A stretch of 64,000 nucleotides of DNA from Ilex aquifolium. Lineage: Eukaryota > Streptophyta > Magnoliopsida > Aquifoliales > Aquifoliaceae. The position numbers and the translations under genes are program-made. Numbering within the stretch: position 1 is the stretch's first letter; the number at the start of each line of letters is the position of its first letter. Under the pieces are notes generated by a model, which saw only the letters and a list, made by a program, of their open reading frames with translations, had not been told where the DNA came from and made no database searches. The stretch lies in contig OX637392.1 of NCBI GenBank assembly GCA_951799425.1, positions 56,473,593 through 56,537,592 on the forward strand. Reading direction: 5' to 3'. This document shows, in pieces, positions 1 to 64,000 of this stretch.

Positions 1-661
1 AATGTATTACCTTTGCTGGTAATTTTATTATTTTTGTGGTAATTGTTAGGATCGATCTCAAGTACCAAAAAAGTGATAAATGATAATGATAAAAATACTC
101 ACAAAAGTGATAAATTGTTTTGTATTTAAGAAAAGTTGTAAAAATAGTTATCATAAATATAATAAAAACACTCACAACAGTGATAAAAATACCTACAAAA
201 GTGATAAATCAACCACGAAAAAGTAAATTTTTTAGTTGTAAAATTAACTACAAAAGTTATAAAATACCCTTATAAATAATAAATTTTAAAGGTATGATAC
301 CAAAATATTTTTAACTGAACCATAGTGAAGTTCCCAAAATCAAAGCTAGTGGGACCCTCAATTTTGTTCCGATTTGGCAAGACTGGGTCAATGACTTGCA
401 TGGTTTTGGACGGTGATAACAAACATGTCCCCACCATAATAATTAACCTCAAACTTCCTATGTGACTGTCTGATTTAAAAAATAAAAAAAGAACATAAAG
501 AACTATCCAAGAGAATCATAAAACCTTACACACTTAAAAGTTTAAAGTGATTTTTGAAGTGGAAGTAGTTTCAAGCCACTTGAAATGACAATACAACAAC
601 AATCGGATAACTAGATATTTTTTGATAACAATCACATAAGTAATTCAAGAGAATTACTAAG

Positions 662-1827
662 AGGTTGTTTGATAACACTACTTAAGGCTTAAAATTGTAT
701 ATTTTAAGTATTTAATAAATTAAATCCATTTGATAACTTAAAACTTATACTACTTAATATTTTAAGCACTTCTTAAAAATAAGCTAAAATTTTAAGTAGC
801 AAGTCACCTACTTATCACTTAATGCTGAAAATGTTAGTTAGTAAGGATTTTATCAATTTCTCATAATGGACAAATATACTCTCACCACTATTGTGTCATC
901 GCCACCACCACTGCCATCACGACCACCGCCGCCACCACTACCACTACCACTACCACCACCACCATTGTGCCACTGTCACCATCACCATCGTTGTCACCAC
1001 CACTACCATTGTGTCACCGTTATCACCACCATTGTCGCCACCACCACAATCATTACCACCACCATTGTCGCTACCACCTCCACCACCATCACTATGACCA
1101 TCGTCCCACCATTGTGTTGTCGCTACCATCATTACCATTATGTCACCGCCACCACCACCACCACTATCGTCGTCACCACCACCACTATCACTACCATTAC
1201 CATTGTGCCACCACCACCACTACCATTGTGTCGCCGCCACCACAACTACCATCGCTGCTGCCACCACTACCATTGTGTTACTGTCATCACCACCATTGTC
1301 GCCACCACCACCACCGTCACTACCATTGTGTCCCCGCCACCACCACCACCGTCACCACCATTGTGTCCCCGCCACCACCACTACCATTATGTCACCGCCG
1401 CCACCACCACCATTGTCACCGCCACCATTGTGCCACCATCACTGCCACCACCACTACCACTGATATTGTCACCACCACCACCATCACCATCGACACCACC
1501 GCCACTATTTTTGTGTTGCTGTCACCACTACCATTATGTCGCCACCACCACTATTATGTCACCACCACCATTGTGTTGCCGCCACCACTACCACCACCAT
1601 TATGATGATGGTGAAAAGAACAAGGCACCTGTAGAGAGATGCTTAAAGAAAAGGGCAAAAGTAGAATAATAATAATTTTCAGACTTCAGCTCTTTATATT
1701 TGTCAAACAATTTGATTAAATTCAATACTTAAATTTCAGTTGATACCAAACAGTTTGCGAATTAAAAAATTCAGCATTTAGCACATAAAATTCAGCATTC
1801 AGTTTTCAGTTTTATCAAACACCACCT
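662..1827. mobile_element. TIR-like element with CCACCA satellite core (unit 1)
   Basis: The left end reads AGGTTGTTTGATAA and the right end is its imperfect inverse (TTTGATAA then GTGGT). The ends resemble short hAT-type termini. The core, about 888-1602, is an irregular CCA/ACC/ATT satellite. No clear target duplication was found. Counterparts are at 19625-20830 and 56563-57795, so the insertion predates the tandem duplications. There is no transposase. Confidence 0.55.
888..1602. repeat. CCACCA-type low-complexity satellite (unit 1)
   Basis: Irregular triplet repeat of CCA, ACC and CAC with scattered ATTGTG and GTCGCC words. It is strongly strand-biased: the plus strand is almost free of G runs. 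Long open frames in all three plus frames follow from the near-absence of stop codons in (CCA)n and are not genes. Confidence 0.9.
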
Positions 1828-2329
1828 AAGTTTTGAACTCAATACTTCTGAATTTATAACTTGTCCCTTGTCTTCATCAGTCTACCCCTTGGATTTGAGA
1901 GTAATTATATTCAAGCGAGATGGTCCTTCAACAATGGTTGTTACCAACATTGGGCGATTCATGGGACGGACATTCGCAGTTCTCTTTCGTATAGTCAAAC
2001 CCTATAGTCTCCCTCGCCCAAGATAAGTGGCAGAATAAGAGAATAAGGGAAACCATCTACTAGGCCGTGTCATTGTAGTTTCAAGTGAATTTATTATTTG
2101 CTCTTTAACGTACCTAACAAGTCACTCCAAGTTTTGCCCTTTGTCCCATGTCGTCTTCCTCTAATTGCCTCCACTCAATAAGCCCAAAAACGTTGTAGTC
2201 AATTGCCTTTTTAGTTGTCATCAAACAAAAGACTCGAGGGAGTGCAACTATTTTATGGCATATCAAATGACCCAACCCCTTAAGCCTCATACACACATTT
2301 TAGGATAAGTATGCAACTAGAGCTTTCAA

Positions 2330-2625
2330 AATTATGACACGACTTGTTAACACGATATAAAATTAGAGAGTTTGAGTCTTCTTTAAATCACCCGTTTTAT
2401 AAACTAGTGAAGCTGATACGACACGATTAATAAATGAATCGGGTATGCGTAAAGTTAATCAAAAAGACATACACGAAACGATTTGTTTATATACCGGTTA
2501 CACAATTCATATACGACACGAATCCGATATAACACGACTGGTTAGACACAAATTAATAAACTAATCGAGTATGAGTGAAATATTTTTTTGACACAAATCA
2601 TTTTCACCCAACACGATTGACAAGC
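2330..2625. repeat. GACACG-rich dispersed repeat, first copy in unit 1
   Basis: The segment has repeated CGACACGA words, the ordered motif GACACGATTAATAAATGAAT, and ends CACGATTGACAAGCC. A diverged second copy is at 3945-4240. Both are kept in unit 2 (about 21335-21620 and 22920-23225) and unit 3 (about 58300-58600 and 59700-60000). It is probably an old transposon-derived sequence; its class is not resolved. Confidence 0.55.
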
Positions 2626-3149
2626 CTACAAACAACCCCTATAAAAAAATTAAAAAAAAAAAAGGTGGGTAACATACCAGAATTAATGGATATAAATTAT
2701 TTTTTGTTCGATTTATGCGTAGTTATTAATTGTAAACATGATAAAGTAATATAGAAAAAGAATGTATGAGAAAAAAAAAAAAGTGAATGTGCATTACACC
2801 CTTCATTTTAAAGGGTAGTTGTGAGTTACTGTTACAAGAACCGAATCCAATGTTTGTAAGGGAAGGTTAAGGAAAGGAAACAGACAGCCATTAGACTTTA
2901 GACATACCCTTTTGGAATCCTCTCAAACTACACAATCAAAAAAGGGAAAATCTCCCTTTTCTTTGCTTTAATTCCAGTATAAGTACTAATCGAATTTTAA
3001 ATCTCCTTTTGCCCATTCTTGTAGAGTACTATCAATAATTTCGTGTCTCAACATATTATACAATATTAAAAATTAAATATTGATACTGCAATATTTTTGA
3101 TGATGTACAAAACAGTTTTATGCAAGATCAACAGTCGAGTGTATGATAA

Positions 3150-3700
3150 AATGTAATTAATGGACAATTAATAGAGCAATCAATGACAATAATATAAATA
3201 TCGGGTCAACACACAGATATATAGTGGTTCGGTTCGGGTGACCTATTCTACTCCGAGAAACGACAACGGTGGTCGGGGAACCTTTATTGATAAAATAAGG
3301 TGAACGAGAGAGAGAACAATGGTTAGTTCCAGGAAGGGTACAATAGCTATAAGAGAGAAAAACTATGTGAGAGTTGTATAAAGAGATGTAGAAATGATCA
3401 TTTCAATGGAGAGAGCTTACAATTTATAGGCATAGAGCCTTAGTTGAGGCAGTGACTTGAGGGGGAAGACACTAATTCTTCGGGGATGATAACTACAAAA
3501 TGTAAGTACAATTAAATGGTGCCTTGATCTTCGAGAGTGAGTATCCCGATAAGTGCTCCCCACGTACTCTAATCATTCTTAGACTCCTTGGGCATTGGGC
3601 TGAGTCGAATTCATAAACTGGGTTTGACCTATTTTTTAGCTGACTTAAGCTTACTTGATTTATTGGGTCTGACCCAATTGAATCTAAGCTCGTCAGTTTT
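3150..3700. repeat. Possible solo-LTR or TRIM-like fossil (unit 1)
   Basis: It contains GTGGTTCGG followed by a CTATTCTACTCC stretch, a purine-rich GAGAGA part and a TTACAATTTATAGGC part. The same order is seen, diverged, at 11560-12170. Counterparts are at about 22120-22680 and 59100-59460. Ends were not defined. It is non-coding, old and degraded. Confidence 0.3.
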
Positions 3701-3944
3701 ATATTTTAAATAATAATTTTTTTTTTAATTACTTAGTTTAAAATTAAAATGAAGAGAAAGGTAAGTGTTGATTGATTGATGGAATGATGTGATTATTTGA
3801 TATTCGGAAATATGTTGATTGAGTTGTCTTACATTAATTTAGACTCTTGTTGTGTTTTATAAGTTGAGAATTTAACTTACTACCTATAATATCAAATAGA
3901 TTTGTCACATCATCTAGAATAAATGTGTCAAAATATGACACTAC

Positions 3945-4240
3945 TCGTTAATACAACACGAACACGACACGAAATTAGAAGAATTGCTACTTTTTTAAGT
4001 CACCCGTTTCATAAATAAATGTATCCGACATGACACGATTAATAAATGAATTTGGTATGAGAGAAATCAATCAAAAGAAATATATGACACGACTCGTTTA
4101 TATATCGGTTTTACACGATTCATATACAATACGAACCCGATATGATACGATTCATTTAAACAAATCATGTATAAGTGAAGTACTTTTTAATATGAACCCG
4201 TTAAAAATCGATATAAACTTATCTCACTCGACACGATTGA
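3945..4240. repeat. GACACG-rich dispersed repeat, second copy in unit 1
   Basis: It shares the GACACGATTAATAAATGAAT motif and overall order with 2330-2625, but has diverged more from it than from its own counterparts in units 2 and 3. Both copies were therefore present before the units duplicated. Confidence 0.5.
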
Positions 4241-4999
4241 GAGGGGTAATCTTGGGTATATATCACACTTCATTTTGCACCCAATCACATTAAGAATTAG
4301 TTGTCATGCTCTTACTCTGTCTCTACCAAAGTAAGTGGCCCGTGACTATCACATGGCATCTGGGTCTTGCCGTAAAAGCCGTTGGAGTCACGTTTCGGCG
4401 ACCCTTTTTATTGTGGCCGACGTAGAAATAAGCGCCACAATAACTATGGCTTTATCCAAACACCGATAAGGTAAATATTAGGTGTACAAAATCTGATGAT
4501 TCAGCTTCAAAACTATACTTGTGGATATATACCCACCTACTTTTATACACAATATAATATAAATAAATAAATAAAATAAAAAAGTGAAAGTGGGAAAAAA
4601 AAAATCCATCTACGAATCAAGATGCAAATATTTTTCGAGCAATTTAAATAGAATAATCAAAATCATGAGCTCATCCATAAAAAAAATTAGGAATAATTTG
4701 TGTTTGAAGGTACGTACAATGTAAATAGTTTTGAGAAGAATATTGGTGGCCGTTGAATGAGTCTATTTGAGACTGTTCGATGGACTTATTGAAGTCTGTT
4801 CTATTTTATATTATAGACTAAGGATAGTTCGTGGTTGAAGGTACGGTGTAATGCGAATGATTTTGAGAAGGATATTAATGGTCATTGGATGAGCATATTT
4901 AAAACCGTTGGATGAATTTATTGAAGTCTGTCATGTTTTATATTGTAGATACCATTTTTGATAACAAGAGGGATAAAGATAGATAATATATGTGTAGCT

Positions 5000-5008
5000 G
5001 CCGACGTG
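5000..5008 (+). promoter_or_regulatory. GCCGACGTG motif upstream of STP gene 1
   Basis: The motif joins a GCCGAC (DRE/CRT-type core) to an ACGTG core. The same nine bases are kept at 24210-24218 and 60958-60966 upstream of genes 2 and 3. Another GCCGAC is at 4416-4421. A role in stress-responsive control is only a guess from motif identity; the motif may simply be shared because the whole segment is duplicated. Confidence 0.3.
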
Positions 5009-5308
5009 TACTTGCCGTTGCCATAAGTTGGAATATCAAAACGTTGACTGCCACCAAGAGTCTTTTGTGCTCCTTGCATTCATACTTATTTTTGTTGTAT
5101 AAGACTAAATGTTTTCAAATTTATGGTCTTTATCCCTTTGAGCCCAAAATAGCCATTCACAACTATGATCTTATCCTTTTTTATCCCCCCAAAAAAAAAC
5201 TTAATTATTGCAATATTATCTAATTATCTGTAATGAGAACCGTGAATTTAGCCCATTGATAAAAAATGTCCTTTTGAAGAGCCAAACAACCTAGATTTCT
5301 CTCCCTCT

Positions 5309-5341
5309 CCCCCCCCCCCCTCTTTCTCTCTCTCTCTCTCT
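5309..5341. repeat. Poly-C plus (CT)n microsatellite
   Basis: Twelve C bases followed by a CT run. The same site has 17 C in unit 2 (24775-24791) and about five C in unit 3 (near 61337), so it is length-variable between units. Confidence 0.85.
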
Positions 5342-5408
5342 CCATAGTTGTATGTAAAAGAACTAAAAATGAAATCACTATTAAAATATTAATCTATTAT
5401 TCTTCTAG

Positions 5409-5521
5409 GTGGGCTGACCTAATGGTCATTGCCTCTAGTATTAGACTTTAAAGTTATAGATTCTAATCTCATTATTTTTCACTCTATAATAGTGTGGTAG
5501 TGCCTAACCAAAAAAAAAAAA
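5409..5521 (+). mobile_element. Short tRNA-derived SINE (unit 1)
   Basis: It starts GGGCTGACCTAATGGTCATT (A-box-like), has a decayed B box (AGATTCTAATCTC) about 45 bp later, and ends in an A tract. It is about 110 bp long. Counterparts in units 2 and 3 are at 24876-24986 and 61423-61534. Confidence 0.5.
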
Positions 5522-5775
5522 TACTATGCCCCGTCTTATGGTAGCGTCTAATTACCAATGTCAATCAGAGTTTTATATGGATCAATATACCACAAACATG
5601 GGAAAAAAAACTTGAAATTAAAATCTAATGGTCGTGACAACAACAAAAATGACAATTTTTCTCACAAATTGGGATTGGATTAGAAAATCACACTACATAA
5701 AAACAAAGTATTAACATATGGTATGAACGTTGATAGATCATTCATAATGTATTAAAGAATGAGTTTTATTAACCC

Positions 5776-5967
5776 TAATGAGTAGTTTAAGTAGTAACAA
5801 GATTTAACTGTAAATTCAGACGTTCTGAATTCGAATTTTTGTAACTCATTGGGATTAGATCAGGAGGGAATCATCTCTTATGAATACCCTAATTTTGATG
5901 TAGATGATCTGCTTTTGATCAGACTGGATAAAGAATTAGTTGAAGTTTGTATAAGTTGGCCCAAAAG
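5776..5967 (+). mobile_element. Au-like tRNA-derived SINE in STP1 promoter (unit 1)
   Basis: B-box-like CTGAATTCGAATTT is followed by the typical plant Au-SINE body: GATGATCTGCTTTTGATCAG, then a TTAGTTGAAG region and AAGTTGGCCC at the end. Counterparts are at 25243-25434 and 61718-61909. It lies about 400 bp upstream of the ATG in every unit. Confidence 0.6.
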
Positions 5968-5982
5968 TTTAAAGAAAGCATG

Positions 5983-6162
5983 TTGAGTCTTCTGACAGCT
6001 ACTATACTCCTAAATTTACGTCTAATTTTATGTCTAATTTTACATAAATTAAGCCTAGAACAAATTTAAATTATCTCCTAGATTAAAGTAACAAGATAAA
6101 TACTCAGAAAATATTTACTATATTTTGAGTCTTCTGACAGCTACTATACTCCTAAATTTACG
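5983..6162 (+). repeat. 38-bp direct repeat in promoter of gene 1
   Basis: An identical 38-base segment is present at 5983-6020 and 6125-6162. Units 2 and 3 have only the promoter-proximal copy and keep a different sequence at the distal place. The distal copy in unit 1 therefore looks like a templated patch or short duplication that replaced local sequence. Confidence 0.85.
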
Positions 6163-6247
6163 AAATAGACTATTGAATTTCTATATATACACTTTCTACA
6201 CCCATACAAACCTCTTATCTTCTCCTTGTCTACTCTCTCTTTCCCTC

Positions 6248-6255
6248 TATAAATA
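6248..6255 (+). promoter_or_regulatory. TATA box of STP gene 1
   Basis: TATAAATA lies 113 bp upstream of the ATG. The spacing is identical in all three copies. The following leader is CT-rich and AC-rich, as is common in plant 5' UTRs. A second AT-rich run (TATATATA) lies about 65 bp further upstream. Confidence 0.7.
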
Positions 6256-6360
6256 CTCTCTACATTTTCCATATTCTAACACTTCTCTGTCTCAATTTTC
6301 CTTTCTTCCTCCTCATTCATACCCTAAACCACTTTCTCTCTCGTGTTTACAACCACAACA

Positions 6361-8769
6361 ATGGCAGGCGGAGGTTTTGGTCCTGGTCCCGGTAATGGAA
6401 AAGAATATCCAGGCAACCTTACTCTCTATGTGACCGTAACTTGCATTGTTGCTGCTATGGGTGGTTTGATCTTCGGTTACGATATCGGTATTTCAGGTAC
6501 ACCTAAATTAAAACCCATATGGTTTTTATCTTGTAAAAATGGTTATGTTTAGATATTTGATCTGGATTTCATGTGAAACTATGTAGGTGGAGTGACATCC
6601 ATGGATTCATTTCTGAAGAAGTTTTTTCCATCTGTGTACAAGAAGCAAAAGGCTGATACATCCACGAACCAGTACTGTATGTTTGACAGTCAAACACTGA
6701 CCATGTTCACATCTTCATTGTACTTGGCTGCACTTATATCATCTATTGTAGCTTCTTGGGTGACCCGAAAACTAGGAAGAAAGTTGTCAATGCTCTTTGG
6801 TGGTGTACTCTTCTGCATTGGGGCTTTGATCAACGGCTTTGCTCAAGCTGTCTGGATGTTAATTGTTGGGCGTATTTTGCTTGGTTTTGGTATTGGGTTT
6901 GCCAATCAGGTCTCTCTCTCTCTCTCTCTCTAAAACATATGAAATCTGTCTGATTTTTTTCTCACAATTGTGTTTGGTGTAAAGGGTGTTTGTTTTGCTT
7001 TGGATCTAGAGATTCGAATGTTTTAATATACCACTTTTTTGTTGGCTCATTACAAGTTGTTGGTAGAGTACAAGTTTGGTGTTTTTGGAAACACAAGAAG
7101 GAATATTTACTAGTTTTTTTTTCCATACGATTGTTCCAAGATTTTTGCTTGTTCTCTTGTCTTGTTCCTTGTCCTTGTGTATTTGTTTTCCCCTGCTTTT
7201 GTGTTCTTGTTATCAGTTTTTAATCATACCCTTAATTACTCAAAAGCAAAACTGCCTGAAAATTTGATTTTCAGAACAAGAAAAGTACTTCAAAAACACC
7301 ACCCCATTCAATTTTTTTTCAGATCTGAGTGTTGTTCAAAAGAGGTGGTCAAAGATTTATAAATTATGCACATTGATTTATTCTCAAAACATGACAAGAA
7401 CATATGGACCCCCAGATAACGACTTTTATTTAATTAATTTCTAATTGTATAATTCAAAATTATCATGTAGATTATAATTTGTAATGGGTTTTCCAAATTA
7501 TTGGGATTTGGGCTATGTTTTGATTATGGTGTTGATGTGTTCTTGTTTGGTTTGTAATTACAGTCTGTGCCACTCTACTTGTCTGAGATGGCTCCTTACA
7601 AGTACAGAGGTTCCCTGAACATTGGCTTCCAATTGTCCATTACAATTGGTATCCTTGTAGCAAACATTTTGAACTATTTCTTTGCTAAGATCAAGGGCGG
7701 ATGGGGATGGCGTTTGAGCTTAGGGGGTGCAATGGTACCTGCCCTTATCATCACAGTCGGATCACTGATCCTTCCCGAGACACCAAACTCGCTGATTGAG
7801 CGTGGCAAGACAGACGAGGCTAAAACTAAGCTTAAGAGAATTCGCGGTATTGAAAGTGTTGATGAGGAGTTCAATGATTTAGTTGCTGCTAGTGAGGCAT
7901 CTAAGAAAGTGGAGGACCCTTGGAGAAATCTTTTGCAAAGGAAGTACAGACCCCAACTTGTAATGGCCATTGCTATTCCATTCTTCCAGCAACTTACTGG
8001 GATTAATGTGATTATGTTTTATGCACCGGTTCTATTCAAAACAATTGGTTTTGGAAGCAACGCTTCACTCATGTCTGCTGTGATCACTGGTGCTGTAAAT
8101 GTTGGTGCAACCTTAGTTTCAATCTATGGTGTTGATAAGTGGGGAAGGAGATTTCTCTTCCTTGAAGGTGGTGTCCAAATGCTTATCTGCCAGGTATGTC
8201 ATTTGCTATTGTTCATCAAGATCAAGTGACACAACATGTTTGTTTTGTTTTTATGGTACTGATTTTTCATTTTTGTATGAGTGTAGGTCGTTGTTGCAAT
8301 CTGTATAGCTGCTAAATTTGGAACAGATGGGAACCCTGGTGACTTACCAAAGTGGTATGCTATTGTGGTGGTGCTATTCATCTGCATCTATGTTGCTGGA
8401 TTTGCATGGTCATGGGGTCCTCTTGGATGGTTGGTACCTAGTGAGATTTTCCCACTCGAAATCCGATCTGCTGCACAAAGTATCAATGTTTCAGTCAACA
8501 TGATCTTCACATTCGCCGTTGCTCAAATCTTCCTGACAATGCTTTGCCACTTGAAGTTTGGTTTGTTCCTCTTCTTCGGGTTTTTCGTGATAGTTATGAC
8601 CATCTTTGTATACATCTTCTTGCCTGAGACCAAGGGAATACCAATTGAAGAGATGGTGATTGTGTGGAAACAACACTGGTTCTGGTCCAGGTTCATCAGT
8701 GATGAGGATTATCCGGCTAATGGCGCGATCGAATTCAGCAAGGGAGATAAGCCTCTCAAAGAAGTGTAA
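6361..8769 (+). CDS. STP1-like: STP1-like proton/hexose symporter, gene 1 (complete, 4 exons)
   Basis: Exons are 6361-6496, 6587-6909, 7564-8193 and 8287-8769; all introns are GT-AG (90, 654, 93 bp). The product has 523 residues, the usual STP length. It is a 12-helix plasma-membrane transporter of the sugar porter family that should import monosaccharides with protons. Visible landmarks are GYDIGISGG with the proton-site Asp at 41, RKLGRK (106-111), Arg141, Gln176, [12 protein letters not shown] (224-235), QQLTGIN (295-301), Asn332, DKWGRR (344-349), Trp411 and PETKG (476-480). Cys76 and Cys450 match the lid disulfide known from AtSTP10, and the residue numbering is nearly the same. The start codon lies in an ACAACAATGGC context, 113 bp after a TATA box. 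The overall sequence most resembles STP1 and Ricinus sugar carrier C. Exact substrate range is inferred from the family. Confidence 0.97.
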
Positions 8770-8820
8770 TCTACCATGAACTTATGTATTGCTGCACACA
8801 TACACAGTTGTCAAAGGATA

Positions 8821-10339
8821 GAGGTATATTAAATTAGATTTAGTTGTAAAAAGATATAAAGAAAAAATATAAAGTAAGGAAGTCCCCAATTTTAATTTTT
8901 AATTATTTTCAAGTATATAATTTGAAATTTTTGGATTTTTCTTTGACATTTGTGTCCTCCTTTAATTCATGTGATTTATTTTTGGAAACTGATTTATTTT
9001 TGGAATTATATTTATGGATTAAAAATCTTCTAATTTAATGGAAGATTTGATTCTTCTGTTTATTTTGAAGATAAATTAGTTGATTTAAATTTTAAATTTT
9101 GCAGCAGTATCATTTGTTGTCTTCTTCTTCTTTGGCCTAGAAGCCATTTATTAGTGGAAGTCTGAAACATTATTTTATCCTTATCATTCTATCTAAGCAA
9201 TTACAAAGTTTGAATTCATGACTTCATTATGTTTATGTCTGTCTTTTTAAAGGTAATTATTCTATTTTTTTTATATGAGAACATCATAACAGTGTAACAA
9301 TACACTTATACAAAATATTGTATTATTATATTTTGTCAAACATATATTTGCATATATCTTCATTCATACAGTCCAGCTCTGTTTTAAATTTGTTACCACA
9401 TCCACAAAATTACTGAACACTGTCTTTGTTACAGTGTATTGTTACACTGTCTTTGTTACACTATGAGGGAAATACAGTCAACAGTTAGAATATACACACA
9501 GTTTATTCACAACCAATGAATTAATATGGCAGAAACACATGCATTCCTGAATAATTTGGATAATTAACATTCACCGCATAAAATATTTTTGTAACAGAAT
9601 ATCTAAATTCATAACTTATGGTCCACTAATGTTTAATTTTAAAAAACACACACAATGAAAAACTTTGTCATTTGTGCGCATATAATTTCTTCAATTCCCG
9701 CCGTATTTTCAGATCTTTTTAACTCCAAGAATTTGGATGGTTGAGGGACAGTGAAACCATATCCGCTCGCAACTCATTCAATTGTCTTGTTGTTAACTTC
9801 TCTTCAATTTCTTCTCATTTGGTGAGTTTTTTCATTATGTAACAGACATACACGCATGCAATCTTGCGTTAATTCCCATGTTGACGAACTTACATCAAAA
9901 TGGTGAACTAGTAGGATTTTTCTTTCAAAGACGAAAACCCTCTAGATGTTTAGGAAATGATTTAGAGCTTCTTGCTAAGGAAGATGAAACGATTTTTGGA
10001 GAGGAAGAAGAAGCGGCAAACGTTTTTCGAAGATGAAGCTTTTCGCGAATTAATGTTCTTAAAATCCAATTGTTAAGCTTATCACTATGTACCTAATTAA
10101 TTTTAAGATATATTCATAAAACCGCTTTTAGGAAAGTAAATTTTAAAAAATGGGCAGTTAATTCTTTGTATCTCAGCAGTATACTTTTTTACAACACATT
10201 TTTTTTTTGTATACTTTTTTACAATTATGTCTAGTTTAGAGTACCAACTTCCAAAGGACCATGATCCTTTTCAAGTTTAGCCCTGTGAATTAATACAACG
10301 TTAAAAAAAATTTTAGACGACTTTATTGAGTTGAGTTTG
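8821..10339. other. Non-coding junction sequence after gene 1
   Basis: AT-rich sequence not shared with unit 2. Apart from an inverted repeat at 9289-9450 I see no gene or clear element. The start of this stretch would serve as the 3' UTR of gene 1. Confidence 0.6.
9289..9450. repeat. Inverted repeat (hairpin), possible small MITE
   Basis: ACAGTGTAACAATACAC at 9289-9305 is repeated as its exact 17-bp reverse complement at 9434-9450, with partial further copies of TTACACTGTCTTTG next to it. No target duplication was resolved. Confidence 0.55.
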
Positions 10340-10800
10340 TAAGTCGGTGAACTCATAGATATGAATCGATGGTGTTTTCCGTGTACGGGTAGGAGAGGAA
10401 GCGGTTATCGACGGTTACGATGGACAACAGACACAATCATTGTCAACGATTGCGTCTCTTGTTTGAATGGTTGCATTGGTAACTATTGAAAGTCTATAAA
10501 TAGATCCTTGTTCATAGAAGACTTCCTCTTGAATATTCGATAGTCTTTTGGTCTAAATCGTTGAGGCGCCATATTTGTTTTCTAGTGCACGTGATTAATA
10601 GTTTAACGATATTTTGCCACCATTCGTATTAGGTCTGTGACCATCAATGGTATCAGATAATTGACTTATGACGAATACTGATTTTCAAAAAACATTGCAC
10701 GGTTCATAATTTAAATATCTTCAATACTGGTTGAGATTACGTCAGAATGCATGTGGTCAACAATCTAACTATATCTTACCGCCGTTCGTATTACGTGTGA
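10340..10800. mobile_element. LTR retroelement fragment (Copia-like or TRIM-like fossil)
   Basis: A CTATAAATAG promoter-like box is followed by CACCATTCGTATTAGG, GACCATCA and then ATGGTATCAGA, which resembles an initiator-tRNA primer site. A second GTTCGTATTACG..GACCATCA part follows at about 10785. It is non-coding and degraded; family is uncertain. Confidence 0.35.
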
Positions 10801-11076
10801 GACCATCAGACTTCAATTTAAGTGAGTTACTTAACAGCCCTATGTTACGCCCCCTTATCTAGTATCTAAACTCGAACTTCAGCTTCTTTGATCCTTAGTA
10901 TAACAGTATTGGGCTTGGGATGGACTTCGTAAGCGTAAGTTGCATGGTGTAAGCTTGTGGGTCTAGCTGTCGTGGTTTTCATCAGGCGAAGGGCCCAATT
11001 CTTGGGTCTTACTCTATCCCCGAAACCCAACGAGCCCAACATTTGAATAAAATTTTGTCAAGTTCTGTCAACTTCA

Positions 11077-11276
11077 TTTTTTTTTTTTTGGTTACAAGGT
11101 GTTTAGATTTGCATTGACTACTACCTCGAGTTCAACGGCGGCCACCATGACATGAGTTGAGATAGAGCATGTTTATGAGGAATAAGGGTGGTTAGTCCTT
11201 AGGGGGTGTAAAAATAAATTGAACTTGAGACATCTGGGTTACTAAAAGTCAGACTTAACCACCGAACCACTCTAAA
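11077..11276 (-). mobile_element. tRNA-derived SINE (minus strand)
   Basis: On the minus strand it starts near TTTAGAGTGGTTCGGTGG (A-box-like), has CTCAAGTTCAAT as a B-box-like part, and ends ACCTTGTAACC plus an A tract (the T run at 11077-11089 on the plus strand). Length is about 200 bp. Confidence 0.5.
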
Positions 11277-11396
11277 GCTTTGTTGTCTTCACTTTGTTTG
11301 CCGATGTTTGAAGCTAAAAGAATGAAGTCTTCCACCATACCCATTCTTTCTATTTAATCTATGACCAAAAAATTCAACATCAATGAGGCCTTTTTA

Positions 11397-11420
11397 CCCC
11401 CCCCCCCCCCCCCCCCCCCC
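11397..11420. repeat. C24 homopolymer
   Basis: Twenty-four consecutive C bases on the plus strand, in otherwise unremarkable spacer. The run may be unstable or mis-sized in the assembly. Confidence 0.9.
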
Positions 11421-11559
11421 TCCATCGTTTTCATTTCTGGCTTTATTGCCAATGGGAACACAATTTTTCCACAGCACATGATGTGGAATCTTTTGCAACA
11501 TGGTAACTTTAAGCAATAGATATGTTCACCCATAAAAATAATGGAGATGGACAATGATT

Positions 11560-12170
11560 GTGCACAAATTTTTTTTGTATACCAAACTCAACACAAGTAA
11601 GACACAATTTAAGTGGTTCGGTCAAGGTGATCTATTCCACTGTAAAGAACTAGGATAACCTGAGTGTTTTATTGTTGTAGGAGTGTAAGGAGATAAGGTG
11701 AGAGCAATGAGAGCTCAAGTGAGGTACAAGTTATGAGAGATCTGAGAGATACAGAATGTCAGAGATATGAGAGTGATGCAAGATGTGATAGATGCCCCCC
11801 ATGTGTTGACGGGGCTTACATTTTATAGGTGTCTCCTAATAGATTGAGGCGGCTTAACAGCAACTAAAAAACTAATTTGATGGAGCTGGCGACCATCCTT
11901 GCAACGGATGAGACAGTTGCGGAGCTCTCCTCAAGACTAGGTTTTAGGATGGCGTGGTTGACTTCCTTACTCCCTACTCCAAAATGGCGTGGAAAAAGCT
12001 CTTGGGATGACACTGCATACTCCTTGATGATGTGGCTCTTAGAGTCTTGATGAGTCTGACTAGGCGTGGATCTCTTTTGGGTTGGACTCATTGAGTTTCA
12101 TCTAGGTGGGTCCTTTATTCAAGTTGGGCCAACAACTTGAGTTGGGCCTTGGGCCGGGCCCATCAGACAG
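11560..12170. repeat. Possible solo-LTR or TRIM-like fossil
   Basis: Same order of parts as the repeat at 3150-3700: AAGTGGTTCGGTC, CTATTCCACTG, a purine-rich GAGAG part, TTACATTTTATAGG, and an end rich in TTGGGCC words and GGGCCGGGCCCATCA. It is non-coding and the ends are not fixed. Confidence 0.35.
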
Positions 12171-13210
12171 TATATACGAGTCGAATTGAATCATATAAGA
12201 TTCACCAAAAATTATCCCAATTACATGAACATAAGTCTTATAATTACAACGTGAATTCAAAATGCATGTATTCACAGGTAAAACATACATTTTCGGTCAA
12301 TTGGATTCGAACTTGGGACCTTGAATTGATAGTATACACCTGTCACTTGCAGTGCTGGTACGAAAATGTTTGCTCCTCTTGTGTCTACTTAATTAAGGGG
12401 GGACCATAAATGCTTTCTCCACTTAATTATTTTTACTTATTACTATTCTTGAAAATTTGATTATCTATAAACAGTCTTCTACAGATGAACGACCAGCTCA
12501 TAATGAAAAAAACTGTATAAAAGTCTTAGAATGAGGTGGATGAATCTGACAAAAAAAGAGATCCGAATATCTCCTAATTGAGAAAAATAGAAGAAATCAA
12601 GATGGTGTACTTTTCAAAAGGATAAGAGTGTGTGTGTAGTAGTTATATAAATGAAAATTGAACCGAGAGAATAAATACATATACTCTCTGATGATTGCAA
12701 CTATTCAGTATAAATTGAAAATCCAAGGAATGTGGAGAATAAAAAGATATGAAAGTTGCAAATGAACTGTCATTAGATCTATTGTGCAATCAATTGAATA
12801 GACCCACCATACCACTATACCAAACAAATTTTGGTGGGGCAATTTTTTAAAATAGGGCCAACTAAGGTCAACATATCATTGCCTTTTTTAGTTCCTAAGT
12901 TGTCATCTTCATCCTTACCCCAACCTGGTTAATCAGTCTTCAATCTCTCTTTGATTTTAATCCTTGTTATTCTCAATGCTACTCTTCAAACCAATCAATT
13001 AAATCAAGTCTTATGTTCTATTTATTTGGACTCGTCTATATGAGTCCGTTTTCATCATTCATTTCGGTTACGCGCTATACGTTTATAATATTAACGCATA
13101 TATCATTATTTGGACTCATCAAGGTCGGTCCGACAAAGTTTTACGTTCACTATCAGCTACTTAATGCAACTTTCCTCCTTTATTCTGACTTGGAACATGT
13201 TGCGTTGAAT
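12171..13210. other. Non-coding junction sequence
   Basis: AT-rich sequence without a recognisable gene, TIR or tandem array. It ends where homology with 33428 begins. Confidence 0.5.
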
Positions 13211-14073
13211 ACAACAGTGACGGAGTTAGTAATATGTCTCTAATTCTAGTTTTAATTCCTTCCTTCATGGAGCCATTTTAACTTAAATCTAAATCTATCC
13301 CTGAGCTAGGTGAGGCAAAAGTTTTAACAAGAAAATGTAAACACCATAAAAAGAGAAAACAAAATGGAATACTTCTTTTTTCCAAACTTGCTTGTTGAGA
13401 ATGGAAATGTGAATATTCACAAAAAAAAAAAAAAAACAAAAAAAAAACCTTAAACTAGAGAATCATCTTAAATTTTCATTGATGTTTTCACTTCCAAACA
13501 CAACTTGTATAGGTATGATCCCAAACTTTTAAATCATAATAATATCTTAGCCTTTGCCAATTGTAATCTTTCTATCATTGCAACTTGACCATTTTGCAAG
13601 TCCATAATACAGTATTCAGTAGGTTGGTAATTGTCAAGAACAGAGAAAAAAAAAATATCAACATGTGGTCCTACTGCTCCAGTCAGATATAGTAATAATT
13701 TTTGCATTCTCAGACAGGTTCAGAGAAGCTTCCTATACCTGCTCTATTGTTATAGACTTATAGTGTTTTCAATGGGAGCAAGTTTTTAAAATTTTAAAAT
13801 TTCTTAAAATTTCAAAAGAAACCCAAAATTTTCTTAAATTACAGTGGGGGCAACTGCCCTCACCCTCCCTCCGCTCCTATTTACTTGTAATGTTGGCATC
13901 ATATCAAAAGTGATACCGTAATCTTTAACCCTGAAATAACATGGGTCAGTCATCTTCAATCTCTGATGGCAAGAATTGGTCCATTGATTACATGTGGATT
14001 CAAGTGTATACTCTAAGATAACTTGCCATATTTCTTGCATAATAAGGATGCATGGGAGAGGTTGAGTTGTGAT

Positions 14074-14220
14074 CAGGGGCGGAGCCAGGAATTCTGGTCA
14101 GGGTGGGCACTTTAATTAAGCCCTCTAATTTTTTTCCTTCTAATCAATCACACTATATAATATATTTATATTTATTATATTATATTTGATACATGAAGTC
14201 CATTTAACATAAAAAATGCG

Positions 14221-14251
<31 letters not shown>

Positions 14252-15005
14252 TATATTGTCAGGGGTGAAGTCATGAATGTCTATGAGGGGACAAATATAA
14301 CTGGTATAAAAAAAATATTTAGCTGAAATTGATACAAAAAAATTCAGTTCAAGAATAACAAAAAATTAAGAATCAAAACAAAATTATTGTAAAATAATAA
14401 ATTCAATTTTTATTTAGCAGAAGTAAAATCCTAACAAAAAGACAAAAAAAAAAAATTTAGTACATTTTTAACCTAATTATATATTTCAATAAAATATAAA
14501 TTTTTTAAAAATCACTAAAATTTTGTATATGAATTAAATGTAAATTAATTTTTCATTAATTTTCTATCAATGGGCACAATCACAAGTCCATAGTAAAATT
14601 ATTCTTTATTTAGTTGCAACTAGGGATTTTATACCCTTTTCTCCCTTTAGTCAAGTGGGCCAAAAGTTTTGTTTTTTAATGGTGGGTGGGCCAAAATTTT
14701 TGTTTTTAATGTTGGGCTAAAGTTTTGTTTTTTTAATAGGTTTGGATGAATTGTGATAGGTCAAATATTTGATTTTTTAATAAGTTTTGGTAGATAATAG
14801 TGGGCTCAAATTTTTTTGTTTTAAATGGACTTAATTTTTTAATTTTTTTGGGTAAATAATGTGGGCCTAATATTTTTATCTTGGATTTTGGGTGGGCACA
14901 AATAATATATTATACAAATTTATAATATATATACTTAACTAAAAAAAAAAAAAAATTTGAGGGGGGGCACGTGCCCACCCTGGCCCTAGCCTCCCTCCGC
15001 CCCTG
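14074..15005. mobile_element. Non-autonomous hAT element with 8-bp target duplication
   Basis: The left end is CAGGGGCGGAGCCAG and the right end is the inverse type, CTCCGCCCCTG. It is flanked by GTTGTGAT at 14066-14073 and 15006-15013. Unit 3 has the uninterrupted site near 34815-34825. The 932-bp inside is AT-rich, with an (AT)n run at about 14235-14258, and has no transposase. It inserted after units 2 and 3 separated. Confidence 0.92.
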
Positions 15006-18000
15006 GTTGTGATGCATTTTTGTTCATATTGGCACTAGGCAATGAATAATATAAGTCTCTCTCTCTCCACCCATTCCTTATCCTTTTTGTAAATGCCTTG
15101 TTATAATCGAAGGAAAGCTATTCCTTTGGCTCACATAAAGAAGGCCTAAAGCATGAAAAAACAAAACTAGCAATAAACATATAATTAAGTTCCTTTGGAT
15201 GTAATATGAGTAGTTTCCGTTCATACTATTAATCTCACTTACCCGATAGTGTTCAGTTATCATTACCACCCCTACCCACAACAATAACAACAACAATAAT
15301 ATAGAAATAAATCCAAAAATCTAAACGATATCTTATTCATTTTTATATGTGAACAAGATCAGGTTACCGTTCAAGAAATAATTAAATACTTGAAATTAAA
15401 GATGGGTTATTGACTCTAACCCTAAAAACAATGGGATATGGCTAGGTTGTTATATTATATTGCTTGATACATGTACAATCCCAATTTCGATATTGCCTAG
15501 CTGGCGCAAACAAAGCCATCCGGCCCTACCGGATTAGGAATGCGAAGGCCTTTCAAATAGTATCTATTCAAAGATTTTTATAAGGATAATGAAGTAAGGT
15601 GAGTATGTTTGAGAGATTAAAAAAATGTCCATTTTCCGATATGATCTTGGATCGAGTAACATTTTATAATTTAATGACTTGAGGAGTTTGAATTAGTGTA
15701 TTCTAATCAAGGCCAACTGGCTAAACTGGCATATTATAGAGCATCATGCATTGAAACTTCAAAGAAAAAATATTTTGGGGGTCCATTCATCATTTCTATT
15801 CATGATTCTCTGGAAAATCATGGCCAAGAATGAATAAATAAATAAAATAGACCATCACTCTCTAATGTTCTTTCTTTTCAATAGCTGAAAATGTATGATG
15901 ATGAGGAGAGAAGTCAAGATCCAATCGACAAAAAACAATTCGTTTTAGGTTTTTTATCTGGGTTCGAGCTTCGTTCTTCCTTTATGGTGTAACAAATTTT
16001 TTTCGTTGAGAAAAAAGGTTTTCGTACTTTGTACCCATTATGTATGTTTATATTTGTTTGGGGAGAACCAAAAAGAATAAATGGGAAATAAAAATTTAGA
16101 TTGTGTGCTTGAAATTCAAAGTCAGAATTCCTATCTCATGCCTTATTGACCTTTTGTGCATAGTGCCAACACATTCACCATTTCATTATCTTCATCCAAC
16201 TTCATCACCACCCCTTGATGGAGTCAAACAATCAATCAAACAAGGACCATCTTTGAGGGGGAGAGAGAGAGATGCACATGGGATAAGCATAAATTCAACG
16301 GTACAAAAATGTACAACTCAACTCTTAATTAAAAACCCTAAGCCCATATCAACAACTTAAAATCTTTGATTATCAACAATACATACACACGTGTATTGTA
16401 TGGTGATTAAGAGATACAAAGATAATTCATTACACAAAAAATTACATTGTTACGAAATTTAAAAAAAAAATCTAAATGTAAGTAATTTTAAGAGGAACGC
16501 AAAGAGGCCATTTGAGTAAGAAAAACAACTTTATATTAGTTTGAAATTGGCCATAGTTTCAGCTAAGAGATTGGATGGTCAATGCTAGCACGATGAACAC
16601 TATTTGATTTCAATGCAATAATGGGTAGGGGTTGACTTCTCCATGTTACAATTAACTCCTCACCCTTATCTTGTTATTTCTAGACGCACCCAGGAAGATT
16701 ATAGAATCTTTGAAATTTAATTCTCTATGTTTGTTTGATTAAGAAAAAAATAATGATAGAAAATAAAAGTGGTAGAAAGTAAAGTGAAAGAAAAAAAAAT
16801 ATATTTTTTTTCATGCATTTGGTTAACACGAAATATATACAAGAAAATTTTAAAAATTTTCTTTCTATAATTTGAAAAGCAGGAAAGTTACAAGAAAATT
16901 TGTTTAAATATTAATATTATTCTTATTTATATTAAAGAGATTTATATTCAATAAATAATAGATATGATTATAAATGATTTTGATATAAATTGAACAATAT
17001 TCAAAATGACACATGACTTGGAAATAATATGAATCCAACATGACACAATCTTTTTATCTCTACTTTGGGTTTGATGATGGAACTTCATATTGATATAGAA
17101 CATGTTAGATCGTGTGTGAATGGGATGAATCATTCATCGTACTCGCACGTGAAAGTGGAAAAATGTTACGTGGGACCTACTTGTTTCCAATTTTCAACAA
17201 TGTGGTACCCACTAACAGCTGCCCTTTCTTGGAGTCCAGGGGTCCCCCAGGTTTGAACATAAGCTTGCCTCCTCTTCCCCAAAATTACAAGAAACCATTA
17301 CTTATTTTATTTTATTTTATTTTTTTACTACAGAATGTTCAGAATTGTGCCGATTACTTTGTCGAGTGTAACGACTGGTCGCCGTAATTTGAACAGAATT
17401 GAAATATATTCAACTTGTGCTGATTACTTTCTCGAACTCATCGACTGATTATCGTGATTTGAGAGAAAGAGAATAACTCATCACCCTCATAGAAAGACTC
17501 ATCTAACATTTATTTAATCAACCCTCCCTTTTTTTTTTACTTATCATACAACAGAAAAAAAAAAATAACAAAATTCAACAGACATAATCACATGATACCT
17601 AAAGTCCAAAATTTAAATCCAAACAAGAACCATTAGAATCCTCTATTGTCCAAACCCTAAGAATTGTTCTGATTAGATAGAATAATGTTATTTAAACAAA
17701 ATTTATTTTCTTTATTTGCAGACTTAATCACTCACTCTCTTTGGATTGACAGTGAACTCTATTTTATTGGTTAAGGTCGTTATTAATTTAATGATTATGA
17801 TGATTAAATCAATAAATAAAATTAATAAATTAATTTTCAAATAAAAATTTTCAATTAGATAAATGCACTATAAATGACTATTTGAGTGCAAATGTACAAA
17901 CACCACATGACTTGACTACAGTACCGAAATTTTTTTTGGTATCATATCTCTAAATTTTATTATATTAATGGGTCTTTTATAATTTTTTATGGTCATTTTA

Positions 18001-18013
18001 TAACAAAAAAAAA
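15006..18013. other. Unit 2 spacer without genes
   Basis: It is homologous to unit 3 at 35150-35428, 44533-46860, 51765-52777 and 55320-56080. No open frame here resembles a protein. At 15806-16300 it keeps about 500 bp that unit 3 lacks near 44970. Confidence 0.7.
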
Positions 18014-18656
18014 AATGTATTACCTTTGCCGGTAATTTTATTATTTTTGTGCTAATTGTGATCGGTCCTAACATTTTAGGATTTTATGACTTTTGTTGTA
18101 ATTGTTAGGATCGATCTCAACTACCAAAAAAGTGATAAATGATAATGGTAATAAAAATACTCACAAAAGTGATAGATTTTTTCGTATTTAAAAAAGTGGT
18201 AAAAATAGTTATCATAAATATAATAAAAACACTCACAATAGTGATAAAAATACCTATAAAAATGATAAATCAACCACAAAAAAGTAAATTTTTTAGTTGT
18301 AAAATTAACTACAAAAGTTATAAAATATCCTCGTAAATAATAAATTTTAGAGGTATGAAACCGAAATATTTTTAACTGAACCATAGTGAAGTCCCCAAAA
18401 TCAAAGCTAGTGGGACCCTCAATTTTGTTCCGATTTGGCAAGTCTGGGTCAATGACTTGGATGGTTTTTGGACGGTGATAACATACATGTCCCCACCATA
18501 ATAATTAACCTCAAACTTCCTACGTGACTGTCTGATTTAAAAAATAAAAAAATAAAGAACTATCCAAGAGAATCATAAAACCTTACACACTTTAAAGTTT
18601 AAAGTGATTTTTGAAGTGGAAGTAGTTTCAAGCCACTTGAAATGACAATACAACAA

Positions 18657-19527
18657 GGGCATGTTTGTTTGGAATATTAGATTTAGGTGGTATTAGAAAT
18701 ATTATATTATACCCGATCTTAAACTTTTATCACATCTTCCTTTTGTTTGTTTGTTCAATAGGTACTATAGTGGATCCCACAAACAACCCTCTATTCTAAC
18801 ACATCTTCTATAACAAATATATCATTTTACCCTTAACATCATTCATTTCATTTTATCATTAATCATCTATACAAGGAAAAAATTTAAAATAATTTTAAAA
18901 AAAATTAAAAAAAAATCGGTAACACCGTACGCTTAAACATAATATAAGAAAAAAATTCAAAATAATTTTTTAAAAAAAAAATTTAAAAAAAATCGGTAAC
19001 ACCGTAAGTTTAAACATAATACAAAGAAAAAATTCAAAATAATTTTTTTAAAAAAAAATTTTAAAAAAAAACCGGTGACACCGTACGTTTAAACATAATA
19101 CAAAGAAAAAATTCAAAATAATTTTTTTTTAAAAAAAAAAAAAAAGGTAACAACGTACGCTTAAATATAATACAAAGAAAAAAAAAATTAAAAAAAAAAT
19201 CGTTGACACCGTACGTTTAAACATAATATAAGGAAAAAATTCAAAATATATTTTTTATATATAAACTCTTAACAAAGGAGCGCATTCGTATCAATTTGCA
19301 TGTTTGTACCGTCCTTTCACTTGTACCGGGAAGATAATACCACCTGGTAGGTGGTATTGCTTAGTACCATATAGAAGGCATTAAAATCCCTGTTCACACC
19401 GGGTCGGTACTACTATCCGAAAAATAATACTGAACGAAAAATACCAAACAAACAAGATATAAAGTGGGCCCCACATACTATTTCCCTAATACCACCCCTT
19501 TGTAACCACCCATATCTTGGAAGCAAA
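18657..19527. mobile_element. TIR-type insertion with internal minisatellite, unit 2 only
   Basis: It starts GGGCATGTTTGTTTGG and ends with a partial inverse, CTTGGAAGCAAA. Units 1 and 3 have the unoccupied site near 590-610 and 56460-56475. CAA at both edges may be a 3-bp target duplication but is ambiguous in this CAA-rich site. No transposase; class uncertain (PIF/Harbinger-like or hAT-like). Confidence 0.7.
18890..19245. repeat. Minisatellite, about 55-79 bp period, five units
   Basis: Five units each have CGGTAACACCGTACG or a close variant, followed by TTTAAACATAATA and an A-rich stretch. They start near 18917, 18993, 19072, 19146 and 19201. The core word is partly palindromic (CGGTnACACCG). 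Confidence 0.85.
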
Positions 19528-19624
19528 CAATCCGATAACCAGATTTTTTTTTTTATTCACGTCTGCGCTAAAAAATTTATAAGAGATAAATTTTTTATGA
19601 CTTGACTTCAAGAGAATTACTAAA

Positions 19625-20830
19625 GGGTTGTTTGATAACACCACTTAAGGTTTAAAACTAAATACTTTAAGCATTTTATAAATTAAATCCGTTTGATAAC
19701 CTAAAACTTATACTACTTAATATTTTAAGCACTTCTTTAAAATAAGCTAAGATTTTAAGTAGCAAGCCACCTACTTATCACTTAATACTGAAAATGTTAG
19801 TCAGTAAAGATTTTATCAATTTCTCATAATAGACAAATATACCCTCACCACCATTGTGTCATCGCCATCACCACCACCGACGCCACCACTACCACTACCA
19901 CCACCACCATTGTGCCACCGTCACCATCACCATCGTTGTCACCACCACTACCATTGTGTCACCGTTATCACCACCATGGTCGCCACCACCACCATCATTA
20001 TCACTACTATTGTCGCCACCACCACCACCATCACCATCACCAGCGTCCGACCATTTTGTTGCCGTTACCACCTTTACCATTTTGTCACCGCCACCACCAC
20101 TGTCGTCGCCACCACCACGACTACCACTACCATTACCATTGTGCCACTGCCACCATTGCCGCCACCACCACCACCATTGCCACCACCGCCACTACCATTG
20201 TGTCGCTGCCACCCCCACCATAATATTGCCACCACCATCGCTGCTGCCACCACTACCATTGTGTTACCTTCATCACCACCATTGTCGCCACCACCACCGT
20301 CACCACCATTGGGTTCCCGTCACCACCACTACCATTATGTCACCGCTACCACCACCATTGTACCACCGCTACCACCACCACCATTGTCACCGCCACCGCC
20401 ACCGCCACCATCACCGCCATTGCCACCACCACAACCACCATTGTGCCACCGTCACTGCCACCACCACTACCACTGCCATTGTCACCTTCACCACCATCAC
20501 CATCGACACCACCACCACTACAATTATGTCGCCACCACCACTATTATGTCAACACCACCATTGTGTTGCCGCCACCACTACCACCACCATTATGATGGTG
20601 GTGAAAAGAACAAGGCAGTTGTAAAGAGATGCTTAAAGAGAATGGCAAAGTAGAATAATAATAATTTTCAGACTTCAGCTCTTTATATTTGTCAAACAAT
20701 TTGATTAAATTCAATACTTAAATTTCAGTTGATACCAAACAGTTTGCGAATTAAAAAATTTAGCATTTAACACATAAAATTCAGCATTCAGTTTTCAGTG
20801 TTCAGCTTTCAGTTTTATCAAACACCACCT
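19625..20830. mobile_element. TIR-like element with CCACCA satellite core (unit 2)
   Basis: Counterpart of 662-1827. The satellite core spans about 19845-20595 and has diverged in length and internal order from the other two copies. Confidence 0.55.
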
Positions 20831-23800
20831 AAGTTTTGAACTCAATACTTCTGAATTTATAACTTGTCCCTTGTCTTCATTAGTCTACCCCTTGGATTTG
20901 AGAGTAATTATATTCAAGTGAGATGGTCCTTCAACAATGGTTGTTACCAACATTGGGCGATTCATGGGACGGACATTCGCAGTTCTCTTTCGTATAGTCG
21001 AACCCTATAGTCTCCCTCGCCCAAGATAAGTGGCAGAATAAGAAAATAAGGGAAACCATCTGCTAGGCTGTGCCATTGTAGTTTCAAGTGAATTTATTCT
21101 TTGCTCTTTCACATACCTAACAAGTCACTCCAAGTTTTGTCCTTTGTCCCATGTCATCTTCCTCTAATTGCCTCCACTCAATAAGCCCAAAAAGTTTGTA
21201 GTCAATTGCCTTTTTAGTTGTCATCAAACAAAAGACTCGAGGGAGTGCAACTATTTTATGGCATATCAATGACCCAACCCCTTAAGCCTCATACACACAT
21301 TTTAGGATAAGTATACAACTAGAGCTTTCAAAATTATGACACGATTTGTTAGCACGATATAAAATTAGAGAGTTTGAGTTTTCTTTAAATCACCCGTTTT
21401 ATAAACGAGTGAAGCTGATACAACACGATTAATAAATGAATCGGGTATGAGTAAAGTTAATCAAAAAGACATACACGAAACGATTTGTTTATATACCGGT
21501 TACACAACTCATATACGACACGAATTCAATATAACACGACTGGTTAGACAAACTAATCGAGTATGAGTGAAATATTTTTTTGACACGAATCACTTTCACC
21601 CAACACGATTGATAAGCCTACAAACAACCCCTATAAAAAAATTAAAAAAAAAAAGGTGGGTAACATACCAGAATTAATGGATATAAATTATTTTTTGTTC
21701 GATTTATGCGTAGTTATTAATTGTAAACATGATAAAGTAATATAGAATAAGAATGTATGAGAAAAAAAAAAAAAGTGAAAGTGCATTACACCCTTCATTT
21801 TAAAGGGTAGTTGTGAGTTACTGTTACAAGAACCGAATCCAATGTTTGTAAGGGAAGGTTAAGGAAAGGAAACAGACAGCCATTAGCCATACCCTTTTGG
21901 AGTCCTCTCAAACTACACAATCAAAAAAGGGAAAATCTCCCTTTTGTTTGCATTAATTCCAGCATAAGTACTAATCGAATTTTAATTCTCCTTTTGCCCA
22001 TTCTTGTAGAGCACTATCAATAATTCCGTGTCTCAACATATTATACAATATTAAAAATTAAATATTGATACTGCAATATTTTTTATGATGTACAAAACAA
22101 TTTTATATAAGATCAACAGTCGAGTGTGTGATAAAGTGTAATTAATGGACAATTAATAGAGCAATCAATGACAATAATATAAATATCCAGTCAACTCACA
22201 GATATGTAGTAGTTCGTTGGCGTGACCTACTCTACTCCGGAAAACGACAACAGTGGTCGGGGAACCTTTATTGATAAAATAAGGTGAACGAGATATAACA
22301 ATAGTTAACTCCAGGAGAGGTACAATAGTTATGAGAGAAAAAAACTATGTGAGGGGTGTGTAGAGAGATGTAGCGATGCTTATCTCAATGGAGAGAACTT
22401 ACAATTTATAAGCACATAGCCTTAGTTGAGGAGGTGACTTGAGGGGGAAGACACTAATTCTTTGGGGATGATAGCTACAAAATGTAAGTACAATTAAATG
22501 GTGTCTTGATCTTCGAGAGTGAGTATCTCGATAATTGCTCCCCACGTGCTCTAATCCTTCTTGGACTCCTTGGACATTAGGCTGGGTCGAATTCACAAAC
22601 TGGGTTTGACCTGTTTTTTAGCTGACTTAGGCTTACTTGATTTATTGTGTCTGATCCTGTTGAATCTAGGCTCGTCAATTTTATATTTTAAATAATAATT
22701 TAATTTTTTTAAGTACTTAGTTTAAAATTAAAATGAAGAGAAATGTAGGTGTTGATTGATTGATGGAATGATGCAATTATTTGATATTCATAAATATATT
22801 GATTGAGTTGTCTTACATTAATTTAGACTCTTGTTGCATTTTATAAATTGAGAATTCAACTTACTACCTAATATCAAATAGATTTCTCACATCATCTAGA
22901 ATAAATGTTTCAAAATATGACACTACTCGTTAATACAACACGAACACGACACGAAATTAGAAGAATTGTTATTTTTTTAAGTCACCCGTTTCATAAATAA
23001 ATGTATCAAACACGACACGATCAATAAATGAATTTGGTATGAGAGAAATCAATCAAAAAAAATATATGACAAGACTCGTTTATATATCGGTTTTACACGA
23101 TTCATATATAATACGAACCCGATATGATACGATTCATTTAAACAAATCATGTATGAGTGAAGTATTTTTTAATATGAACCCGTTAAAAATCGATATAAAC
23201 CTATTTCACTCGACACAATTGAGAGGGGTAATCTTGGGTATATATCACACTTCATTTTGCACCCAATCACATTAAGAATTAGTTGTCATGCTCTTACTCT
23301 GTCTCTACCAAAGTAAGTGGCCCGTGACTATCACATGGCATCTGGGTCTTGCCGTAAAAGCCTTTGGAGTCACGTTTCGGCGACCCTTTTTATTGTGGCC
23401 GACGTAGAAATAAGCGCCACAATAACTATGGCTTTATCCAAACACCGATAAGGTAAATATTAGGTGTACAAAATCTGATGATTCAGCTTCAAAACTATAC
23501 TTGTGGATATATACCCACCTACTTTTATACACAATATAATAAAAATAAATAAATAAAATAAAAAAGTGAAAGTGGGGAAAAAAAAAAAAACCCATCTACG
23601 GATCAAGATGCAAATATTTTTCAAGCAATTTAAATAGAATAATCAAAATCATGAGCGCATCCTCAAAAAAAAAAAAATTAGGAATAATTTGTGTTTGAAG
23701 GTACGGTGCATTGTAAATAGTTTTGAGAAATATATTTGTGGCCGTTGAATGAGTCTATTTGAGACTGTCCGATGGACTTATTGAAGTCTGTCTTGTTTTA

Positions 23801-24330
23801 TATTATAGATTAGGGATAGCTCGTGTCTGAAGGTACAGTGTAATGTGAATGATTTTGAGAAGAATATTAATAGTCATTGGATGAGCATATTTAAGACTGT
23901 TTGATGAATTTATTGAAGTCTGTCATGTTTTATATTGTAGATACCATTTTTTGATAACAAACAATATCCTATGTTCAAATTTCATATCTCTCATTATTGT
24001 ATACTTATGAATATATATTGTATACTTATGAATATATATAAGGAAATATATGTATATTTTAAATATATTTATCTAAAGTTATATTGCAGCCACAAGAATT
24101 CAAGAAGACAATAACTCAACTTCCAAGTGATCTAATTTTTTTTGAAAGTCAATATGAATTGAATCCAGTCCCACCAAGAGGGATAAAGATAGATAATATA
24201 TGTGTACCTGCCGACGTGTACTTACCGTTGGTATAAGTTGGAATATCAAAACGTTGACTGCCACCAAGTCTTTTGTGCTCCTTGCATTCCCACCATCACA
24301 TTGCCACATTAGTTTGTGGATTAAATTATA

Positions 24331-24515
24331 GTAGTAACAAAAAAGGAATTGTAAATTTATATATTTTAAATTTAAATCATAAGAGATTTCTCATTTATCC
24401 TTCATGAATATTTTTGTTTTGGTGTAGATGATCTGTATTTGATTAAATCGGAGAATAAATTAGTCGAAGTGCGTTTAAACTGATCCGAACACCCCTCCAT
24501 TGAAAAAAAAAAAAT
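24331..24515 (+). mobile_element. Second Au-like SINE copy, absent from unit 1
   Basis: It has the Au-type tail GATGATCTGTATTTGATTAA, then TTAGTCGAAGTGCGTTTAAA, and ends with an A tract at 24504-24515. Unit 1 lacks this stretch (junction near 5082). Unit 3 has it at about 61078-61283 with a different right junction, so units 2 and 3 share an insertion that unit 1 lacks or lost. Confidence 0.55.
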
Positions 24516-24875
24516 AACTTGTGAATTCATTCTTGATTTCATTCATACTTATTTTTGGTGTATAAGACTAAATGTTTTCAAATTTATGATATTTATCCCT
24601 TTGAGCCCAAAATAGCCATTCACAACTATGATCTTATCCTTTTTTATCCACCCAAAAAAAAAACATAATTATTGCAATATTATCTAATTATCCGTAATGA
24701 GAACCGTGAATTTATCCCATTGATAAAAAATGTCATTTTGAAGAGCCAAACAACCTAGATTTCTCTCTCCCTCTCCCCCCCCCCCCCCCCCTCTCTCTCT
24801 CTCTCTCTCCATAGTTGTATGTAAAAGAACTAAAAATGAAATCACTATTAAAATATTAATCTTTTATTCTTCTAG

Positions 24876-24986
24876 ATGGGCTGACCTAATGGTCATTGCC
24901 TCTAGTATTAGACTTTAAAGTTACAGATTCTAATCTCATTATTTTTCACTCTATAATAGTGTGGTAGTGCCTAACCAAAAAAAAAA
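24876..24986 (+). mobile_element. Short tRNA-derived SINE (unit 2)
   Basis: Counterpart of the SINE at 5409-5521, with the same A-box-like and B-box-like parts and A tail. Inherited with the duplicated unit. Confidence 0.5.
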
Positions 24987-25242
24987 TTACTATCCCCCCT
25001 CTTATGGTAGCGTCTAATTACCAATGTCAATCAGAGTTTTATATGAATCAATATACCACAAACATGGGAAAAAAAAACTTGAAATGAAAATCTGATGGCC
25101 GTGACAACAACAAAAATGACAATTTTTCTCACAAATTGGGATTGGATTAGAAAATCACACTACATAAAAACAATGTATTAACATATGGTATGGACGTTGA
25201 TAGATCATTCATAATGTATTAAAGAATGAGTTTTATTAACCC

Positions 25243-25434
25243 TAATGAGTAGTTTAAGTAGTAAGAAGATTGAACTATAAATTCAGACATTCTGAGTTCA
25301 AATTTTTGTAACTCCTTCAGATTAGGTCAGGAGGGAATCATCCCTTATGAATACCCTAATTTTGACGTAGATGATTTGCTTTTGATCAGACCTGATAAAG
25401 AATTAGTTGAAGTCGGTGTAAGTTGGCCCAAAAG
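25243..25434 (+). mobile_element. Au-like SINE in STP2 promoter (unit 2)
   Basis: Same element and position relative to the gene as 5776-5967. It is a shared, pre-duplication insertion. Confidence 0.6.
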
Positions 25435-25669
25435 TTTAAAGAAAGTATGTTGGAGATGATCCAATTTCAGTCATAATTCTAATTTTACATAAATTAAGCC
25501 TAGATTAAAGTTAAAAGATAAATACTCAGAAATTATTTACTATATTTTGAGTCTTCTGACAGCTACCATACTCCTTAATTTACGAAATAGACTATTGAAT
25601 TTCTATATATACACTTTCCACACCCATACAAACCTCTTATCTTCTCCTTGTCTACTCTCTCTTTCCCTC

Positions 25670-25677
25670 TATAAATA
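25670..25677 (+). promoter_or_regulatory. TATA box of STP gene 2
   Basis: TATAAATA is 113 bp before the ATG at 25783, in the same position as in genes 1 and 3. Confidence 0.7.
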
Positions 25678-25782
25678 CTGTCTACATTTTCCATATTCTA
25701 ACACTTCTCTGTCTCAATTTTCCTTTCTTCCTCCTCATTCATACCCCAAACCACTTTCTCTCTCGTGTTTACAACCACAACA

Positions 25783-28690
25783 ATGGCAGGCGGAGGTTTT
25801 GGTCCTGGTCCCGGTAATGGAAAAGAATATCCAGGCAACCTTACTCTCTATGTGACTGTAACTTGCATTGTTGCTGCTATGGGTGGTTTGATCTTCGGTT
25901 ACGATATCGGTATTTCAGGTACACCTAAATTAAAACCCATATGGTTTTTATCTTGTAAAAATGGTTATGTTTAGATATTTGATCTGGATTTCATGTGAAA
26001 ATATGTAGGTGGAGTGACATCCATGGATTCATTTCTGAAGAAGTTTTTTCCATCTGTGTACAAGAAGCAAAAGGCTGATACATCCACGAACCAGTACTGT
26101 ATGTTTGACAGTCAAACACTGACCATGTTCACATCTTCATTGTACTTGGCTGCACTTATATCATCTATTGTAGCTTCTTGGGTGACCCGAAAACTAGGAA
26201 GAAAGTTGTCAATGCTCTTTGGTGGTGTACTCTTCTGCATTGGGGCTTTGATCAACGGCTTTGCTCAAGCTGTCTGGATGTTAATTGTTGGGCGTATTTT
26301 GCTTGGTTTTGGTATTGGGTTTGCCAATCAGGTCTGTTTGTCTCTCTCTAAAACATATGAAATCTGTCTGATTTTTTTTCTCACAATTGTGTTTGGTGTA
26401 AAGGGTGTTTGTTTTGTTTTGGATCAAGAGATTCGAATGTTTTAATATACCACTTTTTTGTTGGCTCATTTCAAGTTGTTGGTAGAGTACAAGTTTGGTG
26501 TTTTTTGAAACACAAGAAGGAATATTTACAAGTTTTTTTTTTTCCATACGATTGTTCCAAGATTTTTGCTTGTTCTCTTGTCTTGTTCCTTGTCCTTGTG
26601 TATTTGTTTTCCCCTGCTTTTGTGTTCTTGTTATCAGTTTTGAATCATACCCTTAATTACTCAAAAGCAAAACTGCCTGAAAATTTGATTTTCAGAACAA
26701 GAAAAGTACTTCAAAAACACCACACAATTCAAATTTTTTTCAGATCTGAGTGTTGTTCAAAAGAGGTGGTCAGAGAAGAGTATTTCAAAGTACTCAGATG
26801 TGTTTTTTGCTGTAAAGTTGACTCTGAACCAGTTCTGATCTTCTGCATATCTTTTTGATCCTTAAATTCTCTGGTCACTGATCTTTGTGTCCAGTGTCTG
26901 TGATTTTCTTTCTGGGTTTTTTGTATCATTCTCTAAAACAAGTTTCATCAAACTCTGATTGTATTGCTAGTTGAGTTGATCTTAGATTCGGATCTGCTTT
27001 GAGATTTGCTTCAACTAGATAAATCACTTGTTACTCATCAAGCTGAATACAAATTAGTCAAAGAAATAAAAAAAAGTAGTCTAATAATTAGTGGTTGAGA
27101 CAAAAGAATCCCCTTTTTTCAATTAACATTATCTGCAAGTCATAACTACCTTGTTTTTCTAAGCACATGACATTTCTGTTTGCTATGTTTCCATCATCCG
27201 TTTACTCGTGAATGCAACGGCGTTGAATATAAACAGCTAACAAATTGACTTTGAAAGTAACTCTTTCATTAATTTATGTATAAATTATGCACATAATGAT
27301 CTGTTTTCCTTGTTTGATTCCAAAATTGACCCCCGGATAACGACTTTTATTTAATTAATTTCCAATTGTATAATTCAAAATTATCATGTAGATTATAATT
27401 TGTAATGGGTTTTCCAAATTATTGGGATTAAGGCTATGTTTTGATTATGGTGTTCATGTGTTCTTGTTTGGTTTGTAATTACAGTCTGTGCCACTCTACT
27501 TGTCTGAGATGGCTCCTTACAAGTACAGAGGTTCCCTGAACATTGGCTTCCAATTGTCCATTACAATTGGTATCCTTGTAGCAAACATTTTGAACTATTT
27601 CTTTGCTAAGATCAAGGGCGGATGGGGATGGCGTTTGAGCTTAGGGGGTGCAATGGTACCTGCCCTTATCATCACAATCGGATCACTAGTCCTTCCCGAG
27701 ACACCAAACTCGCTCATTGAGCGTGGCAAGACAGAAGAGGCAAAAACTAAGCTTAAGAGAATTCGAGGTATTGAAAGTGTTGATGAGGAGTTCAATGATT
27801 TAGTTGCTGCTAGTGAGGAATCTAAGAAAGTGGAGGACCCTTGGAGAAATCTTTTGCAAAGGAAGTACAGACCCCAACTTGTAATGGCCATTGCTATTCC
27901 ATTCTTCCAGCAACTTACTGGGATTAATGTGATTATGTTTTATGCACCGGTTCTATTCAAAACAATTGGTTTTGGAAGCAACGCTGCACTCATGTCTGCT
28001 GTGATCACTGGTGCTGTAAATGTTGGTGCAACCTTAGTTTCAATCTATGGTGTCGATAAGTGGGGAAGGAGATTTCTCTTCCTTGAAGGTGGTGTCCAAA
28101 TGCTTATCTGCCAGGTATGTCATTTGCTATTGTTCATCAAGATCAAGTGACACAACATGTTTGTTTTGTTTTTATGGTACTGATTTTTCATTTTTGTATG
28201 AGTGTAGGTCGTTGTTGCAATCTGTATAGCTGCTAAATTTGGAACAGATGGGAACCCTGGTGAGTTACCAAAGTGGTATGCTATTGTGGTGGTGCTATTC
28301 ATCTGCATCTATGTTGCTGGATTTGCATGGTCATGGGGTCCTCTTGGATGGTTGGTACCTAGTGAGATTTTCCCACTCGAAATCCGATCTGCTGCACAAA
28401 GTATCAATGTTTCAGTCAACATGATCTTCACATTCGCTGTTGCTCAAATCTTCCTGACAATGCTTTGCCACTTGAAGTTTGGTTTGTTCCTCTTCTTCGG
28501 GTTTTTCGTGATAGTTATGACCATCTTTGTATACATCTTCTTGCCTGAGACCAAGGGAATACCAATTGAAGAGATGGTGATTGTGTGGAAACAACACTGG
28601 TTCTGGTCCAGGTTCATGAGTGATGAGGATTATCCGGCTAATGGCGCGATCGAATTCAGCAAGGGAGATAAGCCTCTCAAAGAAGTGTAG
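25783..28690 (+). CDS. STP1-like: STP1-like proton/hexose symporter, gene 2 (complete, 4 exons)
   Basis: Exons are 25783-25918, 26009-26331, 27485-28114 and 28208-28690; introns are 90, 1153 and 93 bp, all GT-AG. It encodes 523 residues and is a near twin of the gene starting at 6361. I see seven substitutions relative to that gene: V218I, I222V, D237E, A265E, S321A, D382E and I500M. All transport landmarks are kept (Asp41, Arg141, Gln176, Gln295, Gln296, Asn301, Asn332, Trp411, Cys76/Cys450). Several changes are in the loop between helices 6 and 7 or near the C terminus, so similar transport activity is expected. Intron 2 is about 500 bp longer than in gene 1. Gene 2 has the same TATA-to-ATG spacing as the other copies and no insertion in its proximal promoter. 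Confidence 0.97.
26332..27484 (+). other. Intron 2 of STP gene 2 (long form)
   Basis: This intron is 1153 bp, against 654 bp in gene 1. The extra part lies between about 26770 and 27290. The 5' end of this intron carries a CT microsatellite that is short here, longer in gene 1 (6910-6931) and longest in gene 3 (63577-63602). Confidence 0.8.
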
Positions 28691-28740
28691 TCTACCATGA
28701 ACTTATATATTGCTGCATACATACAGAGTTGTCAAAGGAT

Positions 28741-29104
28741 GAAGGGGGGATAATTTACTATCTTCTGTTTTTCTGTTCATCTCCCATGTAACTGATCGAT
28801 GATGCTAATATGTAGCTTTGAATTGCTGTTTCTTTTGCATTTTTCAGTACCAGTACATAAATTGGTTCCAATATCAAGAATTATATAAATTAGTTTTTAT
28901 GTATGAATTCATTTGTGCTTGCCCTTTGGTTGTTTCAACTGAAATTGACACAATTGTTGTGGGGAGTTTGTATCATGAACAGCTTAACATGCTCAAAATC
29001 AAGATCCATAACTTGGTTTTTTGTTGTAATTATCTCCTTCGAAATGATCTTGTTTCGACTCCCTCTGTTTGCCATCAATTTATATAGTGATTCAAGTTCT
29101 AAGC
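28741..29104. other. 3' flank of STP gene 2
   Basis: Non-coding and not shared with unit 1. It probably holds the 3' UTR and poly(A) site of gene 2; no precise signal could be fixed. Confidence 0.5.
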
Positions 29105-29680
29105 AACCTTGAATATTAAAGGAAGGTCTAGCTCCCTAACTGAAGGATTAGCTTTTAGAGAAGCCGTCATACGGTTGTTCTCTCAGACCGCAAGGGTGGC
29201 TACGGGCTGGAGCTACTTTCTTTGTTTTTTGGTTAACAAACAAGGGTGATCCCTTAAGTGCGTTGTTAGCTCAATAAGGTAGGCTGCTTCCCCTTCCCTC
29301 CATTAAAGACAGGACTGGTCCAAGCTCCTTTCCTTTCCAATATGAATATGAGCTCCCCGAGTGCTCTCTTCCTGACTTTAGGATGTAATGATATGCGTTT
29401 CTCCCTCGGGGAGTGACTTTGTTAATTGGAATATGCCTCATATCTTCAGTTGACTTGTAGATCTTTAAAGAGAGAATGCTTTTCCCAACCCTGGGGTTAG
29501 CTCCCTAAAAGAGGGATTGGCGAAGAACCATTAAAGTTGGCTAATTCATCTTTCCTTCATAGCGTTGTCTCTTGTTTTGGTGATTCAGTTTTGTTGTTAC
29601 CATTAAGTGTCATCTAGTCGCACGTACCACCCGCCTTCCTCCCCCAACAGGCAAGAAGACTGGGAGGAAGACGATCTGCT
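29105..29680. other. Composition island, possible organelle-derived DNA
   Basis: Base composition becomes visibly richer in G+C than the flanks, with words such as CTCTCAGACCGCAAGG, AGCTCCCTAA (twice) and CTCCCTCGGGGAG. The style recalls plant mitochondrial intergenic sequence, so a nuclear mitochondrial insertion is possible. No gene was recognised. Confidence 0.3.
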
Positions 29681-31960
29681 GAATTTAACTAAAAACTTTT
29701 GGAACTCTGTACAAAAAACAATTCCAAATGGTTTTGGACAAAAATCTTATTAAGTGAAAATTTTGGCAGTTTGACTTCTGTGAAAAGAGTCCAAAGAACT
29801 TGCAAACTTCTCTCAGTAATGAGATGAGAAGGAAGATAATATATCCCCTGTAAGGCCCTAAATTTCCAAATGCTGTGTGTAAAATCATAAGAATTCACTT
29901 CCATTTCTGCAATTCAGAGCTCTAATACTCTCAACTAGTACAGATAATGTTATAAATTAATTCATATTTTTACTTCCCTGATCGAGACAGTACCTAAAAC
30001 AGAAATCACTTGACAATGTAGAACATTAGAAGTGAGAAAGAATCCTATTCTGTATGAATTACTTCCTTCTTTCTCTCATTCTTCTGGATTATAAGCAGTT
30101 ACCCTCCACAAGAGACATGGTTGAAAAGATTAAGCACTCGACTCAAAGCCCGATTTAGAAACAGATTCATCGTATTCTAGTTGTCATAATCTTGACAAAT
30201 TTAGATCCTTAATAAACCCAATCCTACAAATTCAATTCTTGTTGATAAACATCAAAACCGATAAGGTTGAAACATTGAAAGGCATGTTGTATGAGAAAGA
30301 GGCAGTCATAGGATCAAAGAATAAGCAACTCTAACATCCACAACTTTACTGTTAGTGGCAATCGAATTTCACATGTTTTTGAGTACGAATCACACCTTTT
30401 GTTCTGTTGGGAATAATGACATTTAAACACTTCCTGGTCACAAAAGAACAATGACACTGGTCAGGCTCTTGGAAAAGAACCCAAGGAAGTGATGTATTAC
30501 CACCATAGTTTCATTCAAGTGGATGACTTTTTTGCCTCTATCAAATGATGGAGAAAATAAGAATCACATGACTAAGCAAAACTTTAATTCAATAAGGCAC
30601 CTATGCCTCTGCTAACATGCCTTCTGGATATGTTTTTGGATAACATTGGATAAGTGGTACATATTCTGCTACTTGTTCCTCTCTCCCTCTCTCCCTCTCT
30701 CTCACTCACTCACTCACACATACACACACACAAAAAGTTCATCAATAAAGTTTCTTTTTCATGCCAGGATTCTTCTACATTGATTTACAGAGTAAAAAGT
30801 TTGGAAAAGGCTAAGAGACTTGTTATGAGATGGGTTTGGTTCCTGTTCAGTTTGCTACCTACCAGTTTTTTCCCCACTCTGTTTTTACCTTGTCAGTTTG
30901 TCACACGAATATGAAGATTTGACACACATTTTCACTTATTAATAAGGCACTTGGCATGCACTAAAATTTATGAATTTGTCAATAAGTTCTTGATATTTCA
31001 ATCATTCTCTAGCTTTTTTCAGTTCTATTGCACCTATTTGATGTAACTTATGTTCTGCTTTCTTTATCTTGTGTTTGGACATAAAATATTAAATCTTATT
31101 AAAATTCAGTGTATCGACATTTGGTAATCTGGATGTACTAAGAAGACGCAACATAGCAGAAACTAAAGAAAGGCAGGAGATGATCAAGGCTGTTTATTCA
31201 GTCTTTTTTTGTAACCGAAGTCCCTTCGATTTAATTAATAAAAGAATCTTATTTTATTAGTTTCTTGTACTCTGTGTTTGTCCATTAAATTCATCCAAGG
31301 ATGTCCTGAAACAAGACATTTGAACCATTCATAAACAATCGTCTGAAAACCTGTCAATCGATTGAAATTCTTCTGTCGATCGGTTTTGAAACAACATTTT
31401 ATATATTACTCTTCCAATAGTCAATAGACCCATGGACATGATCTAACATGTGGAACTAACATTATTGAAATTCCAACAACAATAAAACAAATGGCCATTG
31501 TTTCATCCATCGAAAGGCCATTTCATGGAAAGAAAACATAAATGGAGCCAAAGGTAAGCCTATTTCTGGCTCCTTATTCAATGGATGCTTTTCAAGCTTA
31601 GTTTCTGGGCTTAATTAACCTGTGCCATTAATACAAATCCACTGACCCACAAAGAGAGCAGAACAGTTGAGGTTGGGGTTGATGCCATTGAAGTATTTCA
31701 TTGTCAAGTTGAAACTCTGAGTAATGCCATAGCAAGTATCTCCACTTATCACACCAACCACTGAATCACATTTCACTTTAACTGCTCATTTCAAGATCAA
31801 AAGAAAACAAAAAAGATGTCACTATGTGATCAAATCAAACTATTCAGTTCGTCTTATTTTAAAGCTTGTGTTTAATATCGGTAAGTTGTAACCCGATTTT
31901 TTTTTAATTAGTCGCATTAGATATCTTGAGACTAATTCCCCTAATTATTAATGGCATCAA
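29681..31960. other. Non-coding junction sequence
   Basis: AT-rich sequence with scattered short simple repeats (CT and CA runs at 30677-30732). No coding region, TIR pair or array recognised. Confidence 0.5.
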
Positions 31961-32474
31961 GGGATGGCAGTGGACCGGGGCGGGGACAGGGGGAGTAGTC
32001 TCCACCTCCGTATCCGCTTCAAAAATATTCGTCCTCTCCCGGTCCGCCCTAGTTAGTGGAAAAAAATTTAATCCCCATCCCCGTCCCGTGGGTAAATTTT
32101 GATCCTCGTCCTTGTCCTTGTCCATAACAATTAATTTATATGATTTTAAGGAAAAAAAAACTATAAAACCTCACAAATGGATTTACAAGAAGGATGCAAA
32201 TTCATTATATAACAAATAAATCAAACATAAAAGCTCACAAAAATAATATATATAATAAATGTGTGTTTCACTTAATTATTTTATTTGTTATATATATATT
32301 ACGAGTTTAGCCAGGCGGGCGGAGGCGGGGCGGGGATGAGTTTCAGTCCATCTTTGCACGGATTTATACAGATATCTTCGTATATATTCACCGTCCAATA
32401 TGTATAGTTTATCCCCTGCCCAAACAGAACGGGTTTGAACGAATACCCCTTTTTTCTCAGTCAATTACCATCCC
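31961..32474. mobile_element. hAT-like non-autonomous element
   Basis: Left end GGGATGGCAGTGGACC is an imperfect inverse of right end CAATTACCATCCC. Subterminal parts are rich in GGGGCGGGG-type words on both sides (near 31977 and 32315). Length is 514 bp. A clear target duplication was not seen. Confidence 0.55.
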
Positions 32475-32784
32475 TATGAATCGTCGCGTCGTATATACAT
32501 CAACACACGAAACCCAAGTATTGAAACTTTAGAATTCAAACCCACGACTCATTGGCTTTCCATAAATTAAAATTTCAATCGATTTAAATGCTAGCAAATA
32601 ATGTAAAATAGTTTTAGTTTTACAGGAATTCATACAATACCATATTAAGAAATGAAAAGAGTGGGAAAAAAATGAGACATTTTTGTCATACAATACTATT
32701 CAACAAGGTGGTTGTGGTGTATTCCCACTTTCTAAGGTCGATACTAATCCGCACTCTTTACTTTCTTCTTTTTTTTGGTTTCAA

Positions 32785-32985
32785 CTATGCAGAGTATCCG
32801 GACCAACTTACGCGCATCTTGACTAATTCTCTCCCTGGCCTGATCAAAAACTGGTCATCCACACCGGGACTAAGATATTCATGAGAGATAAATCTCTCAT
32901 AACTTGACCCCAAAAGATTGTCAAGATTCGAACTCAAGACGTTTAGGTTTAGAGTTCATCCCTGGTAGCTACCCCTAGGTTGCAC
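32785..32985 (-). mobile_element. Au-like tRNA-derived SINE (minus strand)
   Basis: On the minus strand it has a B-box-like CTTGAGTTCGAATCTTG, then a TTGATCAGGCCAGGGAGAGA part and GTAAGTTGGTCCGG near the end. It is the same family as the SINEs at 5776 and 24331, and closer to the usual Au-SINE sequence than they are. Confidence 0.6.
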
Positions 32986-33991
32986 TCTTTACTATTTGTA
33001 TTAACAGCTCACATCATTTTTGGGTTGATATTGAAAAATAATCAACCTAATTTCATGCCGATTCCGCATATATTATTAATGTGCCATATCAAAATTGTTT
33101 TAGCATGATTATTGGGAAGGAAGTATGAATTTCAAGTGTTTATTAATCCAATAATAGTATGATCTAGGACTTACCACCAAGAATTGATCTGCTTTCAGCC
33201 ACCATGAGAATAAGAGAGAGAATCAGAACCATGTTTAGAAACATGGCTATTTTGTTGTTGCTGTTCTTGTTGTTTACCTTAGCCATGTTCTTTCTTTTTT
33301 CTTTCTTCTATTTGCTCAAAACTGATCTCTCTTCCTGTTATAGGGTATGGTTCCTCCAAACCCCTTCTATTTATAGTAAAATTTCACTAATGAGCCACCA
33401 GTAGAATATTAGTTAGAAGCCATTTTAACAACAGTGACGGAGTTAGTAATTCCTTCCTTCATGGAGCCATTTTAACTTAAATCCTAAATCTATCCCTGAG
33501 CTAGGTGAGGCGAAAGTTTTAACAAGAAAATGTAAGCACCATAAAAAGAGAAAAAAAAAATGGAATACTTCTTTTTCCAAACTTGCTTGTTGAGAATGGA
33601 AATGTGAATATTCACCAAAAAAAAAAACCTTAAACTAGAGAATTATCTTAAATTTTCATTGATGTTTTCACTTCTAAACACAACCTTGTAGAGGTATGAT
33701 CCCACACTTTTAAATCATAATAATATCTTAGCCTTTGCCAATTGTAATCTTTCTACCATTGCAACTTGACCATTTTGCAAGTCCATAATACAGTATTCAA
33801 TAGGTTGGTAGTTGTCAAGAACAGAGAAAAAAAAATATCAACATGTGGTCCTACTGCTCCAGTCAGATAGAGTAATAATTTTTGCATTCCCAAACAGGTT
33901 CAGAGAAGCTTCCTATAAAACATGGCTCAATTAAGAAGGTGGCCCATTTCATACCTACCCTATTATTATAGACATATAGTGTCTTCTTCCA

Positions 33992-34628
33992 AGTGGCGGA
34001 GCCAGGGTTCCTCCATAGTGGTGGTAACCCTCAGGTTAAAGAAAACGGTAGAACGATAATAATCAAAACTCAAATTTTAAGTATGCCTTTAATGATCGGA
34101 TTTAGACTAGGTTTTGAGTGATTCGAATTCAATCTGTAAACTCTGATTTAAATATAATTTTAGAACTCTTTTATGAATTCAATTTGATTATTTAATGAAT
34201 TTCAATTAAATAGTCCATGTCCGATAAGTTAAATATTTTGAAATCTGATTGAATCTATAAGTCAATTAAAATTAAATGTTAACAAATTACATTTTAATTT
34301 TGATTCAATTTTATCAAATAACACTCAGTTTCATCATATACCAATATATACATGCATTAAATTAGATTGAAATATAATCAGCAATAATCTCAATTTGTTA
34401 TGACTAATCGAATCGAGCCGAATTTACCTCATAATCTAATTTTTTGACAACCTAAGTTGTTAATGTATGAAAGAATCTCATTTAATTTCGAGCATATGAA
34501 ACTATTTCTAAAAATTTTAACAAATTTCTCAATGGGAGCAAGTTTTTAAAATTTTAAAATTTCAAAAGAAACCCAAAAGTTTTTTAAATTACAGTGGGGG
34601 CAACTTCTCTCACCCTCCTTCCGCCCCT
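33992..34628. mobile_element. Old hAT-like element, fuller in unit 3 than in unit 2
   Basis: It starts AGTGGCGGAGCCAGGG and ends CTCCTTCCGCCCC, the same style of terminus as the hAT at 14074. Unit 2 keeps only the right part (about 13770-13880), with some 500 bp missing. No transposase. Confidence 0.45.
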
Positions 34629-34858
34629 ATTTACTTGTAATGTTGGCATCATATCGAAGGTGATACCGTAATTTTTAACCCTGAAATAACATGGGTCAGT
34701 CATCTTCACTCTCTGATGGCAAGAATTGGTCCATTGATTACATGTGGATTCAAGTGTATACTCTAAGATAACTTGCCATATTTCTTGCATAATAAGGATG
34801 CATGGGAGGTTGAGTTGTGATACACTTTTGTTCATATTTGCACTAGCAATGAATAATA

Positions 34859-34863
<5 letters not shown>

Positions 34864-34896
<33 letters not shown>
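34864..34896. repeat. (CT)n microsatellite
   Basis: A CT run of about 16 units, next to the left end of a MITE. Unit 2 has a shorter CT run at 15057-15067. Confidence 0.85.
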
Positions 34897-34898
<2 letters not shown>

Positions 34899-34901
<3 letters not shown>

Positions 34902-35135
34902 TATTCAATGTAACGGTGACACCACGTTATCATTGTCACGTGATGTCACCATTCAATTAGAATACTAAAAATAGGTAAAGTGAACCCCATTATTTTTATA
35001 ACTATCAGTGACCACCATATTCAATCAACAACACATAAGATTAGTGAGATCCACTTTACTTATTTATTGTCACCTAATTAAATGGTGACATCATGTGACG
35101 ATGATGACATGATGTCACCGTTGCAATGAATATTT
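34899..35135. mobile_element. 237-bp MITE with roughly 60-bp inverted ends
   Basis: Left end AAATATTCAATGTAACGGTG and right end, read in reverse, AAATATTCATTGCAACGGTG match and continue with few mismatches for about 60 bp (through GATGTCACCATT). Unit 2 lacks it: its CT run joins directly to the shared CTCCACCCATTCC at about 15065. Target duplication is hidden by the CT microsatellite. Confidence 0.85.
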
Positions 35136-36179
35136 TCTCCTCATCCTCTTTCTCTCTCCACCCATTCCTTATCCTTTTTGTAAATGCCTTGTTATAATCG
35201 AAGGAAAGCTATTCCTTTGGCTCACATAAAGAAGGCCTCAAGCATGAACAAACAAAACTAGCAATAAACATTTAATTAAGTTCCTTTGGATATAATATGA
35301 GTAGCTTCCGTTCATACTACTATTCTCAACAACAACAACAATAACAACAACAATAACAACATAGAAATAATTCAAAAATCTTAACGATGTCTTATTCATT
35401 TTTGTATATGAACAGGATCAAGTTACCGCACTACAACAAAAATCGTTTTTTGCGACGATTTTTTTCGTTACTAAATTAAAAAAAATCGTCGCCAAATGTT
35501 TTTTGCGACGTTTTTTTTTCGTCGCGTCTTCGTCGTAATAGCCTCGTCGTAGAAAGTATGTTGCGACGCAATTTTATTTTCATCGCAAAAAAAAAAAAAT
35601 TGCGATGAAAAAAAAACGTCGCAAAAAATAAATAAACGTAGCTAAAATCTATTCCACCAGCGTAAAAAAATAAAAAAATTTAATTAATTAATTTTTCGCG
35701 ACGTAAAAAAATCGTCGCAAATATATTTTTCATAAATAAATTTTTTTTAAAAAAATTAATTAATTAATTTTTCGCAACGTAAAAAAATCGTCGCAAATAA
35801 ATTTTTACATAAATAAAAAATTTTAAAAATAATAATTAAATTAATTTTTCGCGACGTAAAAAAATCGTCACAAATAAATTTTTACATAAATAAAAAATTT
35901 TAAAAATAATAATTAAATTAATTTTTAGCGACGTAAAAAAAGCGTCGCAAATATATTTTTATATAAATAAAAATTTTAAAAAAATAATAATTTAATTAAT
36001 TTTAGCGATGTAAAAAAATCCTCGCAAATAATTTTTTAAATAAATAAAAAATGTAAAAAATAATTAATTAAATAGGACTGTGGATGCGTACACAGCTGCA
36101 TTTGAGCTATGAAATAGGAGCCGCAAAAAAATTTTGATTTCATCCATATTGAGTTATAATCACACCATTCAAATATTTC

Positions 36180-36700
36180 ATAAGACTAAGAAAAGGAAAA
36201 TTTTATTGATAAAAGAAACAATTACAAGAATCAAAGAACAAACTTTTTTGAAAGAATACAAGAAATGGCTTTAATCCTTCAAGATGATTAAAACCATTTT
36301 TAACTACTTTACTGCATCTTCTGATCTTCACATTCAGCTCCTGGAATCTGTCCAGCTACTGACGCAGGGCCTAAGATTATAAATCACCAGGACAACTGCT
36401 CTACGATTGATGATTCCTATAGAAAGTGATAAACATGTGATTTACAAGACCACCATAAGATTTCTTCCTCTGCCAAAGCAAGGACTACCATGATAATCCT
36501 GTTCCTGTACCATGTGAACTAAAAGGATACTGCAACCATCACAGAGCTATGAAACCACAGCATGAAGCAAGAAATTTAAAGATAATTGCAGGTTATGGTC
36601 ATATATAAGAATGGCTTTGAACTCAACAAGGTTTTGCATTCCTACTGCAATAATATATATTGCAACCAGCTATAATAATACAAGGACATTAAATTTCAGC
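36180..36700 (-). other. Possible captured 3' gene sequence, unidentified
   Basis: This part of the CACTA interior is richer in G+C than the rest and has AG/GT splice-like sites on the minus strand (near 36373 and 36526). It may be 3' sequence from a captured gene. No protein family was recognised. Confidence 0.2.
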
Positions 36701-37036
36701 AAAGTAAAATCAAGGGTTGCATCAAATTATGATAAAAAAAGAAAAGATGGTTTTCACTTTATAAACTATGAATAATAATGTTCCCTAGATCTCCCTCTAG
36801 CTATGAACTCCCCGAGTTCGACACTGAACTACATGCTATGATAAAAGGGTGTGTATCTCCATAATCAAGCAGTCACAAGTCTGAAAACACTTCATTGATA
36901 GAATTTAAAACTCTTTAGTTTTAGATCAATTTTGAACGATAAGAAGGTACTATGCCACCTTAAAGTAAAACAAAATAACAATCAAGGTCAAAACCTTCGT
37001 ATACTAAAGCATAATGAAACTCCACAGAAACCAAGT

Positions 37037-37826
37037 TTAAAAGCTTAGTAGAGCAGAATAAAAAGTGGGTTTCCAAGTACGAGCAGCAACTGGAGCTCCT
37101 CCAGCAGGACGCGGTGCTTGACCTGGCCTTGGAAGATCCTCTTGAAGCAATGAAGAGAATTATATTAAGAAAACTGATATAATAAGCAGCAATATTATAG
37201 AGATGCAATACCACGTAGCAAGCTTTAAAAATTCATTGGTATTGTAACTGTCATTATGTGTGCCCCTGCGAATTGCATGCAAGGCAGACCATTGGCCAGA
37301 TAGCGTTGGTATATTCATTTAATACAAATTCAATTTTCGCTTTAGATAAGTATTTCATGTCTAATATGTCCAATTTTGACAAACTGCTTAAATCATTCAA
37401 AGGATGATCGAACCTCAGCAACAGAACATATCATTACAAGAAGAATAAATACTGTTAACAATTACAGAAGGTGAGGTAAACATACTCTTGGGCGCCTGAA
37501 TCGCTGAGGTGGTTCACGGTTCCTCCTATTTGTGCGAGAGCGGACCCTAACAACTTTCGAGTGAATTGCACATGAAACACAGTACTGCATCTTCACGTAC
37601 AACTTGGGGAGAGTGTATGCTAAATACACATAACAGCTACCATTTGGTTAATTATCTCCGTCATTACAATGCAAATAACTAATTCTAAAAAAGAATATGC
37701 ATAAAAAATTAAGAAGCTAAGAGAATTACTATGAAATGCACAAGCATCTTGCACATCCCTAACAGCAGCTTGCTCAACTATGTTCCTCACAAGAAACCTC
37801 TTGATAGCAACTTCCCATGACAATAT
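37037..37826 (-). pseudogene. RPS26 fragment: Captured 40S ribosomal protein eS26 fragment (three C-terminal exons)
   Basis: Minus-strand exons are 37730-37826, 37486-37619 and 37037-37138, separated by GT-AG introns. They read [20 protein letters not shown] and DACAF, then [20 protein letters not shown] and [20 protein letters not shown], then DLPRPGQAPRPAGGAPVAAR. This is the central and C-terminal part of eS26, a small-subunit protein. The N-terminal zinc-binding part (normally MTFKRRNGGRNK to CGKCC) is absent, so it cannot replace the real protein. The frame continues about 12 residues past the usual C terminus before the stop at 37037. Introns are kept, so capture was from genomic DNA and not from mRNA. 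Confidence 0.88.
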
Positions 37827-37898
37827 CTTTATAACGTGACCCAGAAAATAGCACAGCAATGAAACAGAAAGAAGCATGATAAAAAAGCAGAAAGCTAC

Positions 37899-38454
37899 CT
37901 GGTCATAATCAATATAGCCAGTGCTCTCATTCAATCTATATGGCATGGTCTCAAAAAATATAGAGACCGCTGATATCTTCTTTGTGTCAGTCTGTCCAAA
38001 TAAAGGAAATATGAGACTACATTTAGTATGCCAAAATCCAAAGAGAATGATGTGAAAGTCAAATAGAATGATGATGTGATCCGGCTAAACCTCGGTACAA
38101 TTTTTATGTCGGTAAGAATGCTTAATGTAGAAAATTAGATAACTGGAGAGTTATACGAACAAGCATGTTATGCAAATACACAGACAAACTTAGGTGTGAA
38201 TTGATATCCACGTAATTCAAAATGCAAAAACACACACATAAACTTAGGTACACTGATATTCAGAAAATCTACTGGAACTAACACCCAAATCCCATTTCAA
38301 CATATGATGGTTTAAATGTCTTGTACAAACTTGTGCATTACATCAGAGCAGGCTGCATGTGACCCAAAAGTTGGACAGCACGAATTATTTAGCAGGGAAA
38401 CACAAAAGAAATTGCAAGCACCTGATAGCCATGTGAAAGATGCCCACCATGAGG
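37899..38454 (-). pseudogene. SHM fragment: Captured serine hydroxymethyltransferase fragment (two exons, mitochondrial type)
   Basis: A 33-nt exon part at 38422-38454 reads PHGGHLSHGYQ. After a 430-bp GT-AG intron, a complete 93-nt exon at 37899-37991 reads [20 protein letters not shown] followed by [11 protein letters not shown]. These are consecutive exons of a plant mitochondrial-type SHMT, the enzyme that interconverts serine and glycine in photorespiration. The catalytic lysine region is not included. Upstream the exon is cut off at an A tract on the plus strand (38455-38470). The downstream splice donor is intact, and its phase is compatible with the eS26 exon that follows at 37826. 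Confidence 0.88.
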
Positions 38455-38540
38455 AAAAAAAAAAAAAAAACAATGATTACTAGATATCCTTCTAAATAAA
38501 ACAGAGAACAAAAAGCAATAGCAAAACACTAAAATAATAA

Positions 38541-39246
38541 TGGGTGAGACTATCCCACCATTTATACATCCTTTCCCACCCCATTTAATTTTTTAATTTC
38601 AAAACTAAACCCATCACATCTATACCCACGCCGATAATGACTAAGTTCACCTCATTTATACATAAACCATTAATCAAAAATATCCTGTTAATCAAAAACT
38701 CATAATATTCACCTATATACAAGCATAATATTATATATCGAAAATATTCGTAATAAATATCAAAAAAAAACATAAAATATAAGATTAAAAAACTATTATT
38801 CAAAATGCAGATTAAAACCCTAAAATACAATACATGTACATGAATGCAATTGATAATATCTAGTGCAAACTGAACTATATCATCCATATGGTATCTCCTA
38901 TCTAAAATGCAATAGATAATATTCATATACAATTGAAAAATATAATAACTTAAATAAAAATGAAGGGACAAAAATAATGAAGTTAAAAATACGAATGGAC
39001 AACACAAATGTGTGTGTGAGATGGGATAGGAATAGGAAACCTTGGGGCAGGAAGACTAGTTTATGTGTAGAATATATGATGGCTATAGAGATTATGGGGT
39101 GATCTTAGTTATTGATGGGTGGGTATAGACTGGATGGATTTAGACACTAATGGGGTGGGTATACATGGGGTGAACTTAGTAGTTTGAGATTAGAGAGTTA
39201 AATGAGGTGTGCAAGGATATTTAAGGGGTAGGAATAGCTCTACCCA
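38541..39246. mobile_element. TIR element nested in the CACTA element
   Basis: The left end TGGGTGAGACTATCCC and right end (reverse: TGGGTAGAGCTATTCC) match imperfectly over about 45 bp. It is flanked on both sides by ATAATAA-type sequence, so the target duplication is uncertain. The 140-residue minus-strand open frame inside is AT-rich and resembles nothing I know. Mutator-like or hAT-like; no transposase. Confidence 0.65.
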
Positions 39247-39439
39247 ATAATAATAACCAAATCAAATAAAACATTCCACTGAAAACATCACATTGTTATG
39301 GTATTTGGATCATTAGGGAATCAAGATCCATAGGAACTAAATCCTGAAAACAGGTAGCTAATAGCCCCCGCTGTTTGTAACAGGCTAACTTAACCCAGGT
39401 AGAAAAGGCATGCGAAAAGATATAATGTAAGCAACCCAA

Positions 39440-39540
39440 GAGGCACTTTGAGAATGGCGTACCTGCTCATCTTGGTGACAGTTTTGAATTCAAAAATTGC
39501 AGTGTTTTTGAGCACCAAGGTCTCAGTATTGTTCATCTAA
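39440..39540 (-). other. Possible further captured exon, unidentified
   Basis: On the minus strand an AG acceptor-like site precedes ATGAACAATACTGAGACC, and an AG/GTACGC donor-like site follows. The open stretch encodes ETLVLKNTAIFEFKTVTKMS. Composition is less AT-biased than the flanks. I do not recognise the protein; it may be host sequence or chance. Confidence 0.25.
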
Positions 39541-40429
39541 GGGAGCGAATTAAAAGATAAAGAAAAGAAATACAATCAAAATACTATATCTACCATAGCA
39601 TTCAAGTTTACTAACCAAACAATCCAATATATATAGAAAAAAACAAAAAAACAAAAAAAAAAACTTCAGATCGAGGTCTTGTAGAAGATAAGAGTGACGA
39701 AGAATAGATCGAGTTCAAGCTCTCACTCTGGAATTCAAAGATCGCCAATTAAAGCTAGGGTTACTGCTTCTCCACAATGCCGATTCAAGCTACGGTTCTT
39801 GATTCTCCACAATGCCGATTGGGTCGGCGGACCACACAGACCCAATCCCAGGCAAAAAAACAGAGAGAGAGGGAGACGAGGTGGGTGGGGCTGGAGGCTT
39901 CGGCTGCCAAAGAAGAGGTGGCTATATGGCTGTAAGCAATAGGTGGGTGGGGCTCAGAAGAGAGGGAACAAAGAGGGGGGGGGGGAATGAGATAGAAAAA
40001 CAGAGAGAGAGGGAGACGGTGAGTGAGAAAGAGAGTGTTGGAAAGGGGAATGTGAAGAAGAAGGGGCTGCTAGGGCCAAATGGACGTATATAAATACTCA
40101 AAACGACGTCGTTTTGAGTATAAATGAATTTTCTTTCGCCCAAAAACGATGTCGTTTCACTTTTAAAAAATATATTTTGCATCGTTTTATGAAAACGTCG
40201 CAATTAATATTTTAATTCTAATTTAAAATTACAAAAAACTGAATTCTGCTACGAATATAAAACGTCGCTAAATAATAATTTTATTCAGCTCCCGCCATCT
40301 TTCGGGCCAAAAATAAATTGGGAGGGAATCACCTTTCGCGACGTTTTCCAAAAACGTCGCAAATGAAATTGCCAAAAAATGAAATTTGCGACAAAATTCA
40401 AAAAACGTCGCAGATAGTAAACATTTAAC

Positions 40430-43400
40430 TTATACACTTTCAATTTCATTCAATTAACACTCAATTCATCAAATTAACATTCAGATTTAACCAATTGACA
40501 TTCAATTTCATCAAATTAACATGTAATTTATCAAATCAACACCAAATTAACATGTAATTTCATTCAATTAAAATTTAATTTATCAAATTAAAACAAAATT
40601 AACATTCAATTAATCGAATTAACACTAAATTAACATTCAGATTCAACTAGTTAACATTAAACTAATCAAATAAACTTTCAATTTCATTCAATTAACACTC
40701 AATTCATCAAATTAACATTCAAATTATCAAATTAACATGTAATTTATCAAATCAACACCAAATTAACATGTAATTTCATTCAATTAAAATTTAATTTATC
40801 AAATTAAAACCAAATTAATATTCAATTAATCAAATTAACACTCAATTTCTTCTAATTAACATTCATTTTTTTCTAATAAGCATTTAATTCACTAAATTAA
40901 CATTCAAATTCAACTAGTTAACATTAAATTAATCAAATAACCTTTCAATTTTCATTCAATTAACACTCAATTCATCAAATTAACATTCAGATTTAACCAA
41001 TTGGCATTCAATTTCATCAAATTAACATGTAATTTATCAAATCAACACCAAATTAAAACAAAATTAACATTCAGTTTCAAAAATTAACACTAAATTAACA
41101 TTCAGATTCAACTAGTTAACATTAAACTAATCAAATAAACTTTCAATTTCATTCAATTAACATTCAATTCATCAAATTAACATTCAAATTATAAAATTAA
41201 TATTCAGATTTAACAAATTAACATTCAAATTCAACTAGTAAACATTAAATTAATCAAATAACCTTTCAATTTTCATTCAATTAACACTCAATTCATCAAA
41301 TTAACATTCAGATTTAACCAATTGGCATTCAATTTCATCAAATTAACATGTAATTTATCAAATCAACACCAAATTAACATGTAATTTCATTCAATTAAAA
41401 TTTAATTTATCAAATTAAAACAAAATTAACATTCAATTAATCGAATTAACACTAAATTAACATTCAGATTCAACTAGTTAACATTAAACTAATCAAATAA
41501 ACTTTCAATTTCATTCAATTAACACTCAATTCATCAAATTAACATTCAAATTATCAAATTAACATTCAGATTTAAAAAATTGACATTCAATTTCATCAAA
41601 TTAACATGTAATTTATCAAATCAACATCAAATTAACATGTAATTTCATTCAATTAAAATTAAATTTATCAAATTAAAACCAAATTAATATTCAATTAATC
41701 AAATTAACACTCAATTTCTTCTAATTAACATTCAATTTTTTCTAATAAGCATTTAATTCACTAAATTAACATTCAAATTCAACTAGTTAACATTAAATTA
41801 ATCAAATAACCTTTCAATTTTCATTCAATTAACACCCAATTCATCAAATTAACATTCAGATTTAACCAATTGGCATTCAATTTCATCAAATTAACATGTA
41901 ACTTATCAAATCAACACCAAATTAACATGTAACTTCATTCAATTAAAATTTAATTTATCAAATTAAAACAAAATTAACATTCAATTTCAAAAATTAACAC
42001 TACATTAACATTCAGATTCAACTAATTAACATTAAACTAGTCAAATAAACTTTCAATTTCATTCAATTAACACTCAATTCATCAAATTAACGTTCAAATT
42101 ATAAAATTAACATTCAGATTTAACAAATTAACATTCAAATTCAACTAGTAAACATTAAATTAATCAAATAACCTTTCAATTTTCATTCAATTAACACTCA
42201 ATTCATCAAATTAACATTCAGATTTAATCAATTGGCATTCAATTTCATCAAATTAACATGTAATTTATCAAATCAACACCAAATTAACATGTAACTTCAT
42301 TCAATTAAAATTTAATTTATCAAACTAAAACAAAATTAACATTCAATTAATCGAATTAACACTAAATTAACATTCAGATTAAACTAGTTAACATTAAACT
42401 AATCAAATAAACTTTCAATTTCATTCAATTAACACTCAATTCATCAAATTAACATTCAAATTATCAAATTAACATTCAGATTTAACAAATTGACATTCAA
42501 TTTCATCAAATTAACATGTAATTTATCAAATCAACACCAAATTAACATGTAATTTCATTCAATTAAAATTTAATTTATCAAATTAAAACCAAATTAATAT
42601 TCAATTAATCAAATTAACACTCAATTTCTTCTAATTAACATTCAATTTTTTCTAATAAGCATTTAATTCACTAAATTAACATTTAAATTCAACTAGTTAA
42701 CATTAAATTAATCAAATAACCTTTCAATTTTCATTCAATTAACACTCAATTCATCAAATTAACATTCAGATTTAACCAATTGACATTCAATTTCATCAAA
42801 TTAACATGTAATTTATCAAATCAACACTAAATTAACATGTAACTTCATTCAATTAAAATTTAATTTATCAAATTAAAACAAAATAAACATTCAATTTCAA
42901 AAATTAACACTAAATTAACATTCAGATTCAACTAGTTAACATTAAACTAATCAAATAAACTTTCAATTTCATTCAATTAACACTCAATTCATCAAATTAA
43001 CGTTCAAATTGTAAAATTAACATTCATATTAAACTAGTTAATATTAAATTAATCAAATAAAACTTTCAATTTCTTTCAATTTACACTCAATTCATCAAAT
43101 TAACATTCAAATTATCAAATTAACATTCAGATTTAACAAATTGACATTCAATTTCATCAAATTAACATGTAATTTATCAAATCAATACCAAATTAACATG
43201 TAATTTCATTCAATTAAAATTTAATTTATAAAATTAAAACCAAATTAACATTCAATTAATCGAATTAATACCAAATTAACACTCAATTTCAAAAAACGTT
43301 GCAAATGAAATTGCCAAAAAAGGAAATTTGCGACAAAATTCAAAAAATGTCGCAGATAATAAACATTTAAATTATAAATTTTCAATTTCATTCAATTAAC

Positions 43401-43530
43401 ACTCAATTCATCAAATTAACATTCAATTAATCAAATTAACATTCAGATTTAACCAATTGACATTCAATTTCATTAAATTAACATGTAATTTATCAAATCA
43501 GCACCAAATTAACATGTAATTGTTTATCAA
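40430..43530. repeat. AT-rich higher-order tandem repeat inside the CACTA element
   Basis: Short words such as AATTAACATTCA, ATCAAATTAACA and TTCATTCAATTAACACTC recur throughout. Longer blocks recur at about 0.87-0.91 kb: the CCTTTCAATTTTCATTC word is at 40941, 41272, 41810, 42172 and 42720. The array has almost no G on the plus strand. Its left and right borders carry near-copies of the same 80-bp GCGAC-containing sequence (about 40355-40435 and 43290-43370). Confidence 0.88.
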
Positions 43531-45002
43531 AGTTAATATTTTTGTTAATTTTTTATTTTATGTAAAAAGTTATTGGCGACGTTTTTTAACAACGTCGCGA
43601 AAAATTACCAAAGTTAATAATTTTTTAATTTATCTAAAAAGTTATTGGCAACGTTTTTATAAAATTATTTAAGTTAATATTTTTTTGGTAATTTTTGTTT
43701 TATGTAAAAAGTTATTCGCGACGATTTTTAGAAACGTAGCGAAAAATTACCAAAGTTAATATTTTTTGGTAATTTTTTAATTTATGGAAAAATTTATTCG
43801 CGACGATGTTTAGAAACGTCGCAAAAAATTTCCTAAGCTAATATTTTTGGTAATTTTTTATTTTATGTAAAAAGTTATTGGCGACGATTTTTAGAAACGT
43901 CGCTAAAAATTACCAAAGTTATTATTTTTGTTAATTTTTTATTTTATGTAAAAAGTTATTTGCGACCTTTTTTGAAAACGTCGCAAAAAACTACCTAAGT
44001 TAATATTTTTGATAATTTTTTATTTTATGTAAGGAGTTATTGTCGACGTTTTTTAAAAACGTCGCAAAAATTAATAAAGTTAATATTTTGTTAATTTTTT
44101 ATTTTATGTAAAATAATAAAAAAATAATTTATTTCATTTTTTCGCGACTTTTTTAGAACACGTCACAAATAAATTTTTTCCATAAATAAAAAATAAAAAA
44201 ATAATAATTTAATTCATTTTTCCGCGACGTTTTCCAAAAACGTCGCAAATAATTTTTTTCGTAAATAGAAAATTAAATAAATATTAATTTAAATCATTTT
44301 TTGCGACGTTTTTAGAAAACGTCGCAAATAAATTTTCTCGCCATTTCTCCCGCTAAAGACAAATAGGAGGGAAAAGCCTTTTCGCGACGTTTTTAAGAAA
44401 ACGTCGCAAAAAAATTGCCAAAATAGAATTTTGCAACAAAATTATAAAATCGTCGCCAATAGCAAACTTTTTTCGACAAATTGAAAATCGTCGCAAAAAA
44501 AAACGTCGCAAAAAATATTTTTTGTTGTAGTGCCGTTGAAGAAATAATTAAATACTTGAAATTAAAGAATGGTTTATTGACTCTAACCCTAAAAACCATG
44601 GGATATGGGTTGGTTGTTATATTGTACTGTTTTATACATGTACAACCCCAATTTTGATATCGCCTAGTTGGCGCAAACAAAGCCGTCTGGCCCTACCGGA
44701 TTAGAATTGCGAAGGCCTTTCAAATAGTATCTATTCAAAGATTTTTATAAGGATAATGAAGCAAGGTGAGTATGTTTGAGAGATTAATAAATTGTCCATT
44801 TTCCGATATGATCTTGGATGGAGTAACATTTTATAATTTAATGACTAGAGGAGTTTGAGTTGGTGTATTCTAATCAAGGCCAACTGCCCAAACTGGCATA
44901 TAAAAGAGCATCATGCATGGAAACTACAAAGAAAAAATATCATGGGGGTCCATTCATCATTTCTATTCAAACAAAAATGTACAACTCAACTCTTAATTAA
45001 AA

Positions 45003-46210
45003 GGGTTTTTTAGGTGTGGGTACAATTTTTTAGACTTATTTAGGCAAAAGTGTATGGATAAGTTGTTTATTCCATTAAGTACAATTTTTATAAAACTTTT
45101 TGTGTTTAGGTACAAAATTCAAATGAATTAAAATCTTTTTTACCTAAACACCCTTCCTTAATTTATGCATTCTTAATTGGCAGTTATATATCTAATCAAA
45201 TATGTAAAGATTTCATTAGATTCTTTCACTATCTCTCCCATATTTTCTCTCCATCTCTCTCTCTTTCCCCTTTACTTTACTTATCTCTCCCATATTTTCT
45301 CTCTATATCTATCATTGATAATTTATTTTTTTTTCAAATATGTAAATATTTGATTTATTTTTTCATCTCTCCCCTTATTTTCTGTAATCATTTCACTCTC
45401 TCCATATTTTCTCTCTTTATTTATATCAACATTACAACAACATAATTACACTAATCAGTTACACCAATCAGTTACAATTGTCTTATAATATATCAAACAG
45501 TTATTCATGCATTCTAATAAACCAAACAGTTACACCAAACAATTACACAAATTTATAATATCAACCCAATTTGTCATTCAGTTGTTTACATAAACTTAAT
45601 AGTTGCACTATTTAGTATCGCGACATCGTTACACCAATCATATATATCAAATTTAGTATAATGATAAAGTCTTTTGTGTAATGATAAACCCAATTTGGTG
45701 TATATAATTGATGTAACCATGTCGTGATACTAAATGATGTAATTATTTGATTTATGTAAATAACAAAATGACAAATTGAGTTAGTGTTGTAATTTCGTAT
45801 AACTGTTTAGTATAACTGTTTAGTTTATTAGAACACATGAGTAACTGTTTAGTGTATTATAAGGTAATTGTAACTAATTTGTGTAACTGATTAGTATAAT
45901 TGTGTTGTGTAACATTGATATAAGGAGAGAGAAAAATGGAGAGAATAAAGAAATAAGGGGAGAAGGAGTGAGAGAGAGATGAAAAAATTAAATCAAATAT
46001 TTACATATTTAATTTTTTTTATCAATATGAGAGAGAAAGAGAGAGATAAATAGATAGAGAGAAAATAGGAAAGAGAGAGTGAGAGAGTAATGGAGTAATA
46101 AATACCCTTTTAGTCTTTTTTCAAAAAAATGCACTTAGGGCAAAATAAGTTTTTTTAATGTAGTTTAGATCAAATAAGTCTAAATTTTTGTACCGACTTC
46201 TAAATTACCC
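45003..46210. mobile_element. Foldback (long inverted repeat) element, Mutator-like, 9-bp target duplication
   Basis: TAATTAAAA flanks the element at 44994-45002 and 46211-46219; unit 2 has the site once, at about 16323-16331. The termini (GGGTTTTTTAGG and its imperfect inverse) continue into inverted arms that run to a centre near 45660. The arms include TTACACTAATCAGTTAC against GTAACTGATTAGTATAA, and mirrored CTCTC/GAGAG tracts. A 9-bp target duplication fits Mutator-like elements. No transposase. Confidence 0.88.
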
Positions 46211-46940
46211 TAATTAAAAACCCTAAGCCCATATCAACAACTTAAAATCTTCGATTATCAACAATACATACACACGTGAATTGTATGGTGAATAAGAGAT
46301 ACAAAGATAATTCATTACATAAAAGATTACATCGTTATGAGATTTAAAAAAAAAAAAAAATCAAATGTAAGTAATTTTACGAGAAAAACAAAGAGGCCAT
46401 TTTCCTAAAAAAAACAACTTTATATTAGTTTGAAATCGGCCATAGTTTCAGCTAAAAGATTGGATGGTCAATGCTAGCTAGCATGATGAACACTCTTTGA
46501 TTTCAATGCAATAATGGGTAGGGGTTGACTTCTCCATGTTACAATTAAATCTTCACCCTTATCTTGTTATCTCTAAACGCGCCCAGCAAGATTGCAGGAT
46601 CTTTGAAATTTAATTATGTAGATTTGTTTGATTAAGAAGAAAATAATGATAGAAAATAAAATTGATAAAAAGTAAAGTAAAAGAAAAGAAAATATATTTT
46701 CTTTCATATAATTTGAAAAGTAGGAAAGTTACAAGAAATTTTGTTTAAATATTAATATTACCCTTATTTATATTAGAGAGATTTATATCCAATAGATAAT
46801 GATCAACATAGAAGGAAACATGGGTAAAGTGGAAATCAGATATGCCTATTCAACTTTCACGGGAAAAAAATTATTTTCTTGGATAATTTGCAAGAAACAA
46901 GAACTGTTGTAATAACCCATACAAATATATAAATATATAA

Positions 46941-46982
<42 letters not shown>

Positions 46983-47080
46983 ATTTTAGTGCATTGGCTA
47001 CCTAGGAGTAATTATATATATATAAGGAGAAAAATAATTTAAAAAAACTAATGTATCTCTAATAAAAGTCTTGCTTCTAA

Positions 47081-48049
47081 GAGCACCTCCAACAATGCTC
47101 ACCAAAATAACTACTCAAAATATATTTAAATATTGTATTATCTACTTTAGCTAACCACTTTTTGAAATTCACTCTAAGCACGCTATCTATTTTAGTTAAC
47201 TACTTCAACTAACTTTAACTAACTTTCAATAATAGAATCCAAAAAATAGCAATTCAACCATACATTGTATAAATTTAATTTTTTTCTTTTGATTTTATAT
47301 TGTTGGTGGTATTCAATAGAATCCTCCGAAAGGTTGAATTCAAGGGACGAAAGATATATGAATGATAAATATGACAACTAATATTTAAAGTTTGACAACA
47401 GAAGCTAAATCCAAAGAATTATGCCAAAGAAACCAATTATGGACTACAAGAGGAAATATAATAAAAGAAGAGCTCATCACATGTACTTAACAAAACAATG
47501 ATATACCCCTTTTTTTGGAAATCAAAATCACCTGCCACCACCTCTTCCAACACCACTTGCCACCGCATCTTGCTCACCACCACCGCCGACCCCCTTTTTT
47601 GAAAATCAAAATCGAACCCAAACATCACAGTGGGGTTTTGGGTCTAATTTTTGGTGTAGTTGTAGTGGGGTTTTCAGAGGGGTTTCAATGGGGTTTTCGG
47701 TCTAGTTTTAGGGGGGTTTTGGTGAAGTTTCAGTGGGAGCACAGAGAAAGAGCGAGAGAGAGAAAGAGAGATGGGAGCAAATTAGAGAAAGTCCCGGAGG
47801 CTTGGAAGTAGACGCCATAGCCAGCCTCCCTCTATGATTGTGGATGAAGACGATGAGAGGGCTGTGGAATGAGAAAAATGGCGCAAAAAAAAAAATACCT
47901 AGCTGTTGTTGCCTCGTTAGAAATAGCCAGTGGAATGGGAGTTATGGAAAATAACTAGTGGGATACCTAGTTTGTTGGAGACAAATTTTAGGGAGGGGCT
48001 AGCTAAAATAGTTAAGAATGAGCTCTTAAAGAGCTCCTTGGAGTTGCTC
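47081..48049. mobile_element. PIF/Harbinger-like non-autonomous element nested in the LTR
   Basis: The left end GAGCACCTCCAA and right end TTGGAGTTGCTC are imperfect inverses. TAA borders both sides (47078-47080 and 48050-48052), the usual 3-bp target of this superfamily. The inside has a CCACC-rich and a GGGGTTTT-rich stretch and no transposase. Confidence 0.75.
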
Positions 48050-49547
48050 TAAAGAGACTTATTAGGACTATTCTACATATGCTTTAAATAAGATAGTATT
48101 GTTGGATAAGGAAAACCTACAAGACCAAAGCAAGTGGCAGCAAACAAAGAAATATATATATATACACACACACACACTTGAGACAGAGAGAGAGAGAGAA
48201 AAAGAAAGAGAGAAGGAACGCAGAAAAGAAGAACGAAAAAGAAAAAAAAAAGGATTTGACCCATTGAATGTATGAATTTATTAATTATTTGATAAGTTTT
48301 GTATTCTATTCAATTACATGGTATTAGGTTTATTATAAATAGTGATAATGAATATATATATTGATGAAGAATATTGATGAATATGTAAATGAGTTTTATT
48401 GAAAGTTGTTAATTTAGGTGTTTTAGACTTAATTTAGATTGGTTGTTCTTGAAGCTTTTAAAGAATGTATTTAATGTGTTAAAAAAAAAAGCAAAAGGGG
48501 TAGAAGGAAGAAAGTCACAGGTTCTGTAACTTTCGGTAGTTGGAGAAGATGTGTTTATTAAAATTATAGAAATAACCTCTTTAATTTCAAATAACTTTAT
48601 TTTGATCCCTATATTTTTATAAACTCAATCTTGACCACCACAAAGCTTGGTAATTTACAGAACTGACCCAATATATTTAAAACAAATATTTTCATTTCAA
48701 AACAGCCCCCGAATCTTGAAAAATTTCTGAAATTTTGAAACGACCCCTAAAAGTTTCGATTAAGTGTTTAAAAATCAAGGTTACTCTAATAAATCAAATC
48801 GAGGTTGTATTCACAAAAAATGGATCTCTAGAATCTTATATACTGTTCTGGAAATTTATGGCAGTCCCGAAAGTAGAAAAAATCATTTTAAGGAAATTAC
48901 ACTTTAACCCCAAAAGTTTCAAAAAATTATGATTTGACCCCAAAACTTTATGAATTTTTTATAAACTGCCCAGATTACTTCCATACCCTATTAGCTCACA
49001 TTTAAAATATTATTTATATGTAAAGGATATATAAAGTATATATATCAATGGGTAGAAAACATAAAAATTAAATATAAATTGCGAAATGACGAAATTAAGA
49101 ATAGGGATTGATCGGTATATGTTATTTTGGATTAGGTAGTGATTGCATTGATGTTGAGCAAGAGGGCTTTGAATTAGATTTTGAGAATCAAGGTGAGTAA
49201 TTTATTATTTTTTTTGGGAGAATTTTCTATATTAAACGTGTGGGTGCGTGTATATGTATATTTCATATATATATATATATATGATATATGTGTTGATATT
49301 TGAGGTTACAATTAAATGTTTTGCAATTATGAATTGTGGTACATGTGAATTTTGGATGATATAAAATAATTACTTAAATGTGCTTTAGTGATGAAAGAGA
49401 AATTTTTTGTACGTTGGGACTAAAATGACAGTTTTGGTGTGTGTTAAAAATCATGTTTTATGAGAAGGGGATTGGGTTACCAGACCTAAATGGTAACGAG
49501 ATTGAATGTATACCGGTATGATCGGTATATGAATGTGCACATATGGG

Positions 49548-49650
49548 TCAGTTATCAGACTAGTAATGACAAGAAACGGGGCCAGTTATTAGACTAGTGG
49601 TAACAAGAGACAGGATCAGTTACCAGACTAGTGATAACAAAAATGATTTG
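49548..49650. repeat. About 35-bp tandem repeat, three units
   Basis: Units contain TCAGTTATCAGACTAGT and GTAACAAGAGAC or variants. The duplicated copy at 53803-53935 has four units, so the array changed after duplication. Confidence 0.8.
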
Positions 49651-51005
49651 ACAAATATATTTGGGACTGAATGTGTGTGTGAGTGTTTTGAGTTATAAAT
49701 GTTTTTTCATTTATAAAGTTATTTATGAAAATGAGTGGGTGTTTTGGGTTATAAATGTCATTTCATTTATAAAGTTATTTGTGATCATTAGATGATTTTG
49801 TTTAAATAATTATGTGAAAGAGATTGTGGTACAATTTGTTGTAAAATTGTACAATTTGTGGCACAATTTTTGTATGTAAACTGTGAGATTTATTTTCATA
49901 CCTCATTAGAGGTGATTGCTATTCACGGGTCATTGTGCTCATACAAACATTTAACATTTTTCAGGTGAGAATCAGGGTGAGAAGTAAACCTGCAGAAAGA
50001 CAAGAGAGTAGAGGACTTGAAGATTTATTTTACTGTAGGTCTCCAGGAATAAATGTCTTTTGTAATTTTAAGACAAGTATTTAATTATTTTGGGAATAAT
50101 GTTGCTTATGTATAGAGTAGTGAACCTTATGGTTTAATTATTATTTACATGAGTTTAGTAATGATGTTAGTGATGTTTAGTTTATTCCTCTGATATTCAT
50201 TAGGTCAGTGAAATGAATCACTTTATTATTTGTCTTATGCTGTATTTTGCATTTATTATGCACAAGTTTGGTTGGTTAAGGCCTTGATGGCCCGTCCGCC
50301 GCCCACCATATGTGATCCGGGGTGGGGGTGTGACAACTGCAGCTTACTAGAAAATTTTGTAAGCCCAAGAATTTAGTTTCTAGCATTATTATTTTAAACA
50401 AACATTAAAAAATCAGGAATTTTTTTTTGTTTCTCATATTTTCTGTCAATCTCTCGCTAATCAAATGAAGCCTGAAAAATTAGCAACAAAAGACAAGAGT
50501 TGCACTCTTTTGGAACTAGATTAAATTGCCCAGCCTATCGGGTTACAATCACGGTGTTAGGATAATCTAGGTGTGATTAATAGTGTTTAATATGATGCAT
50601 TAATTCAATACGAAATTGGTACCGAATCATTGTATATAAGCTCAACTTTAATGAATTGATTTTCGAAATGACACATGAGTTAGACATAATATGAATCCAT
50701 CGTGACACGATGGTTTTTACCTCTACTTTGGGTTTGATTATGGAACTTGATATTGATATTTATAGAACATGCTAGCTGCCTAGCAAAATGCCACAGATCA
50801 AATGGTTGTCTGGTGGCCTAGCTTAGCCTTTGGTCCCCCCTGTGGCTTGTTTCAACACTTCTTTCATTGCACCAACTCAACTCAAAAGTCAATGTGTATT
50901 GGTCATAGTCTTATGCATTATGGGCATTCCTCATCATGACATCTCTTTATCCAACGGTTACCATCACAGCATCAGAACAACCATAATAGAAAGGCATATT
51001 GAGTT

Positions 51006-51653
51006 GGTCATGAAATTGACTCATGAACTAGTTGTTAAACATCTTAATGTGTGACGTCTGCCTGAATTGTCTTGTTTGATGAGTAGTCAAGTTTCTTGAT
51101 GCCAAGTTGTGAGAAATACATCCAATTTTGAATTTTTTTTTTTAAATTTCACTATCAATTTCGAAATGGTCATGAAATTGACTCATGAACTAGTTGTTAA
51201 ACATCTTAATGTGTGACGTCTGCCTGAATTGTCTTGTTTGATGAGTAGTCAAGTTTCTTGATGCCAAGTTGTGAGAAATACATCCAATTTTGAATTTTTT
51301 TTTTTAAATTTCACTATCAATTTCGAAATGGTCATGAAATTGACTCATGAACTAGTTGTTAAACATCTTAATGTGTGACGTCTGCCTGAATTGTCTTGTT
51401 TGATGAGTAGTCAAGTTTCTTGATGCCAAGTTGTGAGAAATACATCCAATTTTGAATTTTTTTTAAAAAATTTCCCTATCAATTTCGAAATGGTCATGAA
51501 ATTGACTCATGAACTAGTTGTTAAACATCTTAATGTGTGACGTCTGCTTGAATTGTCTTGTTTGATGAGTAGTCAAGTTTCTTGATGCCAAGTTGTGAGA
51601 AATACATCCAATTTTGAATTTTTTTTTTTAAATTTCACTATCAATTTCGAAAT
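51006..51653. repeat. 162-bp tandem repeat, four units
   Basis: Units start at 51006, 51168, 51330 and 51492 with GGTCATGAAATTGACTCATG and are nearly identical; a partial fifth follows. The right copy of the local duplication has a single unit (about 55050-55211). Confidence 0.95.
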
Positions 51654-52776
51654 GGTCATGAAATTGACTCATTTCGAAATGCCCAGCCATGGAGGTAAAG
51701 AGGTCCATGGAGGGGCACTTCATAAGTCATTAAAAAATAAATAATAAATTAGCCACGTCAGATCGTGTGTGAATGGGATGAATCATTCATCGTATTCGCA
51801 CGTGAAAGTGGAAAAATGTTACGTGGGACCTACTTGTTTCCAATTTGCAGCAATGTGGTACCCACTAACAGCTGCACTTTCTTGGAGTCCAGGGGTCCCC
51901 CAGGTTTGAACATAAGCTTGCCTCCTCTTCCCCAAAATTACAAGAAACCATTACTTGTTTTATTTTATTTTTTTACTCTAGAGTGTTTAGAATTGTGCCA
52001 ATTATTTTGTCGAGTTCAACGGCTGGTTACCATAATTTGAACTGAATTGAAATATATCCAGGTTGCGCCGATTATTTTGTCGAACTCATCGACTGATCAT
52101 CGTGATTTGAACTGAATGAGAACATATCTCTAAAAAGACAAAGGTGATAAAAAAGAACATAAAGAATCATATCATGTTTTAGCACAACCATATCTGGTTA
52201 CTATTATAATTTTAAGGGAAAATAAGATTATAATTTGCACAACCATATCATGTTTTAGCATTTATCTAGTTATTATTAGGATATTAGAGAGAGAGAGTAA
52301 TGTATCACCCTCATAGAAAGACTCATCTAACATTTATTTAATCAACCCCCCCTTTTTTTTTACTTATCATACAACAGAAAAAAAAAGACAAAATTCAACA
52401 GACAGAATCACATGATACCTAAAGTCCAAAATTTAAATCCAAACAAGAACCATTTGAATCCCCCTATTGTCCAAACCCTAAGAATTGTTCTGATTAGATA
52501 GAATAATGTTATTTAAACTAAATTTTTTTTCTTTATTTGCAGACTTAATCACTCACTCTCTTTGGATTGACAATAAACTCTATTTTATTGGTTAAAGTCA
52601 CTATTAATTTAATGATTATGATGTATTAAGTCAATAAATAAAATTAATAAATTAATTTTCAAATAAAAAATTTCAATTAGATAGATGCACTATAAATGAC
52701 TATTTGAGTGCAAATGGACAAACACCGCATGACTTGACTACGGTACCGAAATTTTTTTTGGTATCATATCTCTAAA

Positions 52777-53325
52777 CTAGTTATTCCCCGTGCCTGAAGG
52801 CACGGAATAATAAAAAAATGGTCAGCAATAAACATATTTGTATTCACACCCAAAATCAAATCATAAATATAAATGACATATAAAGAAATTTAAGTACCGA
52901 TTATAATGGGGGTGAGCGGGGTTATTGGTGGTGGGCGGCAATGGTGATGGTGGGAGACGGTGATGGTTGTGGTGGGTAGTGGCAACCTTGGGTGACAACG
53001 GTGATGGTGGCAGCCTTGGGTGGCTACGGTGATGGTGGTGGTGGATTTTGGGTGATGATGATGGTAGTGGTAGCCGTGGGTGACGACGGTGGTGGTGGAC
53101 GACGATGATGGTGGTTGACAATGGTGGTGGTGGGACGACGACGGTGGTGGTGGGCAGTGACGATGGTGGTGGTGGACGACGAAGGATGATTTTAGGCGAC
53201 AATGTGATGGGTGGTGGGGAATGACGGTAGTGGTAAGTGTGGTGAGGGTATGTGACAGTGGGTGGCTGCAGTGGTGGGCGATGACGGGTGGTGGTGATTG
53301 CATTGAGGTGGAGCAAGAGGGTTTT
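52777..53325 (-). mobile_element. Helitron 3' terminus on the minus strand, with GGT-rich satellite
   Basis: At 52777-52780 is CTAG, followed by a perfect 7-bp-stem hairpin at 52788-52805 (CCGTGCC, loop, GGCACGG). Read on the minus strand this is the classic Helitron end: hairpin, about seven bases, CTAG, then host T. The paralogous host sequence in unit 2 (TCTCTAAATTTT, near 17950) gives the expected A/T insertion site. The 5' end was not found; the sequence to the right is a GGTGGTGG-rich satellite (about 52900-53310) that ends at the start of the right duplication copy. Confidence 0.65.
52900..53310. repeat. GGT/GAT-rich satellite
   Basis: It has the same triplet style as the CCACCA satellites but in the opposite orientation (G-rich on the plus strand). 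Open frames on the minus strand (over 130 residues) follow from the repeat and are not genes. Confidence 0.85.
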
Positions 53326-53496
53326 GACGAAATTAAGAATAGGGATTGATCGGTATATGTTATTTTGGATTAGGTAGTGATTGCATTGAGGTTGAGCAAG
53401 AGGATTTTGAATTAGATTTTGGGAATCAAGGTGAGTAGTTTCCTATTTTTTTGGGGAGAATTTTCTATATTAAACGTGTGGGTGCGTGAATATGTG

Positions 53497-53552
<56 letters not shown>

Positions 53553-56022
53553 GATATTTGAGGTTACAATTAAATGTTTTGTAATTATGAATTATGGTAC
53601 ATGTGAATTTTGGATGATATAAATAATTGCTTAAATGTGCTTTAGTGATGAAAGAGAAATTTTTTGTGCGTTGGGACTAAAATGACAGTTTTGGTGTGTG
53701 TTAAAAATTATGTTTTATGAGAAGGGGACTGGGTCACCAAACCTAAATGGTACCGAGTTTGAATGTATACCGGTGTGATCGGTATATGGATGTGCACATA
53801 GGGGTCAGTTATCAGACTAGTGATGACAAGAAACGGGGTCAGTTATTAGACTAGTGGTAACAAGAGACGGGACCAATTATTAGACTAGTGGTAACAAGAG
53901 ACGAGACTAGTTACTAGACTAGTGGTAACAAACATGATTTGACAAATGTATTTGAGACTGAATGTGTGTGTGAGTGTTTTGAGTTATAAATGTTTTTTCA
54001 TTTATAAAGTTATTTATGAAAATGAGTGGGTGTTTTGGGTTATAAATGTCATTTCATTTATAAAGTTATTTGTGATCATTAGATGATTTTGTTTAAATGA
54101 TTATGTGAAAGAGATTGTGGTACAATTTTTGTATGTAAACTGTGAGATTTATTTCCACACCTCATTAGAGGTGAACGCTATTCATGGGTCATTGTGCTCA
54201 TACAAACATTTAACATTTTTCAGGTGAGAATCAGGGTGAGAAGTAAACCTGCAGAAAGACAAGAGAGTAGAGGACTTGAAGATTTATTTTACTGTAGGTC
54301 TCCCGGAATAAATGTCTTTTGTAATTTTGAGACAAATATTTAATTATTTTGGGAACAATGTTGCTTATGTATAGAGTAGTGAACGTTATGGTTTAATTAT
54401 TATTTACATGAGTTTAGTAATGATGTTAGTGATATTTAGTTTATTCCTCTGGTATTCATTAGGTCAGTGAAATAAATCACTTTATTATTTGTCTTATGCT
54501 GTATTTTGCATTTATTATGCACATGTTTGGTTGGTTAAGACCTTGGTGCCCGGTCCGCCGCCCACCCTATGTGATCCGGGGTGGGGGTGTGACAACTGCA
54601 GCTTACTAGAAAATTTTGTGAGCCCAAGAATTTAGTTTCTAGCATTATTATTTTAAACAAACATTAAAAAATCAGGAATTTTTGTTTATTTCTCATATTT
54701 TCCGTCAATCTCTCGCTAACCAAATGAAACCTGAAAAATTAGCAGCAAAAGACAAGAGTTGCACTCTTTTGGAACTAGATTAAATTGCCCAGCCTATCTG
54801 GTTGCAGTTACAGTGTTGGGATTTAAAAATCAAATGTAACCACTCTACTCTTCTTTGATAATATTATTATCTCTTTTGGTCCCCCTGTGGCTTGTTTCAA
54901 CACTTCTTTCATTGCACCAACTCAACTCAAAAGGCAATGTGTATTGGTCATAGTCTTATGCATTATGGGCATTCCTCATCATGACATCTCTTTATCCAAC
55001 GGTTGCCATCACAGCATCAGAACAACCATAATAGAAAGGCATATTGAGTTGGTCATGAAATTGACTCATGAACTAGCTGTTAAATATCTTAATGTGTGAT
55101 GTCTGCCTGAATTGTCTTATTTGATGAGTAGTCAAGTTTCTTGATACCAAGTTGTGAGAAATACATCCAATTTTGGATTTTATTTTAAATTTCACTATCA
55201 ATTTCGAAATGGTCATGAAATTGACTCATTTCGAAATGCCCAGCCAAAACTTTTGGAAGTTGAGAGGTCCATGGAGGGGCACTTTCATAAGTCATTAAAA
55301 AATAAATAATAAATTGGCCACATCCATCGTGTGTGAATGGGATGAATCATTCATCGTACTCGCACGTGAAAGTGGAAAAATGTTACGTGGGACCTACTTG
55401 TTTCCAATTTTCAACAATGTGGTACCCACTAACAGCTGCACTTTCTTGGAGTCCAGGGGGCCCCCCAGGTTTGAACATAAGCTTGCTTCCTCTTCCCCAA
55501 AATTACAAGAAAACAAAAGCTTATTTTATTTTATTTTTTTTACTACTGAGTGTTTAGAATTGTGCCGATTATTTTGTCGAGTTCAACGGCTGGTTAACAT
55601 AATTTGAACTGAATTGAAATATATCCAGCTTGCGTTGATTAATTTGTCGAACTCATCGACTGATCATTGTGATTTGAACTGAATTAGAACATATTCCTAA
55701 AAAGACAAAGGTGATAAAAAAGAACATAAAGAACCATATCATGTTTTAGCACAACCATATCTGGTTACTATTATAATTTTAATATAAAATAAGATTATAA
55801 TTTGCACAACCATATCATGTTTTAGTATTTATCTGGTTATTATTAGGATATTAGAGAGAGAGAGTAATGTATCAAGTCAATAAATAAAATTAATAAATTA
55901 ATTTTTAAATAAAAAATTTCAATTAGATAAATGCACTATAAATGACTATTTGAGTGCAAATGGACAAAAACCACATGACTTGACTGCGGCACCGAAATTT
56001 TTTTTGGTATTATATCTCTAAA
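53326..56022. repeat. Local duplication in unit 3, right copy
   Basis: Second copy of 49088-52777, shorter because it holds only one unit of the 162-bp repeat and lacks about 300 bp near 55870. It runs straight on into the shared upstream block of gene 3. Confidence 0.88.
53497..53551. repeat. (TA)n(TG)n microsatellite
   Basis: A TA run joins a TG run of about 19 units. The left duplication copy has a different, shorter AT run at 49267-49282. Confidence 0.9.
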
Positions 56023-56562
56023 TTTTATTATATTAATGGGTATTTTATAATTTTTTAGGGTCATTTTATAACAAAAAAAAAATGTATTACCTTTTCTGGT
56101 AATTTTATTATTTTTGTGGTAATTATGATCGGTCCTAACATTTTAAGATTTTATCACTTTTGTGGTAATTGTTAGGATCGATCTCAAGTACCAAAAAAGT
56201 GATAAATGATAATAGTAAAAAATAAAAAAGTGATAAATGATAATTTTTTAGGGTCAAGCCCCCAAAATCAAAGCTAGTGTGACCCTCAATTTTGTTCCGA
56301 TTTGGCAAGACTGGGTCAATGACTTGGATGGTGACTGTCCGATAAAGCTTTAAAAAATTAAAAAAGAACATAAAGAACTATCCAAGAGAATCATAAAACC
56401 TTACACACTTTAAAGTGATTTTTGAAGTGGAAGTAGTTTCAAGCCACTTGAAATGACAATACAACTACAATCCGATAACAAGATGTTTTTTTTATTCGCG
56501 TCTGTTCTAAGAAATTTATGAGAGATAAATATTTTATGATTTGACTTCAAGAGAATTATTAA

Positions 56563-57795
56563 GGGGCTGTTTGATAATACCACTTAAGACTTAAAACTGA
56601 ATACTTTGAGCATTTAATAAATTAAAACCGTTTGATAACCTAAAACTTATACTACTTAATATTTTAAGTACTTCTTTAAAATAAGTTAAAATTTTAAGTA
56701 GCAAGCCACCTACTTATCACTTAATGCTGAAAATGTTAGTCAGTAAGGATTTTATTAATTTCTCATAATGGACAAATATACCCTCACCACCATTGTCTCA
56801 ACGCCACCACCACCACCATTACACCACCACCATCACCACCACCACCGCCACCACTACCACTACCACCACCACCATTGTGCCACCATCACCATCACCATCA
56901 CTATCGTTGTCACCACCACTACCATTGTGTCACTGTTATCACCACCATTGTCGCCACCACCACCATCATTATCACAACCATTATCGCCACCACCTCCACC
57001 ACCATCACCATCACCACCGTCCCACCATTGTGTTGCCGCTACCACCATTACCATTTTGTCACCGCCACAACCACCATTGTGCCACCGCCACCACCACCAC
57101 CACTGTCGTTGCCACCACCACCACTACCACTACCATTAATATTGTGCCACTGCCACCATTGCCACCACCACCACCAATGCCACCACCGCCACCACCACCA
57201 TCGCTGCTGTCACCACTACTATTGTGTTACCGTCATAACCACCACTGTCGCCACCACCACTTTGTCCCCGTCACCACCACTACCATTATGTCACCGCCAC
57301 CACCACCATTGTACCACTGCTACCACCACTATGTCACCGCCACCACCACCACCACCGTCATCGCCACCACCATCACCACCATTGTGCCACCGCCACTGCC
57401 ACCACCACTACCACTGCCATTGTCACCACCACCATCATCACCATCGAAACCACCGTCACTATCTTTGTGTTGCTGTCACCACTACCATTATGTCGCCACC
57501 ACCACTATTATGTCACCACAACCATTGTGTTGCTGCCACCACTACCACCACCATTATGATGGTGGTGAAAAGAACAAGGCAGTTGTAGAGAGATGTTTAA
57601 AGAGAAGAGCAAAAGTAGAATAATAATAATTTTCAGACTTCAGCTCTTTATATTTGTCAAACAATTTGATTAAATTCAATATTTAAATTTCAGTTGATAT
57701 CAAACAGTTTGCGAATTAAAAAATTCTGCATTTAGCACATAAAATTCAACATTTAGTTTTCAGTATTCAGCTTTCAGTTTTATCAAACACCACCT
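56563..57795. mobile_element. TIR-like element with CCACCA satellite core (unit 3)
   Basis: Third counterpart of 662-1827. The satellite core is about 56785-57560. Confidence 0.55.
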
Positions 57796-57799
57796 AAGT

Positions 57800-60700
57800 T
57801 TTGAACTCAATACTTCTGAATTTATAACTTGTCCCTTGTCTTCATTAGTCTACCCCTTGGATTTGAGAGTAATTATATTCAAGTGAGATGGTCCTTCAAC
57901 AATGGTTGTTACCAAATTGGGCAATTCATGGGACGGACATTTGCAGTTCTCTTTTGTATAGTCGAACCCTATAGTCTCTCTCGCCCAAGATAACTGGCAG
58001 AATAAGAGAATAAGGGAAACCATTTGCTAGGCCGTGCCATTGTAGTTTCAAGGGAATTTATTCTTTGCTCTTTCACATACCTAACAAGTCACTCCAAGTT
58101 TTGCCCTTTGTCCCATGTCGTCTTCCTCTAATTGCCTCCACTCAATAAGCCCAAAAACGTTGTAGTCAATTGCCTTTTTAGTTGTCATCAAACAAAAGAC
58201 TCGAGGGAGTGCAACTATTTTATGGCATATCAAATGACCCAACCCCTTAAGCCTCATACACACATTTTAGTATAAGTATACAACTAGAGCTTTCAAAATT
58301 ATGACGCGACTTGTTAAAACGATATAAAATTAGAGAGTTTGAGTCTTCTTTAAATCACCCGTTTTATAAACGAGTGAAGCTAATACGACACGATTAATAA
58401 ACAAATCGGATATGAGTAAAATTAATCAAAAAGACATATACGAAACGATTTGTTTAGATACCGGTTACACAATTCATATACGACACGAATCCGATATAAC
58501 ACGACTGGTTAGACACAAATTAATAAACTAATCGAGTATGAGTGAAATATTTTTTTGACATGAATCTTTTTCACCCGACACGATTGATAAGCCTGTACAA
58601 CCCCTATAAAAAAATAAAAAAGGTGGGTAACATACTAGAATTAATGGATATAAATTATTTTTTGTTCGATTTATGCGTAGTTATTAATTGTAAACATGAT
58701 AAAGTAATATAGAATAAGAATGTATGAGAAAAAAAAAAAAAAAAGTGAAAGTGCATTACACCCTTCATTTTAAAGGGTAGTTGTGAGTTAATGTTACAAG
58801 AACCGAATCCAATGTTTGTAAGGGAAGGTTAAGGAAAGGAAACAGACAGCCATTAGCCATACCTTTTTGGAATCCTCTCAAACTACACAATCAAAAAAGG
58901 GAAAATCTTCCTTTTCTTTGATTTAATTCCAGTATAAGTACTAATCGAATTTTAATTCTCCTTTTGCCCATTCTTGCAGAGTACTATCAATAATTTCGTG
59001 TCTCAACATATTAACAATATTAAAAATTAAATATTGATACTACAATATTTTTTTATGATGTACAAAACAGTTTTATACAAGATCAACAGTCGAGTGTGTG
59101 ATAAAGTGTAATTAATGGACAATTAATAAAGCAATCAATGACAATAATATAAATATTAGATCAACACACAGATATATAGTGGTCCGGTTCGGGTGACCTA
59201 CTCTACTCTGGGAAATGACAACCGTGGTCGGGGAACCTTTATTGATAAAATAAGGTGAACGAGAGAGAGAGAGAGAGAGCAATGGTTAGCTCTAGAAGGG
59301 GTACCTTTATTGCTCCCCGCGTGCTCTAATCCTTCTTGGACTCCTTGGGCATTGGGTTGGGTCGAATTTACAAACTGGGTTTGACCTGTTTTTTTTAGCT
59401 GACTTAGACTTACTTGATTTATTGGGTCTGACTCGGTTGAATCTAGGCTTGTCAGTTTAATATTTTAAATAATAATTTAATTTTTTTAATTACTTAGTTT
59501 AAAATTAAAATGAAGAGAAAGGTAGATGTTGATTGATTGATTGAATGATGCGATTATTTGATATTCGGAAATATGTTGATGGAGTTGTCTTACATTAATT
59601 AGACTCTTGTTGTGTTTTATAAGTTGAGAATTTAACTTACTACCTATAATATCAAATAGATTTGTCACATCATCTAGAATAAAGGTGTCAAAATATGACC
59701 CTACTCGTTAATACAACACAAACACGACACGAAATTAGAAAAATTGCTATTTTTTTAAGTCACCCGTTTCATAAATAAATGTATCAAACACGACACGATT
59801 AATAAATGAATTTGGTATCAAAGAAATCAATCAAAAGAAATATATGACACGACTCATTTATATTTCGGTTTTACAAGATTCATATACAATACGAACCCGA
59901 TATGATACAATTCATTTAAACGAATCATGTATGAGTGAAGTACTTTTTAATATGAACCCGTTAAAAATCGATATAAGCCTATCTCACTCGACACGATTGT
60001 GAGGGGTAATCTTGGATATATATCACACTTCATTTTGCATCCAATCACATTAAGAATTAGTTGTCATGCTCTTACTCTGTCTCTACCAAAGTAAGTGGCC
60101 CGTGACTATCACCTGGCATCTGGGTCTTGCCGTAAAAGCCTTTGGAGTCACGTTTCGGCGACCCTTTTTATTGTGGCCGACGTAGAAATAAGCGCCACAA
60201 TAACTATGGCTTTATCCAAACACCGATAAGGTAAATATTAGGTGTACAAAATCTGATGATTCAGCTTCAAAACTATACTTGTGGATATATAGCCACCTAC
60301 TTTTATACACAATATAATAAAAATAAATAAATAAAATAAAAAAGTGAAAGTGGGAAAAAAAAACCCATCTACCTATCAAGATGCAAATATTTTTCAAGCA
60401 ATTTAAATAGAATAATCAAAATCATTAGCTCATCCTTAAAAAAAATTAGGAATAATTTGTGTTTGAATGTACGATGCAATGTAAATAGTTTTGAGAGGGA
60501 TATTGGTGGCTGTTGAATGAGTCTATTTGAGACTGTCCGATAGACTTATTGAAGTCTGTCTTGTTTTATATTATAGATTAGGGGTAGCTCGTGTCTGAAG
60601 GTACGGTGTAATGTGAATGATTTTGAGAGGAATATTAATAGTCATTGGATAAGCATATTTAAGATCGTTTGATGAAATTTATTGAAATTTGTCGTATTTT

Positions 60701-61077
60701 ATATTGTAGATACCATTTTTTATAACAAACAATATCCTATGTTCAAATTTCGTATCTCTCATTATTGTATACTTATAAATATATATAAGGAAATACATGT
60801 ATATTTTAAATATATTTTATCTAAAGTTATATTGCAGCCACAAGAATTCAAGAAGAAAATAACTCAACTTCAAAGTGACCTAATTTTTTTTTAAAGTCAA
60901 TATGAATTGAATCCAGTCCCACCAGGAGGGATAAAGATAGATAATATATGTGTAGCTGCCGACGTGTACTTGCCGTTGGCATAAGTTGGAATATCAAAAC
61001 GTTGACTGCCACCAAGAGTCTTTTGTACTCCTTGCATTCCCACCATCACATTGCCACATTAGTTTGTGGATTAAATT
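57800..61077. other. Upstream block of STP gene 3, non-coding
   Basis: It is collinear with 1830-5080 and 20835-24330, and holds the GACACG-rich repeats and an LTR-like fossil with a deletion near 59300. A 60-residue frame at 58081-58263 is identical to one at 2114-2296 but is not kept open in unit 2, so I do not call it a gene. Confidence 0.7.
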
Positions 61078-61283
61078 CTAGTAATAACAAAAAAAAAATA
61101 TAAATTTAGATATCTTAAATTTAAATTTTGACAATTCTTTAAAATTAAATCATAAGATATTTCTCATTTATCCCTCATGAATACTTTTATTTTGGCGTAG
61201 ATGATCTGCAATTGATCGAATCGGTGAAAAAATTAGTCGAAGTGCGTTTAAACTGATTCGAACACCCCCCATTGATAAAAAAA
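61078..61283 (+). mobile_element. Second Au-like SINE copy (unit 3)
   Basis: Counterpart of 24331-24515. Sequence to its right has been lost relative to unit 2, so the A tract now joins the CT-rich stretch directly. Confidence 0.5.
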
Positions 61284-61422
61284 TGTCCTTTTGAAGAGCC
61301 AAACAATCTAGATTTCTCTCCCTATCTCTCTCCCTCTCCCCCTTTCTCTCTCTCTCCATAGTTGTATGTAAAAGAACTAAAAATGAAATCACTATTAAAA
61401 TATTAATCTATTATTCTTCTAG

Positions 61423-61534
61423 ATGGGCTGACCTAATGGTCATTGTCTCTAGTATTAGACTTTAAAGTTACAGATTCTAATCTCATTATTTTTCACTCTA
61501 TAATAGTGTGATAGTGCCTAACCAAAAAAAAAAA
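61423..61534 (+). mobile_element. Short tRNA-derived SINE (unit 3)
   Basis: Counterpart of the SINE at 5409-5521, inherited with the unit. Confidence 0.5.
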
Positions 61535-61717
61535 TTACTATGCCCCGTCTTATGGTAGCGTCTAATTACCAATGTCAATCAGAGTTTTATATGAATCAAT
61601 ATACCACAAACTGGGATTGGATTAGAAAATCACACTACATAAAAACAAAGTATTAACATATGGTATGGACGTTGAAAGATCAATCATAATGTATTAAAGA
61701 ATGAGTTTTATTAACCC

Positions 61718-61909
61718 TATTGAGTAGTTTAAGTAGTAACAAGATTGAACTGTAAATTCAGACGTTCTGAGTTTGAATTTTTGTAACTCATTAGGATTAG
61801 GTCAGGAGGGAATCATCCCTTATGAATACCCTAATTTTGATGTAGATGATCTGTTTTTGATCAGACTGGATAAAGAATTAGTTGAGGTTTGTGTAAGTTG
61901 GCCCAAAAG
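61718..61909 (+). mobile_element. Au-like SINE in STP3 promoter (unit 3)
   Basis: Same element as at 5776-5967; here it is further from the gene because of the hAT insertion at 62120. Confidence 0.6.
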
Positions 61910-62119
61910 TTTAAAGAAAGCATGTTGGGGATGATCCAATTTCAGTCCTAATTCTAATTTTACATAAATTAAGCCTAGAACAAATTTAAATTATCTCCAA
62001 GATTAAAGTTAGAAGATAAATACTCAGAAATTATTTACTATATTTTGAGTCTTCTGACAGCTACCATACTCCTTAATTTACGAAATAGACTACTGAATTT
62101 CTATATATACACTTTCCAC

Positions 62120-62859
62120 TAGGGGTGTTCACCCTACCCTACGGGTAGGAAATATAGTCTTCCGTCTTCCTACCCGATACTTTGTGGAAGAATTTCTTCT
62201 TACCCTACCCTACCCTACCCGATCAGGTGTGGTATTCCTACCCGACTTCCTACCCGATTAATCGGGTAGGAAGTCGGGTAAATACTTTTGTACCTATTAA
62301 TTTTTGGATCATTTTAACAATTCAATTAAATAACATGCACCAATTTAACAACACAATAAATCAATAACACTAAAACATAAAACATCTACAACAACAATTA
62401 CAAAAAAACACAAGAAAGTATGAACATCAATCCATCATAATTGTTACAAAAATACAATAACAATTATTTTAAGTTTAAACCATATGAAACACATTAAAAT
62501 CATAACTACTCAAGTAGATCATCAGTTCACCACAAATCATGTAACCTACACAAAAAATAAGTTCATATTTTAGCAACTCAAACATCCACAACAATAACAA
62601 TGTTATAATATAAATTATACTACACAAATACTCTTATAATTACTAAAAAAAATATAAAAAAGTTAAATATATTTTTTGCGGGTAGGGTAAGGTAGGAATG
62701 CGAAAATTGATAGGTATTCCGCATTCCTACCCGATTTAATCGGAAGACCAAAAATTCTTCCGCATTCCTACCCGATTTTTGCGGCTAGCCGTTCAGTAGG
62801 ATAGGGTAGGGTCAGGTAGGGTAAGAAATTGTGGCCAATCGAAAATTTGAACACCCCTA
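62120..62859. mobile_element. Non-autonomous hAT element in the promoter of STP gene 3
   Basis: The ends are TAGGGGTGTTCA and its exact inverse. It is flanked by an 8-bp target duplication, CTTTCCAC, at 62112-62119 and 62860-62867. Genes 1 and 2 have the site once (about 6190 and 25613). Subterminal parts hold ACCCTACC/GGGTAGG words that probably serve as transposase sites. It lies 57 bp upstream of the TATA box of gene 3. No transposase. Confidence 0.95.
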
Positions 62860-62915
62860 CTTTCCACACCCATACAAACCTCTTATCTTCTCCTTGTCTA
62901 CTCTCTCTTTCCCGC

Positions 62916-62923
62916 TATAAATA
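62916..62923 (+). promoter_or_regulatory. TATA box of STP gene 3
   Basis: TATAAATA is 113 bp before the ATG at 63029. The right end of a hAT insertion lies 57 bp upstream, so the core promoter is kept while the distal promoter is displaced by about 750 bp. Confidence 0.7.
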
Positions 62924-63028
62924 CTCTCTACATCTTCCATAGTCTAACACTTCTCTGTCTCAATTTTTCTTTCTTCCTCCTCATTCATACCCCAAACCAC
63001 TTTCTCTCTCGTGTTTACAACCACAACA

Positions 63029-64000
63029 ATGGCAGGTGGAGGTTTTGGTCCTGGTCCCGGTAATGGAAAAGAATATCCAGGCAACCTTACTCTCTATGTG
63101 ACTGTAACTTGCATTGTTGCTGCTATGGGTGGTTTGATCTTCGGTTACGATCTCGGTATTTCAGGTACACCTAAATTAAAACCCATATGGTTTTTATCTT
63201 GTAAAAATGGTTATGTTTAGATATTGATCTGGGTTTTATGTGAAAATATGTAGGTGGAGTGACAACCATGGACTCATTTCTGAAGAAGTTTTTTCCATCT
63301 GTGTACAAGAAGCAAAAGGCTGATACATCCACGAACCAGTACTGTAAATTTGACAGCCAAATACTGACCATGTTCACATCTTCATTGTACTTGGCTGCAC
63401 TTATATCATCTATTGTAGCTTCTTGGGTGACCCGAAAACTAGGAAGAAAGTTGTCAATGCTCTTTGGTGGTGTACTCTTCTGCATTGGGGCTTTGATCAA
63501 CGGCTTTGCTCAAGCTGTCTGGATGTTAATTGTTGGGCGTATTTTGCTTGGTTTTGGTATTGGGTTTGCCAATCAGGTCTCTCTCTCTCTCTCTCTCTCT
63601 CTAAAACATATGAAATCTGTCTGATTTTTTTCTCATAATTGTGTTTGGTGTAAAGGGTGTTTGTTTTGTTTTGGATCAAGAGATTTGAATGTTTTAATAT
63701 ACCACTTTTTTGTTGGCTCATTACAAGTTGTTGGTAGAGTACAAGTTTGGTGATTTTTGAAACACAAGAAGGAATATTTACAAGTTTTTTTTTTCCATAC
63801 GATTGTTCAAAGATTTTTGCTTGTTCTCTTGTCTTGTTCCTTGTCCTTGTGTATTTGTTTTCCCCTGCTTTTGTGTTCTTGTTATCAGTTTTGAATCATA
63901 CCCTTAATTACTCAAAAGCAAAACTGCCTGAAAATTTGATTTTCAGAACAAGAAAAGTACTTCAAAAACACCACCTAATTCAATTTTTTTCCAGATCTGA
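63029..64000 (+). CDS. STP1-like: STP1-like proton/hexose symporter, gene 3 (5' part, cut by window end)
   Basis: Exon 1 is 63029-63164 and exon 2 is 63254-63576, joined by an 89-bp GT-AG intron. Intron 2 starts at 63577 and is still open at the window end, so exons 3 and 4 are not visible. The 153 visible codons match genes 1 and 2 except I42L, S50T, M77K and T82I. I42L is next to the predicted proton-site Asp41, in a motif normally read as [10 protein letters not shown]77K is next to Cys76 of the predicted lid disulfide. The reading frame is intact as far as seen. The promoter is altered by a 740-bp hAT insertion upstream of the TATA box. Whether the whole gene is functional cannot be judged from this window. 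Confidence 0.92.

Follow-up and report, generated by a model that had tools for sequence, protein, structure and literature searches.

Adjacent SHMT and eS26 gene fragments in a holly CACTA element, most likely joined by fusion of two fragment-bearing elements

Some transposons carry pieces of more than one host gene, and the origin of such multi-gene cargo is often inferred from single elements. A locus on C2 of Ilex aquifolium raises the question in a compact form, as two SHMT exons are followed closely by three exons of the ribosomal gene eS26, all in one orientation on the minus strand of a CACTA element. How did the two fragments become neighbours, and can they be spliced and expressed together? 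In what follows, the window is the whole stretch of 64,000 nucleotides that was analysed (C2:56473593-56537592), and the genome searched comprises 800,232,872 bases in 103 contigs. Comparison of related elements suggests that the pair most likely arose by the fusion of two elements that each bore one fragment, rather than by a single capture of two genes.

The features of the locus are collected in Table 1. An earlier note on this DNA had described a Pack-type CACTA element combining host fragments, and this description is borne out. The CACTA-type terminal inverted repeat CACTACAACAAAA is found as an exact match at 35429 (+) and at 44532 (-), CCG flanks both ends as a 3-bp target site duplication (TSD), and a paralogous copy of the flanks elsewhere in the window represents the empty site. 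The subterminal repeats characteristic of the CACTA superfamily are present near either end as arrays of the motif CGCGACG, which occurs ten times in the window (nine of them inside the element) compared to a mean of 0.14 in shuffles. The CACTA ends and the 3-bp TSD rule out identity as a Helitron or a MULE. No transposase family was matched in Pfam by any of the 56 open reading frames of at least 45 aa that lie in or across the element ends, so the element is non-autonomous; at least 151 Transposase_21 matches are found across the genome. Only two of the 56 frames gave matches above cut-off (SHMT and Ribosomal_S26e), and below it were a third match, again to SHMT, two matches to domains of unknown function, and a zinc ribbon (E 0.23). 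A minisatellite of about 3 kb, made of 20-bp and higher-order units, lies inside the element.

Table 1 Positions of the element, its captured fragments and related features within the window
Feature	Position	Strand	Evidence or remark
Complete non-autonomous CACTA element, 9104 bp	35429..44532	minus (strand of the captured fragments)	TIRs, TSD CCG, empty site
Right (3') terminal region with subterminal repeats	35429..36073	minus	end comparison
Element sequence between eS26 capture and right end	36074..36357	minus	identity comparison
eS26 capture: exon 2 remainder, exons 3 and 4 with introns and 3' flank	36358..37808	minus	97% to host gene at C4:6.814-6.817 Mb
eS26 exon 4, native start 37141	37034..37141	minus	frame ends at TAA 37036-37034
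eS26 exon 3, 134 nt	37486..37619	minus	Pfam PF01283, 7.7e-20
eS26 exon 2, without acceptor and first bases	37730..37808	minus	
Joint: GCT, the 3 bp in which eS26 exon 2 and the SHMT intron of SHMT-only elements overlap	37806..37808	minus	
SHMT capture: two exons with the intervening intron and a portion of the following one	37806..38456	minus	97% to host gene at C8:5.764-5.769 Mb
SHMT exon TDTKKISAV...GYIDYDQ, 93 nt, phase 0 at both ends	37899..37991	minus	
SHMT exon, 5' truncated, ending ...GHLSHGYQ	38422..38456	minus	
Third stretch with a likely source	39349..39535	minus	183/187 bp (98%) to C8:7.2606 Mb
Element module X	39533..39820	minus	in SHMT-only C2b, the window copy, joined C13 and C10a; partly in C6
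Leader, transposase-gene type	39824..40100	minus	95% to a stretch at C3:50.943 Mb upstream of a Transposase_21 frame
Minisatellite array	40439..43498	minus	also in a transposase-bearing relative at C3:50.94 Mb
Left (5') terminal region with TIR	43538..44532	minus	first 200 bp nearest eS26-only C1 (93%)
Paralogous empty site, single CCG, flanks continuous	15138..15565	+	flank duplicate, 83% identical including gaps

Exon mapping and Pfam confirm the order and common orientation of the two sets of exons that the earlier note had reported, and the SHMT donor-site GT does begin at 37898 in phase 0 as it had stated. The matches to SHMT (5.5e-8) and Ribosomal_S26e (7.7e-20) both exceed the curated cut-offs, and PDB searches likewise name SHMT and eS26 proteins. 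As the captured pieces of eS26 (about 1.45 kb) and SHMT (about 0.65 kb) both show 97% identity to multi-exon host genes, in introns as well as exons, the identification is more than a chance resemblance. A search of the genome for the intact donor genes and for further copies, which the earlier note had proposed, found both: donors on C8 and C4, and the joint at six loci. In the family search, the eS26 donor (C4:6814549-6815700) covers profile positions 2-103 of 108 with no stops, and a paralog was found on C19. The SHMT donor (C8:5763602-5769194) gives matches from profile position 22 to 396 of 399, with stops flagged in some profile rows, as they are for the other SHMT genes listed. More distant relatives of the fragments on C19, C1:14.43 Mb and C12 match at 75-95% in short pieces. 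The donors, which the earlier note had considered might already sit side by side outside transposons, lie on separate chromosomes. The intron between the two SHMT exons lacks, in the window copy, 1.1 kb that the donor has, and this difference (1134^2257) is common to the six elements that hold that part; it could be a gain in the host instead of a loss in the copies, and is therefore not used here as evidence of descent.

A genome search with positions 37037-38454 as the query returned 32 matches, from which ten 20-kb regions were fetched. These correspond to nine elements and the C4 eS26 donor, giving ten elements with the window copy. Elements are named below by chromosome, with a letter where needed. 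Joined SHMT-eS26 fragments are found in the window copy, C6, C13, C3 and C10a (31.265 Mb), eS26 only in C1 and C15, and SHMT only in C2b (44.53 Mb), C10b (13.45 Mb) and C2c (50.01 Mb). Further relatives, seen in part, lie on C9, C10 (5.74 and 34.57 Mb), C14 and C2 (11.48 Mb, C2d); in the copy at C10:34.57 Mb (L047), the SHMT piece ends early and continues into right-end sequence. All fetched elements have one common family of ends. Taking the best-matching end on each side, matching 3-bp duplications were found for all eight elements with both ends (the left end of two elements lies outside the fetched region), and all eight differ: cgg, tta, atg, act, cac, tga, ccc and tat.

The joint itself was sought with a 31-base pattern spanning it, allowing up to three mismatches across the genome. 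It occurs at six loci (C2:11.476, the window locus at C2:56.511, C3, C6, C10:31.265 and C13), while a reversed control gave none. Four of the joined copies are covered to both ends (window, C6, C13 and C3), each with its own distinct TSD. The joined element has thus been mobilised as a unit, being present at six loci with different TSDs in four of them. C3, C10a and, by coordinates, C2d form a subgroup that has in common a further breakpoint and a 164-bp stretch; the stretch precedes a common SHMT start at 37939 and has a partial 95% match to C8:139329. At C2:11475635-11480449 the joined copy is broken by about 3.9 kb, with a 6-bp query overlap at the break, suggestive of a subsequent insertion that duplicated a short target.

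The joint lies within an SHMT intron on one side and just inside eS26 exon 2 on the other. Here the SHMT-only elements read GGGAAGTTGCT and then TTCG, the eS26 donor and the eS26-only elements read CAGGACAAAGCT and then ATCAAG, and the joined elements read GGGAAGTTGCTATCAAG across the joint. Where the SHMT-only elements have GGGAAGTTGCT, the SHMT donor gene reads GGAAACTTGCG, so the joined copies hold the element version of the SHMT bases. At the joint, eS26 exon 2 has lost its native acceptor (TTTCAG) together with its first bases. The SHMT intron breaks off short of its own acceptor; in the donor, about 1 kb more separates this point from the following SHMT exon.

The breakpoints of the captured pieces relate the joined elements to the single-fragment elements. 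In eS26-only C1 and C15 the capture covers bases 8103-9837 of the C4 donor region, 1735 bp in all; in five joined copies (window, C6, C13, C3 and C10a) it covers bases 8385-9837, with an identical right end and a start 282 bp later. The SHMT-only C2b, C10b and C2c all stop at donor base 2915, which is 398 bp beyond the joint, and the SHMT piece of the joined elements reaches donor base 2517. A deletion that removed donor exon and intron sequence (190^685) is common to SHMT-only C2b and to joined C6 and C13. The common eS26 right end and the common deletion indicate that the joined and single-fragment elements trace to the same captures, and because the single-fragment elements run past the joint, the joined elements derive from longer single-fragment forms.

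The sequence around the captures distinguishes the parent types. Between the eS26 capture and the right end, positions 36074-36357 of the window copy are 97-99% identical to eS26-only C1 and C15 and to joined C6, C3, C13 and C10a, and 93% to C2d, as against 76-77% over about 126 bp to SHMT-only C2b, C2c and C10b. The right ends of the joined copies cluster with C1 and C15, apart from C2b, C2c and C10b, and the last 150 bp of the right terminal region likewise cluster with the eS26-only and not the SHMT-only elements. Left of SHMT, joined C13 matches SHMT-only C2b at 96.7% over about 740 bp, and module X was not seen in eS26-only C1 and C15, nor in C3, C10b and C2c. From the right ends, the C13/C2b match and module X, the hybrid consists of a left part of C2b type and a right part of C1 type; the parent types are thereby established at the right end and in the region left of SHMT. 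The left termini give a mixed pattern, in that the leftmost 200 bp of the window copy are nearest to eS26-only C1, while C13 and C3 pair together. A single exchange cannot account for this pattern, and left-end relationships were dropped as a proof of parentage.

We therefore regard it as probable that the hybrid was formed when two Pack-CACTA elements, each already carrying one fragment, were fused. One parent, of C2b type, would have carried a fragment of the C8 SHMT gene, and the other, of C1/C15 type, a fragment of the C4 eS26 gene. The left part of the first would have been joined to the right part of the second at the 3-bp match GCT, each parent losing its inner end, and the outer ends would have remained a pair that transposase can use in trans, giving the hybrid now seen at six places. 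The parents may initially have been adjacent, with deletion and end joining as the likely reaction; no adjacent pair of parent elements was seen.

An alternative is that one ancestral element captured both genes, in which case the joint would be an internal deletion and the single-fragment elements would be other deletion derivatives. The single family of ends fits with such an ancestor, as does the fact that internal deletions do occur in these elements (190^685 in the SHMT piece), and eS26-only C1 has a left module in common with SHMT-only C10b and C2c. However, none of the ten fetched elements, the window copy included, holds both fragments beyond the joint, and the right ends of the SHMT-only elements are unlike those of the joined and eS26-only elements, with the sequence that follows the SHMT piece just 76-78% alike over about 110-129 bp. 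A single double capture is therefore unlikely, although it is the strongest competitor to fusion.

Fusion of two elements fits a published route proposed for Pack-TYPE growth, in which two neighbouring insertions come to move as one after the inner ends are deleted or mutated (PMC8903248; the model of Catoni et al. 2019 as cited in later work). Published examples of such fusion include AB and BB elements (PMC8903248; review PMC13317346). The holly elements agree with the Pack-CACTA and Pack-TYPE elements in the accessible text of Gisby and Catoni 2022 (PMC8903248) in having CACTA ends, in being non-autonomous, in carrying host fragments and in existing in several copies, as well as, on the fusion reading, in growing through fused neighbours with inner ends deleted or mutated. 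They differ from what that text describes in that the parents carry fragments of different genes and both parent types still exist, and in that the joint falls within each of the two captured fragments, where these match over 3 bp, unlike the AB example printed there, which has some DNA of unknown origin between its two parts. What holly adds to the route is both parent types and a joint at the level of single bases. The locus thus offers a base-level case in which fragment-carrying elements fused inside captured genes would bring exons of different genes side by side with no need for another capture. Because the donors, the two one-fragment types, the hybrid, a subgroup rearranged further and an empty site all survive in a single genome, the succession of events is in large part directly visible.

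The second question is whether the fused fragments can be spliced. The earlier note had pointed to a possible AG acceptor ahead of 37826 and had reported matching splice phases from the SHMT donor through to 37037, implying an SHMT-eS26 gene ready for splicing. The AG is indeed present and keeps the eS26 frame, but it is a cryptic AAG in SHMT intron sequence (compare the donor on C8), and plant introns use AAG less often as an acceptor. Inspection by eye shows two AGs from about 37890 to the joint, of which one keeps the frame, so the phase match there is weak evidence. Further on, the frame can be kept to 37037 by way of an exon from 37138, but the native last acceptor has been lost, CAG having become CAA in the window copy; the first AG past it (exon from 37140) breaks the eS26 frame and the next (exon from 37138) keeps it. 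This acceptor is lost in three of the six joined copies (window, C10a and C2d). The frame continues to 37037, with the stop at 37036-37034, because the host stop TGA is TGG in the window copy, which alone among the six joined copies has lost it. The internal junctions are in phase as claimed, but this phase was inherited from the donor introns. A gene ready for splicing is thus not supported, since the native acceptors are lost at the joint and the new junction needs the cryptic AAG. If transcribed, the fragments would have to use that cryptic acceptor to be spliced together. For annotators, the ribosomal and SHMT exons at 37034-38456 belong to a transposon, and their matching splice phases come largely from donor introns.

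Sequence variation among the copies was compared for exons and other positions. Across the six joined copies, with C2d counted in part, 12/280 exon sites and 52/1168 other sites are variable (p = 1.0), and no purifying selection on exons is visible in this set. When C1 and C15 are added, the counts are 23/281 and 64/1168 (p = 0.09). Differences between the donor and the joined copies amount to 1.8-2.5% in exons and 2.8-3.9% elsewhere (p 0.29-0.68). An exon excess between C1 and the window copy (10/280 vs 11/1168) comes from a cluster in the C1 lineage. The simplest reading is that the fused fragments are passengers under no visible constraint. Within the eS26 part, divergence among the joined copies is about 1-2%, for which typical plant rates give, as a rough guess, an age of roughly one to a few million years.

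The window copy has additional sequence upstream of the fragments that bears on their expression. The leader lies upstream of, and in sense with, the fused SHMT-eS26 fragments, and at no fewer than 5 of 22 other loci with this leader, a Transposase_21 match on that strand follows within 6 kb. Among the fetched elements the leader is seen in the window copy alone, the sequence covered for C10a and C2d stopping short there; neither of these two loci was listed in a search in which 40 of 76 candidates were scored. Gain of the leader by the window copy is favoured over loss elsewhere. Apart from its match on C8, the 187-bp stretch (39349-39535) is likewise confined to the window copy among the fetched copies and the 40 of 76 candidates scored. 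It gave no Pfam match, and a single PDB match (E 0.1) was unconvincing. Between this stretch and the SHMT piece, an AT-rich segment (38459-39351) is 98% identical to the joined C13 element and shows, by eye, imperfect inverted ends, GGGTAGAGCTATTCCTACCCC and GGTGGGATAGTCTCACCC; it is perhaps a nested small transposon.

The window copy, with its leader in sense upstream of the fused frame, might be transcribed and give a chimeric RNA or protein, a reading we consider very unlikely. In its full form, an expressed chimeric gene would start transcription at the leader, join the SHMT donor site to the cryptic AG by splicing, and be translated. The transposase-type leader in sense would suit such a gene, as would a frame from SHMT to eS26 that is open in the window copy even without splicing, and there is a precedent in Tgm-Express1, where CACTA-borne fragments are spliced as exons (PMC1947982). 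The unspliced frame over the joint is also open in C13 and C3, but it is shifted in two of the five copies compared (C6 and C10a), and the exons are under no visible constraint. The window copy has no in-frame ATG ahead of the SHMT coding part, the first such codon lying inside the SHMT exon. Together with the loss of the native acceptors at the joint, the loss of the last eS26 acceptor and stop in the window copy, and the restriction of the leader to that copy among the fetched elements, this makes an expressed and translated chimera highly improbable. Were it real, the window copy would be a gene caught at birth through successive transposon fusions.

Trees and single-base comparisons were also considered as evidence for the common descent of the joined copies. 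In eS26 trees, made without C9 and C10c, the joined group receives 50-57% bootstrap; it is absent from the FastTree result, and the SHMT tree, made without the short C3 and C10a, does not recover it. The C3/C10a/C2d subgroup, for its part, reaches 99-100% bootstrap for eS26. At 27 sites in eS26 and 17 in SHMT, the joined and single-fragment elements agree with each other and differ from the donor; joined elements and donor agree against single-fragment elements at 8 and 3 sites, and single-fragment elements and donor agree against the joined elements at 1 and 0 sites, respectively. Six of the 8 eS26 sites in the second class are clustered, together with a 1-nt insertion, in the lineage of the eS26-only elements. 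When the agreeing sites were polarised with paralogs, 7 eS26 changes fell on the donor side and 2 on the element side, compared to 3 donor-side, 4 element-side and 1 other for SHMT. Substitution patterns were thus set aside as the main proof of common descent, as few sites can be polarised and those of eS26 are mostly donor-side, and the case rests on the breakpoints. Separate captures from both host genes directly into one element, with no single-fragment parents, might be suggested by the similar donor identity of joined and single-fragment copies (about 95-97%) and by agreeing sites of which several could be donor changes, but can scarcely be credited given the exact eS26 right end with the same following sequence in C1, C15 and the joined copies, the 190^685 deletion common to C2b, C6 and C13, and the element-type bases at the joint.

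Capture of host genes has been reported for the En/Spm-related elements of the Tpn1 family in morning glory, which differs from the holly element in its host. The soybean element Tgm-Express1 (PMC1947982) is a closer counterpart, as this CACTA element contains exons and introns of several unrelated host genes and sets the precedent for chimeric splicing. It differs in that its five genes are others, one encoding an unknown protein, and in that it is inserted in intron 2 of F3H1 and is transcribed from that promoter. The terms 'serine hydroxymethyl' and 'ribosomal' are absent from the main text of that paper, and no reconstruction of a fusion was found in its accessible text. CACTA elements of Chenopodium (PMC8978399) similarly contain captured gene fragments together with tandem-repeat arrays, but in the accessible text these are Neprosin and AP2 fragments, unfused and located in the 5' region upstream of a coding domain. 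A literature search to which subscription papers were largely out of scope found no paper on an SHMT/eS26 pair in a CACTA element, and its results for Ilex, CACTA and gene fragments were just papers unrelated by title.

Outside the element, the window contains segmental repeats at 644-8819, 19527-28740 and 56467-64000. The first two lie about 19-20 kb apart, with blocks at 90-98% identity (for example, 644-4967 with 19607-23960, and 7404-8819 with 27325-28740). They bear CCA-rich repeats and two pieces of sugar-transporter genes (PF00083); portions of the segmental repeats recur at 56.5-64 kb. A further tandem array at 51005-51672 consists of about four near-identical copies of a 162-bp unit (98% matches).
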